Assembly (NCBI GenBank): GCA_013407085.1
Contig: JACCGJ010024111.1
Span: 19,954 to 83,953 of the forward strand
From: Atriophallophorus winterbourni
Lineage: Eukaryota > Platyhelminthes > Trematoda > Plagiorchiida > Microphallidae
DNA: 64,000 nucleotides
Reading direction: 5' to 3'
The number at the start of each line of letters is the position of its first letter. Position 1 is the stretch's first letter. The notes under the pieces were generated by a model. It was not told where the DNA came from. It ran no database searches and worked only from the letters and a program-made list of their open reading frames with translations. The position numbers and the translations under genes are program-made. Below, one piece after another: positions 1 through 64,000 of the stretch.

Positions 1-106
1 CGACAATATTTATCCAAACAGAGCTGACAATGATTGTTATTTCTGTCCAAAAACTACAGACGTTTAGAATCAATCTGAGATCGACAATGTTTGAACCAAT
101 CAGAGC
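1..106 (-). repeat. 82-bp satellite, inverted block (right end only)
   Basis: The window opens inside the 82-bp AT-rich satellite read in the opposite orientation to most of the window: motifs appear as CCAATC, CAAACG and AGCTGACAATG. It switches to plus orientation at the palindromic hexamer AGAGCT at about 103-108. The same switch recurs 6,532 bp further on at about 6,635. Confidence 0.85.
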
Positions 107-3100
107 TCTAATTTATTCAAATATTGCCCATCTTAGATTGATTCGACTAGTTTGTAGATTTCAGACTGAAATATTGAGCATCGTTAGCTGTTATTGGTTC
201 AAAATTATTGTAGGTTTTGGACTGAAATATTAGGCATTGTCAGCTCTGATTATTTTGAACATTGTCTATCTCAGATTGGCTTATTACGTTTGTGATTTTT
301 TGACTGGAATATTAGGCATTTTTAGCTCTGAGTGTTTCAACCATTAACGATTCAAGATTGGTTAAAAACGTTTGTATTTTTTGGACTAAAATATTTAGCA
401 ATGTCAGCTCCGATTGGTTCAAACATTGTCGTTCTCAGATTGTTTTAAAACGTTTTTAGTTTTTAGACTGAAATATTAGGCATTGTAAGCTCTGCTCAGT
501 TCAAGCATTGTCGATCGCAGATTCGTTCAATACGTTTGTAGTTTTTAGACTGAAATATTAGACATTGTCAGCTCTGATTAGTTGAAACATTGTCCATCTT
601 AGATTCGTTCAAAACGTTCGTAATTTTTAGACTGAAATATTAGGCATTGTCAGCTCTAATTTATTTAATCATTACCCATCTCAGATTGGTTCAAAACTTC
701 AGTAGTTTTTGTAATGAAGAATTTAGCATTGCCATCTCTGATTTTCTCAAATATTGTCGATCTCTAATTGGTTTAAAACGTATGCAGATTTTGGACTGAA
801 ATATCGAGCATTGTTAGCTCTGATTTGTTCAAATATTATCGATCTCAGATTAGTTCAAAACGTTTGCAATTTTGGTTTGAAATATTAAGCATTGTCTGCT
901 TTCATTGGTCCAAACATTGTCGATCTCAGATTAGTTCAAATCGTTCGTAGTTTCTAAACCGAACTATTGAGCATTGTGACCTCTGATTAATTCAAACTTA
1001 GCCCATCTCATATTGCTTCAAAAGGTTTTTAGTTTTTGGACTCAAATATTAGGCATTGTGAGCTCTGAGTGTTTCAAAGATTATCGATCTCAGATTAATT
1101 AAGGACGTTTGTATATTTCGGACTGAAATATTGAGCACTGTTAGCTCTTATTGGTTCAAAACGATTGTAGTTTTTGGACTTAAATATTAGGCCTTGTCAG
1201 CTCTAAATAATTCAAACATTGTCGATCTCAGATTTATTTAAAACGTTTGTATTTTTTTTTACTAAAATATTGAGCATTTTTTTAGCTCTGAGTGTTTCAA
1301 AAATTGTCGATTGCAGATTCGTTCAAAACTTTTGTTGTTTTCAAACTGAAATTTCAAGCATTGTTAGCTCTGATTGGTTCGAACTTTGTCGATCTTAGAG
1401 TAGTTCAGAACGTTTGCAGTTTTTAGACTGAAATATTAAGCATTGTCAGCTCTAATTAGTTCAAACATTGTCACTTTCAGATTGGTTCAACACGTTTGTA
1501 GTTTCTGGAACAAAATATTAGGCCTTGTCAGCTCTGATTAGTTTAAACTCTGTCGATTTCAGATTGCTTTGAATCGATTGTAGTTTTTTGACTAAAATAT
1601 CAAGCATTTTGAGCTTTGAGACTTCCAAGCTTTAACGATTTCAGATTTGATCCAAACGTTTGTAGTATTGAGACTGAAATATTAAGCATTGTCATCTCTA
1701 ATTGGTTCAAACATTGTTGATCTCAGATTGGTTTGTAACGTTTGTAATTTTTTATACTGGAATATTAGGCATTGTAAGCTCTGATTGGTTCAAACATTGT
1801 CCATCTCAAACAATTTGTAGTTTTTGGAATGAAATTTTAGGCATTGTCAGCTCTGATGGTTTAAAATATTGTCGATCTCAGATTTGTTCTGACCGTTTGC
1901 AGATTTTGGACCGAAATATTAATTATTGTTAGCTATGATTAGTTCAAACAATATCGATATGAGATTAGTTCAAATCGTTTGCGGTTTTTGGTCTGAAATA
2001 TTAGGCAGAGTCAGCTTTGATTGGTTCGAAAATTGTCGATCTCAGATTCGTTTAGAACATTTGTAGTTTTTAGGCCGAACTATCAGACATTGTCAGCTCT
2101 GATTGGTTCGAACAATGTCCATCTGAGATTGATTCAAAACGTTTGTAGTTTTTGGACTAAAATATTGGGCATTGCCAGCGCTGAATAATATAAACAGTGT
2201 CGATCTCAGATTGGTTCAAAACGTATGCAGTTTTGACTGAAATATCAAGCATTGTAAGTTTCAATTGGTTCAAATATTGTCGATCTCAGATTGGTTTGTA
2301 ACGTTCGTAGTTTTTGGACTGGAATATCAGGCATTGCTAGCTCTGATTGATTCAAACATTGTCGATCGCAGATTCGTTTAAAACGTTTGTAGTTTTTGGA
2401 CTGGAATATTAAGCATTATCAGCTCTAATTTATTTAAATATTGCCCATCTCAGATTGATTCAAACTGTTTGTAGTTTTTTGACTGAAATATTTTGCATTG
2501 TCAGCTCTGATTGTTTTAAATATTGTCGATCTCAGATTGGTTTGAGTCGTTAGTATATTTTGGACTGGAATATTGAGCACTGTTAGCTCCTATTGGTTCA
2601 AAACGATTGTAGTTTTTGAACTAAAATATTAGGCGTTGTCACCTTTGAATAATAAAAACTTTTTTCGATCTCAGTTTGCTTTGTATCGATTGCAGTTTTT
2701 TGACTAAATTATCAAGCATTTTCAGCTCTGAGTCTATCAAGCATTAACGATCTCAGATTGGTTAAAACGTTTGTAGTTTTTAGACTGAAATATTAAATAT
2801 TGTCAGCTCTAATTAGTTCAAACATTGTTGATCTCAGATTGGTTTGTAACGTTTGTATTTTCTAGACTGGAATATTAGGCATTGTTAGCTCTGATTGGTT
2901 CAAACATTGTCGATCGCAGATTCGTTCAAAACCTTTGTAGTTTTTGGACTGAAATATCTAGCATTGTCAGCTCTGAATATTTTGAATATTGTCGATCTTT
3001 GAATGGTTTAAAACGTATGCAGATTTTGGACTGAAATATTGAGCATTGTTAGCTCTAATTTGTTCAAATATTCTCGATCTCAGATTAGATTCATACGTTT

Positions 3101-4228
3101 GCAAATTTGGTCTGAAATATTTAGCATTGTCTGCTCTAATTAGTTCGAACATTTTCACTTTTAGATTGGTTCAACACGTTTGTAGTTTTTGGAACAAAAT
3201 ATAAGGCATTGTGTGCTCTGATTAGTTTGAACTCTGTCGATTTCAGATTGCTTCGAATCGATCGTAGTTTCTTTGACTGAAATATCAAGCATTTTTAACT
3301 CGGAGTCTTTCAAGCAATAACGATTTTAGATTTGATCGGAACGTTTGTATTATTGAGACTGAAATATTAAGCATTGTCAGCTCGTATTGGTTCAAACATT
3401 GTTGATCTTAGATAAGTTTGTAACGTTTGTAGATCTTAGACTGGAATATTAGGCATTGTTATCTCTGATTGGTGCAATCATTGTCGATCGCAAATTCGTT
3501 TAAAACGGTTGTAGTTTTTGGACTGAAATATTGAGCATTCTCAGCTCTAATTTATTAAAATATTGCCCATGTCAGATTGATTCAAACCATTTGTAGTGTA
3601 TGGAATAAAATTTTAGGCATTGTCAGCTCTGATTGTTTAAAATATTGTCGATCTCGGATTAGTTCAAAACGTTTGTAGTTTTTAGACTGAAATTTCAAGC
3701 ATTGTCAGCTCTTATTGCTCCAAACATTGTCGATCTCAGATTGGTTTGTAACGTTTGTAGTTTTGGACTCGAATATTAGGCATTGCTAGCTCTGATTGGT
3801 TCAAACATTGTCGATCGCAGATTCGTTTGAAACGTTTATAGTTTTTGGACTGAAATATTAAGCATTGTCAGCTCTGATTCACTCAAATATTGCCCATCTC
3901 AGATCGATTCAGACCGTTTGTAGTTTTTGAACTGAAATATTTAGCATTGTCAGCTTTGATTGTTTTGAATATTGTCGATCTCAGATTGTTTTGAGTTGTT
4001 TGTATATTTCGGACTGAAATATTGAGCACTTCTAGCTCCTATTGATTCACAACGATTGTAGTTATTGGACTAAAATATTAGGCATTGTCAGCTTTGAATA
4101 GTTGAAACTTTGTCGATCTCAGATTGTTTTGAATCGATTGTAGTTTTTTGACTAAAGTATCAAGCATTTTTAGCTCTGAGTCTTTCAAGCATTGACTATC
4201 TCGGATTGGTTCAAAACGTTTGTAGTTT
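107..4228 (+). repeat. 82-bp AT-rich tandem satellite, plus orientation
   Basis: About 50 diverged tandem units. A typical unit reads, in order, GATTGGTTCAAAACGTTTG, TAGTTTTTGGACTGAAATAT, TAGGCATTGTCAGCTCT, then a second GATTGGTTCAAA followed by CATTGTCGATCTCA. The two GATTGG motifs are 26 and 56 bp apart, giving the 82-bp period. Units vary by substitutions and small indels, typically 10-25 percent by eye. Short open frames here are read-through of the repeat in one frame and show no gene-like feature. The first ~1,740 bp are duplicated at 6,533-8,270. Confidence 0.9.
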
Positions 4229-4277
4229 CAATCAATCATACCGGACAATGTTTTCTATTGCAGTTTAGAGACTTGAA
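4229..4277. other. Inversion joint, non-satellite-like filler
   Basis: About 50 bp that do not fit either satellite orientation. They lie exactly where the array flips from plus (ending at GTTTGTAGTTTC) to minus (resuming near GAAACGTTTTAAACAAATTAG). This is consistent with a rejoined break containing filler sequence or very diverged units. Confidence 0.5.
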
Positions 4278-6637
4278 ACGTTTTAAACAAATTAGAGCTG
4301 AGAATGCGTAATATTTCAGTTCACAAACTGCAAACGTTTTGAGCCACTCTCAGATCGACAATGATTGAACTAATCAGAGCTGACAATGCTCAATACTTGA
4401 GTCCAAAAACTACAAACGTTTCGAACTAATCTGAGATCGACAATGTTTGAACCAATCAAAGCTGACAATGCTTGATAATTCAGTGCAAAAACTACAAACA
4501 TTTCCAACCAATGTGAGTTCGACAAGGTTTGAACCAATCATAACTGACAATGCTCAATATTTCAGTCGAAAAACAACAAACGTTTCGAACCAATCTGAAA
4601 TAAACAATGTTTGAATCAACCAAAGCTGACAATGCTCAATATTTCAATCCAAAAACTGCAAACGTTTCTAAACAATCAGAGCTTACAATGCTTGATATTT
4701 CAGTCCAAAAACTGAAAACGTTTCGATCAGATCTGAGATACACAATGTTCGAACCAATTCAAACTGAAAATTCCTTTTAAGTCGGAAAAATACGAACGTT
4801 TTGAACCAATCTTAGAGGGACAACGTTCGAATCAATCAGAGATGACAATGCCCATTATGTCAGTCAAAAAACTACAAAAGTTTCAAACCAATCTGAGATC
4901 GACAATGTTTAAACCAATCAGATCTGACAATGCTTGATATTTCAGTCCAAAAACTTTAATCGTTTCGTATTAATCTGAGATATAGAATGTTCAAACCAAT
5001 CACAGCTGACAATGCCTAATATTTTAGCCGAAAGACTACAAACGTTTTGTACCAATCTGAGAGGGACAGTGTTTGAACTAATCAGATCTAACAATGCTTG
5101 ATATGTCATTCTAGAAACTACAAACGTTTTGAACCAATCTGAGAAGTACAATGTTTAAACGAATCAGAACTGACAATACTAATTATTTCAGTGCAAGAAC
5201 AAAAAACGGTTTGTATCAATCTAAGATCGAGAATGTTTAAACAAATCAGAAGTGACAATGCTTAATATTTCACTTCGAAAACAACAAACGATTTGAACCG
5301 ATCTAGGATCGACAAAATTTTGAACCAATCGAAGCTGGCAATGCTTAATATTTCAGTTCGAAAACATCAAACGCTTTAAACCGATCTAAGATCGATTTTG
5401 TTCGAACCAATCAGAGCTGACAATGCCCAATATTTCAGTCTAAAAACTACAAACGTTTTGAGCCAATCTGAGATCGACAATGTTTGAACCAATCAGAGCT
5501 GACAAGGCCCGAAATTTCAGTCGAAAAACTACAAACGTTCTAAACTAATCTGAGAGGGACGATGTTTGAATCATCCAGAGATGACAATGCTTAATATTTC
5601 AGTACAAAAACTACAAACATTTTGAACCAATTAGAGCTGACAATGCTTGATATTTTAGTCGAAAAACTACTATCGTTTTGAATTAATCGGAGGTCGACAA
5701 TGTTCTGACCGAACAGAGCTGACAATGCTCAATATTCTAGTCACAGAACAACAAACCTATTGAACCAATGTGAGATTGACAATGTTGAAACCAATCACAG
5801 CTGAAAATGCTCAATATTTCAATCCAAAAACTACGAAAGTTTCGAACCAATCCAAGCTCACAATGCATAAGATTTCAGTTCAAAATCTAAAAACGTTTTG
5901 ATCTGATTTGAGATTTCTAGTCGAAAAAACTACGAACGTTTTGAACCAATCTGAGAGGGACAAAGTTTGAATCAATCAAAGATGACAATGCTTATTATGT
6001 CAGTCAAAAAACTACAAAAGTTTTAAACCAATCTGAGATCGACAATGTTTAAACCAATCAGATCTGACAATGCTTGATATTTCAGTCTAAAAACTACAAT
6101 CGTTTCGTATCAATCTGAAATCGAGAATGTTCAAACCAATCACAGCTGACAATGCCTAATATTTCAGTCGAAAGACTACAAATGTTTTGAAACAATCTCA
6201 GAGGGTTAGTGTTTGAACTAATCAGATATGACAATGCTTATTATATCATCCTAGAAACTACAAACATTTTGAACCAATATGAGAAATAAAATGTTCGAAC
6301 TAATCAGAACTGACATTGCTTAATATTTCAGTGCATGAACAAAAAACGTATTGTATCAACTTAGGATCGAGAATGTTCGAACCAATGAGAGCACACAATG
6401 CTTGATATTTCACTTCAAAAACTACAAACGATTTGCACCAATCTGTAATCAACAAAATTTTTGAACCAATTTGAGATGACAATGCTCAAAATATCAGCCC
6501 GAACTACAAACGTTTTTTACCAATCTGAAATCCAGAATGTTCGAACCAATCAGAGCTGACAAGGCCTAACATTACAGTCGAAAAACTAAAAACCTTTAAA
6601 ACCAATCTGAAACGGACAATGTTTGAACCAATCAGAG
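4278..6637 (-). repeat. 82-bp satellite, inverted block
   Basis: About 29 units of the same satellite in reverse orientation (CCAATCTGAGATCGACAATG, CAGAGCTGACAATGC, AATATTTCAGTC, AAAAACTACAAACG). Units are as diverged as those outside, so the inversion is not especially recent. The right edge is the palindrome AGAGCT at about 6,635, where the minus half-unit runs straight into a plus half-unit. Confidence 0.88.
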
Positions 6638-8270
6638 CTCTAATTTTTTCAAATGTTGCCCATCTCAGATTGATTCGATTAGTTTGTACATTTCAGACTG
6701 AAATATTGAGCATCGTTAGCTGTTATTGGTTCAAAATGATTGTAGCTTTTGGACTGAAATATTGGGCATTGTCAGCTTTGATTCGTTTGAACATTGTCTA
6801 TCTGAGATTGGTTTAATACGTTTGTGATTTTTTGACTGGAATATTAAGCATTTTCAGCTCTGAGTGTCTCATCCATTAACAATCTAAGATTAGTTCAAAA
6901 CGTTTGTAATTTTTGGACCAAAATATTTAGCATTGTCAGGTCCGATTGGTTCAAACATTTCCGATCTCAGATTGTTTTGAAACGTTTCTAGTTTTTAAAA
7001 TAAAATATTAGGCATTGTAAGCTCTGAAGGCTTCAAACTTTGTCGATCTCAGATTTATTTGGAACGTTTGTTGTTTTTAGGCTGAAATATTGATCATTCT
7101 CAGTTCTGATTAGTTGAACCATTTTTGACCTTAGATTTGTTCAAAACCCACCTAATTTGTAGACTGAAATATTAGGCATTGTCAGCTCTAATTTATTTAT
7201 TCATTGCCCATCTCAGATTGGTTGAAAACGTTAGTAGTTTTTGGAATGAAAAATGTAGCATTGTCAGCTCTGATTGTTTCAAATATTGTCGATCTCTAAT
7301 TGGTTTAAAACGTATGCAGATTTTGGACTGAAATATCAAGCACTGTTAGCTCTGATTTGTTCAAATATTATCGATCTCAGATTAGTTCAAAACGTTTGCA
7401 ATTTTGGTTTGAAATATTAAGCATTGTCTGCTTTCATTGGTCCAAACATTGTCGATCTCAGATTAGTTCAAATCGTTCGTAGTTTCTAAACCGAACTATT
7501 GAGCATTGTGACCTCTGATTAATTCAAACTTAGCCCATCTCATATTGCTTCAAAAGGTTTTTAGTTTTTGGACTCAATTATTAGGCATTGTGAGCTCTGA
7601 GTCTTTCGAAGATTGTCGATCTCAGATTAATTAAGGACGTTTGTATATTTCGGACTGAAACATTGAGCACTTTAACTCTTATTGGTTCAAAACGATTGTA
7701 GTTTTTGGACTTAAATATCTGGCATTGTCTGCTGTGATAAGTTTAAACATTGTCGATCTCAGATTGATTTAAAACGTTTGTAGTTTTTTTCACTAAAATA
7801 TTGAGCGTTTAAGCTCTGAGTGTTTCAAAAATTGTCGATCGCATAATTGTTTAAAACTTTTTTGGTTTTTGAATTAAATTTCAAGCATGTTAGCTCTGAT
7901 TGGTTCAAACTTTGTCGATCTTAAAGTAATTCAGAACGTTTGCAGATTTTAGACTGAAATATTAAGCATTGTCAGCTCTAAATAGTTCAAACATTTCCAC
8001 TCACAGATTGGTTCAACACGTTTGTAGTTTTTGGAACAAATTATGAGGCCTTGTCAGCTCTGATTAGTTTAAACTCTGTCGATCTCAGATTGCTTTGAAT
8101 CGATTGTAGTTTTTTGACTAAAATATCAAGCATTTTTAGCTCTGAGTCTTTCAAGCAATAATGATCTCAGATTTGATCGAAACGTTTGTAGTATTAGGAC
8201 TGAAATATTAAGCATTGTCAGCTCTAATTGGTTCAGACATTGTTGATCTCAGATTGATTTGTAACGTTTG
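6533..8270 (+). repeat. Higher-order duplicate of 1-1,740
   Basis: This stretch matches 1-1,740 at a constant 6,532-bp offset. The inversion joint CAGAGCTCTA is at 101 and 6,633, and a long identical tract begins ATTAGTTCAAAACG at 849 and 7,381. Identity is very high around 840-1,080 against 7,370-7,610 and falls off towards the right end. Confidence 0.75.
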
Positions 8271-11200
8271 TAGATTTTAGACTGGAATATTGCGCATCGT
8301 TAGCTCTGATTGGTTCAAACATTGTGGATCGCAGATTCGTGTAAAAAGATTGTAGTTTTTAAACTGAAATATAAGGCATTTTCAGCTCCAATATATTCAA
8401 AGATTGCCTATTTCAGATTGAATCAAATCGGTTGTAGTTTTTAAACTGTAATTTTAGGCATTGTCAGCTGTGATTGTTTAAAATATTGTCGATCTCAGAT
8501 TAGTTCTAAACCAGTTTTTGGTATGAAATATTTAGCATTGTTAGCTCTGATTCGTTTAAAAAATTGTCGATCTCAGATTTGTGTAAAACATTTGCAGTTT
8601 TTGGTCTGAAATATTAGGCAGTGTCAGCTTCGATTTGTTTGAACATTGTCGATCTCAGTTTCGTTTAGAACGTTCGTAGTTTTTAAACTGAACTATTAAG
8701 CATTGTCAGCTCTGATTTGTTCAAACATTGTCCATCCCAGATTGATTCGAAACGTTTGTAGTTTCTACAACTAATATATTGGGCATTGTCAGCGCTGATT
8801 AATTTATACATAGTCGATCTCAGATTAGTTCAAAACGTTTGTAGTTTTTAGACAGGAATATTAAGCATTGTCAGCTCTAATTGGTTCGAACATTGCCGAT
8901 CTCAGGTTGGTTTGTAACGTTTGTAGTTTTTGGACTGGAATATTAGGCTTTGCTAGCTCTGATTGATTCAAACATTGAAGATCGCAGATGTGTTCAAACC
9001 GTTTGTAGTTTTTAGACCGAAATATTTAGCAATGTCAGCTCTGTTTTTTTCTGAATATTGTCGATCTCAGATTGGTTTGAGACGTTTGTATATTTCGGTC
9101 TGATATATTGAGCACTGTTAGCTCTTATTGGTTCAAAACGATTGTAGATTTCGGACTAAAATATTAGTCAGTGTCAGCTTTGATTTGTTTGAACATTGTC
9201 GATCTAAGATTCGTTAAGAACGTTCGTAGTTTTCAAACTGAACTATTGAGCATTGTCAGCTGTGATTGGTTCAAATATTGTTCATCTCAGATTGATTCAA
9301 AACGTTTGTAGTTTTTGGACTAAAATATTTAGCATTGTCAGCTCTGATTGGTTCAAACATTTCCACTTTCAGAATGGTTCAACACGTTTTTACTTTTCGG
9401 ATTGAAATATTGGGCATTGTCAGCGCTGATCAATTTAAACATTGTCGATTTCAGATTCGTGTAAAACGTTTGCAGTTTACTGTCTGAAATATAAGGCATT
9501 GTCAGCTTTGATATGTTCGAACATTGTAGATCTCAGATTCGATTAGAACGTTCGTAGTTTTTAAACTGAACTGTTGAGCATTGTCAGCTGTGATTGGTTA
9601 AAATATTGTTTATCTCAGATTGATTCAGAACGTTTGTAGTTTTTGTACTTAAATATTTAGCATTGGCAGCTCTGATGGGTTCAAAGATTTTCACTTTCAG
9701 AATGGTTCAACACGTTTGTAGTTTTCGGACTAAAATATTGAGCATTGTCAGCGATGATTGATTTAAACATTGTCGATCTCAGATTAGTTCGAAACGTTTA
9801 GAGGTTTTAAACTGAAATATTAAGCTTAGTCAGCTCTAATTGGTTCAAACTTTGTCGATTTCAGATTGGTTTGTAACGTTTGTATTTTCTAGACTGAAAT
9901 ATTAGGCATTGTTAGCTCTGTTTGGTTCAAACATTGACGATAGCAGATTCGTTCTAAACGTTCTCAGTTTTTGGACTGAAATATTAGGCATTGTCAGCTC
10001 TAATTTATTTAATTATTGCCCATCTCAGATTGATTCAAACCGTTTGTAGTTTTTGGACTGAAATTTCAGGCAATGTCAGCTCTGATTGTTTAAAATATTG
10101 TCGATCTCAGATTTGTTCAAAACGTTTGCAGATTTTGGACTGAAATAGTAAGCATTGTTAGCTCTATTTGGTCTAAACGATGTCGATAACAGAGCAGTTC
10201 GAAACGTTTGCAGTTTTTGGTCTGAAATATTTAGCATTGTTTCCTCTGATTCCTTTACACATTGTCGATCTAAGATTTGAGTTGAACGTTTGCAGTTTTT
10301 GGTCTGAAATATTAGGCAGTGTCAGCTTTGATTGCTTTGAACATATTCGATCTCCGATTCGTTTAGAACGTTTGTAGTTTTAGAACTGAACTATTAGGCA
10401 TTGTCAGCTCTGATTGGTTCAAACATTGTCCATCTCAGATTGATTCTAAACGTTTGTAGTTTTTGTATTGGGCATCGTCAGCGCTGATTAATTTAGGCAT
10501 TGTCGATCTTAGATTAGTTCATAACTTTTGTAGGTTTTGGACTGAAATATTGAGCATTGTCACCTCTGATTGTTTCAAACTTTGTCGATTTCAGATTGGT
10601 TCAAAACGTTTGTAGTTTTTGGAGTGAAATATTATGCATTGTCAGATAAGATTAATTCGAACATTGCTCATCTCAGATTGGTTAAAAGGTTTGTAGATTT
10701 GGACTGAAATATTCATCATTGTCAGCTCTGAATGGTTGAAAGATTGTCGATCTCAGATTCTTTCGAAACTTCTAGAGATTTCGGACAGAAATATTTAGCA
10801 ATGTCACCTCTGATTGGTTTAAACATTGTCGATCTCAAATTGATGCAAAACGTTTGTAATTTTTAGACTCAAATATAAAGCACTGTCAGCTCTGATTGGT
10901 TCAAACATCGATTATCTCAGATTGATTTGAAAATTATGTAGTATTTAAACCTAAATATCTAGCATTGTCAGCTCTGATTGGTTCAAACAATGTCGATTTA
11001 AGATTAGTTCAAAACGTTTGTAGATTTTCAACTGACTTATTAGGCATCATCAGCTCTGATTGGTTGACAATTGTTGCCGTTATTGGACCTCAATATTGGG
11101 CATTGTCAGCTCTGATTGATTTAAATATTGTCAATCTCCGTTTGGTTCAAAACTTCTGTAATTTTTGAACTGAAATGTGTGGCATTGGGAGCTCTGACTG

Positions 11201-14200
11201 GTTTAAAATGTTTGAATTTTTTGAACTTAAATTTCAAGCGTTATCGGCCTCGATTGATTCAATGATTGTCAATCTCATGTTGGTTCGAAACTTTTGTAGA
11301 ATTTAGACTGAAATATTGAGCATTGTCAGCTCTGATTATTTCAAATATTGTCAATCTCAGATATCAAGCATTGACAGCTCTGACTGATTTGAAGATTATC
11401 AATGTCAGATTGGTTCGAATCGTTTGTAGATTTTGGACTGAAATATTGAGCATTGTTAGCTCTGATTGGTTCACATATTTTCGATCTCACATTCGGTTAA
11501 AACGTTTGTATATTTTAGACTGAAATACTAAGCATTGTCAGCTCTGAATAGTATAAACATTGTCGATTCCAGATTAGTTGGAAACTTTTGCAGATTCTCG
11601 ACAGACATATTGAGCGCTGTCTACTCTGATTAGTTTAATATGTTTGTAGTTTCTGGACACAAATATTAAGCATTGTCAGCTCTGATTGATTCAAAGATTG
11701 TAAATGTCAGATTGGTTTAAAACGTTTGTAGATTTTGGACTGAAATATTAGGCATTGTAAGCTCTGATTGCTTCAAACATTGATGATCTTAGATTCGTTC
11801 GAAACGTTTCTAATTTTTGGACTAGAATATTCAGCATTGTGAGCTCTGATTGGTTTAAACAATGTCGATCACAAATTAGTTTGAAACTTTTGTAGACTTT
11901 CGACTGAAATATTGTGCATTGTCTGCTCTGTTTGTTTCAAAATATTCGCAGTATTTGGACTTGAAAATTGAGCATTGTCAGCTTTGATTGTTTCAAAGAT
12001 TGTGAATCTCAGATTGGTTCAAATCGTTTGCAGATATTGGACTAAAATATTAAGCATTGTTAGCTCTAGTTGGTTGAAACATTGTCGATTTCAGATTGAT
12101 TCAAAACGTTCGTAATTTTTAAACTCATATATATGGCATTGTTAGCTTTGATTAGTTTAAACATTGTACATCTCAGATTAGTTGAAAACGGTTGTAAATA
12201 TTGATCTAAAAAATCAGACATTGTCAGCTTTGATTGATTCAAACATTGTCGATCTCAGATCGATTTAAAACGTTTGTAATTTTTTCACTGAAATATTCAT
12301 CATCTTTTGCTCTGATTGGTTCAAACAATAACGACCTCAGATTGGTTCAATATGTTTGTAGTTTTTGAACTGAAATATTTAGCATTATCAGCGCTGATTG
12401 GTTCAAATATTGTCAATCTCAGTGTGGTTTGAAACGTTTGTAGATTTTGGACTGGACAATTATGGATTGTTAGCTTTAATTGGTTCAATCATTGTCGATC
12501 TCATATTCCTTCAGAACGTTTGTATTCTTCGGACTGAAATATTTAGCATTGTCAGCTCTGACAAGTTCATCAATGTAGATCTCAGATAATTTCAAAACGA
12601 TTGTAGACTTTCGACTAAGATATTGAGCATTGTCCGCTCTGATTGGTTCAAAATGTTTGTAGTTTATGGACTTAAATATTGAGCATTGTGAGCTCTGGTT
12701 GAGTTAAAGATTTTTAATCTTATATAAGTTCAAATCGTTTGCACAATTTGGACTGACTTGATAAGCATTGTAAACTCTGATTGGTTCAAACATTTTCGAT
12801 CTCTGATTGCTTTAAAACGTTTGTAATATTGAACTGAAATATTAAGCATTGTCATCTCTGATTGGTTCAAATATTGCCAATCTAATACTGGTTCAAAACA
12901 TTTGTAGTAGTTGGACTGAAATATTCAGCATTGTCAGCTCTGATTGGTTCAAAATGTTTGTAGTTTATGGACTTAAATATTGAGCATTGTCAGCTAGGAT
13001 TGAGTTAAAGATTGTAAATCTCACATAAGTTCAAATCGTTTACAGATTTTGCAGATTAAGCATTATTAGCTCTGATCGGTTCAAACATTGTCGATCTCTG
13101 ATTGGTTCAGAACATTTGTAGTTATTGTTCTGAAATATTAAGCATTGTCATCTCTGATTGGTTCAAAATGTTTTTAGTTTTTAGACTTAAATATTAAGCA
13201 TTTTCAGCTCTGATTGATTCAAAGATTAGTTTAAAATTTTAGGCATCGTCAGCTTTTATTGATTTAAATATTGTCGATCTCAGATCTCAACCGTCTGTAG
13301 ATTTTGAATGAAATATTAGGCATTGTTATTAACAATTGGTTTGAACACTGTCGATCTCAGATTCGTTTCAAACGTTCATAATTTATGAACTGAAATATTA
13401 AACATTGTCAGCTCTGATTGGTTCAAATATTGTCAATCTAAGAGTGGTTCAAAACCTTTGTAGTTGTTGGACTGAAATATTAATCATTGTCAGCTCTGAT
13501 TGGTCCAAAATGTTTGTAGTTTTTCGACATAAATATTAATCATTGTCAGCTCCAAATAATTTAAAGGTTGTCAATGTCAGATTGGTTTGAAACGTTTGCA
13601 GATTTTGGACTGGAATATTAAGCATTTTCATCTCTGATTGGTTCAAACATTGTCGATCTCATATTTTTCCAAAACGTTTGTATTCTTTGGCCTCAAATAG
13701 TAAGCATTGTCAGCTTTGATTGCTTTGAACATTGTCTTTCTCAGATTGGTTCAAATCGTTTGTGGACTAAAATATATGGCATTGTCAGCTCCGACAGGTT
13801 CGAACACTGTCGATGTCAGATTCGTTCTAAACGTTCGTAATTTATGAACTGAAATACTAAGCATTGTCAGCTCTAATTGGTTTAAATATTGTCCATCTCA
13901 TATCGGTCCAAAACGTTTTTTTAAATTTTGGTCTAGAATATTGAGCATCGTCAGCTTCGATTGATTTAAACATTGTCGATCTCAGATTGACTCAAAACGT
14001 TTGTAGTTTTTTCACTGAAATATTTAGCATTTTAAGCTTTGTTTGGTTCAAATATTAACGATCTCAGATTGATTTAAAACGTTTGTAGGTTTTGGACTGA
14101 AATATCAAGCATTGTCAGCTTTTATTGGTTCAAATATTTTTAATCTCAGATTGATTGAAAACCTCCAGAGTTTTTAAACTGAAACATCAGGCACCGTCAG

Positions 14201-14305
14201 ATCTGATTGGTTCAAAATGTTTGTAGTTTTTGGATTTAGATATTAATCATTGTCAGCTCTGATTGATTTAGAGATTGTCAATGTCAGATTGATTCAAAAC
14301 GTTTG
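8190..14305 (+). repeat. ~6.1-kb higher-order unit, copy A
   Basis: Left partner of a tandem segmental duplication of satellite. Landmarks: GGTTCAGACATTG near 8,230 recurs near 14,348 (offset 6,118). Landmarks right of 10.9 kb recur at offset 6,037. The 81-bp shift between the two offsets reflects gain and loss of single satellite units near 10.6-10.8 kb and 16.7-16.9 kb. The copies differ only by scattered substitutions. Confidence 0.85.
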
Positions 14306-17300
14306 TAGTATTTTGGACTGAAATATTAAGCATTGTCAGCTCTAATTGGTTCAGACATTGTTGATCTCAGATTGATTTGTAACGTTTGTAGATTTTAGAC
14401 TGGAATATTGCGCATCGTTAGCTCTGATTGGTTCAAACATTGTGGATCGCAGATTCGTGTAAAAAGATTGTAGTTTTTAAACTGAAATATAAGGCATTTT
14501 CAGCTCCAATATATTCAAAGATTGCCTATTTCAGATTGAATCAAATCGGTTGTAGTTTTTAAACTGTAATTTTAGGCATTGTCAGCTGTGATTGTTTAAA
14601 ATATTGTCGATCTCAGATTAGTTCTAAACCAGTTTTTGGTATGAAATATTTAGCATTGTTAGCTCTGATTCGTTTAAAAAATTGTCGATCTCAGATTTGT
14701 GTAAAACATTTGCAGTTTTTGGTCTGAAATATTAGGCAGTGTCAGCTTCGATTTGTTTGAACATTGTCGATCTCAGTTTCGTTTAGAACGTTCGTAGTTT
14801 TTAAACTGAACTATTAAGCATTGTCAGCTCTGATTTGTTCAAACATTGTCCATCCCAGATTGATTCGAAACGTTTGTAGTTTCTACAACTAATATATTGG
14901 GCATTGTCAGCGCTGATTAATTTATACATAGTCGATCTCAGATTAGTTCAAAACGTTTGTAGTTTTTAGACAGGAATATTAAGCATTGTCAGCTCTAATT
15001 GGTTCGAACATTGCCGATCTCAGGTTGGTTTGTAACGTTTGTAGTTTTTGGACTGGAATATTAGGCTTTGCTAGCTCTGATTGATTCAAACATTGAAGAT
15101 CGCAGATGTGTTCAAACCGTTTGTAGTTTTTAGACCGAAATATTTAGCAATGTCAGCTCTGTTTTTTTCTGAATATTGTCGATCTCAGATTGGTTTGAGA
15201 CGTTTGTATATTTCGGTCTGATATATTGAGCACTGTTAGCTCTTATTGGTTCAAAACGATTGTAGATTTCGGACTAAAATATTAGTCAGTGTCAGCTTTG
15301 ATTTGTTTGAACATTGTCGATCTCAGATTCGTTAAGAAAGTTCGTAGTTTTCAAACTGAACTATTGAGCATTGTCAGCTCTGATTGGTTCAAATATTGTT
15401 CATCTCAGATTGATTTGAAACGTTTGTAGTTTTTGGACTAAAATATTTAGCATTGTCAGCTCTGATTGGTTCAAACATTTCCACTTTCAGAATGGTTCAA
15501 CACGTTTTTACTTTTCGGATTGAAATATTGGGCATTGTCAGCGCTGATCAATTTAAACATTGTCGATTTCAGATTCGTGTAAAACGTTTGCAGTTTTCTG
15601 TCTGAAATATAAGGCATTGTCAGCTTTGATATGTTCGAACATTGTAGATCTCAGATTCGATTAGAACGTTCGTAGTTTTTAAACTGAACTGTTGAGCATT
15701 GTCAGCTGTGATTGATTAAAATATTGTTTATCTCAGATTGATTCAGAACGTTTGTAGTTTTTGTACTTAAATATTTAGCCTTGGCAGCTCTGATGGGTTC
15801 AAAGATTTTCACTTTCAGAATGGTTCAACACGTTTGTAGTTTTTGGACTAAAATATTGAGCATTGTCAGCGATGATTCATTTAAACATTGTCGATCTCAG
15901 ATTAGTTCGAAACGTTTAGAGGTTTTAAACTGAAATATTAAGCTTAGTCAGCTCTAATTGGTTCAAACTTTGTCGATTTCAGATTGGTTTGTAACGTTTG
16001 TATTTTCTAGACTGAAATATTAGGCATTGTTAGCTCTGTTTGGTTCAAACATTGACGATAGCAGATTCGTTCTAAACGTTCTCAGTTTTTGGACTGAAAT
16101 ATTAGGCATTGTCAGCTCTAATTTATTTAATTATTGCCCATCTCAGATTGATTCAAACCGTTTGTAGTTTTTGGACTGAAATTTCAGGCAATGTCAGCTC
16201 TGATTGTTTATAATATTGTCGATCTCAGATTTGTTCAAAACGTTTGCAGATTTTGGACTGAAATATTAAGCAATGTTAGCTCTATTTGGTCTAAACGATG
16301 TCGATATCAGAGCAGTTCGAAACGTTTGCAGTTTTTGGTCTGAAATATTTAGCATTGTTTCCTCTGATTCCTTTACACATTGTCGATCTCAGATTTGAGT
16401 TGAACGTTTGCAGTTTTGGTCTGAAATATTAGGCAGTGTCAGCTTTGATTGCTTTGAACATATTCGATTTCCGATTCGTTTAGAACGTTTGTTGTTTTAG
16501 AACTGAACTATTAAGCATTGTCAGCTCTGATTGGTTCAAACATTGTCCATCTCAGATTGATTCTAAACGTTTGTAGTTTTTGTATTGGGCATCGTCAGCG
16601 CTGATTAATTTAGGCATTGTCGATCTCAGATTAGTTCATAACTTTTGTAGGTTTTGGACTGAAATATTGAGCATTGTTACCTCTGATTGGTTCAAACTTT
16701 GTCGATTTCAGATTCTTTCGAAACTTCTAGAGATTTCGGACAGAAATATTTAGCATTGTCACCTCTGATTGGTTTAAACATTGTCGATCTCAGATTCTTT
16801 CGAAACTTCTAGAGATTTCGGACAGAAATATTTAGCATTGTCACCTCTGATTGGTTTAAACATTGTCGATCTCAAATTGATGCAAAACGTTTGTAATTTT
16901 TAGACTCAAATATAAAGCACTGTCAGCTCTGATTGGTTCAAACATCGATTATCTCAGATTGATTTGAAAATTATGTAGTATTTAAACCTAAATATCTAGC
17001 ATTGTCAGCTCTGATTGGTTCAAACAATGTCGATTTAAGATTAGTTCAAAACGTTTGTAGATTTTCAACTGACTTATTAGGCATCATCAGCTCTGATTGG
17101 TTGACAATTGTTGCCGTTATTGGACCTCAATATTGGGCATTGTCAGCTCTGATTGATTTAAATATTGTCAATCTCCGTTTGGTTCAAAACTTCTGTAATT
17201 TTTGAACTGAAATGTGTGGCATTGGGAGCTCTGACTGGTTTAAAATGTTTGAATTTTTTGAACCTAAATTTCAAGCGTTATCGGCCTCGATTGATTCAAT

Positions 17301-20300
17301 GATTGTCAATCTCATGTTGGTTCGAAACTTTTGTAGAATTTAGACTGAAATATTGAGCATTGTCAGCTCTGATTATTTCAAATATTGTCAATCTCAGATA
17401 TCAAGCATTGACAGCTCTGACTGATTTGAAGATTATCAATGTCAGATTGGTTCGAATCGTTTGTAGATTTTGGACTGAAATATTGAGCATTGTTAGCTCT
17501 GATTGGTTCACATATTTTCGATCTCACATTCGGTTAAAACGTTTGTATATTTTAGACTGAAATACTAAGCATTGTCAGCTCTGAATAGTATAAACATTGT
17601 CGATTCCAGATTAGTTGGAAACTTTTGCAGATTCTCGACAGACATATTGAGCGCTGTCTACTCTGATTAGTTTAATATGTTTGTAGTTTCTGGACACAAA
17701 TATTAAGCATTGTCAGCTCTGATTGATTCAAAGATTGTAAATGTCAGATTGGTTTAAAACGTTTGTAGATTTTGGACTGAAATATTAAGCATTGTAAGCT
17801 CTGATTGCTTCAAACATTGATGATCTTAGATTCGTTCGAAACGTTTCTAATTTTTGAACTAGAATATTCAGCATTGTGAGCTCTGATTGGTTTAAACAAT
17901 GTCGATCACAAATTAGTTTAAAACTTTTGTAGACTTCCGACTGAAATATTGTGCATTGTCTGCTCTGTTTGGTTCAAAATATTCGCAGTATTTGGACTTG
18001 AAAATTGAGCATTGTCAGCTTTGATTGTTTCAAAGATTGTGAATCTCAGATTGGTTCAAATCGTTTGCAGATATTGGACTAAAATATTAAGCATTGTTAG
18101 CTCTAGTTGGTTGAAACATTGTCGATTTCAGATTGATTCAAAACGTTCGTAATTTTTGAACTCAAATATATGGCATTGTTAGCTTTGATTAGTTTGAACA
18201 TTGTACATCTCAGATTAGTTGAAAACGGTTGTAAATATTGATCTAAAAAATCAGACATTGTCAGCTTTGATTGATTCAAACATTGTCGATCTCAGATCGA
18301 TTTAAAACGTTTGTAATTTTTTCACTGAAATATTCATCATCTTTTGCTCTGATTGGTTCAAACAATAACGACCTCAGATTGGTTCAATATGTTTGTAGTT
18401 TTTGAACTGAAATATTTAGCATTATCAGCGCTGATTGGTTCAAATATTGTCAATCTCAGTGTGGTTTGAAACGTTTGTAGATTTTGGACTGGATAATTAT
18501 GGATTGTTAGCTTTAATTGGTTCAATCATTGTCGATCTCATATTCCTTCAGAACGTTTGTATTCTTCGGACTGAAATATTTAGCATTGTCAGCTCTGACA
18601 AGTTCATCAATGTAGATCTCAGATAATTTCAAAACGATTGTAGACTTTCGACTAAGATATTGAGCATTGTCCGCTCTGATTGGTTCGAAATGTTTGTAGT
18701 TTATGGACTTAAATATTGAGCATTGTGAGCTCTGGTTGAGTTAAAGATTTTTAATCTTATATAAGTTCAAATCGTTTGCACAATTTGGACTGACTTGATA
18801 AGCATTGTAAACTCTGATTGTTTCAAACATTTTCGATCTCTGATTGCTTTAAAACGTTTGTAATATTGAACTGAAATATTAAGCATTGTCATCTCTGATT
18901 GGTTCAAATATTGCCAATCTAATACTGGTTCAAAACATTTGTATTAGTTGGACTGAAATATTCAGCATTGTCAGCTCTGATTGGTTCAAAATGTTTGTAG
19001 TTTATGGACTTAAATATTGAGCATTGTCAGCTAGGATTGAGTTAAAGATTGTAAATCTCACATAAGTTCAAATCGTTTACAGATTTTGCAGATTAAGCAT
19101 TATTAGCTCTGATCGGTTCAAACATTGTCGATCTCTGATTGGTTCAGAACATTTGTAGTTATTGTTCTGAAATATTAAGCATTGTCATCTCTGATTGGTT
19201 CAAAATGTTTTTAGTTTTTAGACTTAAATATTAAGCATTTTCAGCTCTGATTGATTCAAAGATTAGTTTAAAATTTTAGGCATCGTCAGCTTTTATTGAT
19301 TTAAATATTGTCGATCTCAGATCTCAACCGTCTGTAGATTTTGAATGAAATATTAGGCATTGTTATTAACAATTGGTTTGAACACTGTCGATCTCAGATT
19401 CGTTTCAAACGTTCATAATTTATGAACTGAAATATTAAACATTGTCAGCTCTGATTGGTTCAAATATTGTCAATCTAAGAGTGGTTCAAAACCTTTGTAG
19501 TTGTTGGACTGAAATATTAATCATTGTCAGCTCTGATTGGTCCAAAATGTTTGTAGTTTTTCGACATAAATATTAATCATTGTCAGCTCCAAATAATTTA
19601 AAGGTTGTCAATGTCAGATTGGTTTGAAACGTTTGCAGATTTTGGACTGGAATATTAAGCATTTTCATCTCTGATTGGTTCAAACATTGTCGATCTCATA
19701 TTTTTCCAAAACGTTTGTATTCTTTGGCCTCAAATAGTAAGCATTGTCAGCTTTGATTGCTTTGAACATTGTCTTTCTCAGATTGGTTCAAATCGTTTGT
19801 GGACTAAAATATATGGCATTGTCAGCTCCGACAGGTTCGAACACTGTCGATGTCAGATTCGTTCTAAACGTTCGTAATTTATGAACTGAAATACTAAGCA
19901 TTGTCAGCTCTAATTGGTTTAAATATTGTCCATCTCATATCGGTCCAAAACGTTTTTTTAAATTTTGGTCTAAAATATTGAGCATCGTCAGCTTCGATTG
20001 ATTTAAACATTGTCGATCTCAGATTGACTCAAAACGTTTGTAGTTTTTTCACTGAAATATTTAGCATTTTAAGCTTTGTTTGGTTCAAATATTAACGATC
20101 TCAGATTGATTTAAAACGTTTGTAGGTTTTGGACTGAAATATCAAGCATTGTCAGCTTTTATTGGTTCAAATATTTTTAATCTCAGATTGATTGAAAACC
20201 TCCAGAGTTTTTAAACTGAAACATCAGGCACCGTCAGATCTGATTGGTTCAAAATGTTTGTAGTTTTTGGATTTAGATATTAATCATTGTCAGCTCTGAT

Positions 20301-20340
20301 TGATTTAGAGATTGTCAATGTCAGATTGATTCAAAACTTT
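14306..20340 (+). repeat. ~6.0-kb higher-order unit, copy B
   Basis: Right partner of copy A. The joint lies within GTTTGTAGTATT at about 14,300, a motif present at both parental breakpoints, as expected for unequal exchange between satellite units. Copy B lacks two units found in copy A near 10,620-10,750 and has one extra unit at 16,793. Confidence 0.85.
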
Positions 20341-21589
20341 AGTAGATTTTGAACTGAAATAATAAGCATTTGTATCTCTGATTGGTTCAAACATTGTCGA
20401 TCTCATATTCGTTAAAAACGTTTGTATTCTTTGGCCTGAAATATTTAGCTTTGTCAGCTCTGGCAAGTTTATTAATGTCGATCTCGTATTAGTTCAAAAG
20501 GATTGTAGACATTCGACTGAAATATTGAAAATTGTCAAATATGATTGAGTCACAATGTTTTTGATTTATTCACTTAAATATTGAGCATTGTCAGCTCTGA
20601 TTAAGTTGAAGATGTTCAATTTCAGCTGTGTTCAAAAAGTATGTAGATTTTGAACTGAAATATTAAGCAATTACAGCTCTGATTGGTTCAAACATTGTCT
20701 ATCGCAGATTCGTTCAAAACGTTTGTATTTTATGAACTGAATTAGTAAGCATTGTTAGCTCTTGTTGCTTCAAACAATTCAATCTCAGATTCGTTCCAAA
20801 GGTTTGTAATTTATGAACTGAAATATTAAGCATTGTCGGCTCTGATTGGTTCAAATCCTTTGTAGTTTCCGGACTGAAATATTAAACACTGTCAGCTCTG
20901 ATTGGTTCAGAATGTTTGTAGTTTCTAGACTTAATTATTGAAATTGTCAGTTCCGATTGATTCAAAGATTGTTATTCTCAAATTGGTTCGAAACGTTTCA
21001 AGATTTTAAACTGGAATAATGAGGATTGTTAGCTATGATTGGTTCAAACTTTCTCGATCGCTGATCCGTTCAAAACTTTTGTAATTTGTGAATCGAAATA
21101 TTAAGCATTGTCAGCTGTGATTGGCTCAAACATTGTCCATCTCGGATTGGTTTGAAATGTTTGTAAATTTTGGTCTCAAATATTGAGCGTCGTCAGCTTC
21201 AAATGATTTAAACATTGTCGATCTCATATTCGTCAAAAACATTTGTATTTTTTGAACTGAAATATTAGGCATTGTCAGCTCTGACAAGTTTAAACAATGT
21301 CTATCTCAGATTTGTTCGGAACGATTGTAGACTTTCTACTAAAATATTGAGCGTTTTGCAGCTATGAATGGTTCGAAATGTTCGTAGTTTATAAACTGAA
21401 ATATCAAGCATTGTCAGCTTTGATTCGGCTAAAGATTGTCAATCTCAGATTGGTTTAAAACGATTGTAGATTTTCGACTAAAATATTAGGCATTGTCAGC
21501 TGTGATTGATTTAAAGATTGTCAATTTAAGATTGGTTAGAAACGTTTGTAGATTTCGGACTGAAATATTGGGCATTGTTAGCTCTGATT

Positions 21590-21725
21590 GGTTCAGACAT
21601 TGTTGTCAATCTCAATCTCAGATTGGTTTTATACCTGAAACCATTGTTAGCTCTGATAGTTTTGTAGTTCATTTGCTGAAATATTTACCATTGTCAACAA
21701 GCTATCTCAGATCAGCTATAATTGG
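21590..21725 (+). repeat. Scrambled satellite segment
   Basis: The 82-bp phase is lost for about 130 bp: units are shortened, CAATCTCAATCTCAG is duplicated locally, and fragments such as GATAGTTTTGTAGTTC are out of register. This is either local rearrangement or a consensus error. Confidence 0.55.
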
Positions 21726-24429
21726 TGCAAAATGTTTGTAGTTTTCGGACATAAATATTTAGCATTGTCAGCTATGATTGAGTTGAATATTGTCAATCTC
21801 AGATTGGTTTTATACGTTTTGTAGATTTTATACTGAAACATTGAGCATTGTTAGCTCTGATTAGGTTCAAACATTGTCGATCTCATATCTGTTTGTCAAA
21901 ACGTTTGTATTTTTTGGACTGAAATATTTACCATTGTCAGCTCCGACAAGTTTAAAAAATGTCTATCTCAGATTAGTATCAAAACGATTTTAGACTTTCG
22001 TTTGAAATATTGAGCATTATCAGCTTTGATTGGTTCGAAATGTTTGTGGTTTATGGACTTAAATGTTAGGCATTGTCAGCAGTGATTGAGTTCAAGATTG
22101 TCAATCTCAGATTGGTTTTATACGTTTGTAGATTTTATACTGAAATATTGAACATTGTTAGCTCTGATAGGTTCAAACATTGTCTATCTCATATTCGTTC
22201 CAAACGTTTGAATTTTTTGGACTGAAATATTTACCATTGTCAGCTCTGACAAGTTTAAAAAATGTCTATCTCAGATTAGTTCAAAACGATTGTAGACTTT
22301 CGTTTGAAATATTGAGCATTTTCAGCTTTGATTGGTTCGAAATGTTTGTGGTTTATGGACTTAAATATTAGGCATTGTCAGCTCTGATTGAGTTCAAGAT
22401 TGTCAATCTCAGATTGGTACAAAACGTATGTAGATATCGGACTAAAAATAAGGCAATGTCAGCTCTGGTTGATTTAAACATTGTCGATCTCAGATTCATT
22501 TAAAACCTTTGTATTTGTTGAAATAAATATTAATCATTATTAGCTCTGATTGGTTCGGAATGTTATTTTAGTTTTTGCACCTAAATATTAAGCATTTTCA
22601 GCTCTGATTGATAGAAAGATTGTCAATGTCAAATTGCTTCAAAACGCTTGTAGATTTTGGACTGAAATATTAAGCATTGTTAGCTCTAATTAGTTCAAAT
22701 ATTGTCAATCTCGGATTGGATTAAAACCTTTGTCGTTTTCGGACTGAAATATTGAACATTGTCAGCTCTGACAAGTTTATACAATGTCTATCTCGGATTA
22801 GTTCAAAACGATTGTAGACTTTCTACTGAAATATTGAGCATTTTCAGCTTTGATTTGTTCAAAATGGTTGTAGTTTTTAAACTTATGTATTAAGCATTGT
22901 CAGCTTTGATTAAGCTAAAGATTGTCAATCTTAGATTGATTTAAAACGATTGAAGATTTTCGACTAAAATATTAGGCATTGTCAGCTGTGATTGATTTAA
23001 AGATTGTCAATTTAATATTGGTTCGGAACGTTTGTAGATTTTGGACTGAAATATTGGGCATTGTTAGCTCTGATTGGTTCAGACATTGTTAATCTCAGAT
23101 TGGTTCCAAACGTTCGTAGTTTTTGGATTGCAATAATAGGCATTGTCAGCTATAATTGGTGCAAAATGTTTGTAGTTTCCGGACATAAATATTTAGCATT
23201 GTCAGCTATGATTGAGTTGAATATTGTCAATCTCAGATTGATTTTATACGTTTGTAGATTTTATACTGAAATATTGAGCATTGTTAGCTCTGATAGGTTC
23301 AAACATTGTCGATCTCATATTCGTTCAAAACGTTTGTATTTTTTGGACTGAACTATTCACCATTGTCAGCTCTGACAAGTTTGAAAAATGTCTATTTCAG
23401 ACTGGTTCCAAACCTTTGTAGTTTTTAGATTGCAATATTAAGCATTGTCAGCTATAATTGGTACAAAATGTTTGTAGTTTTCGGACATAAATATTTAGCA
23501 TTGTCAGCTATGATTGAGTTGAATATTGTCAATCTCAGATTGGTTTTATACGTTTGTAGATTCTATACTGAAATATTGAGCATTGTTAGCTCTGATAGGT
23601 TCAAACATTGTCGATCTCATATTCGTTCAAAACATTTGTATTTTTTAGACTGAAATATTTACCATTGTCAGCTCTGACAAGTTTAAAAAATGTCTATCTC
23701 AGATTAGTTTGAAACGATTGTAGACTTTCGTTTGAAATATTGAGCATTTTCAGCTTTGATTGTTTCGAAATGTTTGTGGTTTATGGACTTAAATATTAGG
23801 CATTGTTAGCAGTGATTGAGTTCAAGATTGTCAATCTCAGATTGGTACGAAACGTTTGTAGATATCGGACTAAAAAATAAGGCAATGTCAGCTCTGATTG
23901 ATTTAAACATTGTCGATCTCAGATTCATTTAAAACCTTTGTATTTTTTAAAATAAATATTAATCATTATTAGCTCTGATTGGTTCGGAATGTTTTTTTAG
24001 TTTTTGCACTGAAATATTAAGCAATTTTAGCTCTGATTGATTCAAAGATAGTCAATGTCAAATTGCTTCGAAACACTTGTAGATTTTAGACTGAAATATT
24101 AAGCATTGTTAGCTCTGATTTGTTCGAATATCGTCAATCTCGGATTAGATTAAAACCTTCGTCGTTTTCGGACTAAAATATTGAACATTGTCTGCTCTGA
24201 CAAGCATAAAAAATGTCTATCTCAGATTAGTTCGAAACGATTGTAGACTTTCGTTTGGTATATTGAGCATTATCAGCTTTGATTGGTTCGAAATGTTTGT
24301 GGTTTATGGACTTAAAAATTAGGCATTGTCAGCAGTGATTGAGTTCAAGATTATCAATCTCAGATTGGTAAAAAACGTTTGTAGATATCGGACTACAAAA
24401 TAAGGCAATGCCAGCTCTGATTGATTCGA

Positions 24430-24700
24430 ACATTGTCGATCTCAGATTCGTTTAGACTTTCGTTTGAAATATTGAGCATTTTCAGCTTTGATTGTTTCGA
24501 AATGTTTGTGGTTTATGGACTTATTAGGCATTGTTGATTGAGTTCAATTGTCAATCTCAGATTGGTACATTTGTAGATATCGGAGCAATGTCAGCTCTGA
24601 TTGTTGTCGATCTCAGATGTTTGTGGTTTATTGGACTTAAATATTAGGCATTGTTAGCAGTGATTGAGTTCTGAAGATTGTCAATCTCAGATTGGTACGA
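24430..24700 (+). repeat. Satellite segment with clustered micro-deletions
   Basis: The segment follows the neighbouring higher-order unit but drops short pieces repeatedly (for example TTCAATTGTCAATC, GGTACATTTGTAG, CGGAGCAATGTC). The same stretch then appears again in nearly normal form to its right. Confidence 0.5.
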
Positions 24701-25429
24701 AACGTTTGTAGATATCGGACTAAAAAATAAGGCAATGTCAGCTCTGATTGATTTAAACATTGTCGATCTCAGATTCATTTAAAACCTTTGTATTTTTTAA
24801 AATAAATATTAATCATTATTAGCTCTGATTGGTTCGGAATGTTTTTTTAGTTTTTGCACTTAAATATTAAGCATTTTTAGCTCTGATTGATTCAAAGATT
24901 GTCAATGTCAAATTGCTTCGAAACGCTTGTAGATTTTGGACTGAAATATTAAGCATTGTTAGCTCTGATTCGTTCAAATATTGCCAATCTCGGATTGGAT
25001 TAAAACCTTTGTCGTTTTCGGACTGAAATATTGAACATTGTCAGCTCTGACAAGTTTATACAAGGTCTATCTCAGATTAGTTCAAAACGATTGTAGACTT
25101 TCTACTGAAATATTGAGCATTTTCAGCTCCGATTTGTTCGAAATGGTTGTAGTTTCTAAACTTATGTATTAAGCATTGTCAGCTTTGATTAAACTAAAGA
25201 TTGTCAATCTCAGATTGGTTTAAAACGATTGTAGATTTTCGACTAAAATATTAGGCATTGTCAGCTGTGATTGATTCAAAGATTGTCAATTTAAGATTGG
25301 TTCGAAACGTTTGTAGATTTTGGACTGAAATATTGGGCATTGTTAGCTCTGATTGGTTTAGACATTGTTAATCTCAGATTGGTTCCAAACCTTTGTAGTT
25401 TTTGGATTGCAATATTAAGCATTGTCAGC

Positions 25430-25585
25430 TATTTGATTGTATTCGAATATGTTTGTATGATTGTTTATAGGACTTAATATATTATTGGCATTGTCAGCAG
25501 TGATTGAGTTCGAAGATTGTCTAAATCATCAGATTGGATTGTTATACTTGTTTTTGAGAGTTTTTCAATACTGAATATATTGAAC
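25430..25585 (+). repeat. Satellite segment with clustered micro-insertions
   Basis: Compared with the equivalent stretch at 22,000-22,150, this segment carries many 1-6-bp insertions (TATGATTGTTTATAGG, TAATATATTATTGG, GTCTAAATCATC), then returns to normal sequence at about 25,585. It is the opposite pattern to the deletions at 24.4 kb. Confidence 0.5.
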
Positions 25586-28500
25586 ATTGTTAGCTCTGAT
25601 AGGTTCAAACATTGTCTATCTCATATTCGTTCAAAACGTTTGAATTTTTTGGACTGAAATATTTACCATTGTCAGCTCTGACAAGTTTAAAAAATGTCTA
25701 TCTCAGATTAGTTCAAAACGATTGTAGACTTTCGTTTGAAATATTGAGCATTTTCAGCTTTGATTGGTTCGAAATGTTTGTGGTTTATGGACTCAAATAT
25801 TAGGCATTGTCAGCAGTGATTGAGTTCAAGATTGTCAATCTCAGATTTGTACAAAACGTTTGTAGATATCGGACTGAAAAATAAGGCAATGTCAGCTCTG
25901 ATTGATTTAAACATTGTCGATCTCAGATTCATTTAAAACCTTTGTATTTTTTAAAATAAATATTAATCATTATTAGCTCTGATTGGATCGGAATGTTTTT
26001 TTAGTTTTTGCACCTAAATATTAAGCATTTTTGGCTTTGATCGATTCAAAGATTGTCAATGTCAAATTGCTTCGAAACGCTTGTAGATTTTGGACTGAAA
26101 TATTAAGCATTGCTAGCTCTGATTCGTTCAAATATTGTCAATCTCAGATTGGATTAAAACCTTTGTCGTTTTCGGACTGAAATATTGAACATTGTCAGCT
26201 CTGACAAGTTTATACAATGTCTATCTCAGATTAGTTTAAAATGATTGTAGACTTTTCACTGAAATATTGAGCATTTTCAGCTCTGATTTGTTCAAAATGG
26301 TTGTAGTTTTCAAACTTATGTATTGAGCATTGTCAGCTTTGATTAAGCTGAAGATTGTCAATCTCAGATTGGTTTAAAACGATTGTAGATTTTCGACTAA
26401 AATATTAAGCATTGTCAGCTCTAATTGATTTAAACAATGTCAATTTAGGATTTGTTCGAAACGTTCGTAGATTTTAGACTGAAATATTAGGCATTGTTAG
26501 CTCTGATTGGTTCAGACATTGTCAATCTCAGATTGGTTCCAAACCTTTGTAGTTTTTGGATTGCAATATTGAGCATTGTCAGCTATAATTGATGCAAAAT
26601 GTTTGTAGTTTTCGGACATAAATATTTAGCATTGTCAGCTATGATTGAGTTGAATATTGTCAATCTCAGATTGGTTTTATACGTTTGTAGATTTTATACT
26701 GAAATATTGAGCATTGTTAGCTCTGATAGGTTCAAACATTGTCGATCTCATATCTGTTCAAAACGTTTGTATTTTTTGGACTGAAATATTTACCATTGTC
26801 AGCTTTGACAAGTTTAAAAAATGTCTATCTCAGATTAGTCCAAAACGATTGTAGACTTTCGTTTGAAATATTGAGCATTATCAGCTTTGATTAATTCGAA
26901 ATGTTTGTGGTTTATGGACTCAAATATAAGGCATTGTCAGCAGTGATTGAGTTCAAGATTGTCAATCTCAGATTGGTACAAAACGTTTGTAGATATCGGA
27001 CTAAAAAATAAGGCAATGTCAGCTCTGATTGATTCAAACATTGTCGATCTCAGATTCATTTAAAACCTTTGTATCTTTTGAAATAAATATTAATCATTAT
27101 TAGCTCTGATTGGTTCGGAATGTTTTTTTAGTTTTTGCACTTAAATATTAAGCATTTGCAGCTCTGTTTGATTCAAAGATTGTCAATGTCAAATTGCTTC
27201 AAAACGCTTGTAGATTTTGGACTGAAATATTGAGCATTGTTAGCTCTGATTCGTTCAAATATTGCCAATCTCGGATTAGATTAAAACCTTTGTCGTTTTC
27301 GGACTGAAATATTGAACATTGTCAGCTCTGACAAGTTTATACAATGTCTATCTCAGATTAGTTCAAAACGATTGTAGACTTTCTACTGAAATATTGAGCA
27401 TTTTAAGCTCTGATTTGTTCAAAATGGTTGTAGTTTTTAAACTTATGTTTCAAGCATTGTCAGCTTTGATTAAGCTAGAGATTGTCAATCTCAGATTGGT
27501 TTGAAACGATTGTAGATTTTCGACTCAAATATTAAGCATTGTCAGCTATAATTGGTGCAAAATGTTTGTGGTTTTCGTACATAAATATTTAGCATTGTCA
27601 GCTATGATTGAGTTGAATATTGTCAATCTCAGATTGGTTTTATACGTTTGTAGATTTTATACTAAAATGTTGAGCATTGTTAGCTCGAACATTGTCGATC
27701 TCATATTCGTTCAAAACGTTTGTATTTTTTGGACTGAAATATTTACCATTGTCAGCTCTGACAAGTTTAAATAATGTCTATTTCAGATTAGTTCGAAACG
27801 ATTGTAGCCTTTCGTTTGAAATATTAAACATTGTCAGCTCTGATTGGTTCAAAATGTTTGTAGTTTTTAGACTTAACTATTAAGCATTTTTAGATCTGTT
27901 TGATTCAAAGATTGTCAATGTCAAATTGCTTCAAAACGCTTGTAGATTTTGGACTGAAATATTAAGCATTGTTAGCTCTGATTCGTTCAAATATTGCCAA
28001 TCTCGGATTAGATTAAAACCTTTGTCGTTTTCGGACTGAAATATTGAACATTGTCAGCTCTGACAAGTTTATACAATGTCTATCTCAGATTAGTTCAAAA
28101 CGATTGTAGACTTTCTACTGAAATATTGAGCATTTTAAGCTCTGATTTGTTCAAAATGGTTGTAGTTTTTAAACTTATGTTTCAAGCATTGTCAGCTTTG
28201 ATTAAGCTAGAGATTGTCAATCTCAGATTGGTTTGAAACGATTGTAGATTTTCGACTAAAATATTAGGCATTGTCAGCTGTGATTGATTTGAAGATTGTC
28301 AATTTAAGGTTGGCTCGAAACGTTTGTAGATTTTGGACTGAAATATTGGGCATTGTTAGCTCTGATTGGTTCAGACATTGTTAATCTCAGATTGGTTCCA
28401 AACCTTTGTAGTTTTTGGATTGCAATATTAAGCATTGTCAGCTATAATTGGTGCAAAATGTTTGTGGTTTCCGGACATAAATATTTAGCATTGTCAGCTA

Positions 28501-29542
28501 TGATTGAGTTGAATATTGTCAATCTCAGATTGGTTTTATACGTTTGTAGATTTTATACTAAAATGTTGAGCATTGTTAGCTCGAACATTGTCGATCTCAT
28601 ATTCGTTCAAAACGTTTGTATTTTTTGGACTGAAATATTTACCATTGTCAGCTCTGACAAGTTTAAAAAATGTCTATTTCAGATTAGTTCGAAACGATTG
28701 TAGCCTTTCGTTTGAAATATTAAACATTGTCAGCTCTGATTGGTTCAAAATGTTTGTAGTTTTTGGACTTAACTATTAAGCATCGTCAGCTCTGATTGAT
28801 CCGAAGATTGTCAATCTCAGACTGGTTCAAAACGTTTGTAGATTTAACACTAAAATATTAAGCATTGTTAGCTACTATTGGTTCAAACATTGTCCACCGC
28901 AGTTTCGTTTAAAACTTCTGTAATTTTTGGACTGAAATATATTGCACACTCAGCTCTGATTGGTTCAAAATGTTTGTAAAATTTGGACTTGAATATCAAG
29001 CATTGTCAGCTCTGATTGATTTAAAGATTGTCAATGTCAGATTGAATTAAAACTTTTGTAGATGTTGGACTGTAATATTGAACATTGACAGCTCTGTTTA
29101 GTCCAAAATGTTTGTAATTTTTGGACTGAAATATTCAGCATTGTCAGCTCTGACAAGTTTAAACAATGTCGATCTCATATTAGCTCAAAACGATTGTAGA
29201 CCTTCAACTGAAATATTGAGCATTTTCAGCTCTGATTGGTTCGTAATGATTTCAGTTAATGGACTTGAATATCGAGCATTGTCATCTTCGATTGAGTTAA
29301 AGAATGTCAATCTCAAATTAGTTCAAAATGATTCTAGATATCGGATTAGAATATAAGGCATTGTCAGCTCTGATTGATCCAAAGATTGTCAATCTCAGAT
29401 TGGATTAAAACGTTTGTAGATTTGAGACTAAAATATTGAGCATTGTTAGCTATGATTGGTTCAAACATTGTCAACCGCATATTCGTTCAAAACTTCTTTG
29501 GACTGAAATATCATGCATTCTCAGCTCTGATTGGTCGGAACG

Positions 29543-29735
29543 AATCTTTCAAAATCATCTTTGCCCGCGTATACCCTTCTTCAGCAACTCCTCGTCGTTC
29601 ATTTGTCAAGCACTCTATCGTTGATCTAGCAGCATCTAAATCGCGCTTCAATCGTAACACGTGTTGAAAACTCGCAATGCTATCTCTATCATCATCGTTT
29701 CCCTTAGAAGCTATCTTAGTAGATATCTTAGGCAT
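29543..29735 (-). pseudogene. gag N-terminal remnant of E0
   Basis: The open frame starts at the ATG at 29,735 (residues MPKISTKIASKG), the same start as in the later copies. It runs through the Lys/Glu-rich N-terminal segment (RSTIECLTNERRGVAEE) and ends in satellite. Nothing of the gag core, zinc region or protease remains. The start codon lies about 55 bp downstream of the inferred primer-binding site, as expected for the first codon of an LTR-element gag. This is a fragment and not a functional gene. Confidence 0.65.
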
Positions 29736-29803
29736 ACTAGATGAATTATACAACAATGTGCCAAAACGACAAAACATAAATAAAAAAGGAACGTCACCGA
29801 AGT

Positions 29804-30642
29804 TGTGAACAGGGATTGACAGTCAAATGTTCAAGGTCACGTCGATTGGGAAGTTCTTCACCAATTTTGCTCAATAAAGCTTCAATTGAACGAATTAAAA
29901 TGCGTATTTTCTCCGGTTGAGACAAATACTATACCAGTCGGAAGACAAGTTGTGATGCGAATCCAATTGAAACGATCCAACTTGAGCACAGAAACCGAAT
30001 TGATGCAATTCACGAATTGAGTACTTTTCGGCAAGTTCGAGAAGAATTAAATTTCCAAATTAAGTATTGTATTGTCTGTGACGTGAGTTACGCGTAGCAC
30101 ACCCGTTTTTTATTTCGATAATTTCAAAACAACAATTGGAATATTCTACGGTACTGTAATTAACAACAATTACAACAAAATTAACTATACAAACCTTAAT
30201 TGTATAGGAACGTCACAGCAACAATGGGGCCAAATACTCCAGAATCAAATTCAATTCGGACAAAAGACGACCTGATATAAAAATAATAAGAATCGATTAA
30301 CCAAAATATGTTCCAAACTTTCTGTGACAACGAAAAATGACAATCAAAATAGCGTCCAAATTCAAGCAAAATACTGAAACCCAAAATGGCAACCAAATTC
30401 CGCAACAATGACCGACAATGGCAGAAATAATAAATTAAAACAAACATTCGACCGAAGGCGTGTACCGAAAAGATTTACAATAACAAAAGTAATTACAAAA
30501 AGAAAAGTTTTATACCAAAATACTGTAGGAAAATTAAATACAAGCAAATTCTATTACACAAAATTCAGGTTTTGTAACTAGGTTCAAAATGAAAGGAATA
30601 TTGAAGGAAAAGGAATAATTTCAAACTACATTGAACCTTACA
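29804..30642 (-). repeat. BEL-type LTR, copy E0
   Basis: Minus-strand LTR inferred from a TGTAAGGTTCAATG start at 30,642 and an end just before the primer-site-like sequence. Shared with five other copies in the window. It contains the TATA-like TATAAAAC at 30,507-30,514. Confidence 0.55.
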
Positions 30643-31750
30643 GTTTTCAAACTGGAATAATAAACGTTGTCATCTCTGATTGGTTCAAACTTTGTCCATC
30701 TCAGATTTATCCAGAACGTTTTTAAATTTTGGACTAAAATATAAGGCATTGTCAGCTCTGATTGATTTACACAATGTCGATCTCAGGTTGATTTAAAACG
30801 TTTGTAGTTTTTGAACTAATATATTGAGCATTGTTAGCTATGGTCGATTCAAACATTGTCGACCGCAGATTCGTTTAAAACTCCTGTTATTTTTGGACTG
30901 AAATATCATGCATTCTCAGCTCTGATTGTTTCAAACATTGTCCATCTCAGATTTATTTAGAACGTTTTTAAATTTTGGACTCAAATATGAGGCATTGTCG
31001 GCTCTGACTGATTTACACATTTTCAATCTCAGATTGATTTAAAACGTCTGTAGATTTTGAATGGAATATTGAGCATTGTTCGCTCCGATTAATTCGAACA
31101 CTGTCGATCTCTGATTCGTTCCAAACGTTCATAATTTATGAACTGAAATATTGAGCATTGTCAGCTCTGATTGATTCAAATATTGTCAATTTCAGATTGG
31201 TTCAAAACATTTGTAGTTTTCGAACTGAAATATTAAGCATTGTCAGCTATAATTGGTTCAACATTTTTGTAGTTTTTAGGCCTAAATATTAAGCATTGTC
31301 AGCTCTGATTGATTTAAAGATTGTCAATGTCAGATTGGTTCAAAACGTTTGTAGATTTTGGACTGAAATATTGAGCATTCTTAGCTTTGATTAGTTCAAA
31401 CATTGTGGATCTCATATTCGTTTGAAACGTTTGTATTTTTTGGACTAAAATATTTAGCATTGTCAGCTCTGACAAGTTTAGACAATGTCGATCTCAGATT
31501 AGTTCAAAACGATTGTAGACGTTCGACTGAAATATTGAGCATTTCTAGCTCTGATTGGTTTGAAACATTTTTTAGTTTATGGAATTAAATATTAAGCATT
31601 GTTAGCTATGATTAGTTCAAACATTTTCCATCTCAGATTGGTTCAAAATGTATCTAAATTTTGGACTAATATTTAAGGCAATGTCAGCTCTGATTGATTC
31701 AAACATTGTCGATATCAGATTGATTTAAAACCTTTGTAGTTTTTTGAACT
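30643..31750 (+). repeat. 82-bp satellite spacer 1
   Basis: About 13 satellite units between two truncated BEL elements. The satellite resumes in phase (AGTTTTCAAACTGGAATA) after the LTR edge and stops at TTTTTTGAACT, where gag sequence begins. It is longer than spacers 2-5 and probably represents the array edge. Confidence 0.85.
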
Positions 31751-32808
31751 TTTCAACTTTCGATGTAGACCAAGTGTTGCTATCGACACATCAACTGGTG
31801 CACTAGGCATACAAAATTTCTCAACGAAACTCTGCGAGATCAAAGTTGTATCAGAGCCATTATCAAGTGAAGCCACAACTGGGACAAGTCCAACTGGCGT
31901 GTCAATGTTTACAGTCAGGTAGCCTAAGCTTACTGCTGTACTGAGAGCAGTAACACTGCAGTTTATACTTTTCAGTTGCTCATTAGGACGATCATAATGC
32001 AGCGAATAATGGTGTCGTCTACTACAATTTTCAACGGAACAAGTATTCGTATTCATGCAATCGAATGCCCTGTGAGGACAGCATAAGCGAACGTAACATA
32101 TTACATGCTGCTTAGCCAAATTCCATCTGGCTTTTACGTCAGCCTCCTGATTAACAGGACAATCTTCTATCTTAAGAGGTTCTCTACATTGAAAACATTC
32201 AACTAGCATTGACCTCGGTTCCTTCGTAGTCATAAACACCCTCCTTCCATCTGGCATTCTTGGTTTCTCTGATGGCGTCGAAGAGACAGATGCTCTATCT
32301 ATTAGCATGCCAAATCTGCTCCTGGCAATTCTTGCTCTCCGAGATACGAACTCGGTCAGACTGGCAAAATCAACTTCTGACCCGTCAGCAAGCATTGTAT
32401 CCGCTGCGTCAGTCCACTGCTGTCGTAACGCAACAGGGAAGCATTTCACTAATCCTCCCAAAGTTGTGACTGAATTTAAATCAGCGTCACACTTCATTTG
32501 CTTTAATGTGATTTGGCAATTTTCCATTTTTATGGCCAAATCAGACAAACCATCGACCTTGTTGGAAAGTCTTCTAGCTTCGTCGAGCAACTTCTCTAAT
32601 TTTGACCTGGTAATAACGTGTGGAAGTCCGAACAAATCTTTCAAGTTTACTTCTTCAGCGACTCCTCGTCCTTCCTTTGTCAAGCACTCTATCGTTGATC
32701 TAGCATCACCTAATCGCGCTTCAATTGTAACACTTGTTGAGAACTCGCAATGCTATGTCTATTATCATCGCTTCCCTTAGAAGCTATCTTAGAAGATATC
32801 TTAGGCAT
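31715..32808 (-). pseudogene. BEL/Pao gag-protease, frameshifted (E1)
   Basis: This copy encodes the gag structural protein and the start of the aspartic protease of a BEL/Pao element. The ATG at 32,808 (MPKISSK) is the start used by the intact sister copies. A one-base deletion near 32,712 (CCTAATCG where sisters have CCTAAATCG) breaks the frame after about 32 codons, and the remainder is open to 31,715. Present downstream are the gag core, the Cys/His-rich region (CFQC ... CSVENCSRRHH) and the protease motif LDNGSD. The final ~12 codons are satellite read-through. Confidence 0.8.
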
Positions 32809-32860
32809 ACTGGATGAAATATACAACAATGTGCCAAAACGACAAAAAAATGAATAAAAA

Positions 32861-32873
32861 GGGGTCGTCACCA
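32861..32873 (-). other. Candidate primer-binding site (E1)
   Basis: On the minus strand TGGTGACGACCCC follows the inferred LTR end (CTGTCCACA, ACTT). The TGG start matches the CCA end of a tRNA, and the position just 3' of the LTR is right. The same sequence is in E2-E5 (for example 35,691-35,703). The tRNA is not identified. Confidence 0.45.
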
Positions 32874-32877
32874 AAGT

Positions 32878-33716
32878 TGTGGACAGGGATTGACTGTCAA
32901 ATGTTCAACGTCACGACGATTGGGGAGTTGTTCGCAAATTTTGCTCAATAAAGCTTCAATTGAACGAACCAAAATGCGTATTTTCTCCGGTTGAGACAAA
33001 TACTATACCAGTCGGAAGACAAGATGTGATGCGAATTCAATTAAAACGATCCAACTTGAGCACAGAAACCGAATTGATGCAATTCACGAATTAAGTACTT
33101 CTCGCCAAGTTAAAGAAAAATCAAATTCCAAATTGAGTACTATATTGTCTGTGACGTGAGTTACGCGTAGTCCACCCGTTTCTCATTTCGTTAAATTTTA
33201 AAACAACAATTAGGATATTCTACGTTGCTGTAATTAACAACAATTACAACAAAATCAACTATACAAACCTTAATTGTATAGGAACGTCACAGCAACAATG
33301 GGGCCAAATACTCCAGAATCAAATTCAATTCAAACAAAAGACGACCTGATATGAAAATAAGAAGAATCGATTTACCAAAATGTCTCCCAAACTTTCTGTG
33401 ACAACGAAGAATGACAATCAAAATAGCGTCCAAATTCAAGCAAAATACTGAAGCCCAAAATGGCAACCAAATTCCGCAACAATGACCGACAATGGCAGAA
33501 ATAATAAATTAAAACAAACATTTGACCGAAGGCGTGTACCGAAAAGATTTACAATAACAAAAGTAATTACAAAAAGAAAAGTTTTATACCAAAATACTGT
33601 AGGAAAATTAAATACAAGCAAATTCTATTACACAAAATTCAGGTTTTGTAACTAGGTTCAAAATGAAAGGAATATTGAAGGAAAAGGAAGAATTTCAAAC
33701 TACATTGAACCTCACA
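32878..33716 (-). repeat. BEL-type LTR, copy E1
   Basis: 839-bp inferred LTR: begins TGTGAGGTTC at 33,716 on the minus strand and ends CACA at about 32,878. Ends are inferred from the satellite boundary, the TG...CA rule and the primer site. No second LTR is present to confirm them. Confidence 0.55.
33581..33588 (-). promoter_or_regulatory. TATA-like box in LTR (E1)
   Basis: TATAAAAC on the minus strand about 130 bp inside the inferred LTR start. Conserved in the other LTR copies (for example 39,636-39,643). The position suits a retroelement U3 promoter driving gag. Confidence 0.4.
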
Positions 33717-34578
33717 GTTTTCAAACTGGAATATTGAACATTGTCAGCTCTGATTGGTTCAAACATTGTCCATCTCAGATTTATTTAGAACGTTTTTGAA
33801 TTTTGGACTAAAATATAAGGCCTTGTCAGCTCTGATTGATTTACACATTGTCGATCTCAGAATGATTTAAAACGTCTGTAGATTTTGAATGGAATATTAA
33901 GCATTGTTCGCTCCGATTAATTCGAACACTGTCGATCTCTGATTCGTTCCAAACGTTCATAATTTATGAACTGAAATATTGAGCATTGTCAGCTCTGATT
34001 GATTCAAATATTGTCAATTTCAGATTGGTTCAAAACATTTGTAGTTTTCGAACTGAAATATTAAGCATTGTCAGCTATAATTGGTTCAACATTTTTGTAG
34101 TTTTTAGGCCTAAATATTAGGCATTGTCAGCTCTTATTGATTTAAAGATTGTCAATGTCAGATTGGTTCAAAACGTTTGTAGATTTTGGACTGAAATATT
34201 GAGCATTCTTAGCTTTGATTAGTTCAAACATTGTGGATCTCATATTCGTTTGAAACGTTTGTATTTTTTGGACTAAAATATTTAGCATTGTCAGCTCTGA
34301 CAAGTTTAGACAATGTCGATCTCAGATTAGTTCAAAACGATTGTAGACGTTCGACTGAAATATTGAGCATTTCTAGCTCTGATTGGTTTGAAACATTTTT
34401 TAGTTTATGGAATTAAATATTAAGCATTGTTAGCTATGATTAGTTCAAACATTTTCCATCTCAGATTGGTTCAAAATGTATCTAAATTTTGGACTAATAT
34501 TTAAGGCAATGTCAGCTCTGATTGATTCAAACATTGTCGATATCAGATTGATTTAAAACCTTTGTAGTTTTTTGAACT
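33717..34578 (+). repeat. 82-bp satellite spacer 2
   Basis: About 10.5 satellite units, nearly identical to spacers 3 and 5. It is part of the composite satellite-plus-element unit. Confidence 0.88.
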
Positions 34579-35637
34579 TTTCAACTTTCGATGTAGACCA
34601 AGTGTTGCTATCGACACATCAACTGGTGCACTAGGCATACAAAATTTCTCAACGAAACTCTGCGAGATCAAAGTTGTATCAGAGCCATTATCAAGTGAAG
34701 CCACAACTGGGACAAGTCCAACTGGCGTGTCAATGTTTACAGTCAGGTAGCCTAAGCTTACTGCTGTACTGAGAGCAGTAACACTGCAGTTTATACTTTT
34801 CAGTTGCTCATTAGGACGATCATAATGCAGCGAATAATGGTGTCGTCTACTACAATTTTCAACGGAACAAGTATTCGTATTCATGCAATCGAATGCCCTG
34901 TGAGGAAAGCATAAGCGAACGTAACATATTACATGCTGCTTAGCCAAATTCCATCTGGCTTTTACGTCAGCCTCCTGATTAACAGGACAATCTTCTATCT
35001 TAGGAGGTTCTCTACATTGAAAACATTCAACTAGCATTGGCCTTGGTTCCTTCGTAGTCATAAACACCCTCCTTCCATCTGGCATTCTTGGTTTCTCTGA
35101 TGGCGTCGAAGAGACAGATGTTCTATCTATTAGCATGCCAAATTTGCTCCTGGCAATTCTTGCTCTCCGAGATACGAACTCGGTCAGACTGGCAAAATCA
35201 ACTTCTGACCCGTCAGCAAGCATTGTATCCGCTGCGTCAGTCCACTGCTGTCGTAACGCAACAGGGAAGCATTTCACTAATCCTCCCAAAGTTGTGACTG
35301 AATTTAAATCAGCGTCACACTTCATTTGCTTTAATGTGATTTGGCAATTTTCCATTTTTATGCCCAAATCAGACAAACCATCGACCTTGTTGGAAAGTCT
35401 TCTAGCTTCGTCGAGCAACTTCTCTAATTTTGACCTGGTAATAACGTGTGGAAGTCCGAACAAATCTTTCAAGTTTACTTCTTCAGCGACTCCTCGTCCT
35501 TCCTTTGTCAAGCACTCTATCGTTGATCTAGCATCACCTAAATCGCGCTTCAATTGTAACACTTGTTGAGAACTCGCAATGCTATGTCTATTATCATCGC
35601 TTCCCTTAGAAGCTATCTTAGAAGATATCTTAGGCAT
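34543..35637 (-). CDS. BEL/Pao gag-protease fragment, open frame (E2)
   Basis: 364 codons from the ATG at 35,637, chosen because the MPKISSK start is shared by all copies and lies just after the LTR leader. Upstream in-frame codons exist but fall in leader sequence. By residue: basic/charged helix-rich N-terminus ~1-60; BEL-type gag core ~75-170 with aromatic and basic landmarks (CFPVALRQQW, SRRARIARSKFG); Cys/His region ~205-271 with C205, C208, C217, H235, C238, C243, H246, C251, C257, C262, H266, H267 and H271; protease start LDNGSDTTLI at 315-324, where the usual D-S/T-G is D-N-G. The last ~12 residues are encoded by satellite. No reverse transcriptase follows, so the protein could at most act as an orphan gag. 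Family known, present function unknown. Confidence 0.8.
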   Translation of the reverse strand: MPKISSKIASKGSDDNRHSIASSQQVLQLKRDLGDARSTIECLTKEGRGVAEEVNLKDLFGLPHVITRSKLEKLLDEARRLSNKVDGLSDLGIKMENCQITLKQMKCDADLNSVTTLGGLVKCFPVALRQQWTDAADTMLADGSEVDFASLTEFVSRRARIARSKFGMLIDRTSVSSTPSEKPRMPDGRRVFMTTKEPRPMLVECFQCREPPKIEDCPVNQEADVKARWNLAKQHVICYVRLCFPHRAFDCMNTNTCSVENCSRRHHYSLHYDRPNEQLKSINCSVTALSTAVSLGYLTVNIDTPVGLVPVVASLDNGSDTTLISQSFVEKFCMPSAPVDVSIATLGLHRKLKSSKNYKGFKSI

Positions 35638-35707
35638 ACTGGATAAAATATACAACAATGTGCCAAAACGACAAAAAAAATGAATAAAAAGGGGTCGTCA
35701 CCAAAGT

Positions 35708-36942
35708 TGTGACAGGGATTGACTGTCAAATGTTCAACGTCACGACGATTGGGGAGTTGTTCGCAAATTTTGCTCAATAAAGCTTCAATTGAACGAACCA
35801 AAATGCGTATTTTCTCCGGTTGAGACAAATACTATACCAGTCGGAAGACAAGATGTGATGCGAATTCAATTAAAACGATCCAACTTGAGCACAGAAACCG
35901 AATTGATGCAATTCACGAATTAAGTACTTCTCGCCAAGTTAAAGAAAAATCAAATTCCAAATTGAGTACTATATTGTCTGTGACGTGAGTTACGCGTAGT
36001 CCACCCGTTTCTCATTTCGTTAAATTTTAAAACAACAATTAGGATATTCTACGTTGCTGTAATTAACAACAATTACAACAAAATCAACTATACAAACCTT
36101 AATTGTATAGGAACGTCACAGCAACAATGGGGCCAAATACTCCAGAATCAAATTCAATTCAAACAAAAGACGACCTGATATGAAAATAATAAGAATCGAT
36201 TTACCAAAATGTCTCCCAAACTTTCTGTGACAACGAAGAATGACAATCAAAATAGCGTCCAAATTCAAGCAAAATACTGAAGCCCAAAATGGCAACGAAA
36301 TTCCGTAACAATAGACGAAGAAGAAGAAGAAGAGAACTTTATTCGTTAAAACGAATTTTCAGTTAATCAAAATAGTTGAAACACAGAATTTCAAAACAAA
36401 TAAGAACGTCAAACTTTGATGGGAAAATTTGAGATTGCAGTCACATTCAAAATCAAAACATTTCGGTTCCGTCTTCAGGCATGTATGAGTTTTCTATCCC
36501 ATTTTTCTGACCGGCGCAGCAAATTCCTCATCCATCAAAAAATAAAAAAATATTGCGCAGCGTTCAAAGCGTGCGGGGCATCAAACGTCCTTTGTTTACA
36601 TGTTCACGACATGTTAAAACGTTTCAAAAACAAAAGGTTCCGTGTAGACTGAAAAAAATAGAAACGCATGAAAACATTAATTTTGAGCTAGGCCGATTCA
36701 AAGGCCCCGCTCCGACAATGGCAGAAATAATAAATTAAAACAAACATTTGACCGAAGGCGTGTACCGAAAAGATTTACAATAACAAAAGTAATTACAAAA
36801 AGAAAAGTTTTATACCAAAATACTGTAGGAAAATTAAATACAAGCAAATTCTATTACACAAAATTCAGGTTTTGTAACTAGGTTCAAAATGAAAGGACTA
36901 TTGAAGGAAAAAGAAGAATTTCAAACTACATTGAACCTCACA
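35708..36942 (-). repeat. BEL-type LTR, copy E2 (interrupted)
   Basis: LTR as in E1, split by the insertion at 36,313-36,711. Sequence on both sides is otherwise close to E1 and E3. Confidence 0.55.
36313..36711 (-). mobile_element. Insertion in E2 LTR, probable LINE 3' tail
   Basis: 399 bp absent from the other five LTR copies, replacing two bases between AACAAT and CCGACAATGG. On the minus strand it ends with AATAAAG followed by a short TTC microsatellite, which resembles the 3' tail of a 5'-truncated non-LTR retrotransposon. It is less AT-rich in its middle (GCGTGCGGGGCATC). No protein motif is visible, and no clean target-site duplication could be read. Confidence 0.5.
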
Positions 36943-37804
36943 GTTTTCAAACTGGAATATTGAACATTGTCAGCTCTGATTGGTTCAAACATTGTCCATC
37001 TCAGATTTATTTAGAACGTTTTTGAATTTTGGACTAAAATATAAGGCCTTGTCAGCTCTGATTGATTTACACATTGTCGATCTCAGAATGATTTAGAACG
37101 TCTGCAGATTTTGAATGGAATATTAAGCATTGTTCGCTTCGATTAATTTGAACACTGTGGATCTCTGATTCGTTCCAAACGTTCATAATTTATGAACTGA
37201 AATATTGAGCATTGTCAGCTCTGATTGATTCAAATATTGTCAATTTCAGATTGGTTCAAAACATTTGTAGTTTTCGAACTGAAATATTAAGCATTGTCAG
37301 CTATAATTGGTTCAACATTTTCGTAGTTTTTAGGCCTAAATATTAGGCATTGTCAGCTCTTATTGATTTAAAGATTGTCAATGTCAGATTGGTTCAAAAC
37401 GTTTGTAGATTTTGGACTGAAATATTGAGCATTCTTAGCTTTGATTAGTTCAAACATTGTGGATCTCATATTCGTTTGAAACGTTTGTATTTTTTGGACT
37501 AAAATATTTAGCATTGTCAGCTCTGACAAGTTTAGACAATGTCGATCTCAGATTAGTTCAAAACGATTGTAGACGTTCGACTGAAATATTGAGCATTTCT
37601 AGCTCTGATTGGTTTGAAACATTTTTTAGTTTATGGAATTAAATATTAAGCATTGTTAGCTATGATTAGTTCAAACATTTTCCATCTCAGATTGGTTCAA
37701 AATGTATCTAAATTTTGGACTAATATTTAAGGCAATGTCAGCTCTGATTGATTCAAACATTGTCGATATCAGATTGATTTAAAACCTTTGTAGTTTTTTG
37801 AACT
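36943..37804 (+). repeat. 82-bp satellite spacer 3
   Basis: About 10.5 satellite units, nearly identical to spacers 2 and 5. Confidence 0.88.
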
Positions 37805-38863
37805 TTTCAACTTTCGATGTAGACCAAGTGTTGCTATCGACACATCAACTGGTGCACTAGGCATACAAAATTTCTCAACGAAACTCTGCGAGATCAAAGT
37901 TGTATCAGAGCCATTATCAAGTGAAGCCACAACTGGGACAAGTCCAACTGGCGTGTCAATGTTTACAGTCAGGTAGCCTAAGCTTACTGCTGTACTGAGA
38001 GCAGTAACACTGCAGTTTATACTTTTCAGTTGCTCATTAGGACGATCATAATGCAGCGAATAATGGTGTCGTCTACTACAATTTTCAACGGAACAAGTAT
38101 TCGTATTCATGCAATCGAATGCCCTGTGAGGACGGCATAAGCGAACGTAACATATTACATGCTGCTTAGCCAAATTCCATCTGGCTTTTACGTCAGCCTC
38201 CTGATTAACAGGACAATCTTCTATGTTAGGAGGTCCTCTACATTGAAAACATTCAACTAGCATTGACCTCGGTTCCTTCGTAGTCATAAACACCCTCCTT
38301 CCATCTGGCATTCTTGGTTTCTCTGATGGCGTCGAAGAGACAGATGTTCTATCTATTAGCATGCCAAATTTGCTCCTGGCAATTCTTGCTCTCCGAGATA
38401 CGAACTCGGTCAGACTGGCAAAATCAACTTCTGACCCGTCAGCAAGCATTGTATCCGCTGCGTCAGTCCACTGCTGTCGTAACGCAACAGGGAAGCATTT
38501 CACTAATCCTCCCAAAGTTGTGACTGAATTTAAATCAGCGTCACACTTCATTTGCTTTAATGTGATTTGGCAATTTTCCATTTTTATGGCCAAATCAGAC
38601 AAACCATCGACCTTGTTGGAAAGTCTTCTAGCTTCGTCGAGCAACTTCTCTAATTTTGACCTGGTAATAACGTGTGGAAGTCCGAACAAATCTTTCAAGT
38701 TTACTTCTTCAGCGACTCCTCGTCCTTCCTTTGTCAAGCACTCTATCGTTGATCTAACATCACCTGAATCGCGCTTCAATTGTAACACTTGTTGAAAACT
38801 CGCAATGCTATGTCTATTATCATCGCTTCCCTTAGAAGCTATCTTAGAAGATATCTTAGGCAT
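37769..38863 (-). CDS. BEL/Pao gag-protease fragment, open frame (E3)
   Basis: 364 codons from the ATG at 38,863 (MPKISSK). The frame is also open for 22 codons further upstream, but those lie in the leader and primer-site region. Domain order and Cys/His ligands are as in E2. Differences from E2 are conservative (for example RGPPNIEDC for REPPKIEDC, and CRPHRAF for CFPHRAF), leaving all candidate zinc ligands in place. The protease motif is again D-N-G. The C-terminus runs into satellite codons. Because the pol region is missing, the element cannot move on its own. The open frame may reflect recent duplication and not selection. Confidence 0.8.
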   Translation of the reverse strand: MPKISSKIASKGSDDNRHSIASFQQVLQLKRDSGDVRSTIECLTKEGRGVAEEVNLKDLFGLPHVITRSKLEKLLDEARRLSNKVDGLSDLAIKMENCQITLKQMKCDADLNSVTTLGGLVKCFPVALRQQWTDAADTMLADGSEVDFASLTEFVSRRARIARSKFGMLIDRTSVSSTPSEKPRMPDGRRVFMTTKEPRSMLVECFQCRGPPNIEDCPVNQEADVKARWNLAKQHVICYVRLCRPHRAFDCMNTNTCSVENCSRRHHYSLHYDRPNEQLKSINCSVTALSTAVSLGYLTVNIDTPVGLVPVVASLDNGSDTTLISQSFVEKFCMPSAPVDVSIATLGLHRKLKSSKNYKGFKSI

Positions 38864-39771
38864 ACTGGATAAAATATACAACAATGTGCCAAAACGACAA
38901 AAAAATGAATAAAAAGGGGTCGTCACCAAAGTTGTGGACAGGGATTGACTGTCAAATGTTCAACGTCACGACGATTGGGGAGTTGTTCGCAAATTTTGCT
39001 CAATAGAGCTTCAATTGAACGAACCAAAATGCGTATTTTCTCCGGTTGAGACAAATACTATACCAGTCGGAACACAAGATGTGATGCGAATTCAATTAAA
39101 ACGATCCAACTTGAGCACAGAAACCGAATTGATGCAATTCACGAATTAAGTACTTCTCGCCAAGTTAAAGAAAAATCAAATTCCAAATTGAGTACTATAT
39201 TGTCTGTGACGTGAGTTACGCGTAGTCCACCCGTTTCTCATTTCGTTAAATTTTAAAACAACAATTAGGATATTCTACGTTGCTGTAATTAACAACAATT
39301 ACAACAAAATCAACTATACAAACCTTAATTGTATAGGAACGTCACAGCAACAATGGGGCCAAATACTCCAGAATCAAATTCAATTCAAACAAAAGACGAC
39401 CTGATATGAAAATAATAAGAATCGATTTACCAAAATGTCTCCCAAACTTTCTGTGACAACGAAGAATGACAATCAAAATAGCGTCCAAATTCAAGCAAAA
39501 TACTGAAGCCCAAAATGGCAACCAAATTCCGCAACAATGACCGACAATGGCAGAAATAATAAATTAAAACAAACATTTGACCGAAGGCGTGTACCGAAAA
39601 GATTTACAATAACAAAAGCAATTACAAAAAGAAAAGTTTTATACCAAAATACTGTAGGAAAATTAAATACAAGCAAATTCTATTACACAAAATTCAGGTT
39701 TTGTAACTAGGTTCAAAATGAAAGGAATATTGAAGGAAAAAGAAGAATTTCAAACTACATTGAACCTCACA
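37805..39771 (-). mobile_element. Truncated BEL/Pao-type LTR element, copy E3
   Basis: 1,967-bp copy, same boundaries as E1, intact gag-protease frame, LTR uninterrupted. Very similar to E1 and E2, so it belongs to the youngest amplification group. Confidence 0.8.
38933..39771 (-). repeat. BEL-type LTR, copy E3
   Basis: 839-bp inferred LTR, same length as in E1, with TATAAAAC at 39,636-39,643 on the minus strand. Confidence 0.55.
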
Positions 39772-40412
39772 GTTTTCAAACTGGAATATTGAACATTGTC
39801 AGCTCTGATTGGTTCAAACATTGTCCATCTCAGATTTATTTAGAACGTTTTTAAATTTTGGACTAAAATATAAGGCCTTGTCAGCTCTGATTGATTTACA
39901 CATTGTCGATCTCAAAATGATTTAAAACGTCTGTAGATTTTGAATGGAATATTAAGCATTGTTCGCTCCGATTAATTCGAACACTGTCGATCTCTGATTC
40001 GTTCCAAACGTTCATAATTTATGAACTGAAATATTGAGCATTGTCAGCTCTAATTGATTCAAATATTGTCAATTGCAGATTGGTTCAAAACATTTGTAGT
40101 TTTCGAAATGAAATATTAAGCATTGTCAGCTATAATTGGTTCAACATTTTTGTAGTTTTTAGGCCTAAATATTAAGCATTGTCAGCTCTGATTGATTTAA
40201 AGATTGTCAATGTCAGATTGGTTCAAAACGTTTGTAGATTTTGGACTGAAATATTGAGCATTCTTAGCTTTGATTAGTTCAAACATTGTGGATCTCATAT
40301 TCGTTTAAAACGTTTGTATTTTTTGGACTAAAATATTTAGCATTGTCAGCTCTGACAAGTTTAGACAATGTCGATCTCAGGTTGATTTAAAACCTTTGTA
40401 GTTTCTTGAACT
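39772..40412 (+). repeat. 82-bp satellite spacer 4 (shortened)
   Basis: Same spacer as 2, 3 and 5 but ~212 bp shorter. It jumps from GTCGATCTCAG in one unit to GTTGATTTAAAACC of a unit further on, a deletion between homologous positions of two satellite units. Confidence 0.85.
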
Positions 40413-41470
40413 TTTCAACTTTCGATGTAGACCAAGTGTTGCTATCGACACATCAACTGGTGCACTAGGCATACAAAATTTCTCAACGAAACTCTGCGAG
40501 ATCAAAGTTGTATCAGAGCCATTATCAAGTGAAGCCACAACTGGGACAAGTCCAACTGGCGTGTCAATGATTACAGTCAGGTAGCCTAAGCTTACTGCTG
40601 TACTGAGAGCAGTAACACTGCAGTTTATACTTTTCAGTTGCTCATTAGGACGATCATAATGCAGCGAATAATGGTGTCGTCTACTACAATTTTCAACGGA
40701 ACAAGTATTCGTATTCATGCAATCGAATGCCCTGTGAGGAAAGCATAAGCGAACGTAACATATTACATGCTGCTTAGCCAAATTCCATCTGGCTTTTACG
40801 TCAGCCTCCTGATTAACAGGACAATCTTCTATCTTAGAGGTTCTCTACATTGAAAACATTCAACTAGCATTGGCCTTGGTTCCTTCGTAGTCATAAACAC
40901 TCTCCTTCCATCTGGCATTCTTGGTTTCTCTGATGGCGTCAAAGAGACAGATGCTCTATCTATTAGCATGCCAAATCTGCTCCTGGCAATTCTTGCTCTC
41001 CGAGAAACGAACTCGGTCAGACTGGCAAAATCAACTTCCGACCCGTCAGCAAGCATTGTATCCGCTGCGTCAGTCCACTGCTGTCGTAACGCAACAGGGA
41101 AGCATTTCACTAATCCTCCCAAAGTTGTGACTGAATTTAAATCAGCGTCACACTTCATTTGCTTTAATGTGATTTGGCAATTTTCCATTTTTATGCCCAA
41201 ATCAGACAAACCATCGACCTTGTTGGAAAGTCTTCTAGCTTCGTCGAGCAACTTCTCTAATTTTGACCTGGTAATAACGTGTGGAAGTCCGAACAAATCT
41301 TTCAAGTTTACTTCTTCAGCGACTCCTCGTCCTTCCTTTGTCAAGCACTCTATCGTTGATCTAGCATCATCTGAATCGCGCTTCAATTGTAACACTTGTT
41401 GAGAACTCGCAATGCTATGTCTATTATCATCGCTTCCCTTAGAAGCTATCTTAGAAGATATCTTAGGCAT
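40377..41470 (-). pseudogene. BEL/Pao gag-protease, frameshifted (E4)
   Basis: Start ATG at 41,470. The N-terminal half (gag core to the first Cys pair, CFQCREPL) is open to about 40,829. A one-base deletion near 40,838 (CTTAGAGG where sisters have CTTAGGAGG) breaks the frame inside the Cys/His region. The rest, from NLAKQHVICY through the CSVENCSRRHH block and the LDNGSD protease motif, is open in the shifted frame to 40,377. It would make only a gag core without its complete zinc region. Confidence 0.8.
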
Positions 41471-42365
41471 ACTAGATGAAATAAACGACAATGTGCCAAA
41501 ACGACAAAAATTAAATAAAAAGGGGTCGTCACCAAAGTTGTGAACAGGGATTGACTGTCAAATGTTCAAGGTCACGACGATTGGGGAGTTGTTCGCAAAT
41601 TTTGCTCAATAAAGCTTCAATTGAACGAACAAAATGCGTATTTTCTCCGGTTGAGACGAATACTATACCAGTCAGAAGACAAGTTGTGATGCGAATCCAA
41701 TTGAAACGATCCAACTTGAGCACAGAAACCGAATTGATGCAATTCACGAATTGAGTACTTTTCGGCAAGTTCGAAAGAATCAAATTCCAAATTGAGTACT
41801 ATTGTCTGTGACGCGCGTAGTCCACCCGTTTTTTTTATTTCGATAAATTCAAAACAACAATTGGGATATTCTACGGTACTGTAATGAACAACAATTACAA
41901 CAAAATTAACTATACAAACCTTAATTGTATAGGAACGTCACAGCAACAATGGGGCCAAATACTCCAGAATCAAATTCAATTCAAACAAAAGACGACCTGA
42001 TATGAAAATAAGAAGAATCGATTTACCAAAATGTCTTCCAAACTTTCTGTGACAATGAAAAATGACAATCAAAATAGCGTCCAAATTCAAGCAAAATACT
42101 GAAGCCCAAAATGGCAACCAAATTCTGCAACAATGACCGACAATGGCAGGAACAATAAATTAAAACAAACATTTGACCGAACGCATGTACGAAAAGATTT
42201 ACAATAACAAAAGTAATTACAAAAGAAAAGTTTTATACCAAAATACTGTAGGAAAATTAAATACAAGCAAATTCTATTACACAAAATTCAGGTTTTGTAA
42301 CTAGGTTCAAAATGAAAGGAATATTGAAGGAAAAAGAAGAATTTCAAACTACATTGAACCTCACA
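40413..42365 (-). mobile_element. Truncated BEL/Pao-type LTR element, copy E4
   Basis: Same truncated element. The LTR (827 bp) carries several small indels and shares variants with E0 and E5 (TTTTCGGCAAGTTCG), so it is intermediate between the E0/E5 and E1-E3 groups. Confidence 0.78.
41539..42365 (-). repeat. BEL-type LTR, copy E4
   Basis: Minus-strand LTR starting TGTGAGG at 42,365. Slightly shorter than E1 and E3 through small deletions, including one in the CGTAACTCACGTCAC region near 41,810. Confidence 0.55.
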
Positions 42366-43226
42366 GTTTTCAACTGGAATATTGAACATTGTCAGCTCTG
42401 ATTGGTTCAAACATTGTCCATCTCAGATTTATTTAGAACGTTTTTAAATTTTGGACTAAAATATAAGGCCTTGTCAGCTCTGATTGATTTACACATTGTC
42501 GATCTCAGAATGATTTAAAACGTCTGTAGATTTTGAATGGAATATTAAGCATTGTTCGCTCCGATTAATTCGAACACTGTCGATCTCTGATTCGTTCCAA
42601 ACGTTCATAATTTATGAACTGAAATATTGAGCATTGTCAGCTCTGATTGATTCAAATATTGTCAATTTCAGATTGGTTCAAAACATTTGTAGTTTTCGAA
42701 CTGAAATATTAAGCATTGTCAGCTATAATTGGTTCAACATTTTTGTAGTTTTTAGGCCTAAATATTAAGCATTGTCAGCTCTGATTGATTTAAAGATTGT
42801 CAATGTCAGATTGGTTCAAAACGTTTGTAGATTTTGGACTGAAATATTGAGCATTCTTAGCTTTGATTAGTTCAAACATTGTGGATCTCATATTCGTTTG
42901 AAACGTTTGTATTTTTTGGACTAAAATATTTAGCATTGTCAGCTCTGACAAGTTTAGACAATGTCGATCTCAGATTAGTTCAAAACGATTGTAGACGTTC
43001 GACTGAAATATTGAGCATTTCTAGCTCTGATTGTTTTGAAACATTTTTTAGTTTATGGAATTAAATATTAAGCATTGTTAGCTATGATTAGTTCAAACAT
43101 TCTCCATCTCAGATTGGTTCAAAATGTATCTAAATTTTGGACTAATATTTGAGGCAATGTCAGCTCTGATTGATTCAAACATTGTCGATCTCAGATTGAT
43201 TTAAAACATCTGTAGTTTCTTGAACT
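42366..43226 (+). repeat. 82-bp satellite spacer 5
   Basis: About 10.5 satellite units, nearly identical to spacers 2 and 3. Confidence 0.88.
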
Positions 43227-44285
43227 TTTCAACTTTCGATGTAGACCAAGTGTTGCTATCGACACATCAACTGGTGCACTAGGCATACAAAATTTCTCAA
43301 CGAAACTCTGCGAGATCAAAGTTGTATCAGAGCCATTATCAAGTGAAGCCACAACTGGGACAAGTCCAACTGGCGTGTCAATGTTTACAGTCAGGTAGCC
43401 TAAGCTTACTGCTGTACTGAGAGCAGTAACACTGCAGTTTATACTTTTCAGTTGCTCATTAGGACGATCATAATGCAGCGAATAATGGTGTCGTCTACTA
43501 CAATTTTCAACGGAACAAGTATTCGTATTCATGCAATCGAATGCCCTGTGAGGACGGCATAAGCGAACGTAACATATTACATGCTGCTTAGCCAAATTCC
43601 ATCTGGCTTTTACGTCAGCCTCCTGATTAAAAGGACAATCTTCTATGTTAGGAGGTCCTCTACATTGAAAACATTCAACTAGTATTGACCTCGGTTCCTT
43701 CGTAGTCATGAACACCCTCCTTCCATCTGGCATTCTTGGTTTCTCTGATGGCGTCGAAGAGACAGATGCTCTATCTATTAGCATGCCAAATTTGCTCCTG
43801 GCAAGTCTTGCTCTCCGAGATACGAACTCGGTCAGACTGGCAAAATCAACTTCTGACCCGTCAGCAAGCATTGTATCCGCTGCGTCAGTCCACTGCTGTC
43901 GTAACGCAACAGGGAAGCATTTCACTTATCCTCCCAAAGTTGTGACTGAATTTAAATCAGCGTCACACTTCATTTGCTTTAATGTGATTTGGCAATTTTC
44001 CATTTTTATGGCCAAATCAGACAAACCATCGACCTTGTTGGAAAGTCTTCTAGCTTCGTCGAGCAACTTCTCTAATTTTGACCTGGTAATAACGTGTGGA
44101 AGTCCGAACAAATCTTTCAAGTTTACTTCTTCAGCGACTCCTCGTCCTTCCTTTGTCAAGCACTCTATCGTTGATCTAGCATCATCTAAATCGCGCTTCA
44201 ATTGTAACACTTGTTGAGAACTCGCAATGCTATGTCTATTATCATTGCTTCCCTTAGAAGCTATCTTAGAAGATATCTTAGGCAT
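43191..44285 (-). pseudogene. BEL/Pao gag-protease with nonsense codon (E5)
   Basis: Start ATG at 44,285. A single substitution at 43,926-43,928 (TTAGTG in sisters becomes TAAGTG on the minus strand) puts a stop after about 119 codons, at the end of TTLGG in the gag core. Beyond it the frame is open again to 43,191, with the complete Cys/His region and the D-N-G protease motif. Apart from the stop it is collinear with E2 and E3, so the inactivation is recent. Confidence 0.8.
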
Positions 44286-45192
44286 ACTAGATGAAATAAA
44301 CGACAATGTGCCAAAACGACAAAAATTAAATAAAAAGGGGTCGTCACCAAAGTTGTGAACAGGGATTGACTGTCAAATGTTCAAGCTCACGACGATTGGG
44401 GAGTTGTTCGCAAATTTTGCTCAATAAAGCTTCAATTGAACGAACCAAATTGCGTATTTTCTCCGGTTGAGACGAATACTATACCAGTCAGAAGACAAGT
44501 TGTGATGCGAATCCAATTGAAACGATCCAACTTGAGCACAGAAACCGAATTGATGCAATTCACGAATTGAGTACTTTTCGGCAAGTTCGAGAAGAATTAA
44601 ATTTCCAAATTAATTACTGTATTGTCTGTGACGTGAGTTACGCGTAGTACACCCGTTTTTTATTTCGATAAATTCAAAACAACAATTGGGATATTCTACG
44701 GTACTGTAATGAACAACAATTACAACAAAATTAACTATACAAACCTTAATTGTATAGGAACGTCACAGCAACAATGGGGCCAAATACTCCAGAATCAAAT
44801 TCAATTCAAACAAAAGACGACCTGATATGAAAATAAGAAGAATCGATTTACCAAAATGTCTTCCAAACTTTCTGTGACAATAAAAAATGACAATCAAAAT
44901 AGCGTCCAAATTCAAGCAAAATACTGAAGCCCAAAATGGCAACCAAATTCCGCAACAATGACCGACAATGGCAGGAACAATAAATTAAAACAAACATTTG
45001 ACCGAAGGCGTGTACCGAAAAGATTTACAATAACAAAAGTAATTACAAAAAGAAAAGTTTTATACCAAAATACTGTAGGAAAATTGAACACAAGCAAATT
45101 CTATTACACAAAATTCAGGTTTTGTAACTAGGTTCAAAATGAAAGGAATATTGAAGGAAAAAGAAAAATTTCAAACTACTTTGAACCTTACA
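43227..45192 (-). mobile_element. Truncated BEL/Pao-type LTR element, copy E5
   Basis: Last copy of the composite array. Its gag 3' part groups with E3 (RGPPNIEDC), while its LTR groups with E0 and E4, suggesting exchange between copies. Plain satellite follows on the right. Confidence 0.78.
44354..45192 (-). repeat. BEL-type LTR, copy E5
   Basis: 839-bp inferred LTR, start TGTAAGGTTC at 45,192 as in E0, primer-site-like sequence just left of 44,354. Confidence 0.55.
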
Positions 45193-48100
45193 GTTTTCAA
45201 ACTGAAATATTTAACATTGTCAGCTCTAATTGGTTCAAAATGTTCGTAGTTATTGGAATTAACTATTAGGCATCGTCAGCTCTTATTGATCCGAAGATTG
45301 TCAATTTCAGATTGGTTCAAAACGTTTGTAGATTTTGGACTAATATATTAAGAATTGTTAGCAATGATTGGTTCGAACATTGTCGACCGCAGATTCGTTC
45401 AAAACTCATGTCAATGTTGGACTGAAATATGCATTCTTAACTCTGATTAGTTCAAACATTGTCCATCTCAGATTGATTCAGAACGTTTTTAAATTTTGAA
45501 CTAAAATTTAAGGGATTATCAGCTCTGATTGATTTACACATTGTCGATCTCAGATTGATTTAAAACGTCTGTAGAAATTGAATGAAATATAAGGCATTGT
45601 TAGCTCTGATTGGTTCGAAAACTGTCGATCTCTGATTCGTTTCAAACGTTTATAATATATGAACTGAAATAGTGAGCATTGTCAGCTCTGATTGGTTCAA
45701 ATATTTTCAATCTCAGATTGGTTCAAAACCCTTGTAGTTTTCGTACTGAAAGATTAAGCATTGTCAGCTATGATTGATTTAAAGATTGTCAATGTCAGAT
45801 TGGTTCAAAACGTCTGTAGATTTTGGACTGAAATATTAAGCATTCTCACCTCTGATTGGTTCAAATATTTTCAATTTCAGATTGGTTCAAAACCCTTGTA
45901 GTTTTCGTACTGAAAGATTAAGCATTGTCAGCTATGATTAATTTGAGCATTGTCAATCTCAGATTAGTTCAAATCGTTTGTAGGTTTTGGACTGAAATAT
46001 TGAGCATTGTTAGCTCTGATTGGTTCAAACTTTGCCGATCTCACATTGGTTCAAAACATTTGTTGTTTTTGGACTGAAATATTAGGCATTGTCAGCGCTT
46101 ATTGGTTTCAACATTGTCCATCTCAGATTGTTTCAAAACGTTTATAGTTTTTGGACTGAAATATTTGGCATTGTCAGCGCTATTTGGTTTGAACATTGTC
46201 GATTACAGATTGGTTCAAAACGTTTGTAGTTTTTGATGTGAAATATTATGCATTGTCAAATATGATTAATTCAAAGATTTCGGACTAAAATATGTAGCAT
46301 TGTCACCTCTGATCGGTTCAAACATTGCCTATCTCATATTGGTTTGAAACCTTCTGTAGTTTTCAAACCTATATATTAAGCATTTTCAGCTCTGATTGGT
46401 TCAAATATTGTCCATCTCAGATTGTTTCGAAACGTTTGTATTATTTAAACTGAACTATTCAACATCGTCAGCTCTGATTGGTTCAAACATTGTCCATCTC
46501 GGATTGTTTTAAAACGTTTGTACTTTTTCGACTAAAACTTTCTGCATTGTCAGCGCTGGTTGGTTCAAATATTGTCGATCTCAGATTGGTTCAAAACGTT
46601 CGTGGATTTTGAACTGAAATATGAAGCAAATTCAGCTCTGATTGTTTCAAACAATAACGATCTCAGATTGTTTTAATAGTTTCGTAGTTTACGGACTGAA
46701 ATATTGAGCATTGTTAGCTCTGATTGGTTCAAACTTTGCCGATCTCAGATTGGTTCAAAACATTTGTAGTTTTTGGACTTAAATAATAAGCATTGTCAGC
46801 GCTTATTGGTTTGAACATTGTCCATCTCAGATTGTTTCAAAACGTTTATAGTTTTGGAAATAAGATATTTGGCATTGTCAACGCTAATTGGTTTGAACAT
46901 TGTCGATTTCAGATTGGTTCAAAACGTTTGTAGTTTTTGTAGTGAAATATTATGCATTGTCAGATATGATTAATTCAAACATTGCGCATCTCAGATTGGT
47001 TTGAAAGGTTTCTAGTTTTTGGACTGAACAATTTGGCATTATCAGCTCTGAATGGTTTAAATTTTGTCGATATCAGGAAGGTTTAAAACGTTCAAAGATT
47101 TCGGACTGAAATATGTAGCCTTGTTACCTCTGATCGGTTCAAACATTGCCTATCTCATATTGGTTTGAAAACTTTTGTAGTTTTCAAACCTATATATTAA
47201 GCATTTTCAGCTCTGATTGGTTCAAATATTGTCCATCTCAGATTGTTTCGAAACGTTTGTATTATATAAACTGAACTATTTAACATCGTCAGCTCTGATT
47301 GTTTCAATTATTGTCCATCTCAGATTGTTTCGAAACGTTTGTATTATTTAAACTGAACTATTTAACATCGTCAGCTCTGATTGGTTCAAACATTGTCCAT
47401 CTCAGATTGTTTCAAAACGTTTGTAGTTTTTCGAATTAATTATTCTGCATTGTCAGCGCTGGTTGGTTCAAACATTGTCGATCTCAAATTGGTTTAAAAC
47501 GTTCGTGGATTTTAAACTGAAATATTAAGCATTGTTAGCTTTGATTTGTTCAAACATTCTGATTATTTTAAACATTGTCGATCTCAGATTGATTTAAAAC
47601 GTTTGTAGTTTTTTTTACTAAAATATGGAGCATTTTAGCTCTGAGTGTTTCAAAAATTGTCGGTCGCATAATTGTTTTAAACGTTTTTGGTTTTTGAACT
47701 GACATTTGAAGCATGTTAGCTCTGATTAGTTCAAACTTTGTCGATCTTAGAGTAATTCAGAACGTTTCCAGTTTTTAGACTGAAATATTAAGCATTGTCA
47801 GCTCTAATTAGTTCAAACATTTCTTTTTTCAGATTGGTTCAACACGTTTGAAGTTTTTGGAACAAAATATTAGGCATTGTCAGCTCTGATTAGTTTAAAC
47901 TCTGTCGATCTCAGATTGCTTTAAATCGATTGTAGTTTTTTGACTAAAATATCAAGCATTTTAACTCTGAGTCTTTCAAGCATTAATGATCTCAGATTTG
48001 ATCAAAACGTTTGTAGTATTAAGACTGAAATATTGAGCATTGTCAGCTCTAATTGTTTGAGACATTGTTGATCTCAGATTGGTTTGTAACGTTTGTAGAT

Positions 48101-51100
48101 TTAAGACTGGAATATTAGGCATTGTTAGCTCTGATTGGTTCAAACATTGTCGATCGCAGATTCGTTCAAATCGATTGTAGTTTTTCGACTAAAATATTGA
48201 GCATTTTCAGCTCCAATTTATTCAAAGATTGTCGAGCTCAGGTTGATGCAAACCGTTTGTAGTTTTTGGACTGTAATTTCAGGCATTGTCAGCTGTGATT
48301 GTTTAAAATATTGTCGATCTCAGATTATTTCTAAACCATTGCAGTTTTTGGTCTGAAATATTTAGCATTGTTAGCCCTGATTCGTTTAAAAATTGTCGAT
48401 CTCAGATTTGTGTAAAACGTTTGCAGTTTTTAGTCTGGAATATTAGGCAGTGTCAGCTTCGATTTGTTTGAACATTGTCGATCTCAGTTTCGTTAAGAAC
48501 TTTCGTAGTTTTTATTCTGAACTATTAAGCATTGTCAGCTCTGATTGGTTCAAACATTGTCCATCTCAGATTGATTCAAAACGTTTGTAGTTTCTAGAAA
48601 TAATATATTGGGCATTGTCAGCGCTGATTAATTTATACATAGTCGATCTCAGATTAGTTCAGAACGTTTGTAGTTTTTAGACAGAAATATTAAGCATTGT
48701 CAGCTCTAATTGGTTCAAACATTGCCGATCTCAGGTTGGTTTGTAACGTTTGTAGTTTTTGGACTGGAATATTAGGCATTGCCAGCTCTGATTGATTCAA
48801 ACATTGAAGATCGCAGATTTGCTCAAAACGTTTGTAGTTTTTGGACTGAAATATTTAACACTGTTAGCTCTTATTGGTTCAAAACGATTGTAGTTTTTGT
48901 ACTGAAATATTTTGCAGTGTCAGTTTTGATTTGTTCGAAAATTGTCGATCTCAGATCCGTTGAGAACGTTCGTAGTTTTTAAACTAAAATATTTATCATT
49001 GTCAGCTCTGATTGGTTCAAACATTTTCACTTTCAGAATGGTTCAACACGTTTGTAGTTTTCGGATTGAAATATTGAGCATTGTAAGCGCTGATTAATTT
49101 AAACATTGTCGATCTCAGATCCGTGTAAAACGTTTGCAGTTTTTTGTCTGAAATATGAGGCAGTGTCAGCTTTGATATGTTCGAACATTGTCGATCTCAG
49201 ATTCGATTAGAACGTTCGTAGTTTTTAAACTGAACTATTAAGCATTGTCAGCTCTGATTGGTTCAAATATTCTTCATCTCAGATTCATTCAAAACGTTTG
49301 TAGTTCTTGGACTAGAATTTCTAGCATTGTCAGCTCTGATTGGTTCAAACATTTTCACTTTCAGAATGGTTCAACACGTTTGTAGTTTTCGGAATAAAAT
49401 ATTGGGCATTGTCAGCGCTGATTAATTCAAACATTGTCGATCTCAGATTAGGTCAAAACGTTTTGAGGTTTTAGACTGAAATATTGAGCTTAGTCAGCTC
49501 TAATTGGTTCAAACTTTGTCGATCTCAGATTGGTTTGTAACGTTTGTATTTTCTAGACTGGAATATTAGGCATTCTTAGCTCTGTTCGGTTCAAACATTG
49601 TCGATAGCAGATTCGTTCAAAACGTTCTTAGTTTTTGGACTGAAATATTAAGCATTGTCAGCTCTAATTTATTCAATTATTGCTTATCTCAGATTGATTC
49701 AAACCGTTTGTAGTTTTTGGACTGAAATTTCAGGCAATGTCAGCTCTGATTGTTCAAAATATTGTCGATCTCAGATTTGTTCAAAACATTTGTAGTTTTT
49801 GGTCTGAAATATTAAGCATTGTCAGCGCTAATTGGTTTGAACATTGTCCATCTCAGACTGTTTCAAAACGTTTATAGTTTTTGGACTAAAAAATTTGGTT
49901 TTGTCAGCGCTAATTGGTTTGAACATTGTCGATTTCAGATTGGTTCAAAACGTTTGTAGTTTTTGTATTGTCAGATATGATTAATTCAAACATTACGCAT
50001 CTCAGATTGGTTTGGAATGTTTCTAGTTTTTGGACTGAAACATTTAGCATTGTCAGCTCTGGATGGTTCAAATTTTGTCGATATCAGAAAGGTTCAACAC
50101 GTTTAAAGATTTCGGACTGAAATATGTGACATTGTCACCTCTGATCGGTTCAAACATTGCCTATCTCAGATTGCTTTGAAACATTCTGTAGTTTTCAAAC
50201 CTATATATTAAGCATTTTCAGCTCTGATTGGTTCAAATAATGTCCATCTCAGATTCATTCGAAATGTTTGTATTATTTAAACTGAACTATTTAACATCGT
50301 CAGCTCTGATTGGTTCAAACATTGTCCATCTTAGATTGTTTCAAAACGATTGTAGTTTTTCGAATAAAATATTCTGCATTGTCAGCGCTGGTTGGTTCGA
50401 ACATTGTCGATCTCAGATTGGTTCTAAACGTTCGTGGATTTTGGACTAATATTTTGAGAATTGTTAGCTGTGATTGGTTTAAACATTGACGATCTCATAT
50501 TGGATCAATACGTTCGTGGATTTGGAACTGAAATCTTAAGCATTGCTAGCTTTGATTTGTTCAAACATTGCCCATCTCAGATTATTTCAAAAAGTTTGTA
50601 ATTTTCGGACTGAAATATGGAGCAAATTCAGCTCTGATTGTTTCAAGCAATAACGATCTCAGATTGTTCTAATACGTTTGTAGTTTACGGACTGAAATTT
50701 TGAGCATCGTCAGCTCAGATTAGTTCAAATACTGTCTATCTCAGATTGTTTCAAAACGTTCGTAGTTTTTGGACTAATATATTGAGAATTGTAAGCTCTG
50801 ATTGTTTTGAACATCGACGATCTCATATTGGATCAATACGTTCGTAATTTTTGGACTGAAATATTGACCATTGTCAGATATGATTGATTCAAACATTGCT
50901 CATCTCAGATTGGTTAAAAGGTTTGTAGATTTGGACTGAAATATTCATCATTGTCAGCTCTGAATGGTTGAAAGATTGTCGATCTCAGATTGTTTCAAAA
51001 CTTCTAGAGATTTCGGACAGGAATATTTGGCATTGTCACCTCTGATTGGTTTAAACATTGTCGATCTCAAATTGATTCAAAACCTTTGTAATTTTTAGAC

Positions 51101-53583
51101 TCAAATATAAAGCACTGTCAGCTTTGATTGGTTCAAACATCGATTATCTCAAATTGATTAGAAAATTATGTAGTATTTAAACCTAAATATTAATCATTGC
51201 CAGCTCTGATTGGTTGAAATAATATGTATTTCAGATTGGTTTAAAACGTGTGTAGTTTTTGTACTGAAATATTGAGAATTGTCACCTCTTATAGGTTCAA
51301 ACATTGTCGATCTCAGGTTCGTTCAAAACATTTGTAATGAAATATTTAGCATTATCAGCTCTGATTGGTTCGAACAATGTCGATTTCAGATTCGTTCAAA
51401 ACTTTTGTAGATTTTCAACTGAATTATTAGGCATCATCAGCTCTGATTGGTTGACAATGTTTGCAGTTATTGGACCTAAATATTAAGCATTGTCAGCTCT
51501 GATTGATTTAAATATTGTCAATCTCCGTTTGGTTCGAAACTTTTGTAATTTTTAAACTGAAATGTTTGGCATCGGGAGCTCTGCCTGGTTTAAAATGTTT
51601 GAATTTTTTAAACTTAAATTTTAAGCGTTATCAGCTTTGATTGATTTGATGATTGTCAATCTCAGATTGGTTCAAAACGTTTGTAGAATTTAAACTGAAA
51701 TATTGAGCATTGTCTGCTCTGATTGGTTCAAAATATTTGCAGTATTTGGACTTGAAAATTAAGCATTGTCAGCTTTGATTGATTCAATGATTGTGAATCT
51801 CAGATTGGTTCAAATCGTTTGCTCTGGTTGGTTGTAACATTGTCGATCTCAGATTGATTCAAAACGTTTGTAATTTTCGAACTCAAATATATGGCATTGT
51901 CAGCTTTGATTAGTTCAAACATTGTTGTAAATTTTGATCTAAAAAATCAGACATTGTCAGCTTTGATTGAATCAAACATTGTCGATCTCAGATCGATTTG
52001 AAACGTTTGTAGTTTTTTCACTGAAATATCAAGCATCTTTTGCTCTGATTGGTTCATACATTAAAGAGCTCAGATTGGTTCAATATGTTTGTAGTTTTTG
52101 AAATGAAATATCAAGCATTGTCAGCTTCGATTGGTTCAAAATGTTTGTAATTTTTTGACCTAAATATTAAGCATTGTCAGTTCTGATTGATTTGAAGATT
52201 ATAAATCTCAGATTGCTTCAAAACGTTTGTAGATTTTGGATTGAAATAATAACCATTGTTATCAAACATTATCAGCTCTGATTGGTTCGAAATATTTGTA
52301 GTTTTTAGACATGTGTAATAAGCATTGTCAGCTCTAATTGATTCAAAGATTGTCAATCTTAGATTAGTTCAAAACGTTTGTAGATTTTGGACTGAAATAT
52401 TAAGCATTTTCAGCTCTGATTGGTTCAAACATTGTCGATCGCAGATTCGATCAGAACTTTTGTACTTTTTGGACTGAAATATCAAGCATTGTCAGCTGTG
52501 ATTGGTTTTAACCTTGTCCATCTAAGATTGATTTAGAACGTTTGTAAACTTTTAACTAAAATATAAGACATTGTCAGCTCTGATTGAATTAAACATTGTC
52601 GATCTCAGATTGATTTAAAACGTCTGTAGTTTCTTCAATGTAAAATTAAGCATTGTTCGCTCCGGTTGGTTCGAACACTGTGGATCTCATATTCGTTCCA
52701 AACGTTCGTATTTCAGGAACTGAAATATCGAGGATTTTCAGCTCTGATTGGTTCAAATATTGTCAATCTCAGATTGGTTCAAAACAATTTGTAGTTTTCG
52801 GACTGAAATATAAGGCATTGTCTGCTCTGATTGGTTCAAAATGGTTTTAGATTTTGGACTTGAATATCAAGCATTTTCAGCTCTGATTTATTCAGAGATT
52901 GTCAATGTGAGATTGGTTCAAATCATTTGTAGATTTTGGACTGAAATATTAGGCATTGTCAGCTCTGATTGGTTCAAACATTGTCGATTTCAGATTGGTA
53001 AAAAACGTTTGTAATTTTTGAACTCAAATATAAGGCATCGTCAGCTTAGATTATTGTAATAAATGTCCATTTCAGATTGGTTCAAAACGTTTTTTTTTGA
53101 ATTTTGGTCTAGAATATTGAGCATCGTCAGCTTCGACTGATTTAAACATTCTCGATCTCAGATTGACTCAAAACGTTTGTAGTTTCTCCACTAAAATATT
53201 TAGCATTTCAAGCTTTGATTGGTTTGAACATTAACGATCTCAGATTGGTTCAATACGTTTGTAGGTTTCGGACTGAAATATTAAGCATTGTCAACTGTGA
53301 TAGGTTCAAATATTGTCAATCTCAGATTGGTTCAAAACCTTTGTTGTTTTTGAACTGAAATATTAGGCATTGTCAGCTCTGATTGGTTCAAAATGTTTGT
53401 TTGGATTCAGATAATAATCTTTGTCAGCTCTGATTGATTTAGAGATTGTCAATGTCAGATTGATTTAAAACTTTTGTAGATTTTAGAATGAAATATTAAG
53501 CATTTTTTATCGCTGATTGTTTCAAACATTGTCGATCTCATATTCGTTAAAAGCGTTTGTATTCCTTAGCCTTAAATATTTAG
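45193..53583 (+). repeat. 82-bp AT-rich tandem satellite, right block
   Basis: About 100 satellite units with no gene. From ~47,560 onward the order of variant units parallels 7,780-14,300: GGTCGCATAATTG near 47,665 matches near 7,835, TTCTAGAGATTTCGGACAG near 51,005 matches 10,770, and GTTGACAATGTTTGCAG near 51,460 matches 11,073. It is a diverged third copy of the 6-kb higher-order unit. It stops abruptly at TTTAGC, where the ribozyme array starts. Confidence 0.9.
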
Positions 53584-53680
53584 CTACTCATAAAGTAGCG
53601 AGTAGACGAGAACTTCAGTTCAAATTGCGCCATCCGTCTACACAAATACTAGTTCGAAACGCGAAGAGTCCAGCGGATAC

Positions 53681-53722
53681 GCATAGCTGATGAGAGGCAA
53701 AACCTCGAAACCGGTCCTGTGC
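53681..53722 (+). ncRNA. Type I hammerhead ribozyme, copy 1
   Basis: Stem I GCATAG/CTGTGC, core CTGATGA and GAAA, stem II GAGG/CCTC with loop CAAAA, palindromic stem III ACCGGT, cleavage after GTC. Intact; loop II one base shorter than most. Confidence 0.85.
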
Positions 53723-53937
53723 TTCCGGTGAGATTTTAGCGTTTCGGAATGGTATTCTACTTCTGATCTATCCTGGGGTTGTAATAACCCTCGCGGCAAT
53801 ACGCCGTTGGATCAGTTGGGGCTTAGTTTAGTCCCTTCAGCTACTTATAAAGTAGCGAGTAGACGCGAACTTCGATTCAAATTGCGCCATCCGTCTACAC
53901 AAATACTAGTTCGAAACGCGAAGAGTCCAGCGGATAC

Positions 53938-53980
53938 GCATAGCTGATGAGAGGCAAAAACCTCGAAACCGGTCCTGTGC
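53938..53980 (+). ncRNA. Type I hammerhead ribozyme, copy 2
   Basis: Consensus 43-nt ribozyme: stem I GCATAG/CTGTGC (6 bp), CTGATGA, stem II GAGG-CAAAAA-CCTC, GAAA, stem III ACCGGT, predicted cleavage between 53,974 and 53,975. Flanking GGA upstream can pair with TCC downstream beyond a small TAC/T bulge, extending stem I. Confidence 0.88.
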
Positions 53981-54096
53981 TTCCGGTGAGATTTTAGCGT
54001 TTCGGAATGGTATTCTACTCTGATCTATCCTGGGGTTGTAATAACCCTCGCGGCAATACGCCGTTGGATCAGTTGGGGCTTAGTTTAGTCCCTTCA

Positions 54097-54113
54097 GCTA
54101 CTTATAAAGTAGC
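54097..54113 (+). promoter_or_regulatory. Conserved hairpin with TATA-like loop (representative monomer)
   Basis: GCTACTT-ATA-AAGTAGC forms a perfect 7-bp stem with a 3-nt loop and contains TATAAA. Present in nearly every monomer. Changes in copies are mostly loop-side insertions (near 55,397 and 56,942) or one stem base (53,590). It overlaps the A-box-like element. Confidence 0.6.
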
Positions 54114-54120
54114 GAGTAGA
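54110..54120 (+). promoter_or_regulatory. A-box-like element (representative monomer)
   Basis: TAGCGAGTAGA resembles the pol III A box (TRGCNNAGNGG) with a one-base spacing difference. It lies 56 bp upstream of the B-box match, a tRNA-like separation. Confidence 0.4.
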
Positions 54121-54165
54121 CGAGAACTTCAGTTCACATTGCGCCATCCGTCTACACAAATACTA

Positions 54166-54174
54166 GTTCGAAAC
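54166..54174 (+). promoter_or_regulatory. B-box-like element (representative monomer)
   Basis: GTTCGAAAC fits the pol III B-box core GTTCGANNC exactly. Kept in almost all monomers. Exceptions include TTTCGAAAC (56,230, 57,772), GTCCGAAAC (57,001) and GTTCTAAAC (58,029). Internal pol III promoters are known in schistosome hammerhead repeats; activity here is inferred. Confidence 0.55.
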
Positions 54175-54194
54175 GCGAAGAGTCCAGCGGATAC

Positions 54195-54237
54195 GCATAG
54201 CTGATGAGAGGCAAAAACCTCGAAACCGGTCCTGTGC
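54195..54237 (+). ncRNA. Type I hammerhead ribozyme, copy 3
   Basis: Consensus sequence, all core bases intact. CTGATGA at 54,201-54,207, GAAA at 54,222-54,225, predicted cleavage after C54,231. Confidence 0.88.
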
Positions 54238-54451
54238 TTCCGGTGAGATTTTAGCGTTTCGGAATGGTATTCTACTCTGATCTATCCTGGGGTTGTAATA
54301 ACCCTCGCGGCAATACGCCGTTGGATCAGTTGGGGCTTAGTTTAGTCCCTTCAGCTACTTATAAAGTAGCGAGTAGACGAGAACTTCAGTTCAAATTGCG
54401 CCATCCGTCTACACAAATACTAGTTCGAAACGCGAAGAGTCCAGCGGATAC

Positions 54452-54494
54452 GCATAGCTGATGAGAGGCAAAAACCTCGAAACCGGTCCTGTGC
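54452..54494 (+). ncRNA. Type I hammerhead ribozyme, copy 4
   Basis: Consensus sequence, core and three stems intact. Confidence 0.88.
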
Positions 54495-54709
54495 TTCCGG
54501 TGAGATTTTAGCGTTTCGGAATGGTATTCTACTCTGATCTATCCTGGGGTTTGTAATAACCCTCGCGGCAATACGCCGTTGGATCAGTTGGGGCTTAGTT
54601 TAGTCCCTTCAGCTACTTATAAAGTAGCGAGTAGACGAGAACTTCAGTTCACATTACGCCATCCGTCTACACAAATACTAGTTCGAAACGCGAAGAGTCC
54701 AGCGGATAC

Positions 54710-54752
54710 GCATAGCTGATGAGAGGCAAAAACCTCGAAACCGGTCCTGTGC
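54710..54752 (+). ncRNA. Type I hammerhead ribozyme, copy 5
   Basis: Consensus sequence, core and three stems intact. Confidence 0.88.
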
Positions 54753-54966
54753 TTCCGGTGAGATTTTAGCGTTTCGGAATGGTATTCTACTCTGATCTAT
54801 CCTGGGGTTGTAATAACCCTCGCGGCAATACGCCGTTGGATCAGTTGGGGCTTAGTTTAGTCCCTTCAGCTACTTATAAAGTAGCGAGTAGACGAGAACT
54901 TCAGTTCACATTACGCCATCCGTCTACACAAATACTAGTTCGAAACGCGAAGAGTCCAGCGGATAC

Positions 54967-55011
54967 GCATAGCTGATGAGAGGCAAAAAAACCTCGAAAC
55001 CGGTCCTGTGC
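54967..55011 (+). ncRNA. Type I hammerhead ribozyme, copy 6
   Basis: Core intact. Loop II lengthened by two A residues. Confidence 0.86.
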
Positions 55012-55225
55012 TTCCGGTGAGATTTTAGCGTTTCGAAATGGTATTCTACTCTGATCTATCCTGGGGTTGTAATAACCCTCGCGGCAATACGCCGTTGGAT
55101 CAGTTGGGGCTTAGTTTAGTCCCTTCAGCTACTTATAAAGTAGCGAGTAGACGAGAACTTCAGTTCTTATTACGCCATCCGTCTACACAAATACTAGTTC
55201 GAAACGCGAAGAGTCCAGCGGATAC

Positions 55226-55270
55226 GCATAGCTGATGAGAGGCAAAAAAACCTCGAAACCGGTCCTGTGC
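55226..55270 (+). ncRNA. Type I hammerhead ribozyme, copy 7
   Basis: Core intact. Loop II lengthened by two A residues as in copy 6, suggesting these neighbours share a duplication. Confidence 0.86.
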
Positions 55271-55485
55271 TTCCGGTGAGATTTTAGCGTTTCGGAATGG
55301 TATTCTACTCTGATCTATCCTGGGGTTGTAATAACCCTCGCGGCAATACGCCGTTGGATCAGTTGGGGCTTAGTTTAGCCCCTTCAGCTACTTATAAAAG
55401 TAGCAAGTAGACGAGAACTTCAGTTCAAATTACGCCAGCCGTCTACACAAATACTAGTTCGAAACGCGAAGAGTCCAGCGGATAC

Positions 55486-55528
55486 GCATAGCTGATGAGA
55501 GGCAAAAACCTCGAAACCGGTCCTGTGC
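55486..55528 (+). ncRNA. Type I hammerhead ribozyme, copy 8
   Basis: Consensus sequence, core and stems intact. Confidence 0.87.
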
Positions 55529-55742
55529 TTCCGGTGAGATTTTAGCGTTTCGGAATGGTATTCTACTCTGATCTATCCTGGGGTTTTAATAACCCTCGCG
55601 GCAATACGCCGTTGGATCAGTTGGGGCTAAGTTTAGTCCCTTCAGCTACTTATAAAGTAGCAAGTAGACGAGAACTTCAGTTCAAATTACGCCACCCGTC
55701 TACACAAATACTAGTTCGAAACGCGAAGAGTCCAGAGGATAC

Positions 55743-55785
55743 GCATAGCTGATGAGAGGCAAAAACCTCGAAACCGGTCCTGTGC
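55743..55785 (+). ncRNA. Type I hammerhead ribozyme, copy 9
   Basis: Consensus sequence inside the 43-nt core region. One change just outside it (CCAGAGGATAC). Confidence 0.87.
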
Positions 55786-55999
55786 TTCCGGTGAGATTTT
55801 AGCGTTTCGAAATGGTATTCTACTCTGATCTATCCTGGGGTTGTAATAACCCTCTCGGCAATACGCCGTTGGATCAGTTGGGGCTTAGATTAGTCCCTTC
55901 AGCTACTTATAAAGTAGCGAGTAGACGAGAACTTCAGTTCAAATTGCGCCATCCGTCTACACAAATACTAGTTCGAAACGCGAAGAGTCCAGCGGATAC

Positions 56000-56042
56000 G
56001 CATAGCTGATGAGAGGCAAGAACCTTGAAACCGGTCCTGTGC
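56000..56042 (+). ncRNA. Type I hammerhead ribozyme, copy 10 (weakened)
   Basis: Stem II closing pair next to the core is changed: CCTTGAAA instead of CCTCGAAA makes G-U at the 10.1-11.1 pair, expected to slow cleavage. Loop II is CAAGAA. Confidence 0.8.
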
Positions 56043-56256
56043 TTCCGGTGAGATTTTAGCGTTTCGAAATGGTATTATACTCTGATCTATCCTGGGTTTG
56101 TAATAACCCTCGCGGCAATACGCCGTTGGATCAGTTGGGGCTTAGTTTAGTCCCTTCAGCTACTTATAAAGTAGCGAGTAGACGAGAACTTCAGTTCACA
56201 TTACGCCATCCGTCTACACAAATACTATTTCGAAACGCGAAGAGTCCAGCGGATAC

Positions 56257-56299
56257 GCATAGCTGATGAGAGGCAAAAACCTCGAAACCGGTCCTGTGC
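56257..56299 (+). ncRNA. Type I hammerhead ribozyme, copy 11
   Basis: Consensus sequence, core and stems intact. Confidence 0.87.
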
Positions 56300-56514
56300 T
56301 TCCGGTGTGATTTTAGCGTTTCGGAATGGTATTCTACTCTGATCTATCCTGGGGTTGTAATAACCCTCGCGGCAAATACGCCGTTGGATCAGTTGGGGCT
56401 TAGTTTAGTCCCTTCAGCTACTTATAAAGTAGCGAGTAGACGAGAACTTCAGTTCTTATTACGCCATCCGTCTACACAAATACTAGTTCGAAACGCGGAG
56501 AGTCCAGCGGATAC

Positions 56515-56557
56515 GCATAGCTGATGAGAGGCAACAACCTCGAAACCGGTCCTGTGC
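56515..56557 (+). ncRNA. Type I hammerhead ribozyme, copy 12
   Basis: Core intact. Loop II is CAACAA, a change confined to the loop. Confidence 0.86.
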
Positions 56558-56771
56558 TTCCGGTGAGATTTTAGCGTTTCGGAATGGTATTCTACTCTGA
56601 TCTATCCGGGGGTTGTAATAACCCTCGCGGCAAAACGCCGTTGGATCAGTTGGGACTTAGTTTAGTCCCTTCAGCTACTTATAAAGTAGCGAGTAGACGA
56701 GAACTTCAGTTCTTATTACGCCACCCGTCTACACAAATACTAGTTCGAAACGCGAAGAGTCCAGCGGATAC

Positions 56772-56814
56772 GCATATCTGATGAGAGGCAAGAACCTCGA
56801 AACCGGTCCTGTGC
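56772..56814 (+). ncRNA. Type I hammerhead ribozyme, copy 13 (stem I altered)
   Basis: GCATAT instead of GCATAG removes the stem I pair nearest the core. Loop II is CAAGAA. Reduced activity expected. Confidence 0.78.
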
Positions 56815-57029
56815 TTCCGGTGAGATTTTAGCGTTTCGGAATAGTATTATACTTCGAACTATCCTTGGGTTGTAATAACCCTCGCGGCAATACGCCGTTC
56901 GATCAGTTGGGGCTTACTTTAGTCCCTCCAGCTACTTATAAATGTAGCGAGTAGACGAGAACTTCCGTTCGCATTGCACCATCCTTCTACACAAATACTA
57001 GTCCGAAACGCGAAGAGTCCAGCGGATAC

Positions 57030-57072
57030 GCATAGCTGATGAGAGGCAAAAACCTCGAAACCGGTCCTGGGC
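57030..57072 (+). ncRNA. Type I hammerhead ribozyme, copy 14 (stem I altered)
   Basis: CTGGGC instead of CTGTGC puts an A-G mismatch in the middle of stem I. Core intact. Confidence 0.78.
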
Positions 57073-57287
57073 TTCCGGTGAGATTTTAGCGTTTCGGAAT
57101 GGTATTCTACTTTGAACTATCCAGGGGTTGCAATAACCCTCGCGGCAATACGTCGTTGGATCAGTTGGGGCTTAGTTTAATTCCCTTCAGCTACTTATAA
57201 AGTAGCGAGTAGACGAGAACTTCAGTTCATATTGCGCCATCCGTCTACACAAATTTTAGTTCGAAACGCGGAGAGTCCAGCGGATAC

Positions 57288-57329
57288 GCATAGCTGATGA
57301 GAGGCAAAACCTCGAAACCGGTCCTGTGC
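57288..57329 (+). ncRNA. Type I hammerhead ribozyme, copy 15
   Basis: Core intact. Loop II shortened by one A as in copy 1. Confidence 0.85.
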
Positions 57330-57543
57330 TTCCGGTGAGATTTTAGCGTTTCGGAATGGTATTCTACTCTGATCTATCCTGGGGTTGTAATAACCCTCGC
57401 GGCAATACGCCGTTGGATCAGTTGGGGCTTAGTTTAGTCCCTTCCGCTACTTATAAAGTAGCGAGTAGACGAGAACTTCAGTTCTTATTACGCCATCCGT
57501 CTACACAAATACCAGTTCGAAACGCGAAGAGTCCAGCGGATAC

Positions 57544-57586
57544 GCATAGCTAATGAGAGGCAAAAAACTCGAAACCGGTCCTGTGC
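57544..57586 (+). ncRNA. Hammerhead ribozyme remnant, copy 16 (core mutated)
   Basis: The core reads CTAATGA: G5 of CUGAUGA is replaced by A, a position known to be essential. Stem II is also reduced (GAGG opposite ACTC). Predicted inactive. Confidence 0.8.
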
Positions 57587-57800
57587 TTCCGGTGAGATTT
57601 CAGCGTTTCGGAATGGTATTCCACTTCGAACTATCCAGGGGTTGTAATAACCCTCGCGGCAATACGCCGTTGGATCAGTTGGGACTTAGTTTAGTCCCTT
57701 CAGCTACTTATAAAGTAGCGAGTAGACGCGAATTTCAGTTCACATTACGCCATCCGTCTACACAAATACCATTTCGAAACGCGAAGAGTCCAGCGGATAC

Positions 57801-57843
57801 GCATAGCTGATGAGAAGCAAAAACTTCGAAACCGGTCCTGTGC
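57801..57843 (+). ncRNA. Type I hammerhead ribozyme, copy 17 (compensatory stem II)
   Basis: Stem II is GAAG-CAAAAA-CTTC in place of GAGG-CAAAAA-CCTC. Both sides changed so pairing is kept. Core, stem I and stem III intact. Confidence 0.88.
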
Positions 57844-58057
57844 TTCCAGTGAGATTTTAGCGTTTCGGAATGGTATTCCACTTTGAACTATCCAGGGGTT
57901 GTAATAACCCTCGCGGCAATACGCCGTTGGATCAGTTGGGACTTAGTTTAGTCCCTTCAGCTACTTATAAAGTTGCGAGTAGACGCGAACTTGAGTTCAC
58001 ATTACGCCATCCGTCTACACAAATACCAGTTCTAAACGCGAAGAGTCCAGCGGATAC

Positions 58058-58100
58058 GCATAGCTGATGAGAGGCAAAAACCTCGAAACCGGTCCTGTGC
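58058..58100 (+). ncRNA. Type I hammerhead ribozyme, copy 18
   Basis: Core intact. The base after stem I is changed (CTGTGCTCCC), affecting only the outer stem I extension. The B box of this monomer is also altered. Confidence 0.85.
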
Positions 58101-58314
58101 TCCCGGTGAGATTTTAGCGTTTCGGAATGGTATTCTACTCTGATCTATCCTGGGGTTGTAATAACCCTCGCGGCAATACGCCGTTGGATCAGTTGGGGCT
58201 TAGTTTAGTCCCTTCAGCTACTTATAAAGTAGCGAGTAGACGAGAACTTCAGTTCAAATTACGCCATCCGTCTACACAAATACTAGTTCGAAACGCGAAG
58301 AGTCCAGCGGATAC

Positions 58315-58357
58315 GCATAGCTGATGAGAGGCAAAAACCTCGAAACCGGTCCTGTGC
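58315..58357 (+). ncRNA. Type I hammerhead ribozyme, copy 19
   Basis: Consensus sequence, core and stems intact. Confidence 0.87.
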
Positions 58358-58571
58358 TTCCGGTGAGATTTTATCGTTTCGGAATGGTATTCCACTTTGA
58401 ACTATCCAGGGGTTGTAATAACCCTCGCGGCAATACGCCGTTGGATCAGTTGGGACTTAGTTTAGTCCCTTCAGCTACTTATAAAGTAGCGAGTAGATGC
58501 GAACTTCAGTTCACATTACGCCATCCATCTACACAAATACCCGTTCGAAACGCGAAGAGTCGGGCGGATAC

Positions 58572-58614
58572 GCATAGCTGATGAGAGGCAAAAACCTCGA
58601 AACCGGTCCTGTGC
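58572..58614 (+). ncRNA. Type I hammerhead ribozyme, copy 20
   Basis: Core and stems intact. Upstream flank changed (GTCGGGCGGATAC). Confidence 0.86.
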
Positions 58615-58828
58615 TTCCGGTGAGATTTTAGCGTTTAGGAATGGTATTCCACTTTGAACTATCCAGGGGTTGTAATAACTCTCGCGGCAATACGTCGTTG
58701 GATCAGTTGGGACTTAGTTTAGTCCCTTCAGCTACTTAAAAAGTAGCGAGTAGACGCGAACTTCAGTTCACATTACGCCATCCGTCCACACAAATACCAG
58801 TTCGAAACGCGAAGAGTCCAGCGGATAC

Positions 58829-58871
58829 GCATAGCTGATGAGAGGCAAAAACCTCGAAACCGGTCCTGTGC
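58829..58871 (+). ncRNA. Type I hammerhead ribozyme, copy 21
   Basis: Consensus sequence, core and stems intact. Confidence 0.87.
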
Positions 58872-59085
58872 TTCCGGTGAGATTTCAGCGTTTCGGAATG
58901 GTATTCCACTTTGAACTATCCAGGGGTTGTAATAACCCTCGCGGCAATACGCCGTTGGATCATTTGGGACTTATTTTAGTCCCTTCAGCTACTTATAAAG
59001 TAGCGAGTAGACGCGAACTTCAGTTCACATTACGCCATCCGTCTACACAAATACCAGTTCGAAACGCGAAGAGTCCAGCGGATAC

Positions 59086-59128
59086 GCATAGCTGATAAGA
59101 GGCAAAAACCTCGAAACCGGTCCTGTGC
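59086..59128 (+). ncRNA. Hammerhead ribozyme remnant, copy 22 (core mutated)
   Basis: The core reads CTGATAA: G8, whose 2'-hydroxyl acts in catalysis and which pairs with C3, is replaced by A. Predicted inactive or very slow. This is the last, truncated monomer of the array. Confidence 0.8.
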
Positions 59129-59164
59129 TTCCGGTGAGATTTTAGCGTTTCGGAATGGTATTCC

Positions 59165-59746
59165 ACTATGACCGAACCATCTCCACGGTCGTCTTTTGAC
59201 TACGGTTGATACCACCTCTCGACCAGTTTTTTTCAGGAGCTCTTCATTCGAAATGGTGTGTGGCCAAAAAATTCGTAGAATCCTTCTGAAGCAGTTAGTT
59301 TGAAACACGTTCATTCTGCGCTCAATGGCAGCAGTCGTCTTTCAGCATTCAGATGCATACAGCAACACACTCAGAACGTTGCTCTTTAAGAGTCTGATCT
59401 TCGTGTCAATGCTGAGAGCGGAGGATTTCCAAATGGTATTCAGCATGCAGAATGCTTGGTTCGCCTTCCCGATCCTTCTCCTGACCTCATCTTCACAGTC
59501 ACCATTTACATTCAGTTTGCTCCCAAGGTAGACTGTATCTGTAACCTCACTGAGCGGTTGACCGTCCACGAACACTGTTGGTTGCTCCGGAAAATTCTTC
59601 CGCATTACCTCCGATTTGCTAGCGTTAGTTTCTAAACCCACCGTCTTGCCAATTTCGGATAGTCGATCGCTCTTGATCTGGATGTCACTGATTTTGCACG
59701 CCAAGAGGGCAACATCATCCGCATAGTCCAGGTCTTCTAGCGGTCA
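59165..59746 (-). pseudogene. RTE-type LINE reverse transcriptase, C-terminal fragment
   Basis: Reverse transcriptase tail of a non-LTR element. On the minus strand, reading left from 59,746: LEDLDYADDVALL with the catalytic YADD at 59,714-59,725; NASKSEVM; VYLGSKLNVNGDCEDEVRRRIGKANQAF; KIRLLKSNVLSVLLYASEC; and, after a stop at 59,342, RRILRIFWPHTISNEELLKKTGR and WRWFGHS. These motifs and their order match the RTE/SR2-like clade. The stop replaces the Trp normally found after SEC (TGG to TGA). The fragment lacks endonuclease and the N-terminal RT motifs and is cut at 59,165 against the ribozyme array. Inactive. Confidence 0.8.
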
Positions 59747-60122
59747 CGGTGGGCGATATACTACTCCCAAAACACAGTCTTTGCCGTTAGCCAGTCGGAT
59801 TGAGCACCAGAGTGTATCCAGTAACACGATGTCTGGATCCGTAATCTCACGGCACAGAAGGTTTTGGCTATAATACAAAGCTACTCCTCCTGCTCTGGTT
59901 TCACGGTCATGACGAATAAGTGACATTCCTGGTAATGCTAGTTCACTATTTGTTTGCTGAGTCTGCAGCCACGTTTCCGTTACGGCGATGATGTCTGGTG
60001 AACATCTCAGAAAAACTGCACGCAGTTCACCGATTTTGTTTCCCAGATATTGTGCGTTGGTGTAGATGCAGGTCATAGATGTTTTTCTGAGCAAGGACGG
60101 GGTGTGATGAAGAAGGCTAGCG
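59744..60122 (-). pseudogene. CR1-type LINE endonuclease, N-terminal fragment
   Basis: APE-like endonuclease of a CR1-type element on the minus strand. CIYTNAQYLGNKIGELRAVF (first catalytic-site region), PDIIAVTETWL (glutamate motif), RHDRETRAGGVALYY and LGVVYRPP appear in the expected order. The frame stops at the TGA at 59,744-59,746, precisely where RTE reverse transcriptase sequence begins. The later His/Asp motifs and the whole reverse transcriptase of this element are missing. The frame probably enters from further right (SLLHHTPSL precedes), so the true start is upstream. Not functional. Confidence 0.68.
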
Positions 60123-60411
60123 TTGTGCAGAATATCTGTTAGGCCGACTCATCCAGAGTCGGCATCTGAAGGTTTTTTGCTTGCAAGGATGCTTGATCTT
60201 TTTAAGATTGTACTGTTGAAATACAGTGATCAATAGTATCGGCTGAATTTGTTTTTGACACGTCAACTACTGATTGACTTGGTAGTGTTTCTATTGAACT
60301 TCGTGGTGCATCTATATTTCCAATATTAAGTTTCGATGCGCTTACTATAATTTCTCACGGCATTTGTCTGCGGCCCTTTTCCCAACGAGGTTAGACCGTG
60401 TTCAACATATC
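60123..60411 (-). other. Linker between ORF1-like and endonuclease fragments
   Basis: No open frame or motif recognised. By position it should be the decayed ORF1-ORF2 junction of the CR1-type element. Confidence 0.4.
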
Positions 60412-61068
60412 TTAACGCGAAAACGTTATTTTAAAGGGCTTATGAACGATGACCTTATCATTCGTAGATTTGGGGATGCGAAACGTGTCCGTCACAGCTA
60501 CATCATGCAAGTCAAGTCTATCACTGAGGAATCTCCATTGTAGCTGATCGTGTTTGCGCTGCACTGCTTTATTAGTTGCTTCATCAGCTTCTGGGACTCC
60601 GAAAGGATTAAACTTCGACCATCCCTCTGCTTCGTTTGGTCTTGTTGCTGGAAGTTCCGGGCCCGTTCCCACCAGGGCACATCAACCAAGATCCTTGTAG
60701 CGGTCTCCCTACGCAGAAGAAAAGCGGATACTAAGATGTTTCCAAGATCCCTTTTAGAGTTGACCGTGATTTTAAGCAGCCTTGGCTGGTCCCGATTTGA
60801 GTAGGTAGGTTTACGATTCAGTCGCATCATTGATAGTGGTTTAACTGGAACCAAGTGCATGTTGTTGCACAATTTTCCATTCTTCTTTATCGTGCTTTAA
60901 CCTGTCCCCTAGTAAGGTGGCACTCGTTTTCTTTACGTCGGTGCTAATCACGCTTAGTTCATGGAGCGAATGTACATTTTGCGTTTGGCGTTTTAGCTGG
61001 CTACTGGACGTTTCATATGTCTTGGATGAAATACATATCATGTCAACTTTGGGATTATTTTGCACCAT
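60412..61068 (-). pseudogene. Probable CR1-type LINE ORF1 remnant, frameshifted
   Basis: Three overlapping minus-strand frames cover this stretch and read as one decayed protein. The first, 61,068-60,841, is low in motifs. The second contains QPRLLKITVNSKRDLGNILVS, LLRRETATRILVDVPWWERAR. The third contains NPFGVPEADEATNKAVQRKH, LQWRFLSDRLDLHDV and DTFRIPKS. The style (basic, RP-LLK motif, DTFRIPK) recalls CR1-element ORF1 proteins, and the position upstream of the endonuclease fragment fits. At least two frameshifts. The assignment is inference from resemblance. Confidence 0.45.
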
Positions 61069-63755
61069 GACTTTTGGTATTGAAACTGAGGGTTCTCGCT
61101 GAACCTTTAAATGAGCACTTGGCTTCAGCTTCGTATCTTGTTGCGTACCAGGGATGTTTTGGGCGGACAGGCCTCCAACAGTCGCATTTATAAAGGTTGC
61201 CTTTTAATGAAAAGAACGCTCCTCAAGACTCTCTGACACATTTGCAACAGCTGAACCTTCGTGTTGAAAGAATTAACGTTTATCAGACTGGTATTATCGT
61301 CAGTGGTTTCTGATTGTTCGAGCAGTTAAATCTGCGTTTGGCTTAGCTCAACAACCAATGTCAATATTATAGATGTATCTATGACTGAAATTACAATGAG
61401 CAATCACTAGTAATTGAACATGCATTACTGATGAATCGGTGGAGTTCGTTGCGATTCTAACTTACCATTGACAAAAGAACACTATGATAATATAAAGATG
61501 TGTAATCACTTTTTCTGTGGCTGTATCGAAACATCACAAAACATGTAGTGCTGGATAATTGCGTGGCCTTTCGGTATCGAAAGATTACATGTTGTAGAGG
61601 TGGAAAGTGCACTGGTTAAGATTTTCTCAGAACAACTCTTAATTGATGCGCAGAATGCCACATTCCATCATGACACACGAAAAGGACATGGTGAAAAGCG
61701 CGATAACAAAATGGACATCCCACATAAATTCGCGGGACACACACTGGGAGAACTGTGTGAGTAAGGCTTAAGTGAAAACACGTCTGAAAACAGCATCTAT
61801 CAAACAAAATACAATTCAAATTGATTGGTCTAATGATGCCGACAAAATGAAGGCTTGAATTTGACCAGCTAGCAAGAAATCTACTGCGAAAACCAAACGT
61901 TATCACTATCGGGAAAGGAGTACTGAGTATTTTCTCCTGGTTCTAAGGTTTGTATACTAAAGGACGTCGTTCATTGTCATGCACGTAGTGAACGCTTTCT
62001 ATTGTGAAGTGGAATTTCGTAGTCGATACAAGTAACGTTTTGATGGTTGACCTTGAGAGGGGATTGTTACGCAATTGATTTTGGTGGAGGAACGTTTTTT
62101 GGAGTAAGCTGGTTGAAAGAAATGCCTATGATATTTGATTAAAACATTTACATGCCTAAAATAATAAACCTAATGAACCTCTCTAATTATAAGCAATACG
62201 TTTGACCTGAATTGATAAATTTTCATTTAAGGTGCGCCAATATGAGCTGTTTTAATAGAAATTTGAAATGAACCCGAATTCATAATTTCACGTTTTCCTT
62301 TCACTTGAACCATGCATAAAGTATTCAAAATTCATATGACAAAACACGGAACTCGTATAATCCAGCGTGCGCACAAATGAGGTTTTCATCGTAAGCTATT
62401 CTCACAAATGATAATGACATCACGAAATCTTTTAACCCTTATTACATACGCAAGAATCACGGTCTGTCTGGCTGCTACCCAAGTTGATACGTTTGGCCGT
62501 ACGGCGGGAGCACTGAAAAAGCTAATTTCCGAACATCACGCAAGTTAGTTGCACGAAACCTTATCCAAGAAGTGAAATAATTCGATCTATGCCCATCTGT
62601 TTCACAGCAGTTACTAGGTGTTCCCGAATATGGGTTCTCAGTGGTTTACACAGTTCTCTGCTACATGTAACAAAGTATTACCTGGGTTACCAAAGTAATT
62701 TGTTGCTCACATCCCCATCCCTTGCACACCACAACACATTACTTTGGTCATGCATAAGCGCCTTGAGTGCTTTGACGAAGAATCACTTTGTGATTCTGTG
62801 TCTCAACATCGTGGTTCGTTGTACGAACCCTATATAACAGTTGGCATACAAGTATAACTTTATTAGCTGGGTTGTTCGGATGATGGCATTGACAACAGCC
62901 ATATATCACTCAGGCGAGAAGTTTGTGATCGCTGATAATCTTGGCTAACATTGACATCGACCATTAGAGTTTCCACAAAATCACGAGACATTTGTTCCGT
63001 TAAATACTTGATGACGCTCATATTCATTGGCCATTTGTCACTTCACATATGACTTTGTGTTGTAAAACCTGATGTAAACTATCGAATATGATATATGTGT
63101 CTCATATTGTGTCTTTTAATCAAGAAATGCGAAATAATATTAGGATGAAGTTGTTTTAATTACCTTTTCAATTCACTGAAACAACTCCGTCATTCCTAAA
63201 AGCAACTTTTAGAAAATATCAACCAATGTATTTGTCAAAGAAACACTTGAATTGACATCCGGTAAGATAAACCGCAGTACTTTATATTTTCACCCAAGTC
63301 GAAGCATTTGAATACCTCTACCGAGTCTCGCCCTCTCATATGCATCCCGTGCAGCATCCCCTGCAACAAAGTTTCGATAATATGAACTCAATTTAAATTC
63401 ATATTTATACAAAATTAATTAGATTAATAATAGTGGAGTTGCCAAGAGATATATTATCATAAGGGGGAGATAATGAGGCTAGGTTGAGTAAATTTTATTC
63501 CATCGAAGTTGCAAGTAGACGTCAACAACCGTCAAATTTAAGCAATTTCGGCAAAAAGCATTAAAAGCTAAATAGATCCGCTTCTGCTCACAAGTAATGT
63601 TTTCAAAATTAGGTATTAACGGTCGAGAAACCGACAAATCGACAAAATTTTGATGGCCTCATACAATGTGGCGTATAAAGAAAGCAAGTCCAAGCTACCG
63701 CATACATTTGCAGTAGAGGTGATAAAGCCATGTGTATTTAATTAAACTCGTCCCG
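61069..63755. other. AT-rich non-tandem region, no gene recognised
   Basis: About 2.7 kb without tandem structure. Open frames are short: 96 codons on the minus strand at 61,616-61,906 and 82 codons on the plus strand at 62,589-62,837. Neither shows a recognisable domain or codon bias that can be judged by eye. A TATATAA occurs near 62,831. It is possibly old dispersed-repeat sequence. Nothing further can be supported. Confidence 0.5.
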
Positions 63756-64000
63756 CTGATCCAACGGCGTATTGCCGCGAGGGTTATTAACCCCAGGATA
63801 GATCAGAGTAGAATACCATTCCGAAACGCTAAAATCTCACCGGAAGCACAGGACCGTTTTCGAGGTTTTTGCCTCTCATCAGCTATGCGTATCCGCTGGA
63901 CTCTTCGCGTTTCGAACCAGTATTTGTGTAGACGGATTGCGCAATGTTAATCGAGGTTCGCGTCTACTCGCTACTTTATAAGTAGCTGAAGGGACTAAAC
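63756..64000 (-). repeat. Inverted copy of the 257-bp hammerhead repeat (runs off window)
   Basis: Minus-strand monomer of the same family. It begins at CTGATCCAACGGCG and continues past the hairpin (GCTACTTATAAAGTAGC in reverse) into the next monomer, so at least part of a second unit lies beyond the window. It belongs to the TCTACTCTGATCTATCC subfamily. Confidence 0.88.
63846..63888 (-). ncRNA. Type I hammerhead ribozyme, inverted copy 23
   Basis: On the minus strand: GCATAG, CTGATGA, GAGG-CAAAAA-CCTC, GAAA, then AACGGT in place of the palindrome ACCGGT, GTC, CTGTGC. Core and stems I and II intact. The stem III palindrome is broken at one position. Confidence 0.82.

Follow-up and report, generated by a model that had tools for sequence, protein, structure and literature searches.

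Non-LTR retrozymes of metazoans are described in PMC7229834 as non-coding tandem repeats of 150-450 bp with a GC content below 50% (one of its figure legends gives 45%), in which target-site duplications exceed 4 bp when present but are not always present. According to that description, most invertebrate retrozymes possess a stable helix III, and a hammerhead that is free in the predicted circle is usual for the published animal elements without being a defining feature. Newt satellite 2 and axolotl HHR_Amex1 are described as tandem satellites with units of about 330 bp, a one-bp helix III capped by a palindromic tetraloop, and efficient cleavage as a dimer only (PMC7229834, PMC6155905). In Schistosoma, the repeats Sm-alpha, called SINE-like in PMC8490949, and W36.2 of the W-elements, with units of 332-335 bp in S. 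mansoni, are tandem type I hammerhead repeats lying beside retroelement sequence (PMC8490949).

The stretch of Atriophallophorus winterbourni DNA analysed here (64,000 nucleotides, hereafter the window) carries on its + strand, at 53582-59171, a tandem array with a period of 257, about 21.7 copies and 95% matches as delimited by TRF; BLAST places it at 53579-59171. The span of 53584-59167 and the approximately 22 monomers of 257 bp given by the initial annotation are therefore borne out, the ends being off by at most 4 bases against TRF. There are 21 full units of 256-259 bp and one truncated by the array end, with a mean pairwise identity of 95.5%, and GAAACCGGTC recurs 22 times across the array, unbroken in all 22 copies and spaced by 257-259. 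Unit 5 (54611-54867, +), with 0 differences to the majority consensus, is representative. With 22 tandem copies of 257 bp, one hammerhead in each, a GC content of 47.1%, which exceeds the 45% of the figure legend, and a longest stop-free frame of 86 codons, which indicates a non-coding sequence, the unit agrees with the published description of retrozymes. We read the array, with a probability of roughly 0.85, as a metazoan-type non-LTR retrozyme, namely a non-coding and non-autonomous repeat spread through RNA, and it looks like a further member of this already known class of animal mobile elements, which thus gains a well-preserved 257-bp array. The reading is based on the array, the ribozyme motif, a strand-specific fold and a second, inverse locus with another end point. 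Compared by description, the unit is shorter than those of the newt and axolotl satellites and of W36.2, but it shares the helix III type of the former and the tandem type I arrangement beside retroelement sequence of the Schistosoma repeats. A literature search for a hammerhead tandem repeat of 257 bp gave no paper, and exact DNA patterns of the unit had 0 matches (three patterns against viral contigs, one against prokaryote genome contigs); these collections being viral and prokaryotic, the negatives say little about animals.

At gathering thresholds, Rfam returned 0 matches in the whole window. A scan of 53400-59400 with E-values matched RF02275 Hammerhead_HH9 to 22/22 copies on the + strand (E 4.8e-9 to 1.6e-5), the top-scoring hammerhead lying at 58303-58374 (44.1 bits, E 4.8e-9). 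All scores (33.2-44.1 bits) remain under the family's gathering score of 52, so that the curated threshold is not reached and the default scan stays blank; the covariance-model check named in the initial annotation is thus positive for every copy by E-value but for none at the gathering threshold. In amniotes, HH9 is conserved at a single locus. As the best covariance match it has the core, the UAC of the internal loop and the loop II CAAAAA in common with the array, whereas five helix III positions of the model are absent here, and Rfam default thresholds can miss hammerheads with such a collapsed helix III. Since the 22 copies have a common ancestor, they represent one strong HH9 match and not 22 independent ones.

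The CTGATGA earlier assigned to every monomer is found in 20/22, unit 16 (57445-57701, +) reading CTAATGA and the truncated unit 22 (58987-59171, +) CTGATAA, and all core bases are kept in 20/22 copies. In copies 13 and 14 one pair of helix I is broken, and the core with helices I and II is kept in 18/22 copies when G-U is allowed; if all four outer pairs CGGA/TCCG are additionally counted the figure is 15/22, or 16/22 when the A-U pair beside the internal loop is left out. The initial annotation, which had 17 of 22 copies retaining all core bases and all three stems, was close as to the count (18, 15 or 16/22 depending on the criterion) but overstated the stems, because helix III within one molecule consists of just one A-U pair, which encloses the palindrome CCGG. 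Apart from this third stem, the features open to testing in sequence agree with its interpretation as a hammerhead and retrozyme. Two further details need adjustment: the 6-nt loop II is present in 18/22 copies, the loop measuring 5 nt in two others (1 and 15) and 8 nt in the remaining two (6 and 7), and the pairing GCATAG/CTGTGC, described as perfect, includes one U-G wobble and is therefore not perfect Watson-Crick. The reduction of variation within the ribozyme is not a strong one, 18/257 windows being equally low by cells and 45/257 by distinct changes.

A serious if somewhat less than probable alternative is that the array is an ordinary satellite, once derived from a retrozyme and now a passive relic evolving only through unequal crossing-over and gene conversion. 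A variant set (alignment columns 182, 187, 191, 198 and 247) is common to units 16, 17, 19, 20 and 21 and absent from unit 18, and because such shared variants skip a unit, local exchange among units probably took place after insertion. Neighbouring units are also slightly more alike (mean identity 0.962 at lag 1 vs 0.950 at lag 11), another large satellite adjoins the array, and the promoter search of the unit found none. Against a passive relic, the core and helices I and II are kept in the 18 units mentioned above, and a further copy of the 257-bp unit in inverse orientation (63756-64000, -) lies about 4.6 kb from the array, which makes two loci of the unit in the window; this copy ends at about position 234 of the unit vs 181-185 for the array, that is, in a different phase.

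That the repeats belong to a Penelope-like or Terminon element, elements of this kind having minimal hammerheads in their terminal repeats, is very improbable. The reduced helix III and the tandem copies are reminiscent of such hammerheads (PMC7761336), but minimal hammerheads are described there as being without helix III or loop-loop contacts, whereas loop II and the internal loop of the array match HH9; moreover, the array has no coding sequence beyond its 86-codon stop-free frame, and a Pfam scan of the five ORFs beside it found no Penelope domain in these five. That a structured satellite resembles a hammerhead by chance can practically be dismissed: the loose motif CTGATGA..GAAA..GTH, insufficient by itself, also occurs at three minus-strand places outside the 257-bp repeat, and the 22 copies go back to a single ancestral event, but the full covariance match, which suffices, reaches E 4.8e-9 over the helices, both the internal loop and loop II, and the cleavage triplet, and a helix II pair is compensated.

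If the array is a retrozyme, its transcription, cleavage, circularisation and reverse transcription may be pictured after those of the described relatives. Transcription running through the + strand would yield multimers, which the type I hammerheads would cleave behind GGTC in every unit, most efficiently in a dimeric mode in which adjacent hammerheads pair via the palindromic ACCGGU. The RNAs of about 257 nt released in this way, with 5'-OH and cyclic-phosphate ends, would fold as a rod with side arms and may be circularised by a host tRNA ligase; the circle may then be turned into tandem cDNA, to be inserted elsewhere, by a reverse transcriptase that an autonomous element supplies. That neighbouring units cleave most efficiently when they form a dimer is probable by analogy, on account of the palindrome and the amphibian precedents; the energies do not decide. 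In the model, formation of helix III costs energy (-6.2 kcal/mol with it vs -12.1 kcal/mol without), and a two-unit transcript with 100-base flanks gives equal values for dimer and monomer forms (-191.6 and -191.7 kcal/mol; -203.9 unconstrained), the same model without flanks yielding -117.9 unconstrained, -112.4 as a dimer and -100.2 as two monomers.

The sense consensus is predicted to fold as a circle at -93.8 kcal/mol vs -63.0 +- 5.2 for 300 shuffles (0 as low; z -6.0), whereas the antisense circle is close to its shuffles (z -1.3), and the predicted fold is thus strand-specific. In the predicted circle the catalytic core is hidden, and the hammerhead fold is less stable than the best one by 6.1 kcal/mol; compared by description, this sets the unit apart from the coral, mussel and axolotl elements of PMC7229834, in most though not all of which the hammerhead is free. 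We consider it unlikely that this forms a built-in switch, in which dimers would cut within multimers while in the released circle the core CUG would pair with the helix-III CGG(U), a self-pairing that would lock it against re-opening. Compensated double changes occur at two pairs: in unit 17 (57702-57958, +) a helix II pair has changed on both sides from G-C to A-U (alignment columns 117/128), and in unit 20 (58473-58729, +) a C-G pair of the GTAGACG/CGTCTAC helix, which lies outside the ribozyme, has become U-A (columns 28/57). The covariation score, reached by 5/500 shuffles, speaks for the fold, but the covariation is weak, two double changes being likewise seen in 1/6 slid controls; the RNAalifold covariation term is unfavourable (+0.33), and 11/500 shuffles reach the observed percentage paired. 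The locus, where intact, broken and compensated units stand side by side in one array, offers a testbed for dimer cleavage and for how circles avoid re-cutting.

Sequences resembling promoters were rejected as evidence of one. The Pol III boxes of the unit, for which Sm-alpha with its SINE-like label is the relevant comparison, are no better than those of shuffles. Of 200 shuffles, 186 reach the best A-box/B-box combination (13/19 positions), 49 the best single A box and 138 the best single B box, and 20 contain the TATAAA that the unit has at position 8. No target-site duplication was found at the one complete array, the longest word common to both ends having 7 bases and falling, on one side, within the array. 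At its right end, the array cuts a LINE remnant (59172-60148, -), which lies outside the element, has PF03372, PF20049 and a partial PF00078, and keeps its frame (...KRRPWRWFGH) up to the junction; it gave 21 protein matches with a top identity of 47%, and a gag-like ORF gave one (33% identity over 76%). The inverse copy, a 23rd that is absent from the initial annotation, runs off the window with 95.5% identity by BLAST, and in its hammerhead (63829-63900, -; Hammerhead_HH9, 35.7 bits, E 2e-6) CCGG is replaced by ACGG.

In their features the 257-bp units agree with metazoan non-LTR retrozymes as described in the literature, which partly supports the retrozyme interpretation of the initial annotation, and by its sequence the array appears to be a further member of this already known class. 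Analysis with Tandem Repeats Finder placed a period-257 array at 53582-59171 (21.7 copies, 95% matches), confirming the tandem organization of about 22 copies first proposed. Cutting the array at AGCTACT yielded 21 complete units, 256-259 bp long, and a shortened one (unit 22), with a mean pairwise identity of 95.5% (range 90.3-99.6%). Unit 5 is identical to the majority consensus. Units 1-12 depart from it by 0 to 7 differences, units 13-21 by 6 to 18 and unit 22 by 4. Because units 16, 17, 19, 20 and 21 share five variants absent from unit 18, some of which are also present in units 12, 13 and 14, this patchy distribution points to satellite-like sequence exchange among units. The majority variant is likely the older or active form, since it is carried by a 23rd copy lying beyond the array.

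Rfam at gathering thresholds gave zero hits in the whole 64-kb window, but a search by E-value (53400-59400) matched 22/22 units, on the plus strand, to RF02275 Hammerhead_HH9, with scores (33.2-44.1 bits) that stay under the gathering cut-off of 52 bits; E-values range from 4.8e-9 to 1.6e-5. As the units descend from one ancestor, these amount to one strong match. Five HH9 model positions in helix III are absent in the alignments inspected (4/22). The motif comprises the core CTGATGA and GAAA, the cleavage triplet GTC, CCGG in the helix III region, and the 4-bp helix II GAGG/CCTC with its A-rich 6-nt loop CAAAAA, as originally described. The GCATAG/CTGTGC pairing of helix I, initially called perfect, is present but includes one U-G pair; an outer helix, CGGA/TCCG, follows beyond an internal loop. 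CTGATGA, which had been assigned to every monomer, is kept in 20/22 units. Since the core is mutated in units 16 and 22 and one pair of helix I is broken in units 13 and 14, 18/22 units keep the core and helices I and II, G-U allowed. Seventeen had been credited with the core and three stems, but helix III is a single A-U pair around CCGG. A pair of the outer helix is lost in units 9, 17 and 18, leaving 15 units that keep the outer helix as well. The CUGANAA change of unit 22 abolished the activity of a Schistosoma candidate in an assay reported in PMC8490949. The 55-base ribozyme window holds 14 variant cells versus a mean of 31.5 in same-length windows around the unit (18/257 as low) and 13 distinct changes versus 17.1 (45/257 as low), which suggests sequence constraint.

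A ribozyme with a helix III of this type is described as cleaving inefficiently in monomeric form and well in dimeric form (PMC7229834), a stable helix III being described for most invertebrate members (PMC7761336); palindromic loops permitting dimers are also described (PMC3088659). ACCGGU is self-complementary, and the dimer is fully nested in a modelled tandem transcript. Predicted energies do not distinguish the dimer and monomer modes. In the 23rd copy CCGG is changed to ACGG, and the palindrome is therefore lost.

The ribozyme-bearing strand looks shaped to fold, because the predicted sense consensus circle (-93.8 kcal/mol) lies below 300 dinucleotide shuffles (-63.0 +- 5.2; z -6.0, 0/300 as low), whereas the antisense circle is ordinary (-67.8 kcal/mol, z -1.3). 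A 76-pair model derived from the consensus fold and applied to the alignment of the 22 units has 98.1% of alignment cells paired (matched by 11/500 shuffles). Both partners are replaced in two pairs, the first belonging to helix II (unit 17) and the second to a helix that is not part of the ribozyme (unit 20). These double changes and the covariation score were each matched by 5/500 shuffles, and further pair types by 214/500. Two double changes also occurred in 1/6 slid controls, and the RNAalifold covariation term is slightly unfavourable (+0.33); covariation backing for the model is weak.

In the predicted unit circle, core GCTG pairs with CGGT of helix III, a possible lock lying 6.1 kcal/mol below the hammerhead-enforced fold in an energy model that omits loop-loop contacts, which favour the hammerhead. 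The same gap recurs in 9/9 units whose ribozyme sequence is unaltered. The four lock pairs, two of them G-U, all form in 18/21 full units and three of them in another; the remaining two, with mutated motifs, were unscored. Conservation of these bases is no evidence for a lock, because catalysis conserves them anyway.

We infer that array RNA is transcribed, cleaved and circularised. The sole TTTT of the consensus unit lies at position 154, directly after the ribozyme. TTTT can stop polymerase III, and any transcription of the array by this polymerase might stop there. No polymerase III promoter distinguishable from shuffles was found in the unit, in agreement with the view that retrozymes seem promoterless (PMC7761336). 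A literature search found no report of a hammerhead tandem repeat of 257 bp; relatives of the unit were sought by DNA search in viral and prokaryotic collections only. Retrozyme unit sequences and sizes are described as species-specific (Cervera and de la Pena, PMC7229834), so that dissimilarity to other units is to be expected.

The 23rd copy (63756-64000, minus strand; HH9 E 2e-6) is inverse to the array and extends past the window edge. Its 3' end falls near unit position 234 and that of the array near 181-185; these differing points, two ends only, agree better with a circular or multimeric template than with a fixed-end element. No target-site duplication was found at the array ends. To the right of the array, the minus strand carries a LINE remnant (59172-60148) in which an endonuclease piece runs straight into the C-terminal end of a reverse transcriptase; its reading frame (...KRRPWRWFGH) continues up to the junction, where the array cuts it. 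Between this remnant and the 23rd copy, a single-copy-like stretch (60149-63755) holds ORFs of 132 and 120 aa with no Pfam match above cut-off. To the left of the array, a diverged 82-bp satellite occupies much of 1-53581, with inverted stretches, such as 4282-6639, among the matches listed. Five gag-like coding copies, with 94-99% identity to the query copy, lie on the minus strand at 31447-44721 (starts near 31447, 34275, 37501, 40213 and 42923), and there is a shorter piece at 29576-30171. This stretch has one distant protein relative, carrying PF03564, and is presumably BEL/Pao-like.
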